This document shows positions 1 through 64,000 of a stretch of DNA of 64,000 nt, piece after piece. A program made the position numbers and the translations under genes. Positions within the stretch are counted from its first letter, which is position 1. Every line of letters begins with the position of its first letter. The stretch is taken from positions 310,001 to 374,000 of the forward strand of contig NZ_JACHJP010000006.1 of assembly GCF_014203715.1 (NCBI RefSeq), in the 5' to 3' direction. Source of the stretch: Streptosporangium saharense. GTDB taxonomy: Bacteria; Actinomycetota; Actinomycetes; Streptosporangiales; Streptosporangiaceae. The notes below the pieces were generated by a model. It was not told where the DNA came from. It did no database searches and saw nothing but the letters and a program-made list of their open reading frames with translations.

Positions 1-548
1 TCGGCACCTCGGTGCCGTTCCTGCTGCCCGCGGGCATCCACCACATCCAGAACTGGAACGAGGAACTCGCCCAGGGAGCCTGGGGCAGGCGGGTCGCCCG
101 TTGGTCGGAGGCCCTGCGCCAGGCCGTCGACCTCGAACACTGGGCCGCCTTCCGCCGCTCCTTCGAGGACCTGTCCACGCTGCTGGCGAAGGTCGGCAAA
201 CCGGTCGTCCTGCTCTCCGGCGACGTGCACTACTCCTACGTGGCCAAGGCCGACGGGCTGCCCATCTACCAGCTCGTGTGCTCGCCGATCCGCAACCCGC
301 TGAGCCGTACGCTCAGGCTGGCCAACATCATCGCGCAGTTCGGCCTGGCCACCCTGGTCGGCGGCTGGCTGTCACGGCTCGCGCGTATCCCCAAGCCGCC
401 GTTCGCCTGGCGCGTCACCAACGGCCCGTGGTTCTCCAACGCCCTGGCCACCCTGTCCCTGGACACCACGCCGCCCCAGGCCCGCTGGGACACCGCCACG
501 GTCTCCGGGGACGACGTCTACGAGGTCACCACGGTCCCGCTCGGCTGA
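1..548 (+). CDS. PhoD-like metallophosphatase, C-terminal part (partial)
   Basis: The reading frame is already open at base 3, so the gene starts upstream of the window and only about 181 C-terminal residues are visible. The run LSGDVHYSY is the late metal-binding His motif of PhoD/alkaline-phosphatase-D-like metallophosphatases, and the earlier segment GIHHIQNWNEE fits the substrate-proximal region of that family. These enzymes are usually exported phosphodiesterases or phosphomonoesterases, but the export signal cannot be seen here. The stop overlaps the end of the convergent mannosyltransferase gene by 23 bp. Family assignment is fairly sure and the substrate is unknown. Confidence 0.75.
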   Translation, partial: GTSVPFLLPAGIHHIQNWNEELAQGAWGRRVARWSEALRQAVDLEHWAAFRRSFEDLSTLLAKVGKPVVLLSGDVHYSYVAKADGLPIYQLVCSPIRNPLSRTLRLANIIAQFGLATLVGGWLSRLARIPKPPFAWRVTNGPWFSNALATLSLDTTPPQARWDTATVSGDDVYEVTTVPLG

Positions 549-2106
549 CGGGCGCGGGCTCCCGATCCGGTACGGCTGCCCGCCGTACCCCCGGCAAAGC
601 GCGCAGGCCGAGGGCGCCCGCGAGGCCGAGCACGACGACGTACAGGATGACGGCGTCGGAGAGCAGTGGAGCGATCCACGGGCGGTAGACCTCGGCGATC
701 CACCGGGTCAGCGGCGTCGGCTGCAGCCGCAGCAGGGCGGTCGCGCCCGGCAGGTAGACCAGCCCGGTGACGACGCCCCTGACGAGCAGCGGCCCGTCGA
801 GCCGGGAGGCGGGCATCAGGGCGAGCAGCGGGAACAGCATCGCGTCGTACCACGGGTGCTGCATCGGCGAGGTGAGCAGCCAGCCCAGGCACCACGCCAG
901 CGCGAGCCGTACGGCGGGCAGGTCATGGGGTCCCCGCGGCAGCCGCCAGCACAGCAGGAGCGCGGCGAGCAGGGCCGCGCCCAGGGCGATCCGCCCCTCA
1001 AGCTCGGCGGCCTGCGGGCCGAGCTCTCCGACGAGCACCCGCCACGGGTCGGCCAGCGACTGGTCGCCGACCTTCCCGGCCACGTTCGCCAGCGCCTCCG
1101 GGCCCTGGGTCGCGTACAGCGTGACGAGCGTCGCGAGCGCGCCCATGCCCAGCGTCAGGAGCGTTCCAAGGCGGCGGTTGACGGCCCAGGCGAGCCCCGC
1201 CCCGGCCAGCACGAACGGCGCCTTGACGGCCGCGGCCGCGCCCAGCAGCGCCCCGGAGAGCAGGCCCGTGGCCATCCACGGTCTGCGCAGCGCGAACAGG
1301 GCGGCCACCATCAGGAACGCCCCGAACCCGTCGACGTGGCCGCCGAGCACCACGTGCCACAGCATCAGCGGATTGAGGCTCCACAGCAGGTGCGCCCTGA
1401 CCCGCCGGGCTCGTGAGGGACCGGCGAGCCTGTCGAGCATCACCGCCGTCAGCAGGAACGCCACGGCCAGCATGACCTTGAAGGCGAACACGGTCGCCGC
1501 CATCGAGTCGCCGCCGAGCCGCGAGGCCGCGAACTGCGCCCAGGTGGTCAGCGGGCCGTAGACCGAGGGGGTGTTACGCCAGGCCAGCGGGGCCAGGTCG
1601 CCGACCGGGTCGCCGGTTCCGTGCAGCCAGGCCGGGGGCGTCACGTACGGGTCGTGGCCGAGGGCGGCGATGCGCCCGTAGGCCGCGTAGTTGAGCACGT
1701 CCGTGGACCCGGCGGGCGGCGCGAGCGTCAGCAGGGCGACGACGATCGGCGTGCCGAGCGCGAACAGGCCGCGCGCGGGAAGCCAGCCGCGGCGCAGCGC
1801 GTACAGCGCCGCGCACGTCCCCAGCCCCCCGGCGACCAGGGCGGCCCAGCCGAGCTGGATCACCGGCGTCTGCGGCGGGTCGAGACGCAGCGACCAGGGC
1901 AGGACGCCCGTGCCCAACTCGGGCACCGCCGCCGAAGGTCCCAGCAGCGCGAGGACGAGCATGGCCGCCACGGAGAGCGCGCCCAGGAGGAGCCCGAGCG
2001 GCCCGGTGAGCCGCGCGCGCAGGGGTGGCCCGGCGCCGGGGCCCGGTTCCGTCCTCGGAGAACGCTGACCGGCCCCAACCGACGCCGCCACCTGTCGAAC
2101 CCCCAA
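526..2106 (-). CDS. MptB-like polyprenol-phosphomannose-dependent mannosyltransferase (GT-C membrane protein)
   Basis: This 526-residue polytopic membrane protein has about a dozen hydrophobic segments after a short basic N-terminus. The first periplasmic loop carries the acidic motif GSTDVLNYAAYGR near residue 150. In GT-C glycosyltransferases of the MptA/MptB group, such an Asp is catalytic. The later loop GGHVDGFGAF and the segment SPMQHPWYD also resemble that family. MptB-type enzymes add alpha-1,6-mannose from polyprenyl-phosphomannose to lipoglycan or cell-wall mannan on the outer face of the membrane. The acceptor in this organism cannot be read from sequence. The gene is convergent with the phosphatase. 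Confidence 0.75.
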   Translation of the reverse strand: MGVRQVAASVGAGQRSPRTEPGPGAGPPLRARLTGPLGLLLGALSVAAMLVLALLGPSAAVPELGTGVLPWSLRLDPPQTPVIQLGWAALVAGGLGTCAALYALRRGWLPARGLFALGTPIVVALLTLAPPAGSTDVLNYAAYGRIAALGHDPYVTPPAWLHGTGDPVGDLAPLAWRNTPSVYGPLTTWAQFAASRLGGDSMAATVFAFKVMLAVAFLLTAVMLDRLAGPSRARRVRAHLLWSLNPLMLWHVVLGGHVDGFGAFLMVAALFALRRPWMATGLLSGALLGAAAAVKAPFVLAGAGLAWAVNRRLGTLLTLGMGALATLVTLYATQGPEALANVAGKVGDQSLADPWRVLVGELGPQAAELEGRIALGAALLAALLLCWRLPRGPHDLPAVRLALAWCLGWLLTSPMQHPWYDAMLFPLLALMPASRLDGPLLVRGVVTGLVYLPGATALLRLQPTPLTRWIAEVYRPWIAPLLSDAVILYVVVLGLAGALGLRALPGVRRAAVPDREPAPVSRAGPW

Positions 2107-2261
2107 GCGTCACCGGAGCGCGCGGCGCCGCGCGGTCCCCCTGCCCCGTCCGCGCTCGCCTGGGGCGGCCCGGAAGGCGGCTCCCACGGCGACGACGCGA
2201 TATCCACTCCAGCGTAGATCGTCCGGAGCCGTGGGGTGACGTCCGAGAAGCCAGGAATTCC

Positions 2262-3473
<1,212 letters not shown>

Positions 3474-3516
3474 CGGATCGTTCGCCGTTCCTTGCCTTTG
3501 GTGCTTGCTGACTGCT

Positions 3517-4311
3517 TTATCCCCGGATTTCGAGGGTGCAGCACTTGGGTCCGCCGCCCGCCTTGCGCAGCTCGGACAGCTCGACGGGCACGACCTCGAA
3601 GCCGCGTCGTTTGAGTTCCAGTTGCAGGCCGGTCGCCTCGGAGTTGATCACCACGTGGGTGCCGTCGCTGACCGCGTTGAGGCCGAGCACCACCGCGTCG
3701 TCCTCGGTGGCGATGACGGCGTCGGGGAACAGGTGCCTGAGCACCTCCTGGCTCCCCGCCGAGAAGGCCTCTGGGAAGTATGCCACGTTATGTCCGTTTA
3801 GCGGGAAAAGTGCGGTGTCCAGGTGGTAGAAGCGGGGATCGACCAGCCGCAGCGAGACCACCGGGCGGCCGAGGAACTCCTGGGCCTCCTTGTGCGCGGC
3901 CACGTCCGTGCGGAACCCCGTCCCCGCGAGCACCAGGTGGTCGAGGGTGAGGAAGTCGCCCTCGCCCTCGTTGGTGAACTCGGCCTCACGCGCGGCGCCG
4001 TAGCCGTTGGAGGTGAACCACTCCAGGTAGGCGGGTCCCTCGGCGGCCCGCTCCCGGTGCGTGAAGCGCGCGCCGTACACGCGTCCGCCGACGACCAGCG
4101 CGCCGTTGGCCGCGAAGACCATGTCCGGCAGGCCCTCGACCGGGTCGATCAGGCTGACCCGGTGGCCGAGCTCCTCGTAGGCGCTCCTGAGCCCCTCCCA
4201 CTGGCGGATCGCGACCCCACGGTCGGCACCCGCCGCCGGGTCCATCCACGGGTTGATCACGTACTCGACGGCGAAGTGGTCAGGCCGACACATGAGGTAG
4301 TGCCTCGTCAT
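3517..4311 (-). CDS. Guanidine-group hydrolase of the DDAH/arginine dihydrolase fold
   Basis: This 264-residue protein belongs to the amidinotransferase/dimethylargininase superfamily. It has the catalytic His in FYHLDTALF and a catalytic Cys near the C-terminus (KCCTLE, C257/C258). Annotation pipelines usually call such proteins dimethylargininase. However, Asn20 in YVINPW and Asn69 in VFAANGA lie where, as I recall, the cyanobacterial arginine dihydrolases ArgZ/AgrE have Asn22 and Asn71. Deiminases and DDAH usually have an Asp in the second motif. The enzyme may therefore convert arginine directly to ornithine, CO2 and ammonia, feeding the adjacent ornithine aminotransferase. The start is the ATG at 4311. 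The family is sure; the exact reaction is inference. Confidence 0.85.
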   Translation of the reverse strand: MTRHYLMCRPDHFAVEYVINPWMDPAAGADRGVAIRQWEGLRSAYEELGHRVSLIDPVEGLPDMVFAANGALVVGGRVYGARFTHRERAAEGPAYLEWFTSNGYGAAREAEFTNEGEGDFLTLDHLVLAGTGFRTDVAAHKEAQEFLGRPVVSLRLVDPRFYHLDTALFPLNGHNVAYFPEAFSAGSQEVLRHLFPDAVIATEDDAVVLGLNAVSDGTHVVINSEATGLQLELKRRGFEVVPVELSELRKAGGGPKCCTLEIRG

Positions 4312-4420
4312 TGAGAACCCCGTAAAGGACGTCGCGGTGAAGACCGCACCAGCCTAGAAACGAGGCATATTCGGGGCCAATAGCCCGATCTTGCGCGTTG
4401 CCGCAGGTCCCTTGCGTGAT

Positions 4421-4894
4421 TCAGGCGAGGAACGGTGATTCGTTGCGTGATGTGATCAGAGGGGCGTCGATGAGCCTGGAGAGCACGATGGAACTCTTCG
4501 TACGGACCACGAAGGGCTCGGCGGCGATGCGCTCGATCACCTGCTCCACGTGGCGCACGTCGGTCGCCCTGATGTGCAGCAGCGCGTCCGCCTCACCGGT
4601 GATGGTGCACGCGGAGACGACCTCGGGATGCCGGGTGACGGCGACCCCGATCTCCGACGGCGACGTCTTGCCCGCGCAGAACAACTCGACGTAGGCCTCG
4701 GTGGTCCAGCCGAGCGCGGCGGGCTCGACCCTGGCGGTGAACCCGGTGATCGCCCCCGCCTCGCGCAACCGGTCGACCCGCCGCTTGACCGCCGAGGCGG
4801 ACAGGCCGACCCGCTGCCCGATCTCGGCGTAGGTTGCGCGGGCGTCCTCGACGAGCGCCCCGATGATGTCACGATCCAACCGGTCCAGTTCCAC
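4421..4894 (-). CDS. Lrp/AsnC family transcriptional regulator
   Basis: An N-terminal winged helix (LDRLDRDIIGALVEDARATY, then IGQRVGLSASAVKRRVDRL) is followed by a RAM/Lrp ligand-binding domain with the typical run VVSACTITGEADALLHI. I place the start at GTG 4894, giving VELDRLDRD. An alternative GTG at 4909 would begin only 2 bp from a strong palindrome. Members bind DNA as octamers or dimers and respond to amino acids. The regulator precedes the arginine/ornithine genes on the same strand, 109 bp away, which makes it their likely regulator. No operator is obvious. Confidence 0.88.
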   Translation of the reverse strand: MELDRLDRDIIGALVEDARATYAEIGQRVGLSASAVKRRVDRLREAGAITGFTARVEPAALGWTTEAYVELFCAGKTSPSEIGVAVTRHPEVVSACTITGEADALLHIRATDVRHVEQVIERIAAEPFVVRTKSSIVLSRLIDAPLITSRNESPFLA

Positions 4895-4911
4895 GCTGCT
4901 TTCTAACACAG

Positions 4912-4945
4912 CACGGGGGCCGCGACGCGCGTCGCGGCCCCCGTG
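4912..4945 (-). terminator. Perfect 34-bp palindrome, probable terminator
   Basis: CACGGGGGCCGCGACGC and its exact reverse complement abut, forming a 17-bp arm pair with only a minimal loop. It lies 11 bp past the stop of the DUF5941 gene and directly against the start of the Lrp-type regulator. It probably ends the upstream two-gene transcript. There is no U-run, as is usual in actinomycetes. Confidence 0.7.
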
Positions 4946-4956
4946 GAAGATCGGAC

Positions 4957-5664
4957 TCAGGCGGGCTCGGCCTCGCCCGTCGCCTGCTCAAGGGCCTCCT
5001 CGGGGGAGGCCTCCAGGTCGTCGGAGGCCTGGGCCAGCGCCGAGGCCTTGTCCAGCCGCACCCAGCTCGTCACGCTCTCGACGGCGAACAGCACCCCGAG
5101 GTACAGCGTGAGCGCGGCGACCACCCAGGTGGCCACGCCGAACGCGGCACCGGCCCCGATGGCCAGCAGCCGCAGCTCCCAGCCGAGCCCGGCCCTGAAC
5201 ACCCAGTCGGGCGGCCAGATGCTCTGCCGCGTCCGGTAGACCGTGTCGTAGGTGTGGTAGCCGACCACGTAGAGCAGCACGAACAGCAGCCACTTGGGCA
5301 CGTCCGCGGCCAGGCCGACCAGGATGATCGTCAGGAACTCGGTCGCCCTGATCAGCGGGGGAACCAGCCAGTCGAGCTTGCCCAGGTGGTCGCGGGCGGC
5401 CGTCGGCAGCACCAGGACCAGCATGACCAGGGAGGGCAGGAGCAGGATCGGCCCCTGGGTCAGCACCCCGGCGACCGCGACCGCGACGATCACCACCAGC
5501 GCGGCGAGCGCCCCGAGCACCGGGGGCAGCCCGGGCCCGATCCTGCCGCGCAGCGCGGAGACGAGCGGGCCGTCGTCGCGGTAGGCGAGCAGCCGGGCGG
5601 TCTGGACGCGCAGCCGCTCCAGGTAGGGGTCGGGAGCGGGGGTTGTCTGCGGCTGGGTGATCAT
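4957..5664 (-). CDS. DUF5941-type polytopic membrane protein
   Basis: The 235-residue protein starts at ATG 5664, which overlaps the stop of the upstream CDP-alcohol phosphatidyltransferase gene as ATGA. A short cytoplasmic segment (YLERLRVQTARLLAYRDDG) is followed by about six hydrophobic helices and an acidic, Ala/Glu-rich tail. The sequence resembles DUF5941, a domain found next to or fused with CDP-alcohol phosphatidyltransferases in actinobacteria. Tight coupling suggests it works with, or accepts product from, the neighbouring head-group transferase. No catalytic motif can be identified, and no biochemical function is claimed. Confidence 0.75.
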   Translation of the reverse strand: MITQPQTTPAPDPYLERLRVQTARLLAYRDDGPLVSALRGRIGPGLPPVLGALAALVVIVAVAVAGVLTQGPILLLPSLVMLVLVLPTAARDHLGKLDWLVPPLIRATEFLTIILVGLAADVPKWLLFVLLYVVGYHTYDTVYRTRQSIWPPDWVFRAGLGWELRLLAIGAGAAFGVATWVVAALTLYLGVLFAVESVTSWVRLDKASALAQASDDLEASPEEALEQATGEAEPA

Positions 5665-7238
5665 GCGAGCGACCTCATCAGGCGTCCGGTGAGCGTGTAG
5701 GCGGTGGCGACGCCGCCCCAGATGATCAGGGTGATGAAGGTGACCCTGGCGTCGAAGAAGGCGCTGACGAGCGCGATGGCGGCGAAGCGCTCGCCGATCG
5801 GGAAGACGACCATCTTGCGGGCCCAGTAGACGGCCCTGTTCCTGCCGGCCTTGCTCCACATCCTCAGCAGGCCGCGGATGCCGCCGCTGCGGGCGATCTT
5901 GCGCTGCTCCAGCGCCGCGCGCAGCTCGGTGTCGGGGCTGGTCGCCAGCGAGACCGAGGGCAGCGGCGAGGGCGGCCTGCGCCGGTTGGCGGCGCCGAAG
6001 GAGAAGTCGAGCAGGTGCTTGACGGACTGCAGGGCGATCGCGGTCAGCGCCAGCGTCCACACGTCGCCGACCCCGGAGATGGCCGCGCCGACCGCGAGCC
6101 CGGCGAAGACCACGTACTCCTTGAACCGGTCGAAGGTGGCGTCGAGCCAGGCGCCGAGCACGCCGAACTTGCGCGCGTAGCGCGCGACCTGGCCGTCCAC
6201 GCAGTCGAACACGAACGCGAAGTAGATCAGGATGGCACCCGCCACCATGCCGGGCCGCGCGCCGGTCGCGAAGCAGGCCGCCGAGGCGACGCCGAGCGCG
6301 ATCGAGATCAGCGTGACCTGGTTCGGGGTGAGCCCCCGCCTGGCCGCCCAGCGGGCGATGAAGCGCGAGTAGGTGCTGACGAAGTAGGTGGTGAAGAAGC
6401 CGTCGGCGCCCTTGACCGCGTTGTTCAGCCGGGCCCTGTCCTCGTTGAACTCCGCCATCTCGGCGACCGCCTGCGCGGCCTCCTCCTGGGTGTTCAGGCG
6501 GCGGAAGAACAGGTCGCGCCTGCCCCGGATGCCGACCGAGACGCCACGCCGTACCAGACCGAGGACCAGGAGCTGGACCAGGTCGTCCTCGGGGCCGAAC
6601 AGGTGGGCCATGTCCGCGAGCTCGCGGGCGGCCTCGGCCAGGGTGGCCGCGTGCTTGTGGTGCAGGTGCAGCGGGCCCAGCAGGACGGAGTTCGGGCGGG
6701 TCACCGCGTGGAAGGCGGAGCCGACCGAGATCACCCGGGACTTGCTCGCCCGCACCCTGACCGGCAGGCCTTCGAGGGTGCGGTCGCCGATCTCCGGCAG
6801 CGCCTCGTCGATCGGGACGTCGGGGACGATGAAGTCGCCGTTCTCGTCCTCCTCGCGGGGCTCCTTGGTGATCAGCGCGAGCGCGCCGCGCTTCGACTTG
6901 GTGATCTGGTAGAGCAGCTCGTCGTGGACCAGCGAGTTCGCGGGCAGGAGGAGCAGGTTCTCCGTCGCGTCCTCGACCGCGTCCGCGACGGCGCGCAGGG
7001 CGCCCGCGAGATCGGCGGTCTCCACGAGACGGCCGGGGAGACCCCGGTGGGCCTCGGCCTCGCCGGAGCGGACGATCGTCACCGGAGCGGGATCGAGGGA
7101 GGCGATCTGGCCGTGCAGTTTGCCGATCACCGTGGGGGAGCCGGGGAGCACGGGCAGGGTCAGCGCGGCGGGCGGCGTCGGCTGGCCGAAAGCGGTTGAA
7201 GTGCCAGGTGATGAACCCAGCAGGACCACGCGGGGCAT
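5661..7238 (-). CDS. Nucleotidyltransferase-like/CDP-alcohol phosphatidyltransferase fusion
   Basis: The C-terminal half carries a complete CDP-alcohol phosphatidyltransferase signature: D..DG..AR, then G and D...D (DCVDGQVAR ... GAWLDATFD), set among transmembrane helices. The N-terminal ~270 residues begin MPRVVLLGSSPG and resemble a sugar-phosphate nucleotidyltransferase-like domain. This architecture resembles enzymes that make and then use a CDP-activated alcohol, such as CDP-inositol. However, the N-terminal domain shows no clear GxGxRL-type signature, so its activity is uncertain. ATG 7238 is preceded by GAAAGGG and preferred over 7271. The gene is coupled to the DUF5941 gene and probably makes a phospholipid or phosphoglycolipid head group. 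Confidence 0.8.
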   Translation of the reverse strand: MPRVVLLGSSPGTSTAFGQPTPPAALTLPVLPGSPTVIGKLHGQIASLDPAPVTIVRSGEAEAHRGLPGRLVETADLAGALRAVADAVEDATENLLLLPANSLVHDELLYQITKSKRGALALITKEPREEDENGDFIVPDVPIDEALPEIGDRTLEGLPVRVRASKSRVISVGSAFHAVTRPNSVLLGPLHLHHKHAATLAEAARELADMAHLFGPEDDLVQLLVLGLVRRGVSVGIRGRRDLFFRRLNTQEEAAQAVAEMAEFNEDRARLNNAVKGADGFFTTYFVSTYSRFIARWAARRGLTPNQVTLISIALGVASAACFATGARPGMVAGAILIYFAFVFDCVDGQVARYARKFGVLGAWLDATFDRFKEYVVFAGLAVGAAISGVGDVWTLALTAIALQSVKHLLDFSFGAANRRRPPSPLPSVSLATSPDTELRAALEQRKIARSGGIRGLLRMWSKAGRNRAVYWARKMVVFPIGERFAAIALVSAFFDARVTFITLIIWGGVATAYTLTGRLMRSLA

Positions 7239-7397
7239 GGCACCCTTTCGTGCAGGGATGGGGTGAAACATGGCATGGGGAACTCGCCAGGGGCCAAAGT
7301 TTAATGAGTTTTAGGTGAACAACACGCACTCGTGATCCTTCCGTTCCCGTTGATCATGATTGGACCGGCATGGCGCCGTGCCATCTAGACTGATCCG

Positions 7398-8150
7398 GTG
7401 ACCCTGTACCGTGACGAGGGCATCGTGCTGCGCACGCACAAACTGGGCGAGGCCGATCGCATCGTCACCGTCCTGACCAGGCGGACCGGAAAGATCCGGG
7501 GCGTCGCCAAGGGCGTGCGGCGGACCATGTCGCGCTTCGGCGCCCGCCTCGAACCCTTCACCCACGTGGATCTCCAGCTCCACACCGGCCGCACCCTCGA
7601 CGTGATCACCCAGGCGGAGACCATCCGCCCGTACGGCGAGGCCCTCGTGACCGACTACCCGCGCTACACGGCCGGCAGCGCGATGCTGGAGACCGCGGAC
7701 CGGCTGATCATGGGCGAGAAGGAACCGGCCCTGCGGCACTTCCTGCTGCTGGTCGGGGGGCTGCGCACGCTGGGCTCGGGCGAGCACGAGGCCAGGCTCG
7801 TGCTCGACGCCTACTTCCTGCGCTCGCTGGCCGTGGCGGGCTACGCTCCGGCCCTGGAGGCGTGCGCCCGGTGCAGGGCGCCCTCGGTCAGGGCGTTCGC
7901 GATCGTGGCGGGGGGAGTGGTGTGCGGGACCTGCCGTCCCGCGGGCGCCGCCGTACCGGCCGGGGAGACCATCGCGCTGATGGTCGCCCTGCTCAAGGGC
8001 GACTGGCCGAGCGCGGACGCCTCGGAGAGCAGGCACCGCGCCGAGTGCAGCGGCCTGGTCGCCGCCTACCTCCAATGGCACCTCGAACACGGCATACGCT
8101 CGCTCCGTCATGTGGAACGGGAGCGCGCAGAAAGGGAGCTCGCCACGTGA
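7398..8150 (+). CDS. recO: DNA repair protein RecO
   Basis: The 250-residue protein has the RecO OB-fold N-terminus ([20 protein letters not shown]...[16 protein letters not shown]). A C-terminal helical domain follows, with a four-Cys zinc site, CARC around residue 155 and CGTC around residue 178. RecO loads RecA on SSB-coated gaps together with RecR and anneals complementary strands. Its start is the GTG at 7398. The stop overlaps the GTG of uppS (GTGA), so the two are translationally coupled. This recO-uppS order is common in actinobacteria. Confidence 0.96.
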
Positions 8151-8938
8151 ACGTCCGTCCCCCGACGCCCCATCCGTCAGGAGCGACCCCGCCGCCCATT
8201 CCCCGCGACCTCGTGCCCCGGCACGTGGCGATCGTGATGGACGGCAACGGCAGGTGGGCCAAGCAGCGCGGTCTGCCGCGCACCGAGGGACACAAGGCCG
8301 GTGAGTCCTCGCTGTTCGACGTGATCGAGGGCGCGATCGAGCTGGGCGTCCCCTACCTGTCCGCCTACGCCTTCTCCACGGAGAACTGGAAGCGCTCGCC
8401 GGACGAGATCCGCTTCCTGATGGGCTTCAACCGCGACGTCATCCGCCGCCGCAGGGACGAGCTCAACGCGATGGGGGTGCGGGTGCGCTGGGCGGGCCGT
8501 CCCGGACGGCTCTGGAAGAGCGTCATCAAGGAGCTGCAGGACGCCGAGCGGATGACCGAGGGCAACTCCAGACTGACCCTGCAGTTCTGCGTCAACTACG
8601 GCGGCCGCGCCGAGATCGTGGACGCCGCGCTGCGCCTGGCCGAGGACATCGCCGCGGGCAGGGTCAAGCCGGGCAAGGTCAAGGAAGAGACCTTCGCCAG
8701 ATATCTCGACGAGCCGGACATCCCCGACGTCGATCTGTTCGTGCGCTCCTCCGGCGAGCAGCGCACCTCCAACTACCTGATCTGGCAGATGGCCTACGCG
8801 GAGATGGTGTTCCTGAACCGCCTGTGGCCCGACTTCGACCGCCGCGACCTCTGGGAGGCCTGCGAGCTGTTCGCCAAGCGCGACAGACGGTACGGCGGGG
8901 CCGTGCCCAACCCCGTCGCGCGGACCCCACTCCCCTGA
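8147..8938 (+). CDS. uppS: Isoprenyl transferase (polyprenyl/undecaprenyl diphosphate synthase)
   Basis: The GTG at 8147 overlaps the recO stop and gives a 263-residue protein of normal UppS length with a short proline-rich lead-in. The catalytic loop [19 protein letters not shown] contains the essential Asp (D32). FSTENWKRS and the late [13 protein letters not shown] segment are diagnostic of cis-prenyltransferases. The enzyme extends an allylic diphosphate with isopentenyl diphosphate in cis, making the lipid carrier for peptidoglycan and other wall polymers at the membrane. Conserved features are complete. Confidence 0.95.
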
Positions 8939-8969
8939 GGCCTGCGCGGGAGCCGTACCGGACCGGCTT

Positions 8970-9464
8970 TCAGGCCTTGACCTCGCGCAGCCGTCCCGTC
9001 TCGACCTCGTAGATGAAGCCGCGGACCGAGTCGGTGTGCGGGATGAAGGGGTCGTTCCTGATGCGGCTGATGGACTGCAGGACGTCCTCCTCCAGGTCGG
9101 GGAAGGCCTCGGCCGCCCAGTCGGGCTTGGCACCGACCTCCGCCTGGATCTGCCGCTTGAACTCGTCGTCGGTGAAGGTGAGCATTCCGCAGTCGGTGTG
9201 GTGGATGAGGATGATCTCCCGCGTGCCGAGCAGGCGCTGGCTGATGGCCAGGCTGCGCCGCTCGTCGGCGGTCACCACCCCGCCCGCGTTGCGGATGACG
9301 TGCGCGTCGCCCTCGGTGAGACCCAGCAGGCCGTACGGGTTCAGCCGGGCGTCCATGCAGGCCAGCACGGCGACCCCGCGCGCCGGGGGCAGCGGTAGGT
9401 GGCCCTTGTCGAAGGTCGCGGCATAACGCTCCGCGTTGGCGAGAAGCTCGTCGGTGACGCTCAT
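8970..9464 (-). CDS. Beta-class carbonic anhydrase
   Basis: Zinc ligands are visible as C36 (ACMDAR, with the Asp/Arg dyad), H89 and C92 (HHTDCGM) in a 164-residue protein. The start at ATG 9464 is preceded by AGGAGAT at ideal spacing, so the upstream ATG at 9479 is unlikely. The enzyme interconverts CO2 and bicarbonate in the cytoplasm. It is monocistronic and convergent with uppS. Confidence 0.94.
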   Translation of the reverse strand: MSVTDELLANAERYAATFDKGHLPLPPARGVAVLACMDARLNPYGLLGLTEGDAHVIRNAGGVVTADERRSLAISQRLLGTREIILIHHTDCGMLTFTDDEFKRQIQAEVGAKPDWAAEAFPDLEEDVLQSISRIRNDPFIPHTDSVRGFIYEVETGRLREVKA

Positions 9465-9518
9465 GAGATCTCCTGTCATTCCTCAGGGAAACGCCACAGG
9501 CAAACCTACCTTTATTTC

Positions 9519-10517
9519 CTACTCAGTCAATAGGTAATTACGGAGAGTGCTTCTCCGGTCGGAAGCCTGGGCGGCGCGGGTGGCGCGGGCGCCCAGGGCA
9601 CGTAGATACGCGACCAGCTCCGGCGGCTCGCGCACCTCGAACTCGCAGCCGAGCATGAGCAGGCGCGCGGCGGTCCACTCCAGGGTGTCGGCCGGTCCCC
9701 GCAGGAGGCAGCTACGCTCGTCGATCGGCTCGACGCCCCCCGCGCCGCCGAGCCGGCGCGCCACCTCCTCGGCGGGAAGGCCCAGGGTAGCCACCACCTC
9801 GTACGTGGGCGCGGACGAGTACAGCCTGCCGGTGACGAACGCGGCCACGTCCTGTTCCGGCGGCACCCGGGCCGGGACCCGTACGCCGGTCGCCAGCGGA
9901 TCGCCGATCCGGTCGACGCGGAAGTTCCGCCAGTCGTCGCGGTCGTTGTCGTAGGCCAGCAGGTACCACCGGCGTCCGGCCGTCACCAGGCGGTACGGCT
10001 CGGTCAGGCGCCTGGTCTCCGTGCCGTCGGCGGCCCGGTAGGCGAAACGCAGCCGCTCACGGTTGGCGACGGCCCCGGCGAGCACCACCAGGGTCTGCGG
10101 ATCGACGGGCGGCCCGTCCACGGTGCGCATCGGCACGGTCGCGGCGGCGAGCGCGCCGACCCGGTGCCGCAGCCGGGCGGGCAGCACCTGCTCCAGCTTG
10201 GCCAGGGCCCGTACGGACGCCTCCTCGATGCCGTCCACCGGATGCGAGGCCGCGGTGCGCAGGCCGACGGCGATGGCCACCGCCTCCTCGTCGTCGACCA
10301 GCAGCGGCGGCATGGCCGTACCCGCGGCGAGCCGGTAACCGCCGGCCGCGCCCATCGTCGCCTGGACCGGATATCCCAGCTCGCGCAGGCGGTCGACGTC
10401 GCGGCGGACGGTCCGGGGGCTGACGCCGAGACGCTCGGCCAGCTCACTGCCCGGCCAGTCGCGGGGCGTCTGGAGCAACGACAGCAGTTCGAGCAGCCGT
10501 GCGGACGTGTCACTCAT
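9519..10517 (-). CDS. WYL-domain transcriptional regulator (YafY/DeoR-like HTH)
   Basis: An N-terminal winged HTH (residues 1-60, LAERLGVSPRTVRRDVDRLRELG) is followed by a WYL domain with the characteristic RRWYLLAYD run and a C-terminal extension, 332 residues in all. WYL proteins sense small ligands, sometimes nucleic-acid-related. This one is divergent from an epoxide hydrolase gene. A perfect 9-bp inverted repeat lies between them, so local control of both genes is likely. The start could be ATG 10517 or 10529; neither has a strong ribosome binding site. Confidence 0.9.
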   Translation of the reverse strand: MSDTSARLLELLSLLQTPRDWPGSELAERLGVSPRTVRRDVDRLRELGYPVQATMGAAGGYRLAAGTAMPPLLVDDEEAVAIAVGLRTAASHPVDGIEEASVRALAKLEQVLPARLRHRVGALAAATVPMRTVDGPPVDPQTLVVLAGAVANRERLRFAYRAADGTETRRLTEPYRLVTAGRRWYLLAYDNDRDDWRNFRVDRIGDPLATGVRVPARVPPEQDVAAFVTGRLYSSAPTYEVVATLGLPAEEVARRLGGAGGVEPIDERSCLLRGPADTLEWTAARLLMLGCEFEVREPPELVAYLRALGARATRAAQASDRRSTLRNYLLTE

Positions 10518-10535
10518 GACAGCCAGCATGCCCGA

Positions 10536-10564
10536 CCATGTAGGACAGATCCCGACCTACATGG
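10536..10564. promoter_or_regulatory. Inverted repeat, probable operator of the WYL regulator
   Basis: CCATGTAGG and CCTACATGG form a perfect 9-bp inverted repeat separated by 11 bp, so the half-sites sit on one helical face. It lies in the 89-bp gap between the divergent WYL regulator and the epoxide hydrolase. That position suits an operator for both promoters. Confidence 0.65.
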
Positions 10565-10606
10565 CTCCTAACGTTGTTCCCGTTGCCACGACCCGTCGGG
10601 AGAAGC

Positions 10607-11740
10607 ATGAACACCGAGATCCGCCCCTTCCGGATCGACATCGCCCAGGCCGACCTGGACGACCTGAACGACCGCCTCGACCGCACCCGGTGGCCCCGGC
10701 CGCTGCCCGGCGAGGGATGGACCCGTGGGGTTCCCGTCACCTACCTCAGGGAACTGGCCGCCTACTGGCGCGACGGATACGACTGGCGCGGGCACGAGGC
10801 GCGCCTGAACGGGTTCCCGCAGTTCATGACCGAGATCGACGGCCAGGAGATCCACTTCCTGCACGTACGCTCAGCCGAGCCCGACGCCCTGCCGCTCGTC
10901 CTCACCCACGGCTGGCCGAACACGTTCGCGGAGTTCACCCGGCTCATCGGCCACCTCACCGACCCCCGCGCGCACGGCGGCGACCCCGCGGGGGCCTTCC
11001 ACGTCGTCGTCCCCTCCGTGCCGGGCTTCGGGTTCTCCGCGCCGCCACGCGGGACCGGCTGGAACGCGGCGCGCGTGGCGCGGACCTGGGTGGAGCTGAT
11101 GCGCCGCCTCGGCTACGAGCGGTACGGCACGCAGGGCGGGGACTTCGGGGCCTACGTCGCGCCCGAGGTCGCCAGGGCCGCGCCGGACCACGTGGCCGGT
11201 GTCTACGTCATCGGCGGTCTCGGTTTCCCCACGGAGAAGGACCTGCCGGAGATGACCGAGGAGGAGCGGGCGGCCTTCGCCTGGCTCCAGGGACAGGACT
11301 GGATGAACGGCGTCGACCACCACGCGCTGCTGCGCGCGGCGCCACAGACCTTCGCCTACGGATGGCACGACTCACCGGTCGCGGCGCTGGCCTGGATGAC
11401 GCAGAAGTTCCACGAGTTCAACGCCTCGGGCAGGCCGTTGGAGGAGGTGATCGACCGGGACCTGCTGCTGACCAACGTGAGCCTGTACTGGTTCACCGCA
11501 ACCTTCGGCAGCTCGGCCTGGCCGTACTACGAGAGCATCGGCTTCGACTGGCCGGAGGGCCAGACCGCCGTGCCGACCGGCGTCTACAGCGGCCCACCCG
11601 GTATCCGCCGCCTGGCCGAACGCCACAACGCCATCCTCCACTGGCCCGAGAACAACCCCTCCGGCCATCACTTCATCGCCATGGACCAACCAGCCAACCT
11701 GGCCACCGACCTCCAAACCTTCTTCGCCAAAGTCCGCTAA
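10607..11740 (+). CDS. Epoxide hydrolase family alpha/beta hydrolase (EHN N-terminal domain)
   Basis: The first ~110 residues match the epoxide-hydrolase N-terminal domain ([23 protein letters not shown]), followed by an alpha/beta-hydrolase fold. HGWPN supplies the oxyanion-hole region, GGDFGAY the nucleophilic Asp, and SGHHF near the C-terminus the catalytic His. Start ATG 10607 follows GGAGAAGC, so the longer open frame upstream is not used. The protein is 377 residues, normal for microsomal-type bacterial epoxide hydrolases. Substrate unknown. Probably regulated by the divergent WYL protein. Confidence 0.9.
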
Positions 11741-11974
11741 GCACCTCTAGGCGCTTTCGGTCCCCAGCGTGAAGAGCCTGGCCCGGCCCTCAGGTGCTGG
11801 GAGTGAAGGGTTTTGGTTCTAGGGGTACCGGTGCCGTGCGTGAGGAGTTTCCGGCTTGGGCGCGCCGACGCTTGGACTGAGGAGCGAAGGAGCGAAGCGG
11901 ATGAGCGACGAGGGAAAGCGTTGGCCTGAGGCGCCTAAGCCCCGCGGCGCCGAAGGCGCCGCAAATAAGCAGGG
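11741..11974. other. Intergenic stretch with purine-rich repeats
   Basis: No gene is supported here. The stretch holds GGAGCGAAGGAGCGAAGCGG and related short purine-rich near-repeats (about 11880-11915), followed by a terminator-like hairpin. The pattern looks like a dispersed intergenic element rather than coding sequence, but a single window cannot show that it recurs. Confidence 0.35.
11944..11962 (-). terminator. Hairpin downstream of the CGNR gene
   Basis: GCGGCGCC and GGCGCCGC pair perfectly around a GAA loop, 12 bp past the stop of the CGNR-domain gene. It probably terminates that transcript and could also act on the opposite strand after the epoxide hydrolase. Confidence 0.55.
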
Positions 11975-12523
11975 CTAGGCTCGCCGACGGGCCCGATAAG
12001 CCGCCACATGCATCCGGTTCCCGCACGTACGGCTGTCGCAGTAGACCCGGGAGCGGTTGCGTGACTCGTCCACGAAGACGTTGTCGCAGTCGGGGGCGGA
12101 GCAGGTGCGCAGCCGTTCCCACTCGCCCTCGACGAGCAGGTGGGCCAGCGCGACGCCCAGGTCGGCCGACAGGTGCTCGCCGACGGAGGCCCCGGGGGCG
12201 AAGTAGTGGACGTGCAGGGGGTGGCCGTCGTGCTCGGTCAGGCGGGGGGTGATGCGGGTCCCGCTCAGCAGCGTGTTCAGCCGGATGACCGCCGTCGCCT
12301 GGTCGGGGGCGGTGAAGACCTTGTGGAAGGCGTCGCGGACCGCGCGCACCTGGTTCAGGTCGGCCGTGCCGAGCTCGCCGACGCCGCTGACCTGGTGGCG
12401 GTCCACGAACTCACCGAGCTCCCGCAGGTCGGTCAGCCGGTCGGGGCCTCCGGTCGCGGGGGAGGTGTTGATGAGGTCGACCACGGTCGCGAGTGAGTGC
12501 ACCATGTCATGTCCGAATGGCAT
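11975..12523 (-). CDS. ABATE/CGNR zinc-finger domain protein
   Basis: The 182-residue protein has an N-terminal ABATE domain (about 1-125) and a C-terminal CGNR zinc finger. The Cys pattern is CSAPDC ... YCDSRTCGNR, ending in a basic tail. The family is thought to be transcriptional regulators, often of stress or detoxification genes. The start ATG 12523 follows AGGAGTCAAC. No target gene can be inferred. Confidence 0.88.
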   Translation of the reverse strand: MPFGHDMVHSLATVVDLINTSPATGGPDRLTDLRELGEFVDRHQVSGVGELGTADLNQVRAVRDAFHKVFTAPDQATAVIRLNTLLSGTRITPRLTEHDGHPLHVHYFAPGASVGEHLSADLGVALAHLLVEGEWERLRTCSAPDCDNVFVDESRNRSRVYCDSRTCGNRMHVAAYRARRRA

Positions 12524-12651
12524 GTTGACTCCTGAAAATGGCGGTTTCGGCGGGGGGAGGCGCGCCCGGCGGCTCGCCGTACCGGACGATTATCCCCCGT
12601 GTCGCGGGTGTGAGGGGCCTTTCACGCTACGTCTCCCACGTCGTGGGTGGG

Positions 12652-13062
12652 TCAGGAGGAGTGGCTCGCTGCGGCGTGCGTCCTGGCGGCGGCCGAGCAG
12701 GAGGCGCAGGTGCCGAAGACCTCGACCGTGTGCGTGACGTCCGTGAAGCCGTGCTCGGCCCCGACGGCCTCGGCCCAGCGCTCGACGGCGGGCCCGGCGA
12801 CCTCGACGGTCCTGCCGCAGCGGCGGCAGACGAGGTGGTGGTGGTGGTCTCCGCTGGCGCAGGCACGGTAGACCGACTCCCCGTCGTCGGTCCTGAGCAT
12901 GTCGACGTGGCCGCTGTCGGCCAGGGCCTGCAACGCCCGGTAGACGGTGGTCAGGCCTATCTTGGCGCCCTCGGCGCGCATCTCGGCATAGACGTCCTGC
13001 GCGCTTCGGAAGCCCTCGCTGTGGCGGAGGACGTCATGGACGGCATCGCGTCTGCTGCTCAT
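12652..13062 (-). CDS. zur: Fur-family regulator, probably zinc uptake regulator
   Basis: This 136-residue Fur-family protein has an N-terminal winged helix (TTVYRALQALADSGHVD). The metal-binding signatures are DHHHHLVC, CRRC and CASC, the last two forming the structural zinc site. It is the last gene of the zinc transporter operon, its ATG overlapping the znuB stop (ATGA). A Zur-type palindrome lies upstream of znuA. Zur represses zinc uptake genes when zinc-loaded. Assignment as Zur rather than Fur or Nur rests on operon context and the operator. Confidence 0.9.
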   Translation of the reverse strand: MSSRRDAVHDVLRHSEGFRSAQDVYAEMRAEGAKIGLTTVYRALQALADSGHVDMLRTDDGESVYRACASGDHHHHLVCRRCGRTVEVAGPAVERWAEAVGAEHGFTDVTHTVEVFGTCASCSAAARTHAAASHSS

Positions 13063-13892
13063 GGGCTGGACTCCTGTGGTCGGCTTCGGCGTACGAATCT
13101 ACCGAGCCCGAGGGCCAGGACGAACCCTCCGAGCGCTATGACAACAATGATGGCGCCCGATGGCACCTTGACGTAGAAGGAGGAAGTCAGCCCGCTGACC
13201 GTGGCGATCATCCCGAAGACCATGGCCAACAGCATCGTGCTCCTGAAGCCCCGGGTGAGTTGCTGACTGGTCGCGACCGGGACCACCATCAGCGCGCTGA
13301 CCAGCAGAAGTCCGACCACGCGCATCGCGATGACCACGGTCAGCGCGGCGGTCACGGCGATCAGCAGGCTCAGGAAACGCACCGGAAGACCGGACGTCTT
13401 CGCGACCTCCTCGTCCTGGCAGAGCACGTACAGCTCGCGACCGAAGAAGACGACGACGAACAGGACCGCGACCGCGAGCAGGGCGATCACCCAGACGTCC
13501 TCGACGCTGACGCTGCTGATCGAGCCGAACAGGTAGTACAGCAGGCTGGAGTTGCTGCCGCCGGGGGCGAGCGAGATGAGCAGCACACCCCCGGCGATGC
13601 CGCCGTAGAACAGCAGGGCGAGCGCCACGTCGCCGCCCGTCCTGCCGCGCTCGCGGACCAGTTCGATGGCCACGGCCCCGAGCACCGAGACCACGACCGC
13701 GGTCAGCACGGGGGCGGTCCCGGTCAGGAAGCCGAGCGCGACGCCGGTGAGCGCGACGTGCCCGATGCCGTCACCGAGCAGGGCGAGCCTGCGCTGCACG
13801 ATGAAGGTGCCGATGGCCGGGGCGGCGAGGCCGACCAGCAGCGCGGCGATCAGCGCCCGCTGCATGAACTCGAACTGCAGGAGGTCGATCAC
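13059..13892 (-). CDS. znuB: Zinc ABC transporter permease
   Basis: The polytopic ABC-3 family permease has 277 residues and about eight helices. It starts at GTG 13892, which overlaps the znuC stop (GTGA), with GGAG upstream. Family-typical runs include LLGDGIGHVALTGVALGF and the late RVVGLLLVSALMVVPVATSQQL. It forms the membrane channel for zinc delivered by the ZnuA lipoprotein. Confidence 0.93.
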   Translation of the reverse strand: MIDLLQFEFMQRALIAALLVGLAAPAIGTFIVQRRLALLGDGIGHVALTGVALGFLTGTAPVLTAVVVSVLGAVAIELVRERGRTGGDVALALLFYGGIAGGVLLISLAPGGSNSSLLYYLFGSISSVSVEDVWVIALLAVAVLFVVVFFGRELYVLCQDEEVAKTSGLPVRFLSLLIAVTAALTVVIAMRVVGLLLVSALMVVPVATSQQLTRGFRSTMLLAMVFGMIATVSGLTSSFYVKVPSGAIIVVIALGGFVLALGLGRFVRRSRPQESSP

Positions 13893-14668
13893 GGCGTTGG
13901 TCTCCAGTCGAGCGGGCTGAGCGGCTTGTCCGCCGCGTGGGGGTGGACGTGGTCGTGGCCGGGCAGCGCGTGGGCGCCGACCGCGTGGGGCGGCGCGCCG
14001 TCGTGGCACACGAAGCCGTTCCTGAGCACGACGGCCCGGGTGATCAGCGGTTCGAGCGGGCCGAGCTCGTGGGCGACCAGCAGGACCGTTTTGCCCTGGG
14101 AGACCAGGGAGGTCAGGGTGTCGGCGAGCAACTGCTGGCTCTGGGCGTCCACGCCCGCCGTCGGCTCGTCCATGACGAAGGTGTCGGGTTCGCCCGCCAG
14201 GGCGCGGGCGATGAGCACCCGCTGCTGCTGCCCGCCGGACAGCGCCTGGACCGGGTCGCCCGCCCTGTCGGCCATGCCGACGGCCTCCAGCGCCCTCGAC
14301 GTGGCCTCCCTGTCGGCGGCGCTGGTCAGGCGCAGGCGCCGCTGCCTGGCGATCCTGCCGGAGGCGACGACCTCGCGGATGGTCGTGGGCACGCCGCCGC
14401 CGACCGAGAGCCGCTGCGGCACGTACCCGATCCGCCACCACTGCCTGAACCTGGCGGGCGGTGAGCCGTACAGCAGGGTGGTGCCGCCGGACAGCGGGAT
14501 GAGGCCGAGCAGGGCGCGGATGAGGGTGGACTTGCCCGACCCGTTCGCACCGAGCACGGCCACCACCTCACCGGCCCCGATGGTCAGGTCGACGCCCCGG
14601 AGCACCGGGCGGCGGTCCAGGCTGACCTGGCCGCCGCTCATGCTGAAAACCGTTTCGATGGATGTCAC
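13889..14668 (-). CDS. znuC: Zinc ABC transporter ATP-binding protein
   Basis: Walker A GANGSGKS, signature LSGGQQQR and Walker B FVMDEPT are complete. The C-terminal tail is His-rich (GHDHVHPHAAD), as in metal importers. It starts 9 bp after the znuA stop and overlaps znuB. It energises zinc import with ZnuB. Confidence 0.93.
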   Translation of the reverse strand: MTSIETVFSMSGGQVSLDRRPVLRGVDLTIGAGEVVAVLGANGSGKSTLIRALLGLIPLSGGTTLLYGSPPARFRQWWRIGYVPQRLSVGGGVPTTIREVVASGRIARQRRLRLTSAADREATSRALEAVGMADRAGDPVQALSGGQQQRVLIARALAGEPDTFVMDEPTAGVDAQSQQLLADTLTSLVSQGKTVLLVAHELGPLEPLITRAVVLRNGFVCHDGAPPHAVGAHALPGHDHVHPHAADKPLSPLDWRPTP

Positions 14669-14677
14669 ATGTCGCCT

Positions 14678-15637
14678 TTACGAGCAGCCGAGCGCCGTTT
14701 TGAGCGCACTGAGGTTCTGGCGCATGGCGGACAGGTAGTCGCCGTTCGCCGGCTGGCTTTCGACCGGGTCCAGGACGGCGGTCCTGGCACCGATCTCCCT
14801 GGAGAGGACCTCGGCGACCTTCGGGCTGACGAGGGTCTCGCTGAAAATCGTAGTCACTTTCTCCTGCTTGGCCACATTCGCTACTTCGGCGAGGCGGGCG
14901 GGGGAGGGTTCGGCCTCCGGGTCGAGGCCGGTGATCCCGATCTGGCGGAGTTTGTAGCGGTCGGCGAGGTAGCCGAACGCGGCGTGACTGGTGACGATCG
15001 CCCTCGACGAGCAGGTGCTCAGGCCCCGTGACATCTCGCCGTCCAGGGTGGTGAGGTCGGCGACGGTCGCGGCGGCGCGGTCGCGGTAGCCCTTGGCGTG
15101 GGCCGGGTCCGCCTCGGCGAGCCTGTCGCCGAGCTTCGTCGCGATCGTGGCCATCCGGGTGGGGTCGAGCCAGACGTGCGGGTCGTAGGAGGTGTCGTGG
15201 GCGTGGCCCTCCTCGTCCTCCTCGCCGTCGTCCGAGAGGGGAAGGGTCTTGACCAGCGCCGCGGCGTCGAAGCCCCGGTCGGCCGCGTGCTGTTCTACGG
15301 CCTCGTCGACCGCGGGCTGCACGCCCTTGACGTAGACGACCAGGCCGGTCCGCTCGATGCCGGCGATCTGGACGGGGGACAGTTCGAGGTCGTGCGGCTC
15401 GACCCCGGGCTTGGTCAGGGCGGTGACGGCGGTGTCGGGGCCGCCGATCCGCTCGGCGAGCCACTGCAGGGGATACATGGCCGCGGTGATGTCGGTTCTG
15501 CCTCCCTGTGCTCCGGTTCCTGGGGCCGGGCCTGCCTGGCCGGAGCCGCAGGCGGTGGTGACGGTGAGGACGGCGGTCAGGGCGGTGAGCAGACGTGCTG
15601 TGCGTACGTGCATACGTCGGGAGGAGCCGGACATCAT
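14678..15637 (-). CDS. znuA: Zinc-binding lipoprotein of the ABC importer
   Basis: A lipoprotein signal ends in VTTAC, with the lipidated Cys at residue 30 from ATG 15637. The mature protein is a cluster A-I metal-binding protein with an acidic/His-rich loop (DDGEEDEEGHAHD) before DPHVWLDP, and the motif SHAAFGYLADRY. These are ZnuA/AdcA features. A GTG at 15643 is an alternative start. A 13/15 match to the Zur box lies 22 bp upstream, so this gene heads the zinc-repressed operon. Confidence 0.93.
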   Translation of the reverse strand: MMSGSSRRMHVRTARLLTALTAVLTVTTACGSGQAGPAPGTGAQGGRTDITAAMYPLQWLAERIGGPDTAVTALTKPGVEPHDLELSPVQIAGIERTGLVVYVKGVQPAVDEAVEQHAADRGFDAAALVKTLPLSDDGEEDEEGHAHDTSYDPHVWLDPTRMATIATKLGDRLAEADPAHAKGYRDRAAATVADLTTLDGEMSRGLSTCSSRAIVTSHAAFGYLADRYKLRQIGITGLDPEAEPSPARLAEVANVAKQEKVTTIFSETLVSPKVAEVLSREIGARTAVLDPVESQPANGDYLSAMRQNLSALKTALGCS

Positions 15638-15658
15638 GCTCACCAGTATGCGCGTAAA

Positions 15659-15673
15659 TGAAAATGGTTGTCA
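15659..15673 (-). promoter_or_regulatory. Zur box upstream of znuA
   Basis: TGAAAATGGTTGTCA matches the actinomycete Zur palindrome TGAAAATGATTTTCA (recalled consensus) at 13 of 15 positions. It lies 22 bp before the znuA ATG, where bound Zur would block transcription. Confidence 0.8.
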
Positions 15674-15680
15674 AAATCGT

Positions 15681-16082
15681 CTAGAACGCCCCGAATCTGT
15701 CGGCGACGAGCAGAAGCAGGAAGGTGAGCAGGGCGACGCGCAGGATGCGGCCCTTGACGCCGAGCGAGGGCCACGACATGTAGGCCAGCCAGCCGACGAA
15801 CCCGACCACCGGCAGCACCGCGAGGCCACCGAGGAAGGACGGCACGGCGAACCCGGCGAGCAGCAGCACGACCAGGGCGACCGGCAGGATCCAGCGGGGC
15901 AGCTGGAAGAGGAAGACGAGCGGGGCCGCGCTGCGCTGCTCGACCCTGCGCCGCAGGCCCGTGGCCCCGGGCGTGAAGAACTGCTCACCGGGCGGCAGGG
16001 GGCGGGGGCCTCGCGCCGCGCCCCGGGTGGGGCGGGGCCTGGCCATCGGGTGTGCGGGGCGCTCACGGCGTTTTTCGGCCAC
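15681..16082 (-). CDS. Small membrane protein, DUF6703-like
   Basis: This 133-residue protein has a basic, proline/arginine-rich N-terminus (about 65 residues) and two or three hydrophobic helices (LPRWILPVALVVLLLAGFAV and following). The start is the GTG at 16082. It resembles actinobacterial DUF6703 proteins. The function is unknown. It lies upstream of znuA on the same strand but is separated by the Zur box. Confidence 0.7.
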   Translation of the reverse strand: MAEKRRERPAHPMARPRPTRGAARGPRPLPPGEQFFTPGATGLRRRVEQRSAAPLVFLFQLPRWILPVALVVLLLAGFAVPSFLGGLAVLPVVGFVGWLAYMSWPSLGVKGRILRVALLTFLLLLVADRFGAF

Positions 16083-16167
16083 GGCCCGAGCCTAACGCCG
16101 AGACCCTCCCGGCGGCAGCTCCCGCACCGGTACGCGGGCGGGGGACGGGCTCTGGCATGCTGGGCGG

Positions 16168-16446
16168 ATGCTCGCTCTCATCCGCTACTCGGTGCCCGCA
16201 GGCCGTACCGGGGAGTTCCTCGTCCAGGCGCACGACATCGTCGACACCCTGGCGGGACAGCCCGGATACGTGCGCGGGCGGGTGGTCAGGTCGGTGGACG
16301 AGCCCGAGCTGTGGGCGCTGGTCAGCGAGTGGGAGGGGGCCGGGTTCTACCGGCGCGCCCTCGGCGCGGCCAGGATGGCGCTGTATCCCCTGATGCCCCT
16401 GATGCTCAACGAGCCCAGCGCCTTCGAGGACGCCGAGCGCCCCTAG
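16168..16446 (+). CDS. Antibiotic-biosynthesis-monooxygenase (ABM) fold protein
   Basis: This 92-residue ferredoxin-like alpha/beta barrel protein has the ABM pattern: beta-strand LALIRYSVPAG, helix, PGYVRGRVVRSVDEPELWALVSEW. Such small dimers include cofactor-free monooxygenases, haem-degrading enzymes and stress proteins. No haem or substrate motif can be assigned. It lies about 120 bp before glyS on the same strand. Confidence 0.8.
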   Translation: MLALIRYSVPAGRTGEFLVQAHDIVDTLAGQPGYVRGRVVRSVDEPELWALVSEWEGAGFYRRALGAARMALYPLMPLMLNEPSAFEDAERP

Positions 16447-16563
16447 GTGGCTCCGCCGTACGGCGGCGCGCGGGTAATGCGCGTCTCGCGCCGGTGCGGC
16501 TCCCCTAAGCTGGGGACTCGACCAATTCCTCGCCGACCTCCAGCCGGATGGAGATTTTCCCTT

Positions 16564-17949
16564 ATGGCACGCCGTACGGACATCATGGACACCATCGTCA
16601 GCCTCGCCAAGCGACGTGGGCTCGTCTACCCCTCCAGCGAGATCTACGGTGGCCTCCGGGCCTCCTGGGACTACGGCCCACTGGGGGTGGAGCTCAAGAA
16701 CAACGTGAAGCGGCAGTGGTGGAAGACCATGGTGCAGGGCCGTGACGACGTCGTGGGCCTTGACTCCTGCGTGATCCTCGCCCGCGAGGTGTGGCAGGCC
16801 AGCGGCCACGTGGAGACCTTCACCGACCCGCTGACCGAGTGCCAGTCGTGCCACAAGCGCTACCGGGCCGACCACCTCGAAGAGGCCTACGCCGACAAGC
16901 ACGGCAGGCAGCCCGCCGAGGGCCTGGCCGACATCACCTGCCCCAACTGCGGCAACAAGGGCGCCTTCACCCAGCCCAAGCAGTTCAGCGGTCTGCTGAA
17001 GACCTATCTTGGCGCCGTCGAGGACGAGTCCGGCCTGGCCTACCTGCGCCCGGAGACCGCGCAGGGCATCTTCATCAACTACCTCAACGTGCAGCAGTCG
17101 GCGCGCAGGAAGATCCCGTTCGGCATCGGCCAGATCGGCAAGTCGTTCCGCAACGAGATCACCCCGGGCAACTTCATCTTCCGCACCCGCGAGTTCGAGC
17201 AGATGGAGATGGAGTTCTTCGTCAAGCCGGGCAGCGACGAGGAGTGGCACCAGTACTGGATCGACGAGCGCTTCCGCTGGTACACCGACCTGGGCATCAC
17301 CCCGGAGAACCTGCGCCTGTACGAGCACCCGAAGGAGAAGCTCTCCCACTACTCCAAGCGGACCGTGGACATCGAGTACCGCTTCAACTTCACCGGTGGT
17401 GAGTGGGGCGAGCTTGAGGGCGTCGCCAACCGCACCGACTTCGACCTGACGGCCCACGGCAAGGCCTCCGGCACCGACCTGAGCTTCTTCGAGCAGGAGA
17501 CCGGCGAGCGCTACGTCCCCTACGTGATCGAGCCCGCCGCCGGTGTCGACCGCGCCACGCTCACCTTCCTGATCGACGCCTACACCGAGGACGAGGCGCC
17601 CAACGCCAAGGGCGTCATGGAGAAGCGCACGGTCATGCGGCTCGACCACCGCCTGGCGCCGGTCAAGGTCGCGGTGCTCCCGCTGTCGCGCAACGCCGAC
17701 CTGTCGCCGAAGGCGAAGGACCTGGCCGCCCAGCTCCGCCGCCGCTGGAACGTCGAGTTCGACGACGCGGGCGCCATCGGCCGCCGCTACCGCCGCCAGG
17801 ACGAGATCGGCACGCCGTTCTGCGTCACCGTCGACTTCGACACCCTTGAGGACCACGCGGTGACCATCCGCGAGCGCGACTCGATGACCCAGGAGCGCGT
17901 GGCCCTCGACAAGGTCGACTCCTACCTCCGCCAGCACCTCAACGACTGA
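16564..17949 (+). CDS. glyS: Glycyl-tRNA synthetase (class II, homodimeric type)
   Basis: The 461-residue protein carries class II motifs. These are motif 1-like [17 protein letters not shown], motif 2 with [29 protein letters not shown], and motif 3 near [14 protein letters not shown] Cys zinc site lies in the insertion (CQSCHKR ... CPNCGNKG). It ligates glycine to tRNA-Gly. Start ATG 16564 gives [19 protein letters not shown], the typical N-terminus, so the longer upstream open frame is not used. Confidence 0.97.
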
Positions 17950-17953
17950 CCCG

Positions 17954-18703
17954 TCAGGCCCCCGCCCCGGCGACGGGCGCGGGGGCCGTACCCTCCGGTC
18001 CCGCGGACCCCGCGCCGTCGGGGACGACGGGCCCGACCAGGGGAGTCACTCCCCGGTGTACGGCGACGCAGATCACGAGCCGGTCGTCGGGCCACTCCTC
18101 CCGCAGCGGGACGAAGGCCAGCACGGCCAGGCGCTTTTTGACGGGGCTGCGTTCGAAGAGCGGTCCAAGCCGTGCCCGGCAGCCCCGCGTGGCCAGCGCC
18201 CGCATCCTCGCCTCGCCGGGCCAGATGCCCGGGGGCAGCAGGAAGCGCGCCAGCACCTCGCCGTCGTGCGGGGCCGAACAGCTCACCAGGGGCAGGATCC
18301 CGCTGTTCTTGTCGGAGGTCGTGCTGTCGGAGACCTCGTTCACGCAGCTGCCGAGCCGTACGTCGTCGATGTAGGTGACGGCGCCCGGCTCCTGTGACCG
18401 CTCGGCGGAGGCGGGCCCTGAGGAGGGCGGCGCGGGGACCTCGGTCCCGGGACGCCACGCCAGGCGCGGCACGAGGACCACCGCGCCGGTGACCAGGGCG
18501 GCCAGGACGAGCGTCCCCGCCAGAACCCCGACGACCACCTTTCTCGTACGGCGCGCCCGCTTCGGGGGATCGGCCGGTTCCCCGGCGGGGGCCGCCCAAC
18601 CGGGGCGTCCCGCCTCCCACGGCGGCCTGGCCGTCTCCCTCTCCTCCTCGCGGCTGTCCGGTCTGGCCCAGGGGTGGTCGTTCCTCGCTTCGCCACTACT
18701 CAT
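17954..18703 (-). CDS. Membrane-anchored protein with septum-formation-like extracytoplasmic domain
   Basis: A ~65-residue charged, proline-rich cytoplasmic region is followed by one transmembrane helix (VVVGVLAGTLVLAALVTGAVVLV). The ~150-residue external domain contains LGSCVN ... LPLVSCSAPHDGEV, a Cys/His pattern of the actinobacterial septum-formation family. The start ATG 18703 is preferred to the 18751 alternative, which would add an atypical N-terminus. It converges with glyS. A role at the division septum is inference from family only. Confidence 0.65.
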   Translation of the reverse strand: MSSGEARNDHPWARPDSREEERETARPPWEAGRPGWAAPAGEPADPPKRARRTRKVVVGVLAGTLVLAALVTGAVVLVPRLAWRPGTEVPAPPSSGPASAERSQEPGAVTYIDDVRLGSCVNEVSDSTTSDKNSGILPLVSCSAPHDGEVLARFLLPPGIWPGEARMRALATRGCRARLGPLFERSPVKKRLAVLAFVPLREEWPDDRLVICVAVHRGVTPLVGPVVPDGAGSAGPEGTAPAPVAGAGA

Positions 18704-19092
18704 CACAAAGGTGACAATCCCACGCGAAGCCGGGGCGGGCCAGGAGATCACCCGGCTTCCCCGGCAATCGGGACCCGGTGGGACTCCCGGTGCGGATGTG
18801 ACGCGCGTTACATCGGATGCGGCCTATACCCCATACAGCATGGGTTGAACCCTCCGTGAACGCGTTTGAATGCTGAGACAATTGGTTTATACCAATTGGT
18901 TTATACCAATTCTTGGGGTGGTCCATATCACTGCGGCTTTGCGGCTCATTTAAATTGGATTAGACCGCTACGTACCCTTCTAGCTGGGCAAACACCCTTT
19001 CGCGGGGTGGGTGGCGTTTCGTCTTCTTCTGCATCGGTAGAGTCCAAGCAAGGCGGAACCACACGTCATTTGAAGTCGCAGAAGGAGCAACC
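18704..19092. other. Intergenic promoter region of ppdK
   Basis: No gene is supported in these 389 bases. The region is AT-richer than its surroundings and contains the doubled palindrome described separately. The ppdK ribosome binding site AAGGAG lies at 19082-19087. Confidence 0.6.
18881..18910. promoter_or_regulatory. Doubled palindrome upstream of ppdK
   Basis: Two copies of ATTGGTTTATACCAAT (18881-18896 and 18895-18910) overlap by 2 bp with a 14-bp period. Each copy is itself an inverted repeat, ATTGGT/ACCAAT around TTAT. Such tandem dyads are typical regulator sites and the form resembles GntR-type operators. It lies about 180 bp upstream of ppdK and is its best regulatory candidate. 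Confidence 0.65.
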
Positions 19093-21735
19093 GTGCCCAA
19101 GTACGTTTACGACTTCACCGAGGGCAACAAAGATCTCAAGGATCTGCTCGGCGGTAAGGGGGCCAACCTGGCCGAGATGACCAATCTCGGGTTGCCGGTG
19201 CCTCCCGGCTTCACCATCACCACCGACGCGTGCCGCCGTTTCCTTGAGGACGGCGGGCTCCCCGAGGGGCTGGACGAGGAGATCTCCCGGCACCTGACGG
19301 CGCTGGAGGGACGGATGGGCAGGCGCCTCGGCCAGGCCGACGACCCCCTACTGGTCAGCGTGCGCTCCGGTGCCAAGTTCTCCATGCCGGGAATGATGGA
19401 GACCGTCCTGAACATCGGGCTCAACGACCAGTCCGTGCACGGCCTCGTCAAGCAGGCCGGGGGCAACGAGCGCTTCGCCTGGGACTCCTACCGCCGTCTC
19501 ATCCAGATGTTCGGCAAGACCGTCCAGGGCATCGACGGCGAGCTGTTCGACGAGGCCCTTGAGGAGCTCAAGCACGGCCGCGACGACCTGGAGCTTGAGG
19601 CGGCCGACTTCCAGCGCCTGGTCGAGACGTACAAGGGCATCGTCCGCGAGCAGACCGGTCAGGACTTCCCCGCCGACCCCCACGACCAGATGCGCATGGC
19701 CGTCATGGCGGTCTTCGAGTCGTGGAACGCCCCGCGCGCCATCCTCTACCGCCGCCAGGAGCGCATCCCCGCCGACCTGGGCACGGCCGTCAACGTCTGC
19801 TCCATGGTGTTCGGCAACTGCGGCATGGACTCGGGCACCGGCGTGGCCTTCACCCGTGACCCCGGCAGCGGCCACCAGGGTGTCTACGGCGACTACCTGC
19901 AGAACGCCCAGGGCGAGGACGTGGTCGCGGGCATCCGCAACACGATGCCGCTGCAGGACCTTGAGCGCCTCGACAAGCCCGTCTACGACGAGCTGATGAA
20001 GATCATGGAGACGCTGGAGAACCACTACCGCGACCTGTGCGACATCGAGTTCACGGTCGAGCGCGGCAAGCTGTGGATGCTCCAGACCCGGGTGGGCAAG
20101 CGGACCGCCGGCGCCGCCTTCCGCATCGCCGTACAGCTCGCCGACCAGGGCCTGATCGACCTCGACGAGGCCGTGACCCGGGTGAGCGGCGCCCAGCTCG
20201 CCCAGCTCATGTTCCCCCGCTTCGACGGCGACGCGAAGACCAACAAGATCACCACCGGTATGAACGCCTCGCCCGGCGCCGCCGTCGGCAAGGCCGTCTT
20301 CTCCTCGGAGCGGGCCGTCGAGCTGGCCGCCGCGGGGGAGGACGTCATCCTGGTCCGCCGCGAGACCAACCCCGACGACCTGGCGGGCATGATCGCCGCC
20401 CAGGGCGTGCTGACCAGCCGAGGCGGCAAGACCTCCCACGCGGCGGTCGTCGCCAGGGGCATGGGCAAGACCTGCGTGTGCGGAGCCGAGGAGCTGGAGG
20501 TCTCGACCAAGGAGCGCAGGTTCACCGCCCCCGGCGGCGTCGTGGTCTCCGAGGGGGACGTCATCTCCATCGACGGTTCGAGCGGCGCGGTCTACCTCGG
20601 CGAGGTGCCCGTCGTCCCCTCCCCCGTCGTCGAGTACTTCGAGGGCGCGACCGACCAGGACGACGAGCTGGTCAGGGCCGTGCACCGCATCATGACCCAC
20701 GCCGACGCCACCAGGCGGCTGAAGGTGCGGGCCAACGCCGACAACGCCGAGGACGCCGCCCGCGCCCGCAGGTTCGGCGCCGAGGGCATCGGGCTGTGCC
20801 GTACCGAGCACATGTTCCTCGGTGACCGCAGGCAGCTCGTCGAGGACCTCGTCCTGGCCTCCTCGAAGGAGGAGCGCGACCAGGCGCTGGCCGCCCTCGA
20901 ACCGCTGCAGAAGGCCGACTTCGTGGAGATCTTCCAGGCGATGGCGGGCCTGCCCGTCACGATCCGGCTGATCGACCCGCCGCTGCACGAGTTCCTGCCC
21001 GACTACACCGAGCTGTCGGTCAAGGTCGCCCTCGCGGGGGACCGGGCCGAGGAGAAGGACCGCAGGGTGCTGGCCGCCGTCAAGCGCCTGCACGAGCAGA
21101 ACCCCATGCTCGGCCTGCGCGGTGTACGGCTCGGCCTGGTCATCCCCGGCCTGTTCGCCATGCAGGTCAGGGCGATCGCCGAGGCCGCGAAGGCCGTCGA
21201 GGGCGCCCGTGCCGAGATCATGATCCCGCTGGTCGGGGCGGTCCAGGAGCTGGAGTACGTCAAGGACGAGGCCCAGCGCATCCTGGCCGACGTCGGCGTC
21301 GAGGCGCTGGTCGGCACCATGATCGAGGTGCCGAGGGCGGCGCTGACCGCGGGACAGATCGCCGAGGCCGCGGAGTTCTTCTCCTTCGGCACCAACGACC
21401 TGACCCAGATGACCTGGGGATTCTCCCGGGACGACGTGGAGGCCGCGTTCTTCTCCAAGTATCTGGAGCTGGGCGTCTTCGGCGTCTCGCCGTTCGAGTC
21501 GCTGGACCGCGACGGCGTCGGCAGGCTCGTGCGGATCGCCGCGGAGGAGGGCCGCGCGACCAGGCCCGACCTCAAGCTCGGCATCTGCGGCGAGCACGGC
21601 GGCGACCCGGACTCCATCCACTTCTGCCACCAGGCCGGGCTCGACTACGTGTCCTGCTCGCCGTTCCGCATCCCCGTCGCCCGTCTTGAGGCGGGCCGCG
21701 CGGCGCTGACGAGCGCGGAGTCGGACACCCGCTGA
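19093..21735 (+). CDS. ppdK: Pyruvate, phosphate dikinase
   Basis: The 880-residue protein has three regions in order. An ATP-grasp nucleotide domain (GGKGANLAEM, VSVRSGAKFSMPGMM) is followed by the central phosphohistidine domain with TSRGGKTSHAAVVARG, where H449 is the carrier and the nearby Thr is the usual regulatory residue. The C-terminal PEP-binding barrel ends in GICGEHGGDP. It interconverts pyruvate, ATP and Pi with PEP, AMP and PPi. GTG 19093 follows AAGGAG. A terminator follows, so it is monocistronic. Confidence 0.96.
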   Translation: MPKYVYDFTEGNKDLKDLLGGKGANLAEMTNLGLPVPPGFTITTDACRRFLEDGGLPEGLDEEISRHLTALEGRMGRRLGQADDPLLVSVRSGAKFSMPGMMETVLNIGLNDQSVHGLVKQAGGNERFAWDSYRRLIQMFGKTVQGIDGELFDEALEELKHGRDDLELEAADFQRLVETYKGIVREQTGQDFPADPHDQMRMAVMAVFESWNAPRAILYRRQERIPADLGTAVNVCSMVFGNCGMDSGTGVAFTRDPGSGHQGVYGDYLQNAQGEDVVAGIRNTMPLQDLERLDKPVYDELMKIMETLENHYRDLCDIEFTVERGKLWMLQTRVGKRTAGAAFRIAVQLADQGLIDLDEAVTRVSGAQLAQLMFPRFDGDAKTNKITTGMNASPGAAVGKAVFSSERAVELAAAGEDVILVRRETNPDDLAGMIAAQGVLTSRGGKTSHAAVVARGMGKTCVCGAEELEVSTKERRFTAPGGVVVSEGDVISIDGSSGAVYLGEVPVVPSPVVEYFEGATDQDDELVRAVHRIMTHADATRRLKVRANADNAEDAARARRFGAEGIGLCRTEHMFLGDRRQLVEDLVLASSKEERDQALAALEPLQKADFVEIFQAMAGLPVTIRLIDPPLHEFLPDYTELSVKVALAGDRAEEKDRRVLAAVKRLHEQNPMLGLRGVRLGLVIPGLFAMQVRAIAEAAKAVEGARAEIMIPLVGAVQELEYVKDEAQRILADVGVEALVGTMIEVPRAALTAGQIAEAAEFFSFGTNDLTQMTWGFSRDDVEAAFFSKYLELGVFGVSPFESLDRDGVGRLVRIAAEEGRATRPDLKLGICGEHGGDPDSIHFCHQAGLDYVSCSPFRIPVARLEAGRAALTSAESDTR

Positions 21736-21747
21736 CAGATCATGTGT

Positions 21748-21780
21748 CCCGGCCTCTCCTCCCCGCGAGGAGGGGCCGGG
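21748..21780 (+). terminator. Terminator after ppdK
   Basis: CCCGGCCTCTCCTC pairs with GAGGAGGGGCCGGG (one G-T wobble) around a 5-nt loop, 12 bp past the ppdK stop. It is followed by CTTTCC. Confidence 0.75.
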
Positions 21781-21822
21781 CTTTCCAGGAGTCACCAGGT
21801 GTTTCCATGACGTTCCGCATGG

Positions 21823-23088
21823 GTGGCCTCTTTCCTGGATAAAATCACTGAACTTATGCACGCATACGACGAGCATGACCAGGCGAGATGGGTGCCGGAA
21901 CCGCCCGGCAACCCGGAACGAGGCCCGTTCGAGCGCGACCGGGCGCGGGTGCTGCACAGCGCGGGGCTGCGCAGGCTCGCCGCTAAGACCCAGGTGGTCG
22001 GCCCGGCCGAGACGATCGGCAGCGGACAGCACATCCCGCGCACCCGGCTGACCCACTCCCTGGAGTGCGCGCAGATCGGCAGGGAGATGGGCCAGTCCCT
22101 GCGCAGGGACCCCGACCTGGTCGAGACCGCCTGCCTGGCCCACGACCTCGGGCATCCGCCGTTCGGGCACAACGGGGAGACCGCCCTCAACACCCTGGCC
22201 GCCGGGTGCGGCGGGTTCGAGGGGAACGCGCAGAGCCTGCGCCTGCTGACCCGCCTTGAGGCCAAGGTCCTCACCGAGGACGGCCGCAGCGCGGGTCTCA
22301 ACCTCACCAGGGCCTGCCTGGACGCGGCGACCAAGTATCCCTGGACCAGGGAGAAGAGCCCCAAGTACGGCGCCTACGACGACGACCTGGCGGTCTTCGC
22401 GTGGATCAGGCAGGGCGCCCCTGAGGGGAGCGTCAGCTTCGAGGCCCAGATCATGGACTGGGCCGACGACGTCGCCTACTCGGTGCACGACCTTGAGGAC
22501 GCCCTGCACTCCGGCGCCGTCATGCCGCAGGTGCTGCGCGACCCGGCAGAACGCGGCGGGATCTGCGCGACCACCCGCGCGTGGTACGCCCCCGACGCCG
22601 AGCCCGCCGAGCTTGAGGAGGTCCTCGGCCACCTGTTCGCCAGGCCGCTGTGGCCCCGCCACTTCGACGGCACGCTCACCGACCTCGTCGCGACCAAGGC
22701 CCTCACCAGCGCGCTGATCGGTCACCTGTGCCGCGCCGCCCAGGAGGCCACCCGCGAGGCGTACGGCGAGGCCGCCGGGCGGCACGGCGCCAGCCTGGTC
22801 GTCCCCCGGCGCACCCGGCTCGAATGCGCCCTGCTGAAGGGGCTGACCGCGCACTACGTGATGACCAGCGACGCGCACAGCGCCAACCAGGCCAGGCAGC
22901 GGGAGCTCATCCACGACCTCGCCCACCTGATCATGCTCGGCGCGCCCCTCACCCTGGAGCCCGCGCTGCGGCCCGCCTTCACCAGGGCGGAGACCGACGC
23001 CGGGCGGCTGCGGGTGGTCGTCGACCAGATCGCCTCGCTCACCGACACCTCCGCGCTCACCTGGCACCGGCGGCTGTCCGGCGGCTGA
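21823..23088 (+). CDS. dgt: Deoxyguanosinetriphosphate triphosphohydrolase-like protein (HD domain)
   Basis: HD-domain metal ligands are clear: H in TRLTHSLE, HD in CLAHDLGHPPFGHNGE and a later D in MDWADDVAYSVHD. The protein has up to 421 residues, fitting dNTPase/dGTPase family members. These cleave dNTPs to nucleoside plus triphosphate and so tune dNTP pools, sometimes as phage defence. The start is uncertain between GTG 21823 and ATG 21856; neither has a clear ribosome binding site. It is convergent with the decarboxylase gene, 13 bp apart. Confidence 0.92.
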   Translation: MASFLDKITELMHAYDEHDQARWVPEPPGNPERGPFERDRARVLHSAGLRRLAAKTQVVGPAETIGSGQHIPRTRLTHSLECAQIGREMGQSLRRDPDLVETACLAHDLGHPPFGHNGETALNTLAAGCGGFEGNAQSLRLLTRLEAKVLTEDGRSAGLNLTRACLDAATKYPWTREKSPKYGAYDDDLAVFAWIRQGAPEGSVSFEAQIMDWADDVAYSVHDLEDALHSGAVMPQVLRDPAERGGICATTRAWYAPDAEPAELEEVLGHLFARPLWPRHFDGTLTDLVATKALTSALIGHLCRAAQEATREAYGEAAGRHGASLVVPRRTRLECALLKGLTAHYVMTSDAHSANQARQRELIHDLAHLIMLGAPLTLEPALRPAFTRAETDAGRLRVVVDQIASLTDTSALTWHRRLSGG

Positions 23089-23101
23089 GCCCCACCGCCC
23101 G

Positions 23102-24475
23102 TCAGTGGTGGAACCCGGGCCTCGGCTCGGCGCCGCCACCCCGGTGGAGCCGGTCGAGGCAGCGCCGGATGTCCTCGGCGAGCAGGGCCGCCTCGTCGCG
23201 GCCGATGCCGTGCCTGATCAGCACCCGCTGGACGACCGTCTCCTGCCGGTCGGGCGGCAGCGGGTAGGACGGCACCTGCCAGCCCCTGGTCCGTAGCTGC
23301 TCCGACAGGTCGTAGAGCGTGAAGCCGGGGTCGGGGTCGGCCAGGGTGTAGGAGACCGCGGGAAGGGCGCCCTCGCCGTCGTAGAGCAGCTCGAACGGCC
23401 CCATCTTGGCGATCTGGTCCGCCAGGGACCGCGCGGTGTCCAGGCACGCCTGCTGGACCCTGCGGTAGCCCTCACGCCCGAGCCGCAGCATCGTGTAGTA
23501 CTGGGCGACGATCTCGCCGCCAGGGCGGGAGAAGTTGAGGGCGAACGTCGGCATCTCCCCGCCCAGATAGCTGACGTCGAAGATCAGGTCCTTCGGCAGC
23601 AGGTCGGCCGAGCGCCACACGACCCATCCCACACCGAGCGGTGCCAGGCCGTACTTGTGGCCGGAGGTGTTGATGGAGGCGACCCGTTCGAGCCGGAAGT
23701 CCCACAGCAGGTCGGGCTGGACGAACGGGGCGACGAACCCGCCACTGGCCGCGTCCACGTGGATCGGCACGTCCAGGCCCGTCTCGGCGTGGATCGCGTC
23801 CAGCTCCTCGGCGAGGTCGGCGACCGGCTCGAAGTCGCAGGTGTAGGTGACGCCCAGGATCGCCACGACGCCGATGGTGTTCTCGTCCACGTAGTCGCGT
23901 AGCTGGTGCGGGCGCAGCCCGGTCGCGTCGCGTTCGAGCGGCACCTGCCGCAGCTCGACGTCGAAGTAGCGGGCGAACTTCTCCCAGCAGACCTGTACCG
24001 GGCCGCAGACCAGGTTGGGGCGGTCGGTCGGCTTGCCGTCCTCCTGGCGGCGACGGCGCCACCTCCACTTGAGCGCCAGCCCGCCGAGCATCGCCGCCTC
24101 GCTCGAACCGGTCGTCGAGCAGCCCATCGTGCCCGCGCCCTCGGGGGAGTTCCACAGGTCGGCCAGCATGTGCACGCACCGGGACTCGATCGCGGCCGTC
24201 TGCGGGTACTCGTCCTTGTCGATCATGTTCTTGCCGAGGCAGAGGTCCATCAGGCGATGGGTCTCCTCGTCGCTCCAGGTGGTGCAGAACGTCGCCAGGT
24301 TCTGCGCGGCGTTGCCGTCGAGCAGCAGCTCGGAGCTGACGAGGTCGTAGACCGCGCGCGGGTCGGCGGGGGAGTCGGGCAGGCGGTACTTCGGCAGCGG
24401 CCGCTCGCTCAGCGGCGTGGTGTACGCGTCGTCGTGGAGGGTGGCCTCCCCGCGGGTGACCTTGTGCAGGGCCAT
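23102..24475 (-). CDS. gadB: Glutamate decarboxylase
   Basis: This 457-residue PLP-dependent group II decarboxylase has the PLP lysine K274 in SGHKYGLAP, cofactor-contacting [13 protein letters not shown] and the GadB-type N-terminus. It converts glutamate to GABA, consuming a proton. The C-terminus ends in GFHH, reminiscent of the pH-responsive His-containing tail of E. coli GadB, so acid-dependent autoinhibition is possible. No GABA antiporter gene is nearby. Confidence 0.94.
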
Positions 24476-24733
24476 GAGGATCTCCTGTTCGGGGCCGGGT
24501 TCACCGGCTACCTACCCGACCGGCAAACACCACAAAGTCCGATGAAATTCATGAAAAGTCCAAAAGGGGTGTTTCGCGTTTTTTCTTGATGTCTTAGCTG
24601 GTCGGGCGCCGTGGCTCACGCGCCGGGATATGTCAGGAAACCTGCGGTTTATGGCTGGATCAATGATTGTTCCGGTGCATTGATCGTGATTACGTGGACC
24701 ACGCCGGGGGCCTTTCGATCAATGGGGGAGATC

Positions 24734-25882
24734 ATGCGCGTTCTCAGCGGGCTGCTCGTCGTCATCGTCTTGATCCTGTTACCCGTGCCTGTGGCGCAGG
24801 CCCAGGTGTGTCAGCACCGTACGGGTGTCAGCCACGGCGGCGGGATCTTCCCGAACACGTTCACCGAGGACTCGGTCTGCGGCAACCAGGCGGGCGCCCC
24901 GGTCCACGCGACCCCCGACGGCTCGTCACCCCGGGTCGGGGTCCTGGACACCACCCAGAGCTGGTTCCTGTGCTGGACGCGCGGCCAGCGGCACGCCGGT
25001 GGCAACGACGTCTGGTACTACACCCAGGGCGACCGGGTGGTCAGCGCCCCCGAACGGCACGGCTACGGCTTCGTGCCCGCCTCGCACCTGAACACCTCGC
25101 TCGACCCCGACGACACCCGCCTCGCGCCCTGCCCGCCGCTGCCGCCCGAGCGCTCGACCGCCTACATGGTCTACGACCGCGTCACCGGCGCCTCCGTGCG
25201 CGCGGACGAGCACAGGAGGTTCCGCTCCGCCTCGCTGGTGAAACTGCTCATCGCCCTCGACTACCTCGAAACCCTCGGCCCGGGTACGGCGGTGCCGCCC
25301 GCCGACGCCCAGTTGCTGCGGGCCATGCTGCGATCGAGTGACGACACCGCCGCGAGCACCCTGTGGGTGCGCGGCGGCTGGGGAGCGATCGTGGACCGGA
25401 TGGTGACCAAGATCGATCTGACCGACACCGTGCCGCCCGCGAATCCGGGGATGTGGGGCTACACCGAGATCAGCGCCGCCGACGTGGTGAAGGTCTACCG
25501 CTACATCCTGGAGAGCGCCCACCCGTCCTTCCGCGACCTCGTCATGGGCCACCTGCGCCAGGCGACCCGGTGCGCCGCCGACGGCTGGGACCAGTACTTC
25601 GGCATCCCCGCCGCCGTCCCCGGCCCCTGGGCCGTCAAACAGGGCTGGTCCGCCTTCGAGGAGGAGCCACGGTGCTCGGCGGCGGCCAGGAGCGGCCCGT
25701 CGGCCCGTACGGCGGACGCCGACCTGGCCAGCCCCGCGATGCACACCAGCGGCACCCTCTGCGCCAACGACCGGAAGATCATGGTCATCCTCACCCTCAA
25801 CCCCCTCGGCACCCCCTGGACCACCGCCGCCACCCGGATCACCACGAAGGCGACCGACCTCTACGCCGCGTCTCCCTGCTGA
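24734..25882 (+). CDS. Secreted SH3-like/beta-lactamase-fold serine hydrolase
   Basis: A signal peptide (VVIVLILLPVPVAQA) is followed by a Cys-containing SH3-like segment (about 45-120). A penicillin-binding/beta-lactamase-type domain then shows SASLVK (nucleophile S167, K170), SSDD (202-205) and KQG in place of KTG near residue 300. Such proteins bind or cleave beta-lactam-like or peptidoglycan substrates, but this one could equally be a non-lytic homologue. ATG 24734 follows GGGGGAG, so the open frame upstream is discounted. It is monocistronic and its physiological substrate is unknown. Confidence 0.75.
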   Translation: MRVLSGLLVVIVLILLPVPVAQAQVCQHRTGVSHGGGIFPNTFTEDSVCGNQAGAPVHATPDGSSPRVGVLDTTQSWFLCWTRGQRHAGGNDVWYYTQGDRVVSAPERHGYGFVPASHLNTSLDPDDTRLAPCPPLPPERSTAYMVYDRVTGASVRADEHRRFRSASLVKLLIALDYLETLGPGTAVPPADAQLLRAMLRSSDDTAASTLWVRGGWGAIVDRMVTKIDLTDTVPPANPGMWGYTEISAADVVKVYRYILESAHPSFRDLVMGHLRQATRCAADGWDQYFGIPAAVPGPWAVKQGWSAFEEEPRCSAAARSGPSARTADADLASPAMHTSGTLCANDRKIMVILTLNPLGTPWTTAATRITTKATDLYAASPC

Positions 25883-25919
25883 CAAAATCGGACTTACTTC
25901 GTAAAGGGCATGTGGCTAT

Positions 25920-27146
25920 TCACAGCGACCAGGCCACGGGGAGAGCGCGGGTGCCGAAGACCACACCGTCGTAGTTGAACGGCAGTTCGTCGTCCTCCCC
26001 GAGGACGCGCAGGGTGGGCAGGCGCTCGAAGAGGGTGCGGTAGGCGATCTCCAGTTCGGCGCGGGCGAGGTTCTGGCCGAGGCACTGGTGGACGCCGTAG
26101 CCGAAGGCCAGGTGGTTGCGGGCGCCCCGGCGGATGTCGAGGGTGTCGGGGTCGTCGAAGACGCGGGGGTCGCGGTTCGCCGACGCGCCGAGCACGAAGA
26201 ACCCCTCTCCCGCCCGTACGGCCTGGCCCCCGACCTCCATGTCCTGGGTCGCGACCCGGTCGAACCCCACCCAGTCCACGATCGAGTGGTAGCGCAGCAA
26301 CTCCTCGACGGCCAGCGGCCAGCCTTCGGGGTCGGCGCGCAGGGCGTCGAGCTGGTCGGGGTGGCGCAGCAGGGCGTGCACGCCCAGCGGGATCATGTTC
26401 GCCGTGGTCTCGTGTCCCGCGATGAGCAGCAGGAAGACCATGCCGACCAGGGCGTCGTGGGTCAGTTCCCCGGTCTCCCGCCGCGCGGTGACCAGGCGTC
26501 CGATGAGGTCGTCGCCGGGCTCGCGCTCCGCCACGGTGATCAGCTTGTCGAGGTAGTACCAGACCTCGATGGCGGCGGCGATGCCCTCCTCGGAGGAGCC
26601 GACGCCGGTGTCCATCATCTTGCGGGTCCTGGCCCGGAAGAAGTCGCGGTCCGAGTAGGGGACGCCGAGGAGGGCGCAGGTCACCATGGACGGCAGGGAG
26701 AAGCCGAAGGCGTCCACGAGGTCGGTCGGGGAGCCCGCCCTGATCATGTCGTCGATGAGGAGGTCGGTCGCCTCCTGGATGGCGGGGCGCATCTCCCTGA
26801 CCCGCCGTACGGTGAACTCGGGGATGAGCATGCGCCGGTAGAGGCTGTGCTCGGGCGGGTCCATGTCGATGAACTGGCCGGCCTGGAACCTCCTGCGGAT
26901 CTCCAGCTCCTCCTCGGAGGGATCGTCCGGCCGCATCAGGGGCATCGGGTGGCCGGGGGAGGCGGGGTCGGTGCTGACGCGGTGGTGGTCGCTGAGCACC
27001 TGCTGGGCCTCGGCGTGCCGGGTCACCAGCCATACTTCGCCCCGGGGGATCCTGGCTCTGACGAGGGGAGCCTGTTCGCGGAGTCGTTCGTACTCGTCAG
27101 GGGGAGCAAACGGGCAAGTGCGAGAAATTGGGAAATTTACCGTCAT
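25920..27146 (-). CDS. Cytochrome P450
   Basis: All P450 landmarks are present: I-helix AGHETT, ExxR motif (EELLR), and the haem-binding loop FGYGVHQCLGQNLAR with ligand C355. The length of 408 residues fits soluble actinomycete P450s such as CYP105/107. ATG 27146 is preceded by GGGGAG; the alternative at 27173 lacks one. No ferredoxin gene is adjacent, so electrons come from elsewhere. The substrate is unknown. An IS relic lies just upstream. Confidence 0.93.
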   Translation of the reverse strand: MTVNFPISRTCPFAPPDEYERLREQAPLVRARIPRGEVWLVTRHAEAQQVLSDHHRVSTDPASPGHPMPLMRPDDPSEEELEIRRRFQAGQFIDMDPPEHSLYRRMLIPEFTVRRVREMRPAIQEATDLLIDDMIRAGSPTDLVDAFGFSLPSMVTCALLGVPYSDRDFFRARTRKMMDTGVGSSEEGIAAAIEVWYYLDKLITVAEREPGDDLIGRLVTARRETGELTHDALVGMVFLLLIAGHETTANMIPLGVHALLRHPDQLDALRADPEGWPLAVEELLRYHSIVDWVGFDRVATQDMEVGGQAVRAGEGFFVLGASANRDPRVFDDPDTLDIRRGARNHLAFGYGVHQCLGQNLARAELEIAYRTLFERLPTLRVLGEDDELPFNYDGVVFGTRALPVAWSL

Positions 27147-27800
27147 TGGATCGTGCTCCCCAAAAGTCGCCATATTTTGTTCTTGTTTGGAGAACGTAGC
27201 AAAAGCGCCTTGTCTGTCAAGATGTCACTTTTGGGCAGCCGAAAAGGCGATATTTATATGGATCTGGTGCTGAGTGAAGTGGCGCGGGCCCGGCGCCTCA
27301 GGCGGCGCGGATGTGAGGGCGCGGTTCGAGTTTGGCGAGCCGGTCGATCGGCCTGGGAGGCGACGGGGCCGAACGGTTGTGGCCGGGAACGCGACGTCGC
27401 CCAGACGGTCGCCTCCCAGGGCGAGCCCGACGGCGAGAGCGGTGATGATCCTTCCTGGATCACGGATCGCGCGGGCCGGTGGTGCGTGGCGTTCGCGGCG
27501 GCGGAGGCGTGCCCGGGCGGGAGATGGGTCCCGGAACCAGCGCTGGTTTTCGCATGAAAAGTGCCTCCTGCCTTGATATAGGTGACACTCTAGGAAAACC
27601 CAGTCATTCCAGGTCAAAGGTCAGGACTGGCGATACTCATCGCGAAAGCCCCAGGCCGGGGTCGTGATTCTCGGCGACCGTTCACCGAGGAACGGTTCGA
27701 CCCCGATCGATGGGAGGGGCGGCGTCAATGGGGGAGTGTGCCGCAGTACCCGGCGTCCGGGACGCCCAGAGAAGTGAGTGATCGTTGGTAGTGTCACCGC
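27147..27800. other. Intergenic region with mobile-element remnant
   Basis: Apart from the transposase relic, the first 130 bases are AT-rich and probably hold the P450 promoter. The stretch 27600-27800 shows no supportable gene. Confidence 0.5.
27290..27560 (-). pseudogene. Relic of an IS1380-family transposase
   Basis: On the minus strand one frame reads DPGRIITALAVGLALGGD followed by RLGDVAF. This matches the N-terminal region of IS1380 transposases (DPG, LALGGD, LADVA). The following FGPVAS motif of the same family appears only in another frame (about 27359-27375), so the copy is frameshifted. The rest of the transposase is absent. The residue matches are from memory of the family and no terminal repeats were found. 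Confidence 0.6.
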
Positions 27801-28457
27801 ATGTCCCAGATATCCGGATCGCCCGCCGCACCCGTCACCGCCGCCGACGTCCAGCGAGCCGTACGGCTGGCGGTCGACGCCCTGCGCCCGGCGCTCGCGG
27901 CCGACTGGGACGTCAGGGCGGGCTCCCTGGAGTGGAGTTGCTGGGAGACCGTCGAGCACCTCGCCGACGACCTGTTCTCCTACGCGGCCCAGCTCGGTCC
28001 CGAGCCGCCTCCGGCGGACGACGACGTCCCGTTCGCCTGGGTCAGGCGGAGGCCGGGAGGACCGGCGAACGTGATCTTCGCGGATCGGGGCCACGGGCCC
28101 GCCGGGCTGCTGCGGGTGCTGGAGGCGTGCGGGGCACTGCTGACCGTCGTGGTGCGTACCGCCTCACCGCAGGCGCGCGCCTTCCACGGCTTCGGGGTCG
28201 CGGACCCGGAGGGTTTCGCCGCCATGGGCGTGGTGGAGACCCTGGTCCACACCCACGACGTCGCCGAGGGGCTCGGGGTCGCCTGGGAGCCGCCCGCCGA
28301 CCTGTGCGCCCGGGTCCTGGCCCGCCTGTTCCCTGACGCTCCCGCCGACGTCGCCCCGCTGCCCGCCCTCCTGTGGTCCACCGGCCGCGCCGACCTCCCC
28401 GGCCGTCCCCGCCCCACCTCCTGGCGCTGGTACGGCGAGCCCCGCCCCGCCTCCTGA
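27801..28457 (+). CDS. DinB/maleylpyruvate isomerase-like protein
   Basis: This 218-residue four-helix-bundle protein has the MDMPI/DinB pattern: W.CWETVEHLADDLFSYA near residue 55 and HTHDVAEGLG near 155, which provide the metal-binding His residues. Related proteins are mycothiol-dependent isomerases or transferases in actinomycetes. The substrate is unknown. The family is fairly sure, the function only by family. Confidence 0.8.
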   Translation: MSQISGSPAAPVTAADVQRAVRLAVDALRPALAADWDVRAGSLEWSCWETVEHLADDLFSYAAQLGPEPPPADDDVPFAWVRRRPGGPANVIFADRGHGPAGLLRVLEACGALLTVVVRTASPQARAFHGFGVADPEGFAAMGVVETLVHTHDVAEGLGVAWEPPADLCARVLARLFPDAPADVAPLPALLWSTGRADLPGRPRPTSWRWYGEPRPAS

Positions 28458-28476
28458 CCGGGTGGACCTCCACGGG

Positions 28477-29328
28477 TCAGTTGCCCAGGGGGATCTTCTC
28501 CTCCGGGGTCGGGGACGGCTTCTCCGGCTTGTCCGGCGCGCCGGGTTTGGAGGCGCACAGGGTCGAGCACTTCGGGGAGACGCCGACCCGGCTCATCACG
28601 GCCCGGGTCCGTTCGGCGGGGGAGAGCGTGCGGTTGCCGTTCAGCCAGGCGTCCAGATACTCCCAGGGCTCGACCATGCCGCGCCGTACCCACCAGAGGG
28701 AGTGGTCGGTCTTCCAGGAGATCGCGAAGTAGAGGTTGCTCGCGGTCGAGCGGGCGTTGCCCGAGTTGCCGACCTGGCCGAGGACCTGACCCGCGGAGAC
28801 CCTGACGCCCGGCTTGATGCCGGGGGTGACCTTGTCCAGGTGGCCGCCGAGATAGCGCACGCCGTCGTCGCCGACGACCGTGACGAAGCGGCCCTCCCGG
28901 TCCGCGCCCCGGTCGGTCGAGGGCTTCCACCGGTTCTTGGCGTTGACCTCGTCGACGACGCCGTTCACCGGGGAGATGAACGAGCACCCCTTGCCGGTCC
29001 AGATCGTGGTCTTCGGCAGCACGAGGAGCCTGCTCTCGTAGCTCACCCTGCAGTCCTTCACCGGGAAGACGTAGGTGAAGTTCGACAGCTTCGGCGGCGG
29101 GACCTGCACCGGGTCGTCGCCCGCGGGCCGGGTCACGCTCGCCTGCGCGACGGGTGTCGGGGACGGCGTGGGAATCGTCGCCGTGACCCTCCCCGGACCG
29201 GCGGCCGCGACCTCGGCGGCCGGAGGGAGGGTGCTGACACCCGCGACACCGCCCGGGGCCGCGCAGGCCCCGGTGGCGAGCAGAACGCCCGCCGCCACGG
29301 TCAGTCGAGCTATATGCCCCGATCGCAT
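28477..29328 (-). CDS. Degenerate M23/LytM-type lipoprotein
   Basis: The lipoprotein signal ends LATGAC (C22 from ATG 29328, which follows GGTGGAG). A Thr/Pro-rich linker leads to a LytM-like beta domain. However, the positions of the zinc ligands read CSFISPVNGVV and SNLYFAISW, where active M23 peptidases have HxGxD and HxH. Only GGHLDKV keeps a His. The domain probably cannot bind zinc and may act as a peptidoglycan-binding or amidase-activator protein, like known inactive LytM factors. It ends in a Lys/Pro/Glu tail. Confidence 0.75.
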   Translation of the reverse strand: MRSGHIARLTVAAGVLLATGACAAPGGVAGVSTLPPAAEVAAAGPGRVTATIPTPSPTPVAQASVTRPAGDDPVQVPPPKLSNFTYVFPVKDCRVSYESRLLVLPKTTIWTGKGCSFISPVNGVVDEVNAKNRWKPSTDRGADREGRFVTVVGDDGVRYLGGHLDKVTPGIKPGVRVSAGQVLGQVGNSGNARSTASNLYFAISWKTDHSLWWVRRGMVEPWEYLDAWLNGNRTLSPAERTRAVMSRVGVSPKCSTLCASKPGAPDKPEKPSPTPEEKIPLGN

Positions 29329-29479
29329 GATCTCCACCAGGCTAACGTTATCCATAACAAGCCTTTACCTTTGTAGCCGACCTTCCGGTTGGTCATGACC
29401 TGTTCGGGAAAGTCGGCGCTCCAGCCGAGGCGGCCCCGGGATGCCCCGGGTTGTCGGGGGACCGCACTAGACTCACGGC

Positions 29480-31339
29480 GTGGCAGGCCGGATCAGTGAC
29501 GAGGACATCGCGCTCGTGCGGGAGCGCTCACCGATCGCGGACATCGTGGGTGAGCACATCCAGCTCCGCAACGCGGGCGGCGGCAACATGAAGGGGCTGT
29601 GTCCCTTCCACGACGAGAAGAGCCCCTCCTTCAACGTCACCCCAGCCCGTGGCTACTGGTACTGCTTCGGTTGCGCCGAGGGCGGCGACGTCATCACCTT
29701 CGTCCGCCGCCTTGAGCACCTGTCGTTCGGCGAGGCCGTCGAACGGCTGGCCAACCGGGCCGGCATCCAGCTCCGCTACGAGCAGGGGGGCTACGTCCCC
29801 GGGCGTGAGCAGGGCGAGCGCAGCCGTCTCATCGAGGCGCACCGGGCGGCGGCGGAGTTCTACGTCGAGCGGCTCTCCTCCCCCGAGGCCGCGACCGGGC
29901 GCCGCTTCCTGTCGGAGCGCGGGTTCGAGCGGGCCGACGCCGAGCACTTCGGGGTGGGCTACGCGCCCGCCGAGTGGGAGGCCCTGGCCCGGCACCTGAT
30001 GGCCAGGGGGTTCACCGCCGCCGAGCTGGTCAAGGGCGGCCTGGCGAAGGAGGGGCGGCGCGGGCCGATCGACCGCTTCCGCAACAGGCTCGTCTGGCCG
30101 ATCCGCGACATCACCGGCGACGTCATCGGGTTCGGCGCGCGCAAGCTGAACGACGCCGAGGACGGCCCGAAATACCTCAACACCCCCGAGAGCCCGCTCT
30201 ACAAGAAGAGCGAGGTCCTCTACGGCGTGGACCTGGCCAAGCGGGAGATCTCCAAGCGGTCCCAGGCGGTGATCGTCGAGGGATACACCGACGTGATGGC
30301 CTGTCACCTGTCGGGGGTGCCGACCGCGGTCGCCACCTGCGGCACGGCCTTCGGCCAGGAGCACATCAAGGTGCTGCGGCGGCTGCTGCTCGACCAGTCG
30401 GGCTCGCACGGCGAGGTGATCTTCACCTTCGACGGCGACGCGGCGGGGCAGAAGGCGGCGCTGCGGGCCTTCGCCGACGAGCAGAAGTTCGTCACCCAGA
30501 CCTTCGTCGCGGTCCAGGGCGACGGGCTCGACCCGTGCGACCTGCGCGTCACGCGCGGTGAGGCCGCGGTGCGCGACCTGATCGCCAGCAGGGAGCCGCT
30601 GTTCGCCTTCGCCATCCGCAGCGTGATCTCCCGCCACGACGTGAGCACCAACGAGGGCAGGCTGTCGGCGCTCGACGCCGCCGCCCCGATCGTCGCCGGG
30701 ATCAAGGACAGGGCGCTGCGCCAGCTCTACGCCGTCGACCTCGACCGCTGGCTGGGCTTCAACAACGAGCGGTTCGTGGTGGACCGCATCGCCGAGATCT
30801 CCGTCGCCGCCCAGGGCGCCCCCCAGCGCCCGCAGCGGCCCGCCGCGCCACGCAAGGTCGCCGAGCTGACCGACCCCGCGGTGCGGACCGAGGCCGAGGT
30901 GCTGAAGCTGGCCGTGCAGCGGCCCGCGCTGCTCGGCCCCGGCTACGACACGATCGGCGCCGAGGCGTTCACGCTGCCCGAGCACGTCGCCCTGCACAAG
31001 CTGATCCTGGAGGCGGGCGGCACGGCCGCCGCGGGCCCCGGCGGGCGGGAGTGGGTCGACCGGCTGCTGGTCGTGTCCACCGAGGCGCTGCGCCCGCTGG
31101 TCACCCGGCTCGCTGTCGAGGAGCTGCGCGCCGACCTGGACGGCGAGGGGAGATACGCCTCGGCGATGCTCGCCGCGCTCGAACTCATCTCGGTCGGACG
31201 GTCCATCGAGCAGCTGAAGTCGCGGATGCAGCGGACCAACCCTGTCGAGGAGCAGCAGGAGTACAACCGGCTGTTCGCCGAGTTGGTCGCGCTCGAACAG
31301 CAGCGCCGGGTGCTCAGGGATCGCGCCTCGGGCAGTTGA
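29480..31339 (+). CDS. dnaG: DNA primase
   Basis: The 619-residue protein has an N-terminal zinc domain (CPFHDEKSPSFNV ... YWYCFGC). The primase catalytic core and Toprim domain follow (VIVEGYTDVMACH, then FTFDGDAAGQKAA with the DxD acidic cluster). The C-terminal helical domain binds DnaB. It synthesises RNA primers at the replication fork. It starts at GTG 29480. The principal-type sigma gene follows 138 bp downstream on the same strand, echoing the dnaG-rpoD part of the macromolecular synthesis operon. Confidence 0.97.
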   Translation: MAGRISDEDIALVRERSPIADIVGEHIQLRNAGGGNMKGLCPFHDEKSPSFNVTPARGYWYCFGCAEGGDVITFVRRLEHLSFGEAVERLANRAGIQLRYEQGGYVPGREQGERSRLIEAHRAAAEFYVERLSSPEAATGRRFLSERGFERADAEHFGVGYAPAEWEALARHLMARGFTAAELVKGGLAKEGRRGPIDRFRNRLVWPIRDITGDVIGFGARKLNDAEDGPKYLNTPESPLYKKSEVLYGVDLAKREISKRSQAVIVEGYTDVMACHLSGVPTAVATCGTAFGQEHIKVLRRLLLDQSGSHGEVIFTFDGDAAGQKAALRAFADEQKFVTQTFVAVQGDGLDPCDLRVTRGEAAVRDLIASREPLFAFAIRSVISRHDVSTNEGRLSALDAAAPIVAGIKDRALRQLYAVDLDRWLGFNNERFVVDRIAEISVAAQGAPQRPQRPAAPRKVAELTDPAVRTEAEVLKLAVQRPALLGPGYDTIGAEAFTLPEHVALHKLILEAGGTAAAGPGGREWVDRLLVVSTEALRPLVTRLAVEELRADLDGEGRYASAMLAALELISVGRSIEQLKSRMQRTNPVEEQQEYNRLFAELVALEQQRRVLRDRASGS

Positions 31340-31477
31340 TCGTAATGTGCTTTGATTTCCATACTGCGATTCGACCAAACCCCAATAAGGTCTCGGTTCG
31401 ATAATGATCGCCGCCTTACCTTCGGTGACAAAAATAGGTCTGCCATTTAGGGGACCGAATACAGCAGACTGTCTCCC

Positions 31478-32626
31478 GTGGGTGCATCGGTGCTGCCAAG
31501 TGGGCCGCCATCGGTAGACCAGGTGGCCGACCTCGTCGCGAAAGGAAGAGAGCGCGGAAGCGTCACGGTCGATGACGTGGCCGCCGCTCTCGACAAATCC
31601 GAGCTGCCGTCGGACGCGCTTGAACGCGTCGTGCGCATGCTCGCCGAACACGGAGTGGAGGTTCTCGAGCCCCAGGGCGACGAGGACACCGTCCGGTCCG
31701 ATGAGGAGGATGTCGGTAAAAGGGCCCCGACCAGCGATCTGGTCCGCATCTACCTGCGGGAGATCGGCCGGGTGCCCCTGCTCACGGCCGAGGAGGAGGT
31801 GGAGCTCGCCAAGTCCATCGAGGCGGGGCTGTTCGCCGAGGACAAGCTGACCAGCGTCGTCTCGCGGATGGCCTTCCCGGAGTTCAAGGAGCTCGTGTGG
31901 GAGGGCACACGGGCCAAGCAACGCCTGATCGAGGCCAATCTGCGGCTCGTCGTCTCCATCGCCAAAAGGTACGTCGGGCGCGGGATGCTGTTCCTGGACC
32001 TCATCCAGGAGGGCAACCTGGGACTCATCAGGGCGGTCGAGAAATTCGACTACACCAAGGGATACAAGTTCTCCACGTACGCGACGTGGTGGATTCGCCA
32101 GGCGATCACACGGGCCATCGCCGACCAGGCGCGCACCATTCGCATTCCGGTGCACATGGTCGAGACCATCAACAAACTGGTCCGTGTCCAGCGTCAGCTC
32201 CACCAGGATCTCGGCCGTGAGCCCGCGCCCGAGGAGATCGCGCTGGAGATGGACCTCCCGATCGAGCGCGTGATCGAGATCCAGCGCATCGCCCAGGAGC
32301 CGGTCTCGCTGCAGTCGCCCATCGGCGAGGAGGACTCCGACCTCGGCGACTTCATCGAGGACGCCGACGCCGTCGTGCCGATGGAGGCCGCGGCCTTCAT
32401 CATGCTCCAGGACCAGCTCGACGACATCCTCGCGACGCTGTCCGAACGGGAGCAGCGCATCATCCAGCTGCGCTTCGGCCTGGCGGACGGGCATCCCAGG
32501 ACGCTGGAGGAGGTCGGCAGGGAGTTCGGCGTGACGCGGGAGCGCATCCGGCAGATCGAGTCGAAGACGCTGGCGAAGCTGCGTCACCCGACCCGCGCCC
32601 AGATGCTCCGCGACTATCTCGACTGA
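31478..32626 (+). CDS. Principal-type RNA polymerase sigma factor (sigma-70)
   Basis: This 382-residue sigma-70 has a short region-1.1-like N-terminus. Region 1.2 is [17 protein letters not shown], region 2 is [29 protein letters not shown] with [13 protein letters not shown], and region 3 follows. Region 4.2 is [24 protein letters not shown]. All four DNA- and core-binding regions are intact, so it recognises standard -10/-35 promoters. It could be the essential HrdB/RpoD or a close paralogue; proximity to dnaG favours the former. It starts at GTG 31478. Confidence 0.93.
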
Positions 32627-32633
32627 ACATCCC

Positions 32634-32680
32634 GTACGGCGGAGGCCCCCGAGAACCCGTCCCGGGGGCCTCCGCCGTAC
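32634..32680 (+). terminator. Strong terminator after the sigma factor gene
   Basis: An 18-bp perfect stem (GTACGGCGGAGGCCCCCG and its complement) encloses an 11-nt loop, 7 bp past the stop. It is the strongest simple hairpin in this part of the window. Confidence 0.85.
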
Positions 32681-32841
32681 ACCGGAGACATTGGGTTTTT
32701 GCTGTGGAGCGGGTGGGTTCGAGGGACTTCCTCCCTGCCGTTCCCGATGGCGATCGGCGGACGCGTCGGCACGTCGCCGAGGCTGTGACGTGCGGTTACA
32801 GGATTATAGATGCCTCAGAAAAGATCTTCGGGGAGCCGTCC

Positions 32842-33735
32842 ATGTCCGTTGTCCTTCGTCCGGCCGCGGCCTGCGGCCTGCTCGCCCTCGCTCTCGCCCT
32901 GACCGCGTGCGGCTCGGCGACCACCGGCGCCGGTGCCCCGGAGGGCCCTGCTCCCGCCGTACCCGCCGCCGCGCCGCCGGGTGGGTACGCCGCGCAGGAG
33001 GCCCTTGAGTCCGCGCGGGTGGTCGGGGAGTACCGGACCTACGCGGAGCGGCAGATCTACGACGCCATCGCGAAGACCGCCAAGTTCGTCGACGCGATCA
33101 AGAAGGGCGACGTGAAGCGGGCGAAGGCCCTCTACGGGCCGAGCAGGCTCGGCTGGGAGAGCGTCGAGCCGGTCGTCGAGGCCTTCCCCGAGATCGACGT
33201 CAGGGTCGACTCCCGGGAGGCCGACCTCGGCCAGGGCGAGGAGTGGACGGGCTGGCACCGCCTGGAGAAGGCGCTGTGGCGGGCACCGGAGACCCTCGCC
33301 AGGGAGGCGGCGTACGGCGACGCCCTGCTGGTCGATCTCAGCAGGCTCAGGGCCATGCTGCCGAAGGCGGAGATCACCGTGGCCTCCATGGCGACCGGGG
33401 CGAAGGAACTGCTCGACGAGGTGGCGGTCGGCAAGGTGACCGGGGAGGAGGAGGCGTTCTCGCACACCGACCTGTGGGACTTCAAGGGCAACGTGGACGG
33501 CGCCCACGAGGTCTACCGGCTGCTGCGGCCGATGGTGGTCCGGCGCGACGCCAGGCTCACGGCCACCCTGGACACCGAGTTCGCGGACATGCGGGCCCTG
33601 CTCGCCAGGCACGCCAGGGGAGAGGGGTTCGTGGCCTACACGGACCTGTCGAAGGAGCAGGTCAAGGAGCTGTCCGACGGGCTCAACGCCCTGGCCGAGC
33701 CGCTGGCGAGACTGGCCGCGGTGATCTCCGGATAG
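32842..33735 (+). CDS. Imelysin/M75-family lipoprotein (EfeO/EfeM-like)
   Basis: The lipobox LTAC places the lipidated Cys at residue 23. The mature part is an M75 helical domain with the metal-binding HRLE motif (H139, E142), as in EfeO. It lacks the N-terminal cupredoxin domain seen in many EfeO proteins, and neither EfeU nor EfeB is nearby, so it is of the short EfeM type. A role in periplasmic iron or copper binding is inferred. ATG 32842 follows GGGGAG. Confidence 0.85.
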   Translation: MSVVLRPAAACGLLALALALTACGSATTGAGAPEGPAPAVPAAAPPGGYAAQEALESARVVGEYRTYAERQIYDAIAKTAKFVDAIKKGDVKRAKALYGPSRLGWESVEPVVEAFPEIDVRVDSREADLGQGEEWTGWHRLEKALWRAPETLAREAAYGDALLVDLSRLRAMLPKAEITVASMATGAKELLDEVAVGKVTGEEEAFSHTDLWDFKGNVDGAHEVYRLLRPMVVRRDARLTATLDTEFADMRALLARHARGEGFVAYTDLSKEQVKELSDGLNALAEPLARLAAVISG

Positions 33736-33742
33736 GGCGGTC

Positions 33743-33982
33743 TCAGTACCCCCCGTCACCGCCCCGGCCGCCTGAGCCGCCTCCGCCGTCGCCTCCGTTC
33801 CCGCCCCGGCCTCCCTGGCCGTCCTGCCCGTCCTGTCCGTTCTGGCTGCCTTGGCCGTTGGAGGGGGTGGCCGTGCAGCTCGGCGTTCCCGGTGTTTCCG
33901 ATGGAGGAGTGGCCGAGGCGGGCGACGGCGTGAAGAACGCCAGGGACAACCCGCCGATCATGATTTTCTGCTTTATATACAT
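33743..33982 (-). CDS. Small secreted glycine-rich protein
   Basis: The 79-residue product has a signal-like N-terminus (MYIKQKIMIGGLSLAFFTPSPASA) and a Pro/Thr linker with one Cys. A ~40-residue low-complexity tail of Gly, Asp, Gln, Asn and Arg (GQDGQDGQGGRGGNGGDG and onward) ends in Tyr. ATG 33982 follows a G-rich ribosome binding site, AAGGGGG. The composition resembles surface or aerial-structure peptides, but no family is recognised. Codon use in the tail is driven by the repeats. It is convergent with the M75 lipoprotein gene. Confidence 0.6.
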   Translation of the reverse strand: MYIKQKIMIGGLSLAFFTPSPASATPPSETPGTPSCTATPSNGQGSQNGQDGQDGQGGRGGNGGDGGGGSGGRGGDGGY

Positions 33983-34146
33983 AAATGCCCCCTTTTTAGA
34001 GTTCTGCCCGATGGCTGCCCGCCGTACTCGGAACCGTGGGAAACGGGCCCCGGGGTCATGTGCGCGGCGGGGAAGATCGGGTGCCAGAAGCATGCAGAAG
34101 GGGCGAAGGGCTGTTCTCCCGGCCAATACTGGCCCAGACTGGGCGA

Positions 34147-35433
34147 ATGGAGGGGCGGACAGCGGTTGACGATGTCGCACTCGGACGCGAGGCGTGGTCC
34201 GTCCTCGACGCCAACCGCGCGGGCGCCGTGACCGTGCCTGCACCCGGCCTCTACCCGCACCAGTGGAACTGGGACTCGACCTTCGTCGCGATCGGCGTCT
34301 CCCGCTGCGACACCCGCAGGGCGGGCACCGAACTGCTCAGCCTCCTGACCGGGCAGTGGCGCACCGGGATGGTGCCCCACATCGTCTTCGGCAGGGTCTT
34401 CGGCAGGGGCCTGGCCGACGGTTACTTCCCCGGCCCGGCCGTCTGGCGCTCCGGGGAGCATCCCGCCGCCCCCAACGGGGTGCCGACCTCGGGGCTGACC
34501 CAGCCGCCGCTGCACGCCCTGGCCGTCTGGTGGATGTGGCGGCACGCGAAGGACCGCGAGGAGGCGTGCGACCTGGTCCGCAGGCTGTATCCCATGCTGG
34601 TCGCCCAGCACGACTACCTCGCCACGACCAGAGACCTGGGCGGGGGAGGGCTGGCCGCGATCGTCCACCCCTGGGAGTCGGGGATGGACGACAGCCCGGT
34701 GTGGGACACCCCGCTGGACGCCATGGCTGCGGCGCCCGGCCTCCAGGAGGACGAGCCGTTCCCCGACCGCTACGTCTGGCTGGCCCAGCGCTACCGCGAC
34801 TCCGGCTACGACCCGGCCTATCTGCGCGCGGAGCATCCCTTCGCGGTCGAGGACCCGATGTTCAACGGCATCTGGCTGGCCTCCTGCCAGGCGCTCGCTG
34901 AACTGGCCCCGCTGGCCGGGGCCGATCCCGCGCCGCACCAGGAGGCGGCCGAGCGGATCCGCGCCGGGCTGCTGGAGCGGCTCTGGGGCGGGGAGGCCTT
35001 CCATGCCCTCGACCTGCGCTCGGGACGGCTCAACCCGATGTGCACCGTGGGCGGCTTCGGGCCGATGCTCGACCCCGGCCTGCCCAGGGACCGGGTGGCC
35101 AAGCTGGTCGGCGTGCTCGAATCGGCCCGGTTCATGGGGGCCGCGGGCTATCCGGTGCCCAGCTGCGAGATCCGCGCCCCCCAGTTCGACCGGTCGCGCT
35201 ACTGGCGGGGACCGTCCTGGGTGAACACCAACTGGCTGCTGCGGCGGGCGGCGGCCGTACACGGGCTCGACGGCCTGGCGCGCCTGCTCGGCGTCTGCAC
35301 CCTGCGCCTGGTACGGCAGGCGGGCTTCAGGGAGTGCTTCGACCCCTTCGACGGCAGCGGCAGGGGCAGCAGGGACTTCTCCTGGTCCGCGGCGCTCACC
35401 CTCGACCTGCTCGCCGATAACGTGGAGGGATGA
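34147..35433 (+). CDS. GH63-like alpha/alpha-barrel glycosidase
   Basis: The 428-residue protein has the motif HQWNWDS (38-44), a GH63/mannosylglycerate-hydrolase hallmark. It also has HPWESGMDDSP in mid-protein and YWRGPSWVNTNW towards the C-terminus. Related enzymes hydrolyse mannosylglycerate, glucosylglycerate or trehalose-like disaccharides, mostly in the cytoplasm; there is no signal peptide here. ATG 34147 is chosen because the upstream extension is out of character. It overlaps the next gene by ATGA. Confidence 0.82.
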   Translation: MEGRTAVDDVALGREAWSVLDANRAGAVTVPAPGLYPHQWNWDSTFVAIGVSRCDTRRAGTELLSLLTGQWRTGMVPHIVFGRVFGRGLADGYFPGPAVWRSGEHPAAPNGVPTSGLTQPPLHALAVWWMWRHAKDREEACDLVRRLYPMLVAQHDYLATTRDLGGGGLAAIVHPWESGMDDSPVWDTPLDAMAAAPGLQEDEPFPDRYVWLAQRYRDSGYDPAYLRAEHPFAVEDPMFNGIWLASCQALAELAPLAGADPAPHQEAAERIRAGLLERLWGGEAFHALDLRSGRLNPMCTVGGFGPMLDPGLPRDRVAKLVGVLESARFMGAAGYPVPSCEIRAPQFDRSRYWRGPSWVNTNWLLRRAAAVHGLDGLARLLGVCTLRLVRQAGFRECFDPFDGSGRGSRDFSWSAALTLDLLADNVEG

Positions 35434-35891
35434 AGCTCTTCAATCGGACGCCCGCCCAGGTTCGCGCGGCCGTGGCGCCGACCGACCGGGTGCTCACCTA
35501 CGCCGAGGGGCCCGACGGTTACGTGGTCGCGACCGACAGGGCGCTCTACCTGGGGGAGACCAGGCTGCCGTGGTTCAGGATCGACCGGGGCGTGTGGGAC
35601 GAGGAGGGGCTGACCGTCGTCACCACGGAGGGGCAGACATACCGGGCGCCGCTGCCCGAGCCGGGACGGGTGCCGGAGGCGGTCAGGGAGCGGGTCACGG
35701 CCTCGATCGTGGTCAGCCAGTACGCCCCGCTCGACGCCAGAGGGGGAGTGCGGCTGGTGGCGAGGCGGACCGACGAGGACCTGATGGTCTGGGAGTTCGT
35801 CTTCGACGCGGGGATGGACCCGGAGGACCCCGGTCTGCGGGCTCTCGCCGAGCAGGCCCTTGAGGAGACACGCCGAAGCTTCGGCGTCTAG
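35430..35891 (+). CDS. Conserved hypothetical protein coupled to the GH63-like gene
   Basis: The start overlaps the glycosidase stop (ATGA). The 153-residue soluble protein has a beta-rich N-terminal half (DRVLTYAEGPDGYVVATDRALYL) and a helical C-terminus. It looks like a PH-like or actinobacterial small conserved protein, but I cannot name the family. No enzymatic motif is visible. Translational coupling suggests co-expression with the glycosidase. Confidence 0.7.
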   Translation: MKLFNRTPAQVRAAVAPTDRVLTYAEGPDGYVVATDRALYLGETRLPWFRIDRGVWDEEGLTVVTTEGQTYRAPLPEPGRVPEAVRERVTASIVVSQYAPLDARGGVRLVARRTDEDLMVWEFVFDAGMDPEDPGLRALAEQALEETRRSFGV

Positions 35892-35897
35892 CACGCG

Positions 35898-35921
35898 GAA
35901 GGGCCCCCGAGGGGGCCCTTC
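35898..35921 (+). terminator. Terminator after the GH63-like two-gene unit
   Basis: GAAGGGCCCCC and GGGGGCCCTTC form an 11-bp palindrome 6 bp past the stop. It may also serve the convergent YtxH-like gene. Confidence 0.75.
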
Positions 35922-35934
35922 GCCGTGTGTGGGA

Positions 35935-36252
35935 TCAATGTGGGGTGACGGCCTTCTCGTCCTTCTCCTTCGGCCACCCGGTGCCTGTCTCGTCGTGTTC
36001 GTTCGGTCCTGTGCCGTTGTGCGGCTGCAGGAACGGCAGCTTGTTCCTGGCCACGACGCTCACCTTCGTCCTGGCCACCTCGGTGACTTTGGAGACCTGG
36101 GCGCCGACGAGCCCGGCGGCCTCCTGTACGGCGGGGCTGTCGGAAACCCGGCGTGCCATCCCCTTGAGCTGTTCGTAACGCTCCCGGCCCGCGCGACTTC
36201 CAAGGATGTATCCAACCGCGAGGCCAACACCGAACATCAGTCGGTAACGCAT
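35935..36252 (-). CDS. YtxH-like small membrane-anchored protein
   Basis: The N-terminus has a single hydrophobic helix ending in the YtxH signature GVGLAVGYILGSRAGRERYEQL. An amphipathic helical stretch and a polar tail follow, about 105 residues in all. YtxH proteins are general-stress membrane proteins of unknown function. ATG 36252, preceded by GGAGG, is preferred over 36264. Confidence 0.75.
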   Translation of the reverse strand: MRYRLMFGVGLAVGYILGSRAGRERYEQLKGMARRVSDSPAVQEAAGLVGAQVSKVTEVARTKVSVVARNKLPFLQPHNGTGPNEHDETGTGWPKEKDEKAVTPH

Positions 36253-36417
36253 CTCCACCTCCACAAGCGTCCTGGGCGGGACCCTACCCGCGGACGAGAA
36301 GTTGTCTCGGCCCTACCCCGGAGCATCGATGCGACACACACTCCCGGAGTGCGCTAATCTATTCCTGCGCCGCAAGGAGCGGGGGAAAACCCCCGGGCCG
36401 ACCAGCGCAAACCACGA

Positions 36418-36490
36418 TCCCGTGTAGCTCAATCGGCAGAGCAGCCGGCTGTTAACCGGCAGGTTATAGGTTCGAGTCCTATCGCGGGAG
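36418..36490 (+). tRNA. tRNA-Asn (GTT)
   Basis: A cloverleaf can be drawn: acceptor TCCCGTG paired with CGCGGGA, anticodon stem GCCGG/CCGGC with loop CTGTTAA (anticodon GTT), T-loop TTCGAGT and discriminator G. A genomic CCA follows at 36491-36493. Confidence 0.96.
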
Positions 36491-36497
36491 CCAAGCG

Positions 36498-36530
36498 GAA
36501 GGCCCCGGGAGCACAGCTCCCGGGGCCTTC
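36498..36530 (+). terminator. Terminator after tRNA-Asn
   Basis: A 15-bp perfect stem (GAAGGCCCCGGGAGC and its complement) with ACA loop starts 5 bp after the encoded CCA. Confidence 0.8.
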
Positions 36531-36647
36531 GCCGTTTCGTGCCCTATTTCCCGGACAAATCCCGGTGAATCACAGAAAATAGGGGACGCATCGCCCCGTG
36601 TCCCTCCGCTCGCGCTCGGTGACCGGGCCGCGCCGTCATGGACCGCA

Positions 36648-36698
36648 GTAGATCATCGTGGGATCGCCGTGGATCGCTGTAGATCACTGTGGGATTGG
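36648..36698. repeat. Five ~10-bp near-repeats upstream of the NO synthase gene
   Basis: GTAGATCATC, GTGGGATCGCC, GTGGATCGCT, GTAGATCACT and GTGGGATTGG follow each other with 10-11 bp spacing. All are built on GTRGATC or GTGGGATC and lie in helical phase, 76 bp before the likely NO synthase start. They may be a binding array for a regulator. Confidence 0.55.
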
Positions 36699-36773
36699 GG
36701 ACACCACGCCGAGGGAACCGTGCCGCCCGGAACGGCATGCCGTACCCGTTAAACGTAAATAGGTGGTTTTTCT

Positions 36774-38009
36774 GTGCCGACTTGGCCGAGAACCCGGCGC
36801 CAGACGCCGGAGAGGGAACAGGGAGCACGTGCGCAGGACTACGAGGGATCCCATCGGGGAGGCCACGACAGGACACCGCGGCAGCCGCCCGCCCAGCCGG
36901 TGGACCTGGGGGCCGCCGAGGAGTTCCTGAAGCTGTTCCACGAGGAGAACCCGGAGGCGGGCCCGATGCGGCCCCGGCTGCGCGAGGTGCGTGCCGAGAT
37001 CACCGCCACGGGGACCTACACCCACACCCCGAAGGAACTCGTCTTCGGCGCCAGGGTGGCCTGGCGCAACAGCGACAGGTGCATCGGGCGGCTGTACTGG
37101 AAGTCGCTGCGGGTGCGCGACCGGCGCCGGGTGAACACGGTCGAGGGGGTCGCCGTCGAGTGCGTCAACCACCTCCGCGAGGCCGCCTCGGAGGGCAAGA
37201 TCCGGCCGATGATCACGATCTTCGCCCAGGACCGTCCCGGGGCGCCGGGGCCGAGGATCTGGAACGAGCAGCTCATCCGGTACGCGGGGTACGCGATGGA
37301 CGACGGCTCCATCGTCGGCGACCCGCGCAACGCCGGATTCACCACGATGGCGCGCAAGCTCGGCTGGCCCGGCGGCAGGGGCACACCCTTCGACGTGCTT
37401 CCCTTGGCGGTCTCGATGGGGGACGGGCCACCGCTGCTGTCCATGATCCCCGGGGACGCGGTGCTTGAGGTGCCGCTGTCCCACCCGGCCTATCCGTGGT
37501 TCGAGCGGCTGGGGCTGCGCTGGCACGCCGTACCGGCGATCTCGAACATGTGCCTGGAGATCGGCGGGATCTGCTACCGGGCGGCGCCGTTCAACGGGTG
37601 GTACATGGGCACTGAGATCGGGGCGCGCAACCTCGCCGACCCCGACCGCTACAACCTGGTGCCGCTGGTCGCCGCGCGGCTCGGCCTGGACACCCGCAGC
37701 GAGCGCTCGCTGTGGCGGGACCACGCGCTGGTCGAGCTGAACGTGGCGGTGCTGCACTCCTTCGACAGGGCGGGGGTCACGATCACCGACCACCACACCG
37801 AGTCCAGGCGCTTCCTGACGCACGTGGAGCGTGAGGAGAGGGCGGGCAGGTCCTGCCCGGCCGACTGGAGCTGGATCGTCCCGCCCATCTCCGGCGCCGC
37901 GACCCCGGTCTTCCACCGGTACTACGACCAGGCGCGGCTCTCACCGAACTTCGTCACGCACCCCGACGCCCAGGAGCGGTCGGCGGGTCGGTGGAGCAGG
38001 GGATGGTGA
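36774..38009 (+). CDS. nos: Nitric oxide synthase oxygenase
   Basis: The haem-thiolate loop AWRNSDRCIGRLYW (ligand C103) marks this as an NO synthase oxygenase domain. FNGWYMGTEIGARNL carries the Glu that binds arginine, and the late pterin-region DWSWIVPP also fits. There is no reductase domain, as in other bacterial NOS, so a host flavodoxin or ferredoxin system must supply electrons. It oxidises arginine to NO and citrulline. GTG 36774 follows AGGTGG; the first ~40 residues are low-complexity and the true start could be further in. Arginine-degrading genes lie elsewhere in the window. Confidence 0.93.
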   Translation: MPTWPRTRRQTPEREQGARAQDYEGSHRGGHDRTPRQPPAQPVDLGAAEEFLKLFHEENPEAGPMRPRLREVRAEITATGTYTHTPKELVFGARVAWRNSDRCIGRLYWKSLRVRDRRRVNTVEGVAVECVNHLREAASEGKIRPMITIFAQDRPGAPGPRIWNEQLIRYAGYAMDDGSIVGDPRNAGFTTMARKLGWPGGRGTPFDVLPLAVSMGDGPPLLSMIPGDAVLEVPLSHPAYPWFERLGLRWHAVPAISNMCLEIGGICYRAAPFNGWYMGTEIGARNLADPDRYNLVPLVAARLGLDTRSERSLWRDHALVELNVAVLHSFDRAGVTITDHHTESRRFLTHVEREERAGRSCPADWSWIVPPISGAATPVFHRYYDQARLSPNFVTHPDAQERSAGRWSRGW

Positions 38010-38018
38010 CGCCCGGCG

Positions 38019-38531
38019 TCACCGGGGCTCGGCGACCAGGGAGAGCCAGTGCGGGGGTGAGGCGAAGGGGGCCTTCCTGGCGGTGACGGCCTCCATCAGG
38101 GTGGCCGCGGAGGCGCGGGCGCCCTCGATGACCTCCCTGGGGTAGGCGTAGCGGACCTGGTGCTCCTCGAACTCGTCCTCGTCGTCGAGGAGCACCCGGC
38201 CGTCCTTACGCATGCGGATCACGTCGAGATCGAGGTCGATCATGGTCACCTCGTCGCCGTTCCAGCGCGGCACGGTCGAGACGTCACAGTAGATCTCCGC
38301 CTTGTACGGCGCCGCGTTGAAAGTGGCCGTCCACCAGGCGTCACGGGGGAAGAGGATCACGAACGGCTCGTCCCAGACGACGGGCGGCTCCTGCCCCCGC
38401 CTGCCGCTGCTGCCGGGCGGGCAGCCGACCCACACACCGTGCTCGTCCTCACCGAGGAGCAGCGCCGGGTGGTTCCAGTGCAGTGAGCCGTCGTACTTGC
38501 GGTAGACCACCTTCACGATCTCATGAGACAT
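38019..38531 (-). CDS. DUF402 (FomD-like) protein
   Basis: The 170-residue protein matches DUF402. It has a beta-barrel core with acidic motifs (MIDLDLDVIRMRKDG and DDEDEFEEHQVRY) that in FomD-type proteins bind divalent metal and a nucleotide-phosphonate substrate. Most DUF402 proteins are thought to be phosphohydrolases acting on nucleotides. It starts at ATG 38531 and converges with the NOS gene 9 bp away. The exact substrate is unknown. Confidence 0.82.
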   Translation of the reverse strand: MSHEIVKVVYRKYDGSLHWNHPALLLGEDEHGVWVGCPPGSSGRRGQEPPVVWDEPFVILFPRDAWWTATFNAAPYKAEIYCDVSTVPRWNGDEVTMIDLDLDVIRMRKDGRVLLDDEDEFEEHQVRYAYPREVIEGARASAATLMEAVTARKAPFASPPHWLSLVAEPR

Positions 38532-38586
38532 CCCCCGACTTTAAGGGTTGACAGAGATCTATGTATTTCCTACCGTCTAACTAGGT

Positions 38587-38700
38587 TAAGAGCGTCAGTG
38601 CAAAGCCCCGGCTGGCTGACCGGCAACCCTCGCACCGCGGCGGGGTGCCCCCGGGGGAGACCGGGCGGCACGGTCGGCGTGCCGCAAGCGCGGACCCGCA
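38587..38700 (+). promoter_or_regulatory. SAM-IV riboswitch
   Basis: The run AAAGCCCCGGCTGGCTG, followed by CCGGCAACCCTCGCACCGCGG, GGGGTGCCCC and a further GCGGCACG/CGTGCCGC hairpin (38665-38685), reproduces the SAM-IV aptamer core known from actinomycetes. It lies just upstream of the GST-family gene, whose ribosome binding site GGGAG is at 38721-38725. Binding of S-adenosylmethionine would switch the operon off when sulfur or methionine is plentiful. Boundaries are approximate. Confidence 0.85.
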
Positions 38701-38731
38701 CGGGTCACCGAGGCATGCCTGGGAGTGCCAC

Positions 38732-39673
38732 ATGTCCGAGATCACACTCAACTACGCGAGCCCCGTCGACCTGGACACCCACGGTCACTACCGGCCGGGC
38801 GGCAGGCTGGGTCCCCGCTACCCCTTCCAGGGACGGATCACCGACGACGGCACGGGGGAGTTCCCCGCCGAGCCCGGGCGCTACCACCTCTACGTCGCGG
38901 CCGTCTGCCCCTACGCGCAGCGCGCGGCGATCGTGCGCTCCCTCAAGGGGCTGCAGGAGGTCGTCTCGCTGTCCTACGTGGACGACGATCGCGACGGCAG
39001 GGGCTGGGCGTTCCGCGAACGGCGCGGCGCCGACCCGGTCAACGGCTTCGCGACCCTCAGGCAGGCCTACGAGGCGACCGAGCCCGGATTCGACGGCCAC
39101 GTCTCGGTGCCCGTTCTCTGGGACCGGCACGGCGGGCGCATCGTCAGCAACAACTTCCCGGACATCACCCTCGACCTGGGCACCCGCTTCGGCGGCGACC
39201 CCGACGTGGACCTCTACCCCGAGGAACTGCGGCCCGAGATCGACGCGCTCAACACGCGGATCTACGAGTTCGTCAACACCGCGGGCGGCAAGGTCGCCGC
39301 GGCCACGACCGAGCGGGAGTATCACGAGGCGAGGAGGGCCGTCGTCGACTTCCTCGACGAACTCGACGCCAGACTCGCCGACCGCAGGTTCCTGTTCGGC
39401 TCCGCGATCACCGAGTCCGACGTACGGCTCTGGCCCACCCTGGTCAGGTTCGACGTCGCCGACAACCCCTCGGCCAGGATCAGCGAGCGTCCGCTGACCG
39501 CCTTCCCCAACCTGTGGGCCTACGCCAGGGACCTCTACCAGCACCCCGCCTTCCACGAGAACACCGACCTCACCGTGCTCGCCTCCACGCCCAGGGAGAC
39601 CGAGCCCTGGCGCGTCCAGGTCGAGCCCTCCACCCCCGACTGGGACCTTCCCCATCGAAGAGCAGCGCTGTGA
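38732..39673 (+). CDS. Glutathione S-transferase family protein (glutathionyl-hydroquinone-reductase-like)
   Basis: The 313-residue protein has an Omega/Xi-class GST layout. A thioredoxin-like N-domain carries the redox motif CPYAQRA near residue 54, and an all-helical C-domain follows (FLDELDARLADRRFLFGSAITESDVRLWPTL). Xi-class enzymes reductively remove a thiol from conjugates. Actinomycetes mostly use mycothiol, so the natural thiol could differ. It is the first gene behind the SAM-IV switch, with ATG 38732 after GGGAG. It likely processes a sulfur-containing compound brought in by the downstream importer. Confidence 0.85.
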   Translation: MSEITLNYASPVDLDTHGHYRPGGRLGPRYPFQGRITDDGTGEFPAEPGRYHLYVAAVCPYAQRAAIVRSLKGLQEVVSLSYVDDDRDGRGWAFRERRGADPVNGFATLRQAYEATEPGFDGHVSVPVLWDRHGGRIVSNNFPDITLDLGTRFGGDPDVDLYPEELRPEIDALNTRIYEFVNTAGGKVAAATTEREYHEARRAVVDFLDELDARLADRRFLFGSAITESDVRLWPTLVRFDVADNPSARISERPLTAFPNLWAYARDLYQHPAFHENTDLTVLASTPRETEPWRVQVEPSTPDWDLPHRRAAL

Positions 39674-39710
39674 CGAGCCGTACGAGCCGTACGAGAGGGG
39701 AGTGGACGGC

Positions 39711-41471
39711 GTGAGCGCCTCCATCGCGATCGTCGGCGCGGGGCCGACCGGCACCTGCCTGGTCGAGCGGATCTGCGCCAACGCCGCCGAGCTGCTCAGC
39801 TGGCCTTCGCTCGACATCCACGTGATCGACCCCTACCCGCCTGGCGGCGGAAGGGTCTGGCGCGAGCGGCAACCCGACCTGCTCTGGATGAACTCCGCCG
39901 CCGCGGACGTGACGCTCTTCACCGACGAGTCCGTCCGGTGCGTCGGCCCGATCCGCCCCGGCCCCTCGCTGGCCGAGTGGCTCGGCTGCGATCCGGGACG
40001 GTTCGTCCCCAGGCCGGTGCAGAACGCCTACCTCACCCACGTCTTCCAGCGCGCCGTGGACACCGCCCCCCGAGGGGTGCGGGTGCACGTGCACCGGACC
40101 CGAGTCCTCGACCTGACCGACGTTCCCGGGGGCCAGGCCGTACGGCTTGAGGACGGCACGACGGTCGAGGTCGACGCGGTGATCCTCGCGCAGGGACACG
40201 GCGACGTCACCCCGGCCGCCGACGAACGCAGGCTGACGGCACTGGCCAAGGAAAGTGGCCTGCGCTACGTGCCGACCGGCTACACCGCCGACCTCGACCT
40301 CGGCCAGGACCAGCTGCCTCCCGGCGAACCGGTGATCGTGCGCGGCCTGGGACTGGCCTTCGTCGACCTGATGGTGCTGCTCACCTCGGGCAGGGGCGGC
40401 CGGTTCGTCAGGGAGCACGACGGGGAGCTGGTCTACCTGCCCAGCGGGCGGGAACCGCTGCTGCACGTGGGATCGCGGCGCGGCGTGCCGTACCACGCGA
40501 AGACCGCCTATCCCTACCGGGGACTGCGCCCACCGGAGCCGCGCTTCCTGACCGCGCGGGCGCTCGGCGAGGGGCCGTGGAACTTCCGGCGGGACGTGTG
40601 GCCGCTGGTGGCCAAGGAACTCGCCTTCGCCTACTACCACGAGCTGATCAACAGCCACCCGAGGCGGGTCAGGATCGGCTGGGCGGAGTTCGCCGAGCGG
40701 TTCGCCGCCGAGGAGTGGCGCAGCTCCGGGATGCGGCTGCTGATCCGCAAGGCCGTACCCCGGCACGCCGACCGGCTCGACCTCGACCGGCTCGACCGGC
40801 CCCTCGACCGGATCCGCTTCGGCGACCAGGCAGGACTGCACCGGTGGATGGACGGCTACATGGCCGCCGACCTGGCACGGCGCTCCGACCCCGCGCACAG
40901 CGCCGACCACGCCCTGATCCTCGGGCTGCTGTCCGTCAACGGCGTCCTCGCCGAGCTGGGCATCTCCGACCGGTGGTTCGAGGGCTTCTTCAGCTACGTC
41001 GCCAGCGGCCCGCCCGGCCCCCGGCTTGAGGAGCTCAAGGCCCTGGCCAGGGCGGGCGTGGTCACCTTCCTCGGCGCCGATACCAGGGTCGAACACCGCG
41101 GCGGGCGCTGGGTCGCGCAGAGCCCGACCCTGCCCGGCGTCGTCACCGCGCGAACCCTCGTCGAGGCCAGGCTGCCCGCGCCCAGCGTCAGCCGCTCGAC
41201 CGACCCCCTCATCTCCACGCTGCGCGACCGCGGCGAGATCGACGAGTCAGCCGGCCTGCTGAGAGTACGGCCCGCCGACCGCCGCCTGCTTGACCGGTCG
41301 GACACCCCTCATCCCCGCAGGTTCGCCTTCGGCCCCTGGGTCGTCGGCGGCCGGGTCACCGGCGGCTTCGCCAGGCCCGGCCTCGACGCCCCGCTCTTCC
41401 GCCACGCCGACGCCCTGGCCCGGATCGTGCTGTCCGAGGCCGTCACCACCCAGATCAGACATGTCGCTTGA
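39711..41471 (+). CDS. FAD/NAD(P)-binding protein (NAD_binding_9 type)
   Basis: The N-terminal dinucleotide fold starts IAIVGAGPTGTCLVERI, with the acidic residue after the second strand in HVIDPYPPGGG. LILAQGHGDVTP and a C-terminal GPWVVGGRVTGGFARPG give a flavoprotein-like architecture of 586 residues. It belongs to the poorly characterised FAD/NAD(P)-binding family PF13454. GTG 39711 is preceded by AGGGGAG; GTG 39702 is an alternative. Co-transcription with the GST-family gene suggests a two-enzyme redox pair. No substrate is known. Confidence 0.82.
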   Translation: MSASIAIVGAGPTGTCLVERICANAAELLSWPSLDIHVIDPYPPGGGRVWRERQPDLLWMNSAAADVTLFTDESVRCVGPIRPGPSLAEWLGCDPGRFVPRPVQNAYLTHVFQRAVDTAPRGVRVHVHRTRVLDLTDVPGGQAVRLEDGTTVEVDAVILAQGHGDVTPAADERRLTALAKESGLRYVPTGYTADLDLGQDQLPPGEPVIVRGLGLAFVDLMVLLTSGRGGRFVREHDGELVYLPSGREPLLHVGSRRGVPYHAKTAYPYRGLRPPEPRFLTARALGEGPWNFRRDVWPLVAKELAFAYYHELINSHPRRVRIGWAEFAERFAAEEWRSSGMRLLIRKAVPRHADRLDLDRLDRPLDRIRFGDQAGLHRWMDGYMAADLARRSDPAHSADHALILGLLSVNGVLAELGISDRWFEGFFSYVASGPPGPRLEELKALARAGVVTFLGADTRVEHRGGRWVAQSPTLPGVVTARTLVEARLPAPSVSRSTDPLISTLRDRGEIDESAGLLRVRPADRRLLDRSDTPHPRRFAFGPWVVGGRVTGGFARPGLDAPLFRHADALARIVLSEAVTTQIRHVA

Positions 41472-41492
41472 GATCCCCCGAGGAGAAGGTAA

Positions 41493-43133
41493 GTGAAAGT
41501 GCAAAAGGGCATCCTGGCTCTCGTCGGGGTGCTGACGCTCGCCGCCTGCGGAGCCGAGACCGGAGCCGCGAACACGGCCTCGGGCGGCGAGGGCGGCGGT
41601 GCCAAGGGGGGCTCGCTGGTGTGGGCTGTCGAGACGCAGCCCGTCACGTTCAACCCCCAGCAGTGGGGTCAGAACAAGGCCAGGCTGCTGGTGCACAACC
41701 AGTTCGACGCGCTCGTCGCCAGGGGCAAGGACGGTGAGTTCCTGCCGTGGCTGGCCACCTCGTGGGAGGTCTCGAAGGACGGCCTCACCTACACCTTCCA
41801 GCTCAGGAAGGACGTGACCTTCCACGACGGCGAGAAGTTCGACGCCGCCTCGGTCAAGGCCAACCTCGACCAGCTCGTCGCGCCCGGATACAACGCCGCG
41901 GTCGCCGGGATCCAACTGCGCAACTTCTCCTCGGCCGAGGTGACGGACCCCTACACGCTGAAGGTCACGCTGAAGGCGCCCGACGCGCTGTTCCTGGACT
42001 TCCTGTCCTCGCCGTACGCGGGGCAGGTCTCCCCGAAGTCGCTGAAGACCGCAAAGGACCTCAAGGCGGGCGGCCCCGACCTCGTCGGCACGGGACCGTT
42101 CATCCTCGACCGCTTCACCCCCGGCCAGGAGGTCCACTACCGGCGCAACCCCGCCTACAACTGGGCACCGCCCAACGCCGCGCACCAGGGACCCGCCTAC
42201 CTGGAGGAGATCACCTACCGGTTCCTGCCCGAGGCCGCGGTCCGGGTCGGCGCGCTCACCTCGGGGCAGGTCCAGGTCATCGAGGGTGTGCCCGCGACCG
42301 AACTCGGCCTCCTCAAGGCCGACTCCAGCGTGAAGGTGGAGACCAGCCTCAACTCGGGCAGCGCGTTCTCCTACTACTTCAACATCTCCCACCCGCCGTT
42401 CGACGACAAGCGGGTGCGCGAGGCGTTCAGGGACGCCGTCGACGTGGACACCGTGCTCAACTCGGTCTACCAGGGCACGGCCAAGCGGGCCTGGAGCATC
42501 GTCGGCCAGGGCAGCCCGCAGTTCTACGACGCCTCCCTGGAGAACACCTACGGCAACAACGCGCAGCGGGCCAACAAGCTGCTCGACGAGGCGGGCTGGA
42601 GCAAGCGGGACGCCGAGGGCTTCCGGGTCAAGGACGGCAAGCGGCTGACCGTCCGCTCCATCGAGTCGGCCCCCTACGTCAGGGACCGCCGCGACGTCCT
42701 CGCGCAGGCCGTACAGGCCGCGGTCAAGCAGAGCGTCGGCATCGACTTCCAGCCCAAGGTGGTCGACCAGGGCACCCAGCAGAAGGCGCTGCAGGACGAC
42801 CAGTACGAGCTGTTCCAGAACTCGCGCGGCGACACCGACGCGGGGGCCGCGCTCAACCTGATCCTGCCGAAGGGCGCGGCGATCAACCGCACCCACTACG
42901 AGAACGCCGAGCTGGACAAGCTGCTCGCCGAGGCCTCGACCACCTCCGACCTGGCCAAGCGCAAGGAGATCTACGCCAAGGTGCAGCGGATCGTCGTCAC
43001 GGACGAGGCGCTGCTGCTGCCGCTCTACGTCCCCGCCGACCAGGTCGCCTACGGCGCCGGGGTCACCGGGATCACCTTCGAGCCGGTCTCCGGCACCCCC
43101 AACAGTGCTTACGACGTCCGGACAGGCACGTGA
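41493..43133 (+). CDS. ABC transporter substrate-binding lipoprotein, family 5 (peptide/nickel type)
   Basis: The lipobox LAAC gives C19. The mature protein has the SBP_bac_5 fold with TSWEVSKDGLTYTFQLRKDVTFHDGEKFDA as its recognisable start and a C-terminal lobe typical of oligopeptide binders, 546 residues. The GTG start has AGGAGAAGGTAA upstream. Its stop overlaps the first permease (GTGA). It captures the ligand outside the membrane. Control by the SAM-IV switch suggests a sulfur-containing ligand, by inference. Confidence 0.93.
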   Translation: MKVQKGILALVGVLTLAACGAETGAANTASGGEGGGAKGGSLVWAVETQPVTFNPQQWGQNKARLLVHNQFDALVARGKDGEFLPWLATSWEVSKDGLTYTFQLRKDVTFHDGEKFDAASVKANLDQLVAPGYNAAVAGIQLRNFSSAEVTDPYTLKVTLKAPDALFLDFLSSPYAGQVSPKSLKTAKDLKAGGPDLVGTGPFILDRFTPGQEVHYRRNPAYNWAPPNAAHQGPAYLEEITYRFLPEAAVRVGALTSGQVQVIEGVPATELGLLKADSSVKVETSLNSGSAFSYYFNISHPPFDDKRVREAFRDAVDVDTVLNSVYQGTAKRAWSIVGQGSPQFYDASLENTYGNNAQRANKLLDEAGWSKRDAEGFRVKDGKRLTVRSIESAPYVRDRRDVLAQAVQAAVKQSVGIDFQPKVVDQGTQQKALQDDQYELFQNSRGDTDAGAALNLILPKGAAINRTHYENAELDKLLAEASTTSDLAKRKEIYAKVQRIVVTDEALLLPLYVPADQVAYGAGVTGITFEPVSGTPNSAYDVRTGT

Positions 43134-44101
43134 GCACCCTCACACTCACCCGGCGGCGGGGGCTGGCCGCCGCCGGGTGGATCGGCCCGGTGGTCAGGCG
43201 GCTCGGAGCGGGACTCGTCGTGCTCTGGGTCGCCGCCACCGCGGCCTACGTCGCGCTGCTGCTCGTCCCCGGCGACACCGTGGACGTCCTCATCGCCGAC
43301 GGCGTCGACACCCCGCAGCGGCGGGCGCAGATCATCACCGAATGGGGGCTCGACCGCCCCATCCCACACCAGTACGGCGACTACCTGCTGAGGCTGCTCC
43401 ACGGCGACCTCGGCCGCTCCTACGTCCTGCAGCGCGACGTCGCGGAGATCCTGTCCTCGCAGATCTGGCCGACCGTCAGGCTCGCCCTCACCGCGGCGGC
43501 CTTCGGCGTCGTGATCGCCCTCGTGCTCGCGCTGACCACCGCGGGCCGCCGTTCCTGGACCACCGGGCTCGCCGGGTTCTCCGAGCTGACCGCGGCCTCG
43601 ATCCCGCCGTTCCTTGCCGGTCTCCTGCTGCTGGCCGTCTTCTCCTTCACCCTCGGGTGGTTCCCCGTCTCCGGCGACCGTGGTTTCGCCTCCCTCGTGC
43701 TGCCCGCCCTGGCCCTCGGCCTGCAGATCGCCGGGGCCCTCGGCCAGGTGCTGCGCGAGGGCCTGGAACGGGCGCTTGAGGAACCGTTCGCGGTGACCGC
43801 CCGCTCGCGCGGCATCACCGAGTGGCGGCTCGTCGCCAGGCACGCCCTGCGGCACGCGTTGCTGCCCGCCGTGACCCTCACCGGCTGGTTCGTCGGCGTC
43901 CTGCTCGGCGGGGCGATCGTCGTCGAGGCCGTCTTCGGCAGGCCCGGCCTGGGGCAGATCACCCTCGGCGCGGTGACCGGCAAGGACATGCCCGTGGTCA
44001 TGGCCGTCATCATGTTCGCCGCCGCGATCTACGTGACGGTCAGCACCCTCGTGGACCTCGCCTACCTCGCGATCGACCCCCGGTTGAGGAGGAGCCGATG
44101 A
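43130..44101 (+). CDS. Peptide-type ABC transporter permease (DppB-like)
   Basis: This 323-residue permease has six transmembrane helices. The EAA loop (VTARSRGITEWRLVARHALRHALLPAV) couples to the ATPase, and the DppB-type extracytoplasmic loop HGDLGRSY is present. It begins at GTG 43130 inside the binding-protein stop and ends in the ATG of the second permease (ATGA). Confidence 0.93.
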   Translation: MSTLTLTRRRGLAAAGWIGPVVRRLGAGLVVLWVAATAAYVALLLVPGDTVDVLIADGVDTPQRRAQIITEWGLDRPIPHQYGDYLLRLLHGDLGRSYVLQRDVAEILSSQIWPTVRLALTAAAFGVVIALVLALTTAGRRSWTTGLAGFSELTAASIPPFLAGLLLLAVFSFTLGWFPVSGDRGFASLVLPALALGLQIAGALGQVLREGLERALEEPFAVTARSRGITEWRLVARHALRHALLPAVTLTGWFVGVLLGGAIVVEAVFGRPGLGQITLGAVTGKDMPVVMAVIMFAAAIYVTVSTLVDLAYLAIDPRLRRSR

Positions 44102-45057
44102 CCGTCTCCGACAGGGAACCGGCCTCCGAGCGCTCCGACAGGGAACCGGCCGTCGCGGTGCCGCCCGCCCGGCTCGCGGCCGACGACGAACCTGGCCTCG
44201 ACCCCGTGCCCGCCGTTCCCCCCGCCGCCCCGCGCACTGTCCCGCGCCGGTACGGCGTGCGTCCAGGACAGGTCGTCGCGCTGCTCTTCCTGGCCGTCAT
44301 CGCGGTCGCCGCTCTGGCCCCCGGCCTGCTGAGCGGAGCCGACCCGCTGGCCGCGGACCCGCTGCACGCGCTCGCTCCACCGAGCGCCCAGCACTGGTTC
44401 GGCACCGACCACCTCGGACGCGACGTGCTCTCCCGGGTCGTCCACGGGGCCGGTTACTCGCTGGGCATCGGCGCCGCGGCGATCCTGTTCGCCGCCGTCC
44501 TGGGCACCGTCCTCGGCGCGCTGGCCGGACTGTCCCCCCGCTACGTGGACGAGCCGCTCAGCCGCCTGTTCGACGTGCTGGCCAGCTTCCCCGAACTGCT
44601 GCTCGCCATGCTGGTCATCAGCGTCACCGGGCCCGGCGCGGGCAACGTGATCCTCGCGATCGGCCTGGTCCAACTGCCCAACTACGCCCGCGTCATCAGG
44701 GGACAGACCTTCGTCGTGCGCCGCTCAGGCTACGTGGAACAGGCCGTCACCCTCGGGCTGCGCAGGCCGACCCTCGTCGTGCGCCACGTGCTGCCCAACA
44801 TCCTGGGGCCGCTCCCCGTGCTCGCCACGATCGGCATGGGCACCGCCATCATCGCCACCTCCGGGCTCAGCTTCCTCGGCATGGGCCCGCAGCCGCCCGA
44901 CCCCGAATGGGGCTCGATGCTGGCCGAGGCACGCAACTACCTGCGCGTCGCCTGGTGGTCCGTACTCTTCCCCGGCCTGTTCGTCACACTGACCGTCGTC
45001 AGCCTGACCGCGGTCGGGCGCCGCCTCCAGCGCCGTTTCGAGGGGAGACTCCCATGA
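44098..45057 (+). CDS. Peptide-type ABC transporter permease (DppC-like)
   Basis: A disordered N-terminus of about 50 residues containing a duplicated SDREPA motif (one copy after another at 4-9 and 13-18) precedes the DppC-type domain. That domain has HWFGTDHLGRDVLSRVVHGAGYSL and the EAA loop VTLGLRRPTLVVRHVLPNILGPL. It is coupled by ATGA on both sides and pairs with the DppB-like subunit to form the channel. Confidence 0.92.
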   Translation: MTVSDREPASERSDREPAVAVPPARLAADDEPGLDPVPAVPPAAPRTVPRRYGVRPGQVVALLFLAVIAVAALAPGLLSGADPLAADPLHALAPPSAQHWFGTDHLGRDVLSRVVHGAGYSLGIGAAAILFAAVLGTVLGALAGLSPRYVDEPLSRLFDVLASFPELLLAMLVISVTGPGAGNVILAIGLVQLPNYARVIRGQTFVVRRSGYVEQAVTLGLRRPTLVVRHVLPNILGPLPVLATIGMGTAIIATSGLSFLGMGPQPPDPEWGSMLAEARNYLRVAWWSVLFPGLFVTLTVVSLTAVGRRLQRRFEGRLP

Positions 45058-46661
45058 GCCTCATCGAGGTCGAGGACCTGCGTGTGACCTTCCCCAAGGC
45101 CGGGGTCGAGGCCGTCAGGGGGGTGAGCCTGTCGATCGCCGAGGGCGAGTGCGTGGCGATCGTCGGAGAGTCGGGATCGGGCAAGAGCGTCACCGCCAGG
45201 ACCCTGGTCGGACTGACCGGCCAGGGCGCTACCGTGACGGCCAGCCGGTTCGACGTCAGGGGCAGGGACGCCCGCCGCTTCGGACCCCGTGACTGGCGCA
45301 GGCTGCGGGGCCGCTTCGCCGGGCTCGTGCTCCAGGACGCCCTCGTCTCGCTCGACCCGCTGCGCACCGTCGGAGCGGAGATCGCCGAGGTGCTCGCCGC
45401 CCACGACGTCGTGCCGCGTGCGGGCCGTACGGAAAAGGTGCTCGAACTGCTCGACGCGGTCGGCGTGCCGGAACCGGAGCTGCGGGCCGCGCAGTACCCC
45501 CACCAGCTCTCCGGCGGGCTGCGCCAGCGCGCGCTGATCGCCTCGGCCATCGCGGCCGACCCGCCGCTGCTCATCGCGGACGAGCCGACCACCGCGCTCG
45601 ACGTCACCGTGCAGGCCCAGATCCTGCGCCTGCTGGCCGCGCGCAGAGCCGAGGGCACGGCGCTGCTGATGATCAGTCATGACTTGGCCGTCGTCTCCTC
45701 CATCGCCGACCGGGTGCTCGTCATGAAGGACGGCGTGGTCGTCGAGGAGGGACCGACCAACCGGGTGCTGTCCGCCCCCGAGCGGGACTACACCAGGCTG
45801 CTGCTGGCCGCCGTACCGTCCGCGGCTTCACGGGGCACCCGCCTGTCGGCCATCGCGACCGGTGGCGTCTCGCTGCGCGCCCCGCTGCCCGAGCGCAGGA
45901 TCGACCACGGCTCGCCGGTCGTCGAGGCCAGGGGCCTGACCGCCGAGTACGGCCGGCGCCGCGTGGTCGACGACGTCTCCTTCGAGGTCCACCCCGGCGA
46001 GACCGTCGGCATCGTGGGGGAGTCGGGCTCCGGCAAGACGACAGTCGCCCGGCTCGTCATGGGGCTGATGAAGCCCGTCGCCGGACAGGTGTGGCTGGAC
46101 GGCTCTCCCTGGTCGGGGCTGCCCGAGCGCGAACGCCGCCCCCGCCGCTCCGTCATCCAGGTGATCTCGCAGAACCCGCTGGACTCCTTCGACCCCCGCT
46201 ACACCGTCGGCCGTCTTGTCGCCGAACCCCTCGGCGGGCCGTGGAAGTCACGCGCGGCCAGGGTCGCCGAACTGCTCGAACGGGTCGGCCTGCCCGCGGA
46301 CCTCGCCGGACGCCACCCGAGAGGACTGTCCGGCGGTCAACGGCAACGGGTCGCCATCGCCAGGGCACTGGCCCCCAGGCCCCGGGTGCTCGTGTGCGAC
46401 GAGCCGGTCTCCGCACTTGACGTCTCGGTCCAGGCCCAGGTGCTCGACCTGCTCGGCGAGATCCAGGCGGCCGACGGAACCGCCCTGATCTTCATCTCGC
46501 ACGACCTGGGGGTGGTCCACCACATCAGCGACCGGGTGGTGGTCATGCGGGAGGGCCGGGTGGTCGAGGACGGCCACGTGGACGAGGTGTTCTTCCTGCC
46601 CAAACACGAGTACACAAAGGAACTCCTCGGCGCGGTCCCCAAACTCGCGACCACCCTTTAG
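45054..46661 (+). CDS. Peptide-type ABC transporter double ATPase (DppD-DppF fusion)
   Basis: The 535-residue protein contains two nucleotide-binding domains. The first has Walker A GESGSGKS, signature LSGGLRQR and Walker B LLIADEPT; the second has GESGSGKT, LSGGQRQR and VLVCDEPV. Fused ATPases of this kind serve a single importer. It is the last gene of the SAM-IV operon. No terminator hairpin is obvious in the 238 bp before galK. Confidence 0.93.
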   Translation: MSLIEVEDLRVTFPKAGVEAVRGVSLSIAEGECVAIVGESGSGKSVTARTLVGLTGQGATVTASRFDVRGRDARRFGPRDWRRLRGRFAGLVLQDALVSLDPLRTVGAEIAEVLAAHDVVPRAGRTEKVLELLDAVGVPEPELRAAQYPHQLSGGLRQRALIASAIAADPPLLIADEPTTALDVTVQAQILRLLAARRAEGTALLMISHDLAVVSSIADRVLVMKDGVVVEEGPTNRVLSAPERDYTRLLLAAVPSAASRGTRLSAIATGGVSLRAPLPERRIDHGSPVVEARGLTAEYGRRRVVDDVSFEVHPGETVGIVGESGSGKTTVARLVMGLMKPVAGQVWLDGSPWSGLPERERRPRRSVIQVISQNPLDSFDPRYTVGRLVAEPLGGPWKSRAARVAELLERVGLPADLAGRHPRGLSGGQRQRVAIARALAPRPRVLVCDEPVSALDVSVQAQVLDLLGEIQAADGTALIFISHDLGVVHHISDRVVVMREGRVVEDGHVDEVFFLPKHEYTKELLGAVPKLATTL

Positions 46662-46899
46662 GGGCTTTGCCCTGGTGCGTTTCCGGTCGAGGTCCCGGGT
46701 TCTGGCCTGGTCGGTTCCTCGGCGTTCTCCTGATCACTGCCGTGTTCCCGCGATGTTCCCGGCTCCTTGGCGCTGGCCGTTCTCTCGGTTCTCGCCGTGC
46801 TTTGGGCGTCTCTGCAGGCCGTCAAGCGCTTCTCGGCTCCTGGCTTGGCCGTTCCCTGAGCCAGAGGGTTCCTTGGTGGGCCGCAGGTTCTGAGGGATC
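46662..46899. other. Intergenic stretch between convergent genes
   Basis: The region is T- and G-rich with several short CC(T/G)TGG-type near-repeats. No gene or clear terminator is supported. Confidence 0.4.
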
Positions 46900-48018
46900 T
46901 TAAGCCAGGCGGCGGGCTCCGGCTGACGGGGTGGCCGGGTAGGTCTCGGGGGCGGCCCAGCCGCGCTCGGCGTAGGCGGCGGTCACCGAGTCGCGTACGG
47001 CCTCGACCCGCTCCTCGGGAACCAGCGTGATGACGGAGCCGCCGAAACCGCCCCCGGTCATCCTGGCGCCCCTGGCCCCGCCCCTGACCGACGCCTCGAC
47101 GGCCACGTCCAACTCCGGGCACGAGACCTGGAACTGGTCGCGCAGCGACAGGTGGGAGGCGTTCAGCAGCGCGCCGATCTCCCGTACGGCCCCGGCCCTC
47201 AGCAGCCCGATCAACGCCTCGACCCGGTGGTTCTCCGTCACGACGTGCTGGACGCGCCTACGCTCGTCACCGTCGAGTCTGCCGAGCGCGCCCGCCAGGT
47301 CCGTGACGTCGCGCAGCGAGGCCACCCCGAGGCGCTTGGCGGCGTTCTCACACTCCTGGCGGCGGCGGGCGTACTGCCCGTCGGCCAGCGCGTGACGCAC
47401 CCCGGTATTGATGATCAGCAGCCGCAATCCGTGCGCGGCCGGGTCGAACGGGACGTTCCTGGTGGCCAGGCTCCGGCAGTCCATGAACAGCGCCCTGCCC
47501 TCCTGGGCGAGCGCGGAGGCGGCCTGGTCCATGATCCCGCACGGCATGCCGACGAAGTCGTTCTCCGCCCTCCGCGCGGCCAGCGCGACCCCCATCCCGT
47601 CCAGGGCGAGGCCATACAGGTCGTTGAGCGCCACACAGACGGCCACCTCAAGCGCCGCGCTCGACGAGAGCCCCGCGCCCTGCGGCACGTCCCCGTCCAC
47701 GACCAGATCCGCGCCCCGCACCGGATGCCCGGCCTCGCGCAGCGCCCAGAACACCCCGGCGACGTAACGCGCCCACCCCTCGGCCTCGTCGAGGGTTCCG
47801 AGGGTCACGACCCCGTCCGCCTGCAGCGAGCGAAGCCTGACGACGTCGTCCTGCCGGGGAGAGACCGCCGCGGTGACCCCCCACGGGACGGCGAAGGGCA
47901 GCACGAACCCGTCGTTGTAGTCGGTGTGCTCACCGATCAGGTTCACCCGCCCGGGGGCGTGCCACACCCCCTCGGGCTCCGCCTGGAAGGTCTCACGAAA
48001 AGCCTCAACAACGCGCAT
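46900..48018 (-). CDS. galK: Galactokinase
   Basis: This 372-residue GHMP kinase has the galactokinase signature GRVNLIGEHTDYNDGFV, the ATP-binding loop PQGAGLSSSAA and the C-terminal GARMTGGGFGGSVI. It phosphorylates galactose at C1 for the Leloir pathway. Neither galT nor galE is present beside it in this window. ATG 48018 gives the standard N-terminus. Confidence 0.95.
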   Translation of the reverse strand: MRVVEAFRETFQAEPEGVWHAPGRVNLIGEHTDYNDGFVLPFAVPWGVTAAVSPRQDDVVRLRSLQADGVVTLGTLDEAEGWARYVAGVFWALREAGHPVRGADLVVDGDVPQGAGLSSSAALEVAVCVALNDLYGLALDGMGVALAARRAENDFVGMPCGIMDQAASALAQEGRALFMDCRSLATRNVPFDPAAHGLRLLIINTGVRHALADGQYARRRQECENAAKRLGVASLRDVTDLAGALGRLDGDERRRVQHVVTENHRVEALIGLLRAGAVREIGALLNASHLSLRDQFQVSCPELDVAVEASVRGGARGARMTGGGFGGSVITLVPEERVEAVRDSVTAAYAERGWAAPETYPATPSAGARRLA

Positions 48019-48171
48019 GATCGAACATCCTCCAACAAGGTTCCCCCGTAGGGTAGCGAGTCCGGCGAAACCCGGCGCCGCCGTTCAAGGTCACATCTTG
48101 GCCCCGTCCCGCTCGGCCGATGTGCGAACAGCGCCGACCTTTGGTTGAATGCGGCAGTACGGCGTGCGCGA

Positions 48172-48245
48172 GGGGCGGTAGCTCAGCCGGTTAGAGCAGG
48201 GGACTCATAATCCCTGGGTCGCGGGTTCGAGTCCCGCCCGCCCTA
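48172..48245 (+). tRNA. tRNA-Met (CAT), elongator type
   Basis: Acceptor GGGGCGG pairs with CCGCCCT (first pair G-U), the anticodon stem GGGGA/TCCCT encloses CTCATAA (anticodon CAT), and the T-arm is GCGGG-TTCGAGT-CCCGC with discriminator A. CCA is not encoded. A tRNA-Ile with lysidine-modified CAT cannot be fully excluded. Its 3' side is the probable edge of the accessory region that follows. Confidence 0.93.
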
Positions 48246-48297
48246 CCCTTCCGAGAAGTGCTTCTGACGTGGGCTTTCGCGGTCATGGATCTTCGTC

Positions 48298-48875
48298 GTG
48301 CTCCCGGCTTTCGCCGGTTGCCTGTGGGGGCTGTGCCGAATGCGTGCCGAAATTCCGGGGAGATCGGCTTCTCCCGCCAAGAGCCTCGAAGATCCGGCGC
48401 CTGGCCACTTCATCCTGCTCAAGGACGCCCCTGGCGTAGATCTGACGACATCTGGATTCTTCGTCCGCGAGCGGACAGGACGGCCAGTCGGGTTGCGCCC
48501 GCACTTGGAGGCCGCGTTCACCGAGCTGCCCGACGAGGCCGCGCTTCGAGAACGCGCCCGCACCATCGCGCACTCGGTCGAGGTCCTCGCCGAACTCGGG
48601 CTCGTTCAGTCAGCGAGCGTCCAGGTGAAGGTGCACAGGGCGTCGAGCCTGTTCAAGCTTGTACGTCCTGAACCGTTTTTGGGTTCTATCCGTTGCGTGA
48701 GCGGTCCCTGACGATCGACGGCGACAGCCACACCTTCTACGACGTCACCGGAAAGGACACCCCCTGTTCCACCACTCCGCAGGTCCGGACGACGCATCCC
48801 TGGGCTCGCAGTACGTACAGCAGGCACAAGTCTGGTTCGACAGCGTGTGGACCACATCGCCTACGAGCGTCCCGT
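48298..48875 (+). pseudogene. Multiply frameshifted gene, function unrecognised
   Basis: Three consecutive coding-like segments occupy three frames. The first (to ~48675) contains AALRERARTIAHSVEVLAEL, the second (~48678-48760) FYPLRERSLTIDGDSHTFYD, the third (~48764-48875) LFHHSAGPDDASLGSQYVQQ and AQVWFDSVW. Each junction falls in or near a short homopolymer (TTTTTGGG, CCCCC) and each needs one base added to restore frame. It is either a decayed gene or a site of sequence errors. The joined product is not a family I can name. Confidence 0.6.
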
Positions 48876-49552
48876 ATGAACGCCGACCTTGCGGAAGTGC
48901 TGCGGTCGGTGAAACACGTCCTGATCGACTTCGACGGCCCCATCTGCTCGGTCCTCGCCGGCCTTCCCGCGCCAGAGGTTGCCGAACGCCTGCGCGCAGC
49001 CGTGCTCTCCCACGGAGAGAGTGTGTCGACGAGCTGGGGGAGCGAGACCGATCCGCTCGCTCTTCTGCGGCGCATCAGCGTCGATCGTCCGGACCTGGGG
49101 GCGATGACGGATGCGGCGTTGACACGGTTGGAAGAAGAAGCTGTCCAACTCGCCCGACCAACTCCCGGGGGGAAGCTGTTCTCCGAGCCTGCGGCGATTC
49201 TGGCCGGACCGTCTGGCTGGTCAGCAACAACGCGAGCAGCGCTATCCAGGCCTATCTGAACGCGCATGATCTCAGCGGTCAGGTGGCGGGAGCCTTCGGC
49301 CGCGTCCCAGGCGATCCGGCATCGATGAAGCCCAGTCCCCGACTGCTGCTGGACGTCATGGACGCCGCTGGCTCTGTCCCTGCGGAGTGCGTCTTCATCG
49401 GCGACGCCGTACGAGACGTCGAAGCTGGTGATGCCGTTGGCATATCAACCATCGGGTACGCCAACAAGCCAGGGAAGGACACCTCCCTGGCAACTGCTGG
49501 CGCTGTGACGGTTGTGGGATCGATGAAGGTCATCGCAGATGCTCTGACTTGA
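48876..49552 (+). pseudogene. HAD-family hydrolase with a -1 frameshift
   Basis: ATG 48876 starts a HAD hydrolase: motif I VLIDFDGPIC is at the N-terminus. The second half, with motif II TVWLVSNNAS, the motif III Lys region SMKPSP and motif IV FIGDAVRDVEAGDAVG, lies in the next frame. The switch occurs at the G6 run 49167-49172, where one G appears to be missing. All catalytic motifs survive otherwise. It may be a recent pseudogene, a slippage-controlled gene or a sequencing error. Confidence 0.75.
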
Positions 49553-50271
49553 GCTGCGAGCTACATAAAGCACGCCTCTGAGTGAGAATTTTCTACACAA
49601 GTATCAAGTATTAAAGGCGGTCCGCCGCGTGCCAGACGGTCACCGCCGTGCTGCGGTTCTTCGGTCGGTCGTTGCTGACACCGCCCCGCGCGCCACCCGA
49701 TCCTGTCCAAAGCGATCAGCCAGTCACCCACCCCGTTACCAAGTCGGTGGTCCGCAGCAAACTCGGCCACTCACACACGGAAGGCGGCCCGTAGATCGAT
49801 TGGGGTGTCATCCAAGTCGAAAAGTGTTAGCCACCGCACACCGCAGGAGACTAATCCCTCTCACTTGTCCTGCACTGATCACAACCGGGCTCTTTGGTCC
49901 GTAGTCGGCATAGGCGGGGCGATCGGCATACTTCGGTTATGCCGTAAGGGGCTGGAGTCGATTGCTGCTGCGCTGCTTTCGACGCTCAGGCCTGGCGGCC
50001 CTGCGATTCGGGTCGGCTTGCCGCCGAGCAAGTGATCTTTATCTGTCGCATTGCGGTTTCTGGTCAATAGCTTGAGATTATTGACTGATCTTACGGCGAG
50101 TCCGGCGAACTCTGCTCGAGCTATTCGGCAAGGTAATAAAAATTCCGTTTTGTACCGAACCAGATTTGCCAATTTAAGTTGGCCGTAACGTTTCAGGCGG
50201 TCGGCGGATATACCGTCTGCCTTCACTTTGTCTACTCGGCAAGCAGCGCGATACCTGGAGGGAACGGGCGC
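49553..50271. other. Gene-poor, AT-richer stretch of the accessory region
   Basis: No convincing gene is found in about 720 bases. Base composition is visibly less GC-rich than the surrounding chromosome, especially 50030-50180. A short plus-strand run SVVRSKLGHSHTE (about 49745-49783) faintly resembles a tyrosine-recombinase C-terminal box but is too short to call. Confidence 0.5.
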
Positions 50272-50775
50272 GTGAGTGCACGAGACACGAACATCAAAGC
50301 GGCTTGGGTAGGGGCGGCCGCGACGGTTCTCGCGGCCGTCATCAGCCTGGTAGGAGTGCTCATCTTCAACTCTCGGGGCGAGAATCCGATGCGTGTCTCC
50401 CTCGCCTCGCCCACCTTCAAAAGCTCCCCGGATCATGGCTCCTCCATATTTTTCTCCGGGACGTGGACGGGAACCGCCACTCACCCCACGGCGGCCCTCG
50501 AATTTCCGGTGAACTTCTGGATACCGGACAGCATCCAGTCGGGAACCGAGTCGGGCGTGCTGCGGTGGGCTGAGGAACTACACTGTTTCGCTCGGTTGAG
50601 ATGGGTGGGAGGGGCGAATGAAAAGGCTACCCTAGATCTCAAAGAGGTGACCGGCAAGGGCTGTTACGCAGGAAGGCTGACGCTCGTCCGTCAGGCGGAC
50701 AACGAAATCTATTTCGAGGTCACCCGCCAAGGGGAGAGCGCTCCTCGATATCTCGGCCGATTGAGCCGCAAGTGA
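50272..50775 (+). CDS. Small membrane-anchored protein of unknown function
   Basis: GTG 50272 follows GGAGGG and gives 167 residues. They comprise a short N-terminus, one transmembrane helix (AAWVGAAATVLAAVISLVGV) and an external beta-rich domain with two Cys residues. Helix-plus-sensor-like outer domains of this layout are common in actinomycete hypothetical proteins. No family is recognised. It lies in the AT-richer accessory segment. Confidence 0.6.
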   Translation: MSARDTNIKAAWVGAAATVLAAVISLVGVLIFNSRGENPMRVSLASPTFKSSPDHGSSIFFSGTWTGTATHPTAALEFPVNFWIPDSIQSGTESGVLRWAEELHCFARLRWVGGANEKATLDLKEVTGKGCYAGRLTLVRQADNEIYFEVTRQGESAPRYLGRLSRK

Positions 50776-50945
50776 ACGGCCGCTAGAGTGATCACCATGG
50801 CGCGGTGGGCGGCGGTGCTTGTGCATTTGTGCTTGTAAAGAGCATGATTAGTTGGGGTTCTGCACTCTTCTCCAGAGATGTTTCCCTTTCGCTTCAACTG
50901 AATGAATTCGGCAGGCATGAGGGATGAAGTCGCGGGTGAGCGGGG

Positions 50946-50971
50946 GTGCTCCCCGCGTACGCGGGGTGACC
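50946..50971 (+). CRISPR. Single orphan type I-E-like CRISPR repeat
   Basis: GTGCTCCCCGCGTACGCGGG followed by GTGACC has the CCCCGCG/CGCGGGG palindrome and flanks of actinomycete type I-E repeats. No second repeat occurs 61 bp away on either side and no cas gene is in the window. It is probably a relic of an array or a transposed repeat. Confidence 0.6.
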
Positions 50972-51229
50972 ATTTCGGAGAATGGGCCATCTGCGGGCCG
51001 TTTGGGATCTACTAGTGATGACAGGCGACGGTAGGAGCTGACGGTCAGACAGCAAGCTCAGCGTGGCTGCGTACAGGTGCCTACGGGTAGTTGAGGTGGG
51101 ATGCCACTTCCTATGTAACAAGCCACTAGGAAGCTACAGGGCGATGCTGTGCCGAAGCGTCCTCCGATAGCCCTCAGCTGTGAGTGTTCTTGCAGATGGA
51201 AGGTGCGGTCGTAAGCTTTCGCGTCCGTG

Positions 51230-51242
51230 TCATAATCCCTGG
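51230..51242 (+). repeat. 13-nt copy of tRNA-Met anticodon-arm sequence, possible attachment-site remnant
   Basis: TCATAATCCCTGG is identical to tRNA-Met bases from the anticodon through the 3' anticodon stem. The following 16 bases match 10 of 16 with the T-arm (GAGTTCGGGAC against GGGTTCGAGTC). It lies 3.0 kb downstream of the tRNA. Integrating elements that target tRNA genes leave this kind of partial duplicate. Confidence 0.45.
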
Positions 51243-51525
51243 AGCGTGAGTTCGGGACTGCCTGCTCCGGCTCTTCGGGCCTTCTGGAAGTGCCCTTGAC
51301 CGGACTTTCATGGCCGGGCGCTTCCTGTGTTTCCGGTCGTGTGTTCCTGATTGCGGGTTGCGTCGGAGGTTTGAGGTGATCGTCGCCTTTCGCTGAGAAC
51401 CCTGCTGACCTGGTGTTTGACCGACCCGGGGCTCATGGGTGGGAGAGCCGGGTTCTTGCTTTTCGATAGGAAGCCTGGCTGGGATGACTATTGGCAGGGT
51501 TGGGTGTGAAATTTAGTGTCAGGGG

Positions 51526-52173
51526 ATGATGCGACGGATAGCTCTTCTGCTGATCTTCGGTCTTCTGGTTCTGAGTCCTGGGGCGGCGTTCGCCGAGGTG
51601 GGTGGGGTTCAGGCCACGCCCATCTACGTCGGGGACTCCTTCGGGCCCAACTGCGCGGTCGGGGCCACCGTGAAAGGGGGGTTCGTCACCTCCGGGAAGT
51701 GCGGTGCTCCGGGCCAGGTCATACGCACGTCGACCGGGGTGGTCGTGGGGACCGTTCGGGCCTCGACCTATCCCAATCCTTCCTCGGCCTGGGTCAGCGT
51801 GACCTCGGCCTGGGAGCCGGTCGGCGCCTACAGGTACTTCGGCGGTCAGAACATGCCGGTTCTCGGGAGCACCCCGGCCCCCGTCGGCTCCTCGGTCTGC
51901 GGGGTCAGCCCCACGACCGGATGGCGATGCGGCATCCTGCAGAGCAGGAACGTCTCGGTGTCCTTCCCCGACGGAACCCTGCACGGCCTGCTCCTGACCA
52001 ACATCTGCTTCGAGCCCGGCACCCCGCTGGGATCCCCCCTCTTCTCAGGCGGCCAGCTGCAGGGACTCCTGGTCGGTTTCTCCGGCAACTGCAGTTCGGG
52101 AGGCCGGTCCTACTACACGCCCATCAACGAGATCCTGCAGCGGTACGGCCTGACCCTGCTCACCTCCTCCTGA
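51526..52173 (+). CDS. Secreted catalytically dead S1E (streptogrisin-like) protease homologue
   Basis: A signal peptide (ALLLIFGLLVLSPGAAFA) leads into a chymotrypsin-fold domain of the streptogrisin family. Conserved Cys pairs are C43/C59, C125/C135 and C161/C189, and the runs VGSSVC, TTGWRCG and NVSVSFPDG are family-typical. All catalytic residues are replaced: GGFVTSGKCG has Lys58 for His, YPNPSSAW lacks the Asp, and EPGTPLGSPLF has Pro167 where GDSGG supplies Ser. There is no long propeptide. It is probably a binding protein or inhibitor-like decoy rather than a protease. Start 51526 or 51529. Confidence 0.8.
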   Translation: MMRRIALLLIFGLLVLSPGAAFAEVGGVQATPIYVGDSFGPNCAVGATVKGGFVTSGKCGAPGQVIRTSTGVVVGTVRASTYPNPSSAWVSVTSAWEPVGAYRYFGGQNMPVLGSTPAPVGSSVCGVSPTTGWRCGILQSRNVSVSFPDGTLHGLLLTNICFEPGTPLGSPLFSGGQLQGLLVGFSGNCSSGGRSYYTPINEILQRYGLTLLTSS

Positions 52174-52728
52174 CCTCCGAACGCGGGAGCGTGCCCGGGC
52201 GGGTGAAAGAGGGTAATCAGTCCTCATGAACGGAGGCCGAGTTCGATCGCCCACACCGAACCGGACGACGCGGAGGCGATGGACCGTGCTTGACGTGATC
52301 CCGCCGCCTTCTCCGTGCTGTTCGACCGGCACGCTCCCGCGCTCCACCGGTATGTGACGCAGACCGGGCAGATCGCTGGCCGACACCTTCCTCGCGGCCT
52401 TCCGCAGACTCGGGCGTTACGACACCGCCCACCGTGACGCCCGCCCGTGGCTGTACGGCATCGCCGTGCCGAGGTCAGGGCGTACCGGGGGTGGGGGAGA
52501 AGGGGTTGGGCGGCTGTTGGTTTGCGGTCAAATCGCCGGTGGATCGTACGGCGGGGCCGGGGGCTCACGGGTACGGTGGGGCGTTGGACACGGCGGTGGC
52601 CTGAGGCGTGAGTCGTTGGGGCTCGGCAGGATCGGTCTCCATGGCGGATCTTCCGTGCCGGGGGTCCCCGGAGGGCCAGGGCGAAGGTGAGTGTTGAGGC
52701 GGGGCGATGTGAAGGTGCGGAGAGTGTG
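52174..52728. other. Intergenic region with ECF sigma relic
   Basis: Apart from the sigma-factor relic, the stretch 52475-52728 is G-rich and shows no supportable gene. It probably carries the promoter of the ATPase/DUF4276 pair. Confidence 0.5.
52245..52470 (+). pseudogene. Relic of an ECF-type RNA polymerase sigma factor
   Basis: From 52297 one frame reads DPAAFSVLFDRHAPALHRYV, the region-2 start of ECF sigma factors. From 52370 the next frame reads SLADTFLAAFRRLGRYDTAH followed by RDARPWLYGIA. The intervening region 2 core is deleted, the frame is broken, and nothing of region 4 remains. It is a clear decayed gene. Confidence 0.75.
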
Positions 52729-53886
52729 ATGGGGCGGGAAGCGCCGTTTCTTCGGCGGATGAGGGTGACCGGCTACAAGAGCATCGCCTCCTGTGAGGTC
52801 GTCTTCACCCCGTTGCTGATCCTGCTGGGGCCGAACGGGGCGGGGAAGAGCAACCTTCTTGACGCGCTCCGGTTCGTGAAGGACGCGCTGAACCGGACTC
52901 CGGCCGACGCCCTGGCCGCGCGTGGTGGCCTGGACGAGGTGCTTCGCCAGGCTCCCGGCGCCTCGGACGAGTTCGCGATCCTCCTGGAGTTCGGGGCCGA
53001 ACTGGCGGGTGAACCGGCGTCGGTCGAGTACGGATTCAGGGTCGGCAGGGACCTCACGGGACAGCGGGCACTGGTCGTCAGGGAGGAACACTGTGTCATC
53101 CGCCGGGGTGAGTCCGGTTCCGGGGAACCGCGGTTCGAGGTGCAGGCCGGGGCGGTCACCGGCGGGGGAGACATCGAACCCGACCGGCTCTACCTGCCGC
53201 TGGCCGCCACCCGGTGGGATTTCAGCGATGTCTACTACGACCTCAGGGACATGCTCTTCCACCACCTGGACGTCGACCAGATGCGGCGGCTCCAGTCAAG
53301 TCAGCGGACCGGGAGGATCGGCTACTCGGGGAAGCACATCGGACCCGTGCTGGGGGAGCTGGCGTTCAGATATCCGGTGTTCAAGGCCCGTGTCGACGAC
53401 TACCTCGGCGCGATGGTCCCGGAGGCGCTGGGGGTGGACGAGCGGCTCGTTGATAAGTATTCGGCCGTGGAACTCCGTACCCGGGACGCTGAGCGGCCGT
53501 TCGGGCCGGAGGCCATCTCCGTGGGGACCCTGCACGCGGCCGGTGTGCTGACCGCGCTGTTCCAGCCCGCCGTACTCGACGGGCAGGCGAAGCTGGTGGC
53601 GATCGAGGAGCCGGAGACCGCGCTCCACCCCGCGGCGGCCGGGGCGTTGTTCGACGCGCTGACGGAGGCGAGCGAGCTCGTCCAGGTCGTGATCACCACG
53701 CAGAGCGCCGAGCTGCTCGACCGGGACGACGTCGATCCGGCCTCCGTGCGGATCGTGGCGATGGAGAACGGGGTGACCGTGGTCGGCGAGATCGACGGGG
53801 TCAGCCGTACTCTCCTCGAAGAGGGGCACGCCACCCTCGGCGAACTGCTGCGCGACGGCCAGCTCCGCCCGGAGGCGGGCGCATGA
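52729..53886 (+). CDS. AAA/SMC-like ATPase (AAA_21, OLD-like ATPase domain)
   Basis: The 385-residue protein begins with the RecF/OLD-type strand MRVTGYKSIASCEVVF. Walker A GPNGAGKS is at 34-41. A long insertion follows, then Walker B LVAIEEPETALHP near residue 290 and the downstream VVITTQSAELLD. The switch His usual in such proteins (TTHS) is Gln here. It lacks the Toprim nuclease domain of full-length OLD proteins, and the next gene, overlapping by ATGA, encodes a Toprim-like DUF4276 protein. ATG 52729 is chosen over an upstream GTG. A defence role is inferred. Confidence 0.85.
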   Translation: MGREAPFLRRMRVTGYKSIASCEVVFTPLLILLGPNGAGKSNLLDALRFVKDALNRTPADALAARGGLDEVLRQAPGASDEFAILLEFGAELAGEPASVEYGFRVGRDLTGQRALVVREEHCVIRRGESGSGEPRFEVQAGAVTGGGDIEPDRLYLPLAATRWDFSDVYYDLRDMLFHHLDVDQMRRLQSSQRTGRIGYSGKHIGPVLGELAFRYPVFKARVDDYLGAMVPEALGVDERLVDKYSAVELRTRDAERPFGPEAISVGTLHAAGVLTALFQPAVLDGQAKLVAIEEPETALHPAAAGALFDALTEASELVQVVITTQSAELLDRDDVDPASVRIVAMENGVTVVGEIDGVSRTLLEEGHATLGELLRDGQLRPEAGA

Positions 53887-54479
53887 CCGGTCCGGTGACG
53901 ATCGCCTCCATCGTGGAGGGCGACGGTGAGGTGTCCGCGCTTCCCGTGCTGCTCCGCAGGATCGCCGGGGCGCTCTCGTGCTGGGACGTGCGGATCCCTC
54001 CGCCGCGCCGCGTTCCCCGCAGCAGGCTCGTCGCCCGTGGCGGGGTCGAGAACGCAGTCCTCCAGGCGTCCTACCAGCTCACCGGCGCGGGAGGGATCCT
54101 GCTGCTGATCGACTCCGACGACGACTGCCCGGCCACTCTCGGTCCTGAGCTATTTCGGAGAGCCCGTGAGGCGCGGGGAGACCGGGAGATCTCGGTGGTG
54201 CTCGCCTGCCGGGAGTTCGAGGCGTGGTTCCTGGCTGCTGCGGAGTCCCTGTCGGGGCATCGGGGGCTGGCCGATCCGCTGCTTCCGCCGCCGAATCCGG
54301 AGGGCATCCGGGGTGCCAAGGAGTGGCTCTCCGCCCGCAAGTCCGATGGCACGCGCTACCGGGAGACCGTGGACCAGGCGGCGCTGGCCGCGCTCTTCGA
54401 CATGGAGCAGGCCCGTAAGGCGGCGCCGTCCTTCGACAAGTTCTGGCGTGACGTCGAACGGCTGCTGCTGGGTCGCTGA
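53883..54479 (+). CDS. DUF4276 protein with Toprim-like acidic motifs
   Basis: The start overlaps the ATPase stop (ATGA). The 198-residue protein opens IASIVEGDGEVSALPVLLRR (E12, D14, E16) and has LLLIDSDDDCP (D77, D79-81), the E and DxD spacing expected of a Toprim-type metal site. A conserved CREFEAWFLA follows at about 109-118. DUF4276 genes regularly accompany AAA_21 ATPases. The pair probably acts together as a nucleic-acid-processing or phage-defence complex. Nuclease activity is inference. Confidence 0.82.
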   Translation: MTGPVTIASIVEGDGEVSALPVLLRRIAGALSCWDVRIPPPRRVPRSRLVARGGVENAVLQASYQLTGAGGILLLIDSDDDCPATLGPELFRRAREARGDREISVVLACREFEAWFLAAAESLSGHRGLADPLLPPPNPEGIRGAKEWLSARKSDGTRYRETVDQAALAALFDMEQARKAAPSFDKFWRDVERLLLGR

Positions 54480-54702
54480 ACTTTGTGCCCTGTGCCGGAG
54501 TCTCAGACGGTATGGGGTTTCGGTGGGCTCTTGTGCGGTTGGTTGTGGTGGCCGTGGTGCTTGGGGTGGTGGTCGCGGGGGGTGCCTGGTGGTGCTGGCC
54601 ACGATGGGGGAGGCGTTGCGGGACAGCATTCCGGTGTTCCGCTTCCTCTCTGGGTGATGGCCCGGGTACGGCGGCGCGTCCAGGGGCGCGCCGCCTTGGG
54701 GG

Positions 54703-55467
54703 TCAGGCGACCTTGGGGGAGGGGGCCTTCCAGGTGTTGCAGGCGCCGGGCTTCGCCGTGTTGTATCCGGTCTTGAACCAGGCCAGGCGGTTGGCGGGCT
54801 TGCCGTACCACTTGGGGATGAACCTGTCGTACTCCTTGGGCGTCTCGGCGGACAGCAGGGGTCCCCAGTCGCGGGCCATACGGCCGAGGCTCTTGAGGGA
54901 CACGCCGGTCAGGCAGTCGGACTGCTGGTAGAAGCGGTGGGTCTGCTCGTTCATCTCGGCCTCCTCACCGTCGTAGCGCAGTGCCCACCAGGCCTCGCTG
55001 ATGCCCGTCTGCGACTGGACGAACTGGGCGTAGGCGCGGGTGACCTCGACGAGGACGGGCAGCTCGGAGCTGGCCCTGATCCAGTCGGAGCGCAGTTGCA
55101 CCTGGACGGAGCGGTAGCAACTGGTGGCGGCGGAGCCGGACACCGTGAGGCCGCTGGAGCAGGGGCCGGGAAGGGTGTTCCTGATAGCCAGTTCGGCCGG
55201 GACGAATTCCTTCACCCGCTTGCCCCAGGCGGTGTTCAGGCAGCCGACGATCTTCTTGAGGTAGGCCGTCGTCGAGGCCTTGGTGGTGCCCTTGACCGCC
55301 TTGCAGGAGACCGAGGGCAGGGCGGGCACGGTGTAGAGGGGGTTGTGGGTCAGCTCGGGGGCGCCGACGATGGGATAGGCGGACGCGGCTGTTGGGGCCG
55401 AGAGCAGCAGGGCCAGGGCCCCGGCGGAGGCCGTCAGAAAGACCGGAAATATGCGGCGGATCGTCAT
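54703..55467 (-). CDS. Secreted zinc-metallopeptidase homologue lacking HExxH
   Basis: A signal peptide (ASAGALALLLSAPTAASA) is followed by a domain aligned by eye with actinomycete neutral zinc metallopeptidases. It has conserved Cys residues, LPGPCSSG, the downstream TGISEAWW and SDCLTGVSLKSLG. Where active members read LxHEYGHHVQ, this protein reads VEVTRAYAQFVQ, so both zinc-binding His and the catalytic Glu are gone. It is 254 residues long and monocistronic. It is likely a binding protein derived from a peptidase. Confidence in the family is moderate, in the missing motif high. Confidence 0.7.
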   Translation of the reverse strand: MTIRRIFPVFLTASAGALALLLSAPTAASAYPIVGAPELTHNPLYTVPALPSVSCKAVKGTTKASTTAYLKKIVGCLNTAWGKRVKEFVPAELAIRNTLPGPCSSGLTVSGSAATSCYRSVQVQLRSDWIRASSELPVLVEVTRAYAQFVQSQTGISEAWWALRYDGEEAEMNEQTHRFYQQSDCLTGVSLKSLGRMARDWGPLLSAETPKEYDRFIPKWYGKPANRLAWFKTGYNTAKPGACNTWKAPSPKVA

Positions 55468-55707
55468 AAATCGCGATCATAGGGAGAGGCGACCTCGCGC
55501 GGACGTTTCGTGACCGGGCTGTGCCCTCACGACGCTCGGGACCTGTCCACGCGACCCGTCCGTCCCCACGACCCAAAAACCTCCGGCCCGCACGACCTGT
55601 TCGCATGGTGCTCACCGCCTCCGGTCTCACGGCCCGCACGTGTGGTCCGGTCGCTGGTGACAGCCGCCCTCACGGTCCTAAGACCTCAGCTTGAGAGGGC
55701 CGGGGTG

Positions 55708-56214
55708 TCACTGTCTGCGGCGGAGGTTGCCGTCGTCGAGGCGGGCGTTGACCAGTTTGCCGAGGAGGGTGACGAGTTGGTCGCGTTCTTCCGGGGTGAG
55801 GGTCTCGGCCCAGTAGCGCTCCCTGGCGTTGTAGATCGAGAAGGCCTCGACGAAGGCGGTTCTGCCCTTCTCCGACAGGGTGACGACGTGGGTCCTGCGG
55901 TCGCGTTCCGACAGGCGGCGCTCGATCATCTCCTGGCCGGAGATCTTGTCGAGCAGGGCTGAGGCGGCGGCCCGGCTCATCCCGGAGAGCCTGATCAGGT
56001 CCCGGGTCTCCATCTCCCCGTACATGTACAGGATCAGCAGCAGTTTGAGCGTGGGGGCGGCGACGATGTCGGCGCGCCTGAGGGTGGCGGACAGGTCGTA
56101 GAACACGAGGCTCGTCGCGCAGTGCAGCGTCATGCACAGCCGCATGGCCTCGTCGTCGACCCCCGGGATCTGGGGAGGGACGGACTCGACCGCCTGGCCG
56201 ATCAGGGACCACAT
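55708..56214 (-). CDS. MarR-family transcriptional regulator
   Basis: A winged-helix core with LIRLSGMSRAAASALLDKI as the recognition region and the wing RRLSERDRRTHVVTLSEKG identifies a MarR regulator. ATG 56214 follows GAGGACACC; a GTG at 56280 is an alternative giving 190 residues. It is divergent from an aldo-keto reductase, with paired repeats of ATTGAC between them. This suggests that a ligand, perhaps an aldehyde or phenolic, relieves repression of the reductase. Confidence 0.9.
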   Translation of the reverse strand: MWSLIGQAVESVPPQIPGVDDEAMRLCMTLHCATSLVFYDLSATLRRADIVAAPTLKLLLILYMYGEMETRDLIRLSGMSRAAASALLDKISGQEMIERRLSERDRRTHVVTLSEKGRTAFVEAFSIYNARERYWAETLTPEERDQLVTLLGKLVNARLDDGNLRRRQ

Positions 56215-56340
56215 GGTGGTGTCCTCAACGGCGTCGGGCGCGGTCGCGGCGTTCAAAGCGCGGTCACTGGGCAACGGCACGGCTCCGCTTGTCTGGGGGG
56301 AGAAGGACGATCAGGACATTCAACCATCATGATGACTGCC

Positions 56341-56366
56341 AATGTATTGACGGTCAATGTATTGAC
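56341..56366. promoter_or_regulatory. Probable MarR operator
   Basis: The perfect palindrome ATTGACGGTCAAT (56346-56358) overlaps a direct repeat of AATGTATTGAC (56341-56351 and 56356-56366). The site lies between the divergent MarR and aldo-keto reductase genes, about 60 bp before the reductase start. Confidence 0.65.
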
Positions 56367-56427
56367 AAATTTCGCGGTGCTGCCCACGCTGGTCGAACCC
56401 AACCGAGAAGTACGGAGACACCGCCGC

Positions 56428-57420
56428 ATGATGAGGTATCACTCCCTGGGCGTTAACGGTCCCAAGGTGTCCGCGCTGAGCATCGGCTCCTACCACACCT
56501 ACGACCGGATGCGTCACGAGGACATCGTCGAGTTCCTGACGACCGCGAGGAACGCCGGGGTCACGTGGTTCGACGTGGGCCACTACACCTCGGCCGCCCG
56601 ACCGGACGATCCGGTCTCCGAGACCGACATGCGGTTCGCGGCGGCGCGGGACGCGGCGGGCATCGCCAGGGAGGACTACTTCCACACCGAGAAGCTCTGG
56701 TACGGCGGGCCGCGCCCCTCCTTCCGCGACCAGCTCGCGGAGTCCCTGCCCCGGGCGAGGGTGGACGCGGCCGACTGCGTCATCTACAACCCGGACACGG
56801 CCTACTACTTCCAGACCGCCGTGGACATGAAGGACATCGTCCGGCAGATGGCCGGGCTGGTCGAGGCCGGGCTGACGAGGTACTGGGGCATCAACCACGC
56901 GACCCCGGCCGAGATCGACGAGGCCTGCGCCTACGCGCACCAGGAGGGCATGCCGCTGCCCAGCGTGCTGCAACTGCCGTACTCGGCAATCGCCAGGAAG
57001 ATGGGCGAGGACGGTGAGCTGGCCGAGGTCATGGAGCGCTGGGACCTGGTGATCCAGACGACGAACGTGCTGGCCGTCGGCGTGCTGGCAGGACGGCGGG
57101 CCGCCAGCAGCGAGCGTCCGCTCGGCCCCTCCGGCATGACCAGGCACGCCGAGGAGGTCCGCGACGCGTTCGCCGCACGGGCCGAGGCGCTGGGCGCGAC
57201 GGCCGCGCAGCTCGCGATCGCCTTCGCCCTCACCCACCCGCGTACGGCCTCGGTGCTCTTCGGGGCCAGCAGCGTCGAACAGCTCAAGGCCAACCTCGGC
57301 GCGCTCGACCTGGTGAACAGGCTGGGCACCGAGGGCGTACGCGCCGCCGTCGCCGACCTGCCGCAGAACCCGGACGAACTGCGGGTCGGGGAGATCGACG
57401 GCCAGCCAGCCGTCGGCTGA
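56428..57420 (+). CDS. Aldo-keto reductase family protein
   Basis: The 330-residue (beta/alpha)8 protein has AKR landmarks. D49 and Y53 lie in WFDVGHYTS, K89 in HTEKLW, and the NADPH-binding C-terminus has FGASSVEQLKANLGAL. The usual active-site His appears to be Asn121 (VIYNPD), so the tetrad is atypical, as in some Kv-beta-like members. It probably reduces an aldehyde or ketone with NADPH. ATG 56428 follows GGAG at about 10 bp. It is controlled by the divergent MarR protein by inference. Confidence 0.88.
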   Translation: MMRYHSLGVNGPKVSALSIGSYHTYDRMRHEDIVEFLTTARNAGVTWFDVGHYTSAARPDDPVSETDMRFAAARDAAGIAREDYFHTEKLWYGGPRPSFRDQLAESLPRARVDAADCVIYNPDTAYYFQTAVDMKDIVRQMAGLVEAGLTRYWGINHATPAEIDEACAYAHQEGMPLPSVLQLPYSAIARKMGEDGELAEVMERWDLVIQTTNVLAVGVLAGRRAASSERPLGPSGMTRHAEEVRDAFAARAEALGATAAQLAIAFALTHPRTASVLFGASSVEQLKANLGALDLVNRLGTEGVRAAVADLPQNPDELRVGEIDGQPAVG

Positions 57421-57422
57421 CC

Positions 57423-57592
57423 CCCGCACGAGATGGTCAGCCGACCGTGGGCCGACGCCGTACGAGACGGTCGGCTCACCTCGGGCTGACGCCGTACGGG
57501 ACGGTCGGCTCATCGCGGGCTGGCCCGTGCGGAACGGTCGGCCCACCGTGGGCTACGCCGTACGAGACGGGCAGTCCGCGGTGGGCCGGTCG
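57423..57592. repeat. Five imperfect tandem copies of a ~34-bp unit
   Basis: Units of the form CGCCGTACGAGACGGTCGGC plus CACC(T/G)(C/T)GGGCTGA recur about every 32-34 bp between the aldo-keto reductase stop and the next operon. The two central units differ at only a few positions. The period is not a multiple of three, so this is not protein-driven. It may be a minisatellite or an array of regulator sites. Confidence 0.7.
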
Positions 57593-57655
57593 GCGCGAGA
57601 GCGCATCTGTCGGGGGACAAGCTCCAACCACCCTGTTTTGAAGAAAGGCCGACCC

Positions 57656-59326
57656 GTGAGTCCAACCACCACGCGCGTCCGACGCCTGATCGCAGTCGCC
57701 GGTGCCACCGGTCTCGCGCTGGCGATCACCTCCTGTTCCAGCGAACGCGGCACGCGGCAGGCGTCCGCGGGCGGCGAGAAGACGGGGACGTTCGTCTTCG
57801 CCGCCGCCTCAGAGCCGGTCGCGCTGGACCCGGCGTTCGTCGCCGACAGCGAGAGCACACGGGTCGCCAACCAGATCTTCGAGGGTCTGGTGTCGATCAA
57901 GCCCGGCACTGCCGAGCCCGCGCCGGGCCTGGCGACCTCCTGGTCGCAGACCGACGACGGCCTGAGCTACACCTTCCAGCTCCGCAAGGACGTGAAGTTC
58001 TCCGACGGCACACCCTTCGACGCCGAGGCCGTCTGCTTCAACTTCGAGCGCTGGTACAACTGGAACGGTCCGCTGCAGGCCGAGAACATCAGCAACCTGT
58101 ACCAACTGGTCTTCGCGGGCTTCAAGACCAGCGACAACCCGGCGCTCACCAAGGGCATCTACAAGGGCTGCGCGGCGCAGGGCGACGCGGTCACCATCAC
58201 GCTGACCCGCCCCTACGGCAGCCTCATCCCCGCGCTGGCCATCTCGTCGTTCGCGATGCAGAGCCCGACGGCCCTCAAGCAGTACAAGGCCGACGACCCC
58301 GGCGCCTCCGGGGACGTCCGGCGCAACGAGTACTCGACGGCGCACCCCACCGGCACGGGACCGTACCTGTTCGAGTCGTGGGAGAAGGGGCAGCGGCTGA
58401 CGCTGCGCGCCAACCCCACCTACTGGGGCGGGAAGCCGAAGATCGACAAGATCGTGGTGCGGATCATCCCGGACGGCACCGCCAGGCTGCAGGCGCTGCA
58501 GAGCGGGGAGATCGACGGCTACGACCTGGTCGCGCCCGCGGACGTGCAGGGGCTGTCCGGCGCGGGCTTCCAGGTCCTGCCCAGGGAGCCGCTCAACATC
58601 CTCTATCTCGGCATGAACCAGGCGGATCCGCTGCTGGCCGACATCAGGGTCCGCAAGGCCATCGCCCACGCCCTCGACAAGCAGGCGATCGTCTCGCAGA
58701 CGCTGCCCGCGGGCACCAAGCCCGCCGAGCAGTTCATCCCGCCGCCGGTCAACGGCTACGCCGACAGCGTCGCGACCTACGACTACGACCCGGCCAAGGC
58801 GAAGAAGCTCCTTGAGGAGGCGGGCGCGGTCGGCAAGACGGTCACGTTCAACTACCCGACCGGTACGTCGAGGCCGTACATGCCGAGCCCCGAGGACACC
58901 TTCGTGGCGATCCGCACCCAGCTTGAGGCCGTCGGGCTGAAGGTCAACGCCGTGCCGGAGAAGTGGAGCCCCGAGTACCTGGAGCGGATCAAGGCCAAGA
59001 CCGACCACGGCCTGTACCTCCTCGGCGGGACGGGCATCATGAACAGCGCCGACACCTTCCTCGGCATCTTCTTCGGCCGCAAGACCGTCGAGTGGGGCTT
59101 CGAGGACAAGAAGCTGTTCGAGTCGGTCGCCGCGGCGCGCAGCGCGCGCAACCTGGCCGAGCAGGGCGAGAAGTACGCCACGGTGAGTAAGGAGCTCATG
59201 GACCTGCTGCCGGGCATCCCGGTCGCGCACCCGGTCCCCTCGCTCGCGCTCTCGCCCAGGATCACCGGTTACGTCACCAGCCCGCTCGCGGCCGAGGTGT
59301 GGAACACCCTTGAGATCAAGGGCTAG
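57656..59326 (+). CDS. ABC transporter substrate-binding lipoprotein, family 5
   Basis: The lipobox AITSC gives C27 from GTG 57656, which follows AAAGG. The mature SBP_bac_5 domain has ATSWSQTDDGLSYTFQLRKDVKFSDGTPFDA and LNILYLGMNQ. The length is 556 residues. It starts the second complete peptide-type importer of the window; its ligand is unknown. Sequence identity with the first importer's binding protein is low outside the common motif, so these are separate systems. Confidence 0.92.
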   Translation: MSPTTTRVRRLIAVAGATGLALAITSCSSERGTRQASAGGEKTGTFVFAAASEPVALDPAFVADSESTRVANQIFEGLVSIKPGTAEPAPGLATSWSQTDDGLSYTFQLRKDVKFSDGTPFDAEAVCFNFERWYNWNGPLQAENISNLYQLVFAGFKTSDNPALTKGIYKGCAAQGDAVTITLTRPYGSLIPALAISSFAMQSPTALKQYKADDPGASGDVRRNEYSTAHPTGTGPYLFESWEKGQRLTLRANPTYWGGKPKIDKIVVRIIPDGTARLQALQSGEIDGYDLVAPADVQGLSGAGFQVLPREPLNILYLGMNQADPLLADIRVRKAIAHALDKQAIVSQTLPAGTKPAEQFIPPPVNGYADSVATYDYDPAKAKKLLEEAGAVGKTVTFNYPTGTSRPYMPSPEDTFVAIRTQLEAVGLKVNAVPEKWSPEYLERIKAKTDHGLYLLGGTGIMNSADTFLGIFFGRKTVEWGFEDKKLFESVAAARSARNLAEQGEKYATVSKELMDLLPGIPVAHPVPSLALSPRITGYVTSPLAAEVWNTLEIKG

Positions 59327-59338
59327 GGAACAGAAGAG

Positions 59339-60343
59339 ATGATCGCCTTCGTCGCCCGGCGGCTGGCCCTGGTGGTGCCGGTGCTGTTCGGACTCAGCCT
59401 GCTGCTGTTCGTGTGGCTGCGGCTGCTGCCCGGGGACCCGGCGCGGGCACTGCTCGGGGAGCGGGCCACCCAGGAGGGGATCGACCGGGTCAACCACCTG
59501 TACGGGTTCGACCGGTCGCTCCCCGAGCAGTTCCTGCTCTTCCTCGAACGGCTCGCGCGGGGCGACCTCGGCTCCTCCATCAGGACGGGGCAGAGCGTGG
59601 TGGGCAGTTTCTTCGAGCGTTTCCCGGCGACCGTCGAACTGGCGGTCGCCGGGCTCGGCCTGGCGATCGTGGTCGGCATCCCGCTCGGCTACTTCGCCGC
59701 CCGCCGCAAGGGCGGCCCGCTCGACCACCTGTCCGTCGGGGCCTCCCTGCTGGGGGTCGTGGTGCCGGTGTTCTTCCTGGCCTACCTCCTGAAGTACGTC
59801 TTCGCGATCCGGCTCGGCTGGCTGCCGACGGCGGGACGCCAGGACGTCAGGCTCGACGCGACCCACCCGACCGGCCTCTACGTGCTGGACGGGGTGCTGA
59901 CCGGGGAGTGGGACGCCGCCTGGGACGCGCTGCTGCACCTGATCCTGCCCGCGATGGCCCTCGGGGCGATCCCGCTGGCGATCATCGTGCGGATCACCAG
60001 GGCCTCGGTGCTGGAAGTGATGAACGAGGACTTCGTCCGCACCGCGCGCGCCAAGGGCCTGACCAGGGCGGTGATCCGGCGCAGGCACGTCATGCGCAAC
60101 GCGCTGCTGCCCGTCTCGACCACGATCGGCCTGCAGGCAGGTGCCCTGCTGGCCGGGGCTGTGCTCACCGAGACGGTGTTCGCGCTCAACGGGGTCGGGG
60201 AGTTCCTGTTCACCGCCGTCAACCATCTGGACTATCCGGTGCTCCAAGGATTCGTGCTGTTCATCGCGGTCATCTACGCGGTCGTCAACCTGCTGGTGGA
60301 CGTGTCGTACGCGGTCATCGACCCCAGGGCGAGGCAGCGATGA
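59339..60343 (+). CDS. Peptide-type ABC transporter permease (DppB-like)
   Basis: The 334-residue permease starts MIAFVARRLALVVPVLFGLSL, the classic DppB N-terminus. It has GFDRSLPEQFLLFLERLARGDLGSS and the EAA loop TARAKGLTRAVIRRRHVMRNALLPV. It lies 12 bp after the binding protein gene and overlaps the next permease by ATGA. Confidence 0.93.
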   Translation: MIAFVARRLALVVPVLFGLSLLLFVWLRLLPGDPARALLGERATQEGIDRVNHLYGFDRSLPEQFLLFLERLARGDLGSSIRTGQSVVGSFFERFPATVELAVAGLGLAIVVGIPLGYFAARRKGGPLDHLSVGASLLGVVVPVFFLAYLLKYVFAIRLGWLPTAGRQDVRLDATHPTGLYVLDGVLTGEWDAAWDALLHLILPAMALGAIPLAIIVRITRASVLEVMNEDFVRTARAKGLTRAVIRRRHVMRNALLPVSTTIGLQAGALLAGAVLTETVFALNGVGEFLFTAVNHLDYPVLQGFVLFIAVIYAVVNLLVDVSYAVIDPRARQR

Positions 60344-61242
60344 GCGCCCCGGTCCTCGCCCAGGAAGCCGTCCCGGCGCGGCCCGGTGGGACGTGGCGGG
60401 TCGCGCTGCGCAGGCTGCTGCGCCGCAGGTCGGCCATCGCCGGAGGCGTCATCGTGCTGCTGTTCACGGTGGTCGCGCTGGCCGCGCCGCTGCTGACGCC
60501 GTACGAGCCGGGCAGCGCCGAGTGGGCGGGGAAGATCACCCCGTCGTCGGTGCCAGGGCCGGGTCCCGGTCACCTGCTCGGTCTCGACAGCTTCGGCTCC
60601 GACCTCTTCACCCAGTTGGTGTACGGCGCGCGGCAGTCACTGGTCATCGGCATCACCGCGACCGGGCTCGGGCTGCTCGTCGGGGCGCTGGTCGGCCTGC
60701 TCGCCGGAGGGCTCGGCGGCTGGGTGGACACGCTGGCGATGCGGGTGACCGACGTGATGCTGTCGATCCCCGCGCTGCTGCTCGCGGTGAGCGTCGCCGC
60801 GGTGATGGGCCGCAGCCCGGTCGCCGTGATGATCGCCATCGCGGCGGCGCAGGTGCCGGTGTTCGCCCGCCTGCTCAGGGGGTCGATGCTGGCCCAGCGG
60901 GGGCTGGACTACGTGGTCGCGGCCCGCTCGGTCGGGGTGCCGACGAGCAGGATCGTGTTCGGCCAGATGCTGCCCAACTCGGTAGGGCCGGTGATCGTCC
61001 AGGCGACCCTCGTGCTGGCGACGGCGACGATCGAGGTGGCCGCGCTGTCGTTCCTCGGTCTCGGCCAGGCAGACCCGACGGTCGCCGAGTGGGGCCGCAT
61101 GCTGGTCAAGGCGCAGGCCCGGCTGGAGAGCGCTCCCCACCTGGCGCTGCTGCCCGGCGCCTGCATCGCCGTCACGGCACTCGGCTTCACCCTCGTCGGT
61201 GAGGCCCTGCGCGAAGTCCTCGACCCGAAGACCACGAGGTGA
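60340..61242 (+). CDS. Peptide-type ABC transporter permease (DppC-like)
   Basis: This 300-residue permease has the DppC-type motif LLGLDSFGSDLFTQLVYGARQSL and the EAA loop AARSVGVPTSRIVFGQMLPNSVGPV. It is coupled to the upstream gene by ATGA. Its stop lies just before the ATPase start. Confidence 0.93.
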   Translation: MSAPVLAQEAVPARPGGTWRVALRRLLRRRSAIAGGVIVLLFTVVALAAPLLTPYEPGSAEWAGKITPSSVPGPGPGHLLGLDSFGSDLFTQLVYGARQSLVIGITATGLGLLVGALVGLLAGGLGGWVDTLAMRVTDVMLSIPALLLAVSVAAVMGRSPVAVMIAIAAAQVPVFARLLRGSMLAQRGLDYVVAARSVGVPTSRIVFGQMLPNSVGPVIVQATLVLATATIEVAALSFLGLGQADPTVAEWGRMLVKAQARLESAPHLALLPGACIAVTALGFTLVGEALREVLDPKTTR

Positions 61243-61244
61243 CC

Positions 61245-63269
<2,025 letters not shown>

Positions 63270-63287
63270 GGGCCGCGCCGTACGGAC

Positions 63288-63330
63288 GGCGTCCCCGCCT
63301 GCCGATGGGGCTTCGGCAGGCGGGGACGCC
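63288..63330. terminator. Bidirectional terminator between convergent genes
   Basis: A 17-bp perfect stem (GGCGTCCCCGCCTGCCG and its complement) with a 9-nt loop lies between the ATPase stop and the end of the convergent regulator gene. Confidence 0.85.
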
Positions 63331-63338
63331 GCCCTCCT

Positions 63339-64000
63339 TCATGCCAGCAGGGCGTGCCGGTGCCTCCACGCCAGTTCCAGTACGGCGGCGCCCGCCGCCT
63401 GCGTCGGCTTCTCGCTGACGTAGCGGGCCACGTGGGCGGCGTCGAAGGGGATGGCCGTCCCGACGACCCGGCCCTCCTCGTTCTCCTCGACCACGGCCCC
63501 GAGGAGGTCGTCGTATGCCTCGGCCTCGAAGACCGTCACGGCCAGAATGTCCGTCGCGAACGTCAGCGGATCGACCCCGAGGCCGAGCACCAGCGGCCTG
63601 ACGGCTCCCTCGGCACGGGCCTTCTCCATCCGCAGGTGGAAGGGCCAGGAGTCGTGGTCGAACGCTTCGCCGTACAGCTCGGGAAGGCCGAGGAACTCCT
63701 CGGCGTACTCCCGCACGACGCACCTCCACAGGTCGAGGTCCGCGGCCTCGGTCTCGGCGCGCACGGGCTGGAACACCCCGACCGGCATGACCTGGTAGAG
63801 GCCGCCCGCGTGGGCGACCCGCGCGGGGTCCCGCCAGTGCAGGACGAACGTCGCCTCTCCCGTACGGCTGTCGCGTCGCAGGGTCAGCACCGAGACGGCG
63901 GGCAGCGTGGGCCGTCCGGCCAGGTTCGTCGGGTCTCCCACGAGGGTCCTGAACGGCAGCGCCCCCTCGCCGAGACCGAGCAGGCCGGCCCTGGCCAGCT
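63339..64000 (-). CDS. C-terminal part of a regulator-like protein (partial)
   Basis: The frame is open to the end of the window on the minus strand, so the N-terminus lies outside. The visible ~220 residues include FVLHWRDPARVAHAGGLYQVMPVGVFQP and YAEEFLGLPE. In my recollection these occur in the C-terminal effector region of actinomycete XRE-type transcriptional regulators with a NUDIX-like fold. The NUDIX-type glutamates are not complete. No HTH is visible in this part. A GTG at 63941 could be taken for a start but the frame continues upstream. Confidence 0.6.
   Translation of the reverse strand, partial: LARAGLLGLGEGALPFRTLVGDPTNLAGRPTLPAVSVLTLRRDSRTGEATFVLHWRDPARVAHAGGLYQVMPVGVFQPVRAETEAADLDLWRCVVREYAEEFLGLPELYGEAFDHDSWPFHLRMEKARAEGAVRPLVLGLGVDPLTFATDILAVTVFEAEAYDDLLGAVVEENEEGRVVGTAIPFDAAHVARYVSEKPTQAAGAAVLELAWRHRHALLA

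Follow-up and report, generated by a model that had tools for sequence, protein, structure and literature searches.

The window analysed here (64,000 nucleotides of the soil actinomycete Streptosporangium saharense, positions 310,001 to 374,000 of contig NZ_JACHJP010000006.1) carries a SAM-IV riboswitch followed by six close or overlapping genes on the + strand, encoding in this order a xi-class GST, a FAD/NADPH flavoprotein, a substrate-binding lipoprotein, two permeases and a fused double ATPase. Under repression by SAM, this operon probably takes up a compound resembling an S-substituted cysteine or a peptide and salvages its sulfur oxidatively. The initial annotation had proposed import of a peptide-like sulfur compound or thiol conjugate followed by reductive release of the sulfur moiety. 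Organosulfur import and salvage stands as the most likely theme, while the reductive GST step is not retained as its centre. The following features were annotated:

38548..38576, + strand: promoter (TTGACA, 17-nt spacer, TACCGT), read from the sequence
38584..38696, + strand: SAM-IV riboswitch aptamer, Rfam RF00634, 84.1 bits (gathering score 38)
38721..38725, + strand: Shine-Dalgarno sequence GGGAG, read from the sequence, 6 nt 5' of the GST start
38732..39673, + strand: GST-like protein of the xi class (313 aa) with motif CPYA; PF13409 (GST_N_2) and PF13410 (GST_C_2)
39702..41471 (alternative start 39711), + strand: class-B-type FAD/NADPH monooxygenase-like flavoprotein, 589 aa; PF13454 (NAD_binding_9), 147.3 bits
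41493..43133, + strand: substrate-binding lipoprotein, family 5; PF00496 (SBP_bac_5), 283.6 bits; lipobox LAAC by eye
43130..44101, + strand: importer permease, DppB/OppB type; PF00528 (BPD_transp_1) and PF19300
44098..45057, + strand: importer permease, DppC/OppC type; PF00528 (BPD_transp_1)
45054..46661, + strand: fused ATPase of the importer, two nucleotide-binding domains; PF00005 (ABC_tran) in two stretches

Riboswitch and leader

The second hexamer of the promoter, TACCGT, has the TAnnnT form of actinobacterial -10 boxes, and TTGACA with TACnnT precedes all 12 aptamers of the genus. A consensus promoter scan of 38400-38800 returned 0 sites at a threshold of 4/6 matches for the second hexamer, where TACCGT has 3. 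The Shine-Dalgarno sequence of the genus leaders is GGGAG in 11 of 12 and TGGAG in one. No terminator was predicted in the leader, and partition-function folding of the 12 leaders found no consistent masking of the Shine-Dalgarno sequence. The recurrence of promoter, aptamer and leader at 12 Streptosporangium loci, window included, argues against a chance arrangement.

The Rfam covariance model was matched over its full length (model positions 1-116 of 116, E 1.5e-13), which bears out the SAM-IV aptamer that had been claimed and places its start 3 nt upstream of the earlier one. The aptamer was aligned with 22 others. SAM-IV riboswitches contain two pseudoknots, PK-1 and PK-2, according to the available part of PMC6890682, and both strand pairs (CCCCGG/CCGGGG and CCGCG/CGCGG, by eye and in a register of our own reading) are complementary in the window. 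The targets given in the available parts of the literature are an O-acetylhomoserine sulfhydrylase (PMC3774663) and a class V aminotransferase of Streptomyces clavuligerus (PMC8269248), whereas the target in the window is the six-gene operon, which was not found as a SAM-IV target among the matches listed.

Operon layout and importer

Each of the last three genes overlaps its predecessor by 4 nt, and gaps of 28 nt and 21 nt separate GST from flavoprotein and flavoprotein from binding protein, respectively. The last gene ends at 46661, as previously stated. With SBP_bac_5, two BPD permeases and two ATPase domains the importer is of the peptide type (Dpp/Opp/Nik), so that the tightly coupled genes with a complete importer described earlier are indeed present by Pfam. 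Walker A motifs GESGSGKS and GESGSGKT and two LSGG motifs were read from the sequence of the fused ATPase. The best NCBIfam model for the binding protein was TIGR04028 (248.9 bits, under its cut-off of 468.5), and the protein also resembles the nickel/opine metallophore binders NikA and CntA.

Conservation in Streptosporangium

At 10 of the 12 genus loci, that of the window among them, the conservation search suggested in the initial annotation found riboswitch, flavoprotein and whole importer together. An intact GST remains at six loci; it is missing or eroded at the other six, four of which retain flavoprotein and importer. On the tree these losses amount to at least five separate events, with remnants present; the GST as indispensable enzyme was therefore rejected, and GST-centred reductive chemistry is only partly supported. 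The flavoprotein is also retained where GST or importer has been lost (L073, L177), the latter locus having lost most of the riboswitch and kept, of the genes, only the flavoprotein.

Flavoprotein

Judged from its sequence, the flavoprotein is of oxygenase type. It had been called uncharacterised, yet one full-length solved homologue exists, the L-aspartate N-hydroxylase 8cp2 (E 5e-108), which shares 43% identity with it in the multiple alignment and to which its predicted model fits with a TM of 0.86. No NCBIfam family was found for GST or flavoprotein at E 0.001. The alignment held 99 rows including near-copies (identical pairs L068/L079, L019/L080, L022/L087 and L027/L155), and 95 different rows were counted for the tree; a length filter left out the partial or short homologues L024, L025, L026, L031 and L069 from the alignment and L152 from the tree.

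The fold and the FAD/NADPH site are shared with 8cp2, and its flavin-site residues are kept (Trp51 in 95 and Asn62 in 97 of the 99 rows). The substrate site differs. Arg276, Arg409, Arg412, Asn413 and Arg416 of 8cp2 are replaced in the window, and each of them occurs in just 2 or 3 rows out of 99. At the columns of Arg13, Arg276, Asn413, Arg416 and Arg577 the window has Thr, Pro, Gly, Ala and Arg, only the last being kept; a pairwise alignment matches both 276 and 416 with Gly and leaves 413 opposite a gap, so that single columns are unsure while the loss is firm. Since the aspartate-binding arginine cluster is absent, the substrate should differ from aspartate, and an aspartate N-hydroxylase proper was rejected. 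In the tree the window protein falls outside the branch containing 8cp2 (SH-aLRT 99). 8cp2 represents the FzmM/CreE family, and known kin of the window protein oxidise nitrogen, not sulfur (PMC10404684). In the available main text of two papers on altered sulfur supply in Rhodococcus and Gordonia (PMC8557817, PMC7661421) the term FAD is absent.

GST and the cellular thiol

The nearest solved chains to the GST are 4pts, 3m1g, 4fqu, 6gzf and YqjG, and it matches xi-class enzymes (4pts 8.3e-56, 3m1g 1.9e-49, YqjG 3.8e-45, Trametes xi 1 1.4e-40). The CPYAQR motif reported before is present; the xi-class motif Cys-Pro-Trp-Ala appears as CPYA, with Tyr for Trp. Which thiol is natural to this organism had been raised as a question. 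Mycothiol, rather than glutathione, is the likely answer, because the genome encodes MshC of mycothiol synthesis (633 bits), has no match to the GSH-synthetase domain PF02955, the sole glutathione gene looked for, and has a precedent in the xi-class enzyme MstX of C. glutamicum, which works with mycothiol according to the available part of PMC6815410. The window protein and MstX, as described there, are xi-class kin by sequence with a CPxA active-site cysteine in a mycothiol-making host; they differ in that the former has CPYA, not CPWA, and lies in an importer operon behind a SAM-IV aptamer. A paralogous importer-GST operon without flavoprotein is found in the same genome, and importers or luciferase-like monooxygenases lie next to the GST at 6 out of 17 further loci (our own count of gene rows).

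Neighbourhoods of flavoprotein relatives

Relatives of the flavoprotein were taken as the best 80 of at least 403 loci, which is thus not a random sample and over-represents several genera. L130, without a called flavoprotein, was left out of the neighbourhood count. Genes were called and clustered by custom scripts, a cluster being named from one scanned member or from an operon protein inside it, and 'sulfur-type' neighbour is a label of this analysis. Of the 79 loci counted from these best 80 (19 organism labels, among them one that gives just a family), 57 have a luciferase-like monooxygenase, an amino-acid or peptide importer, a GNAT or a xi-GST within 4 kb, two of them being this very operon (L079, L080), and 22 have no such neighbour within that distance, nine of these from Amycolatopsis. 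Luciferase-like monooxygenases lie within 4 kb at 40 of the 79.

Near (up to 4 kb) and far (5-10 kb) counts were compared in the 68 of these loci with full flanks. The main monooxygenase clusters gave 37/12, amino-acid importers 32/9, GNAT 22/2 and xi-GST 4/0; peptide importers, the type of the window, are hardly enriched (6/4), and monooxygenase cluster LLM24 is far rather than near (1/7). Genes for GNAT, luciferase-like proteins and family-5 importers are common and also serve other purposes.

A clear SAM-IV is present in only three of the 80 loci, L079 and two Klenkia genomes; in Klenkia it heads an operon of GNAT and importer genes that runs divergently from the flavoprotein gene. Two further matches are at chance level. 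None was found at the Microtetraspora operon, and in six neighbour loci scanned with Rfam the two SAM-IVs of L119 were the only sulfur riboswitches.

Proposed function and alternatives

By analogy with known SAM riboswitches, the leader would permit expression of the six genes when SAM is low and turn it off when SAM is high. Binding protein, permeases and double ATPase would import an organosulfur compound resembling an S-substituted cysteine, a mercapturate or a peptide. The flavoprotein, as a class-B NADPH/O2 monooxygenase with a changed substrate pocket, would oxygenate this compound, labilising the C-S bond. The GST may assist as a reductase dependent on mycothiol, either taking off a thiol adduct or reducing a sulfur intermediate that has become oxidised. 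Counting against this reading are the 22 flavoprotein loci without such neighbours, the far position of LLM24, the slight enrichment of peptide importers, the scarcity of clear SAM-IV matches among the 80 loci, the broad use of the neighbouring gene types, the state of L177 and the nitrogen-oxidising kin.

A reductive release of the imported conjugate's sulfur moiety by GST and mycothiol, with the flavoprotein secondary, is unlikely. It would suit the position of the GST as first gene behind the riboswitch, the mycothiol genome, the paralogous operon and the neighbours of other GST loci, but the repeated GST losses, with flavoprotein and importer retained, and the oxygenase-type flavoprotein speak against such a central step. 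Slightly less probable still is a simple importer of methionine, cysteine or sulfur peptides, the two enzymes being redox helpers against sulfur-limitation by-products. SAM riboswitches often control methionine or cysteine transport and the importer is complete; against this stand the retention of the flavoprotein where GST or importer is gone and the proximity of its relatives to luciferase-like monooxygenases. We regard as very improbable an N-hydroxylating biosynthetic module that makes a nitro, oxime or hydroxamate compound and has a dedicated importer, for example to recover a metallophore. The solved homologue and the likeness to NikA and CntA point that way, whereas the aspartate site is lost, the six genes include no lyase, NRPS or nicotianamine-type gene, and neither SAM control nor the relatives' neighbourhoods fit.

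With considerable doubt we offer a further reading, in which a large branch of FzmM/CreE-type amine oxygenases in actinobacteria, its aspartate pocket rebuilt, would serve sulfur salvage. The self-contained FAD/NADPH enzyme would start C-S cleavage of S-substituted cysteines, e.g. the mercapturates that mycothiol detoxification yields, by adding oxygen to their amino nitrogen (or sulfur), and the two-component luciferase-like route would run alongside. The Streptosporangium version would be a compact SAM-riboswitch module with its own importer and mycothiol-dependent GST. It is mildly surprising that the main enzyme resembles a nitrogen-oxidising one with a different substrate pocket. Should the proposal hold, a flavoenzyme family known from nitro and oxime natural products would also serve general sulfur nutrition. 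A PF13454 (FAD/NAD(P)-binding) subfamily of wide occurrence would then gain a testable function, and calling its members nitrosuccinate synthases would demand caution. The xi-class GSTs found in mycothiol organisms would gain a nutritional context, and the SAM-IV target list would grow.

Other candidate sulfur loci of the genome

CmoO and CmoJ of Bacillus S-alkylcysteine salvage are flavin monooxygenases that free cysteine sulfur (PMC10863075, available part). The theme is the same, and the flavoprotein relatives adjoin monooxygenase, GNAT and amino-acid importer genes; in contrast to that pathway, as there described, the window operon is without luciferase-like monooxygenase or GNAT, such monooxygenase and N-acetyltransferase genes lying unlinked elsewhere in the genome, and has a peptide-type importer and a FAD enzyme. 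Elsewhere we found an SsuD-like monooxygenase - permease - ATPase - SBP3 - GNAT operon, whose permease and binding protein best match cystine-transporter models below cut-off, and a four-monooxygenase operon; both consist of gene types of the CmoO/CmoJ pathway as far as that source describes it. Five other loci of the genome with monooxygenase and amino-acid binding-protein homologues gave no Rfam match over cut-off. The other SAM-IV of the genome heads a SufS-like class V gene, the target type reported for Streptomyces clavuligerus in the available part of PMC8269248.

Riboswitch and operon layout

Scanned against Rfam from end to end, the window has three matches, one SAM-IV element and two tRNAs. 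The SAM-IV aptamer called in the initial annotation is matched over its full length (84.1 bits, cut-off 38), and the GST, flavoprotein and complete peptide-type importer described behind it are found as six genes in the same direction.

36418-36490, tRNA gene, flanking
36879-38009, + strand, oxygenase-only nitric oxide synthase gene (PF02898, 510.6 bits)
38019-38531, - strand, gene for a DUF402 protein (NtdP-like, below cut-off), transcribed away from the riboswitch
38584-38696, SAM-IV riboswitch
3' of SAM-IV to 46661, six genes: xi-class GST-like protein, PF13454 flavoprotein, family-5 substrate-binding lipoprotein, two permeases, fused ATPase
48172-48245, tRNA gene, flanking

The last four genes are coupled by start-stop overlaps and the preceding gaps are 28 and 21 nt. 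The aptamer lies 35 nt from the start codon; no terminator was found in the window leader, and partition-function folding of the 12 genus leaders gave no consistent masking of the ribosome site. The second of the two SAM-IV elements in the genome heads a SufS-like class V aminotransferase gene (272.6 bits, below the model's cut-off), a type of SAM-IV target also reported from Streptomyces clavuligerus (PMC8269248).

Conservation in the genus

SAM-IV is present in 29 of 41 genomes (the window's and 40 relatives). Under stricter filters 12/16 genus members have a second SAM-IV, about 110-114 nt long, and these second-copy loci, the window counted in, are the twelve genus loci used here (L068 and L079 are one and the same record). 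All twelve loci have the promoter (TTGACA-17-TACnnT), the aptamer and a site reading GGGAG or TGGAG, and ten have the flavoprotein together with the whole importer; in L069 the flavoprotein gene is reduced to a piece, and in L073 the protein is diverged (56%) and the importer absent. The GST is intact at only six (window, L063, L065, L066, L068, L071). Remnants of its gene remain in L064, L067 and L072, and a GST-like start-codon stretch was read in L062, L064, L069 and L073. Since L062, L064, L067, L072 and L073 are each separately placed among GST-bearing rows of the flavoprotein tree, with most, not all, of these forks starred for support, the GST has been lost at least five times, provided that it was never regained.

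Four genus genomes carry a single SAM-IV. The flavoprotein is absent in three of them (G005, G066, G067); the fourth (G071, locus L177, about 9040-9180) has an intact flavoprotein gene with the promoter and first aptamer bases left, the remaining riboswitch, GST and importer all being lost. In Microtetraspora, flavoprotein and importer form an operon that lacks both GST and SAM-IV.

The DUF402 gene stands beside the riboswitch at 12/12 genus loci, and several of them, like the Microtetraspora locus L019, also have a nitric oxide synthase gene close to the operon. About 5 kb upstream of its flavoprotein-importer operon, L019 carries a Guanidine-I riboswitch (5764-5900, 67.8 bits, cut-off 63). 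A Streptosporangium subroseum locus, L070, has two more SAM-IV matches, divergent (10181-10289, - strand, 79.9 bits; 10377-10492, + strand, 53.5 bits), and none of the genes of the window operon.

The flavoprotein

Only one homologue by sequence has a solved structure, PDB 8cp2 (E 5e-108), an L-aspartate N-hydroxylase from Streptomyces sp. V2. The AlphaFold model (mean pLDDT 86) matches 8cp2 along its length at TM 0.86, with 40% identity; the best match after it to a different protein has TM 0.36. According to PMC10404684, Trp51 and Asn62 are flavin partners, Arg13, Arg276, Asn413, Arg416 and Arg577 bind aspartate, and Arg266, Arg409 and Arg412 bind sulfate. Conservation was counted across 99 rows aligned with 8cp2. 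Trp51 is retained in 95/99, Asn62 in 97/99, Arg577 in 93/99 and Arg13 in 66/99 (Thr in the window), while Lys replaces Arg266 in 96/99. At 276, 409, 412, 413 and 416 the residues of the window protein are Pro, Leu, Asn, Gly and Ala; the alignment is gapped around 276-416 and a pairwise alignment differs in detail, so that the loss as a whole is surer than any one column. All five residues are retained only in L028 and L029, which branch with 8cp2 on the flavoprotein tree. The window protein thus belongs to the family by fold and, judged by its binding site, is no aspartate hydroxylase.

The L029 flavoprotein (8924-10873), which has the aspartate-binding cluster, lies beside a gene resembling a lyase by eye (7473-8927), and the two are perhaps a true nitrosuccinate pair. 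L024, L025 and L026 hold short homologues covering about residues 180-506, the FAD-binding N-terminus missing; in L025 the neighbouring gene is GST-like but lacks the CPxA half.

Neighbourhoods of flavoprotein relatives

Genes were called and clustered in the best 80 of 403 homologue loci, 79 with a called flavoprotein. Pfam or NCBIfam matches gave the clusters their names (SBP_bac_3, amino-acid permease, GNAT, luciferase-like monooxygenases, DUF1684). In this sample 57/79 loci have at least one luciferase-like monooxygenase, amino-acid importer, GNAT, peptide importer or xi-GST within 4 kb, and 22/79 have none. As an internal control, near and 5-10 kb counts were compared in the 68 fully flanked loci.

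Table. Neighbour types: loci within 4 kb (of 79); near/5-10 kb counts (68 loci)
Luciferase-like monooxygenase: 40; 37/12
Amino-acid importer: 34; 32/9
GNAT: 24; 22/2
Peptide importer: 6; 6/4
xi-GST: 4; 4/0
DUF1684: –; 10/2
Monooxygenase cluster LLM24, not classed as sulfur-type: –; 1/7

An amino-acid permease gene lies immediately upstream, overlapping the flavoprotein gene by 4 bases, in 19/79 loci. The 'sulfur neighbour' label changes 15 times along the tree, against a mean of 29.3 after shuffling, a clustering to which near-copies also contribute. These gene types recall S-alkylcysteine salvage in Bacillus, whose steps are acetylation, CmoO, CmoJ and deacetylation (PMC10863075). Clear SAM-IV matches occur in three of the best 80 loci, L079 and two from Klenkia; one Klenkia element precedes a gene resembling, by eye, a class V aminotransferase, and another heads a GNAT-permease-ATPase-SBP-SBP operon that runs divergently to the flavoprotein gene. 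In L123 (gene 12) and L133 (gene 9) the GST close to the flavoprotein gene has two cysteines (CPHC and CPDC, respectively), not CPxA.

Proposed function

The operon would import an S-substituted cysteine- or peptide-like compound and then salvage it oxidatively, under repression by SAM; substrate, reaction and direction of SAM control are those we infer here. The initial annotation had suggested import of a peptide-like sulfur compound or thiol conjugate, followed by reductive release of the sulfur moiety. Among the first 10-30 results of each search of open-licence papers, none described this operon or linked the flavoprotein to sulfur metabolism.

GST and partner thiol

At E 1e-70 the GST is found in 15 of 197 class genomes, the window's and 14 others (17 loci). 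Importer or luciferase-like genes lie within about five genes in 6/17 loci (L180, L181, L190, L193, L194, L195), importer genes lie further away in 2/17 (L184, L185), and none are seen in 9/17. The GST is thus tied to such settings in part, and is dispensable in the genus operon. Mycothiol is the likely partner thiol of the CPYA enzyme, because MshC is present in the window's genome (633 bits, cut-off 485.1), no GSH-synthetase ATP domain was found there, and MstX of C. glutamicum offers a precedent: it is a xi-class mycothiol S-transferase with CPWA (PMC6815410) where the window GST has CPYA.

Related genes elsewhere in the genome

Two unlinked loci of the window's genome, neither with an Rfam match, carry related genes. 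In L171 the gene for an SsuD-like monooxygenase shares an operon with those for a permease, an ATPase, an SBP3 and a GNAT, the permease and SBP matching cystine-transporter models best, below cut-off. L170 is a four-monooxygenase operon, with the NtaA/DmoA and MsnO8 models above cut-off for two. A paralogous operon, from which flavoprotein and riboswitch are absent, encodes, in this order, a binding protein, two permeases, an ATPase and a GST; its proteins are 44-65% identical to those of the window operon and its GST motif is CPWAQR.
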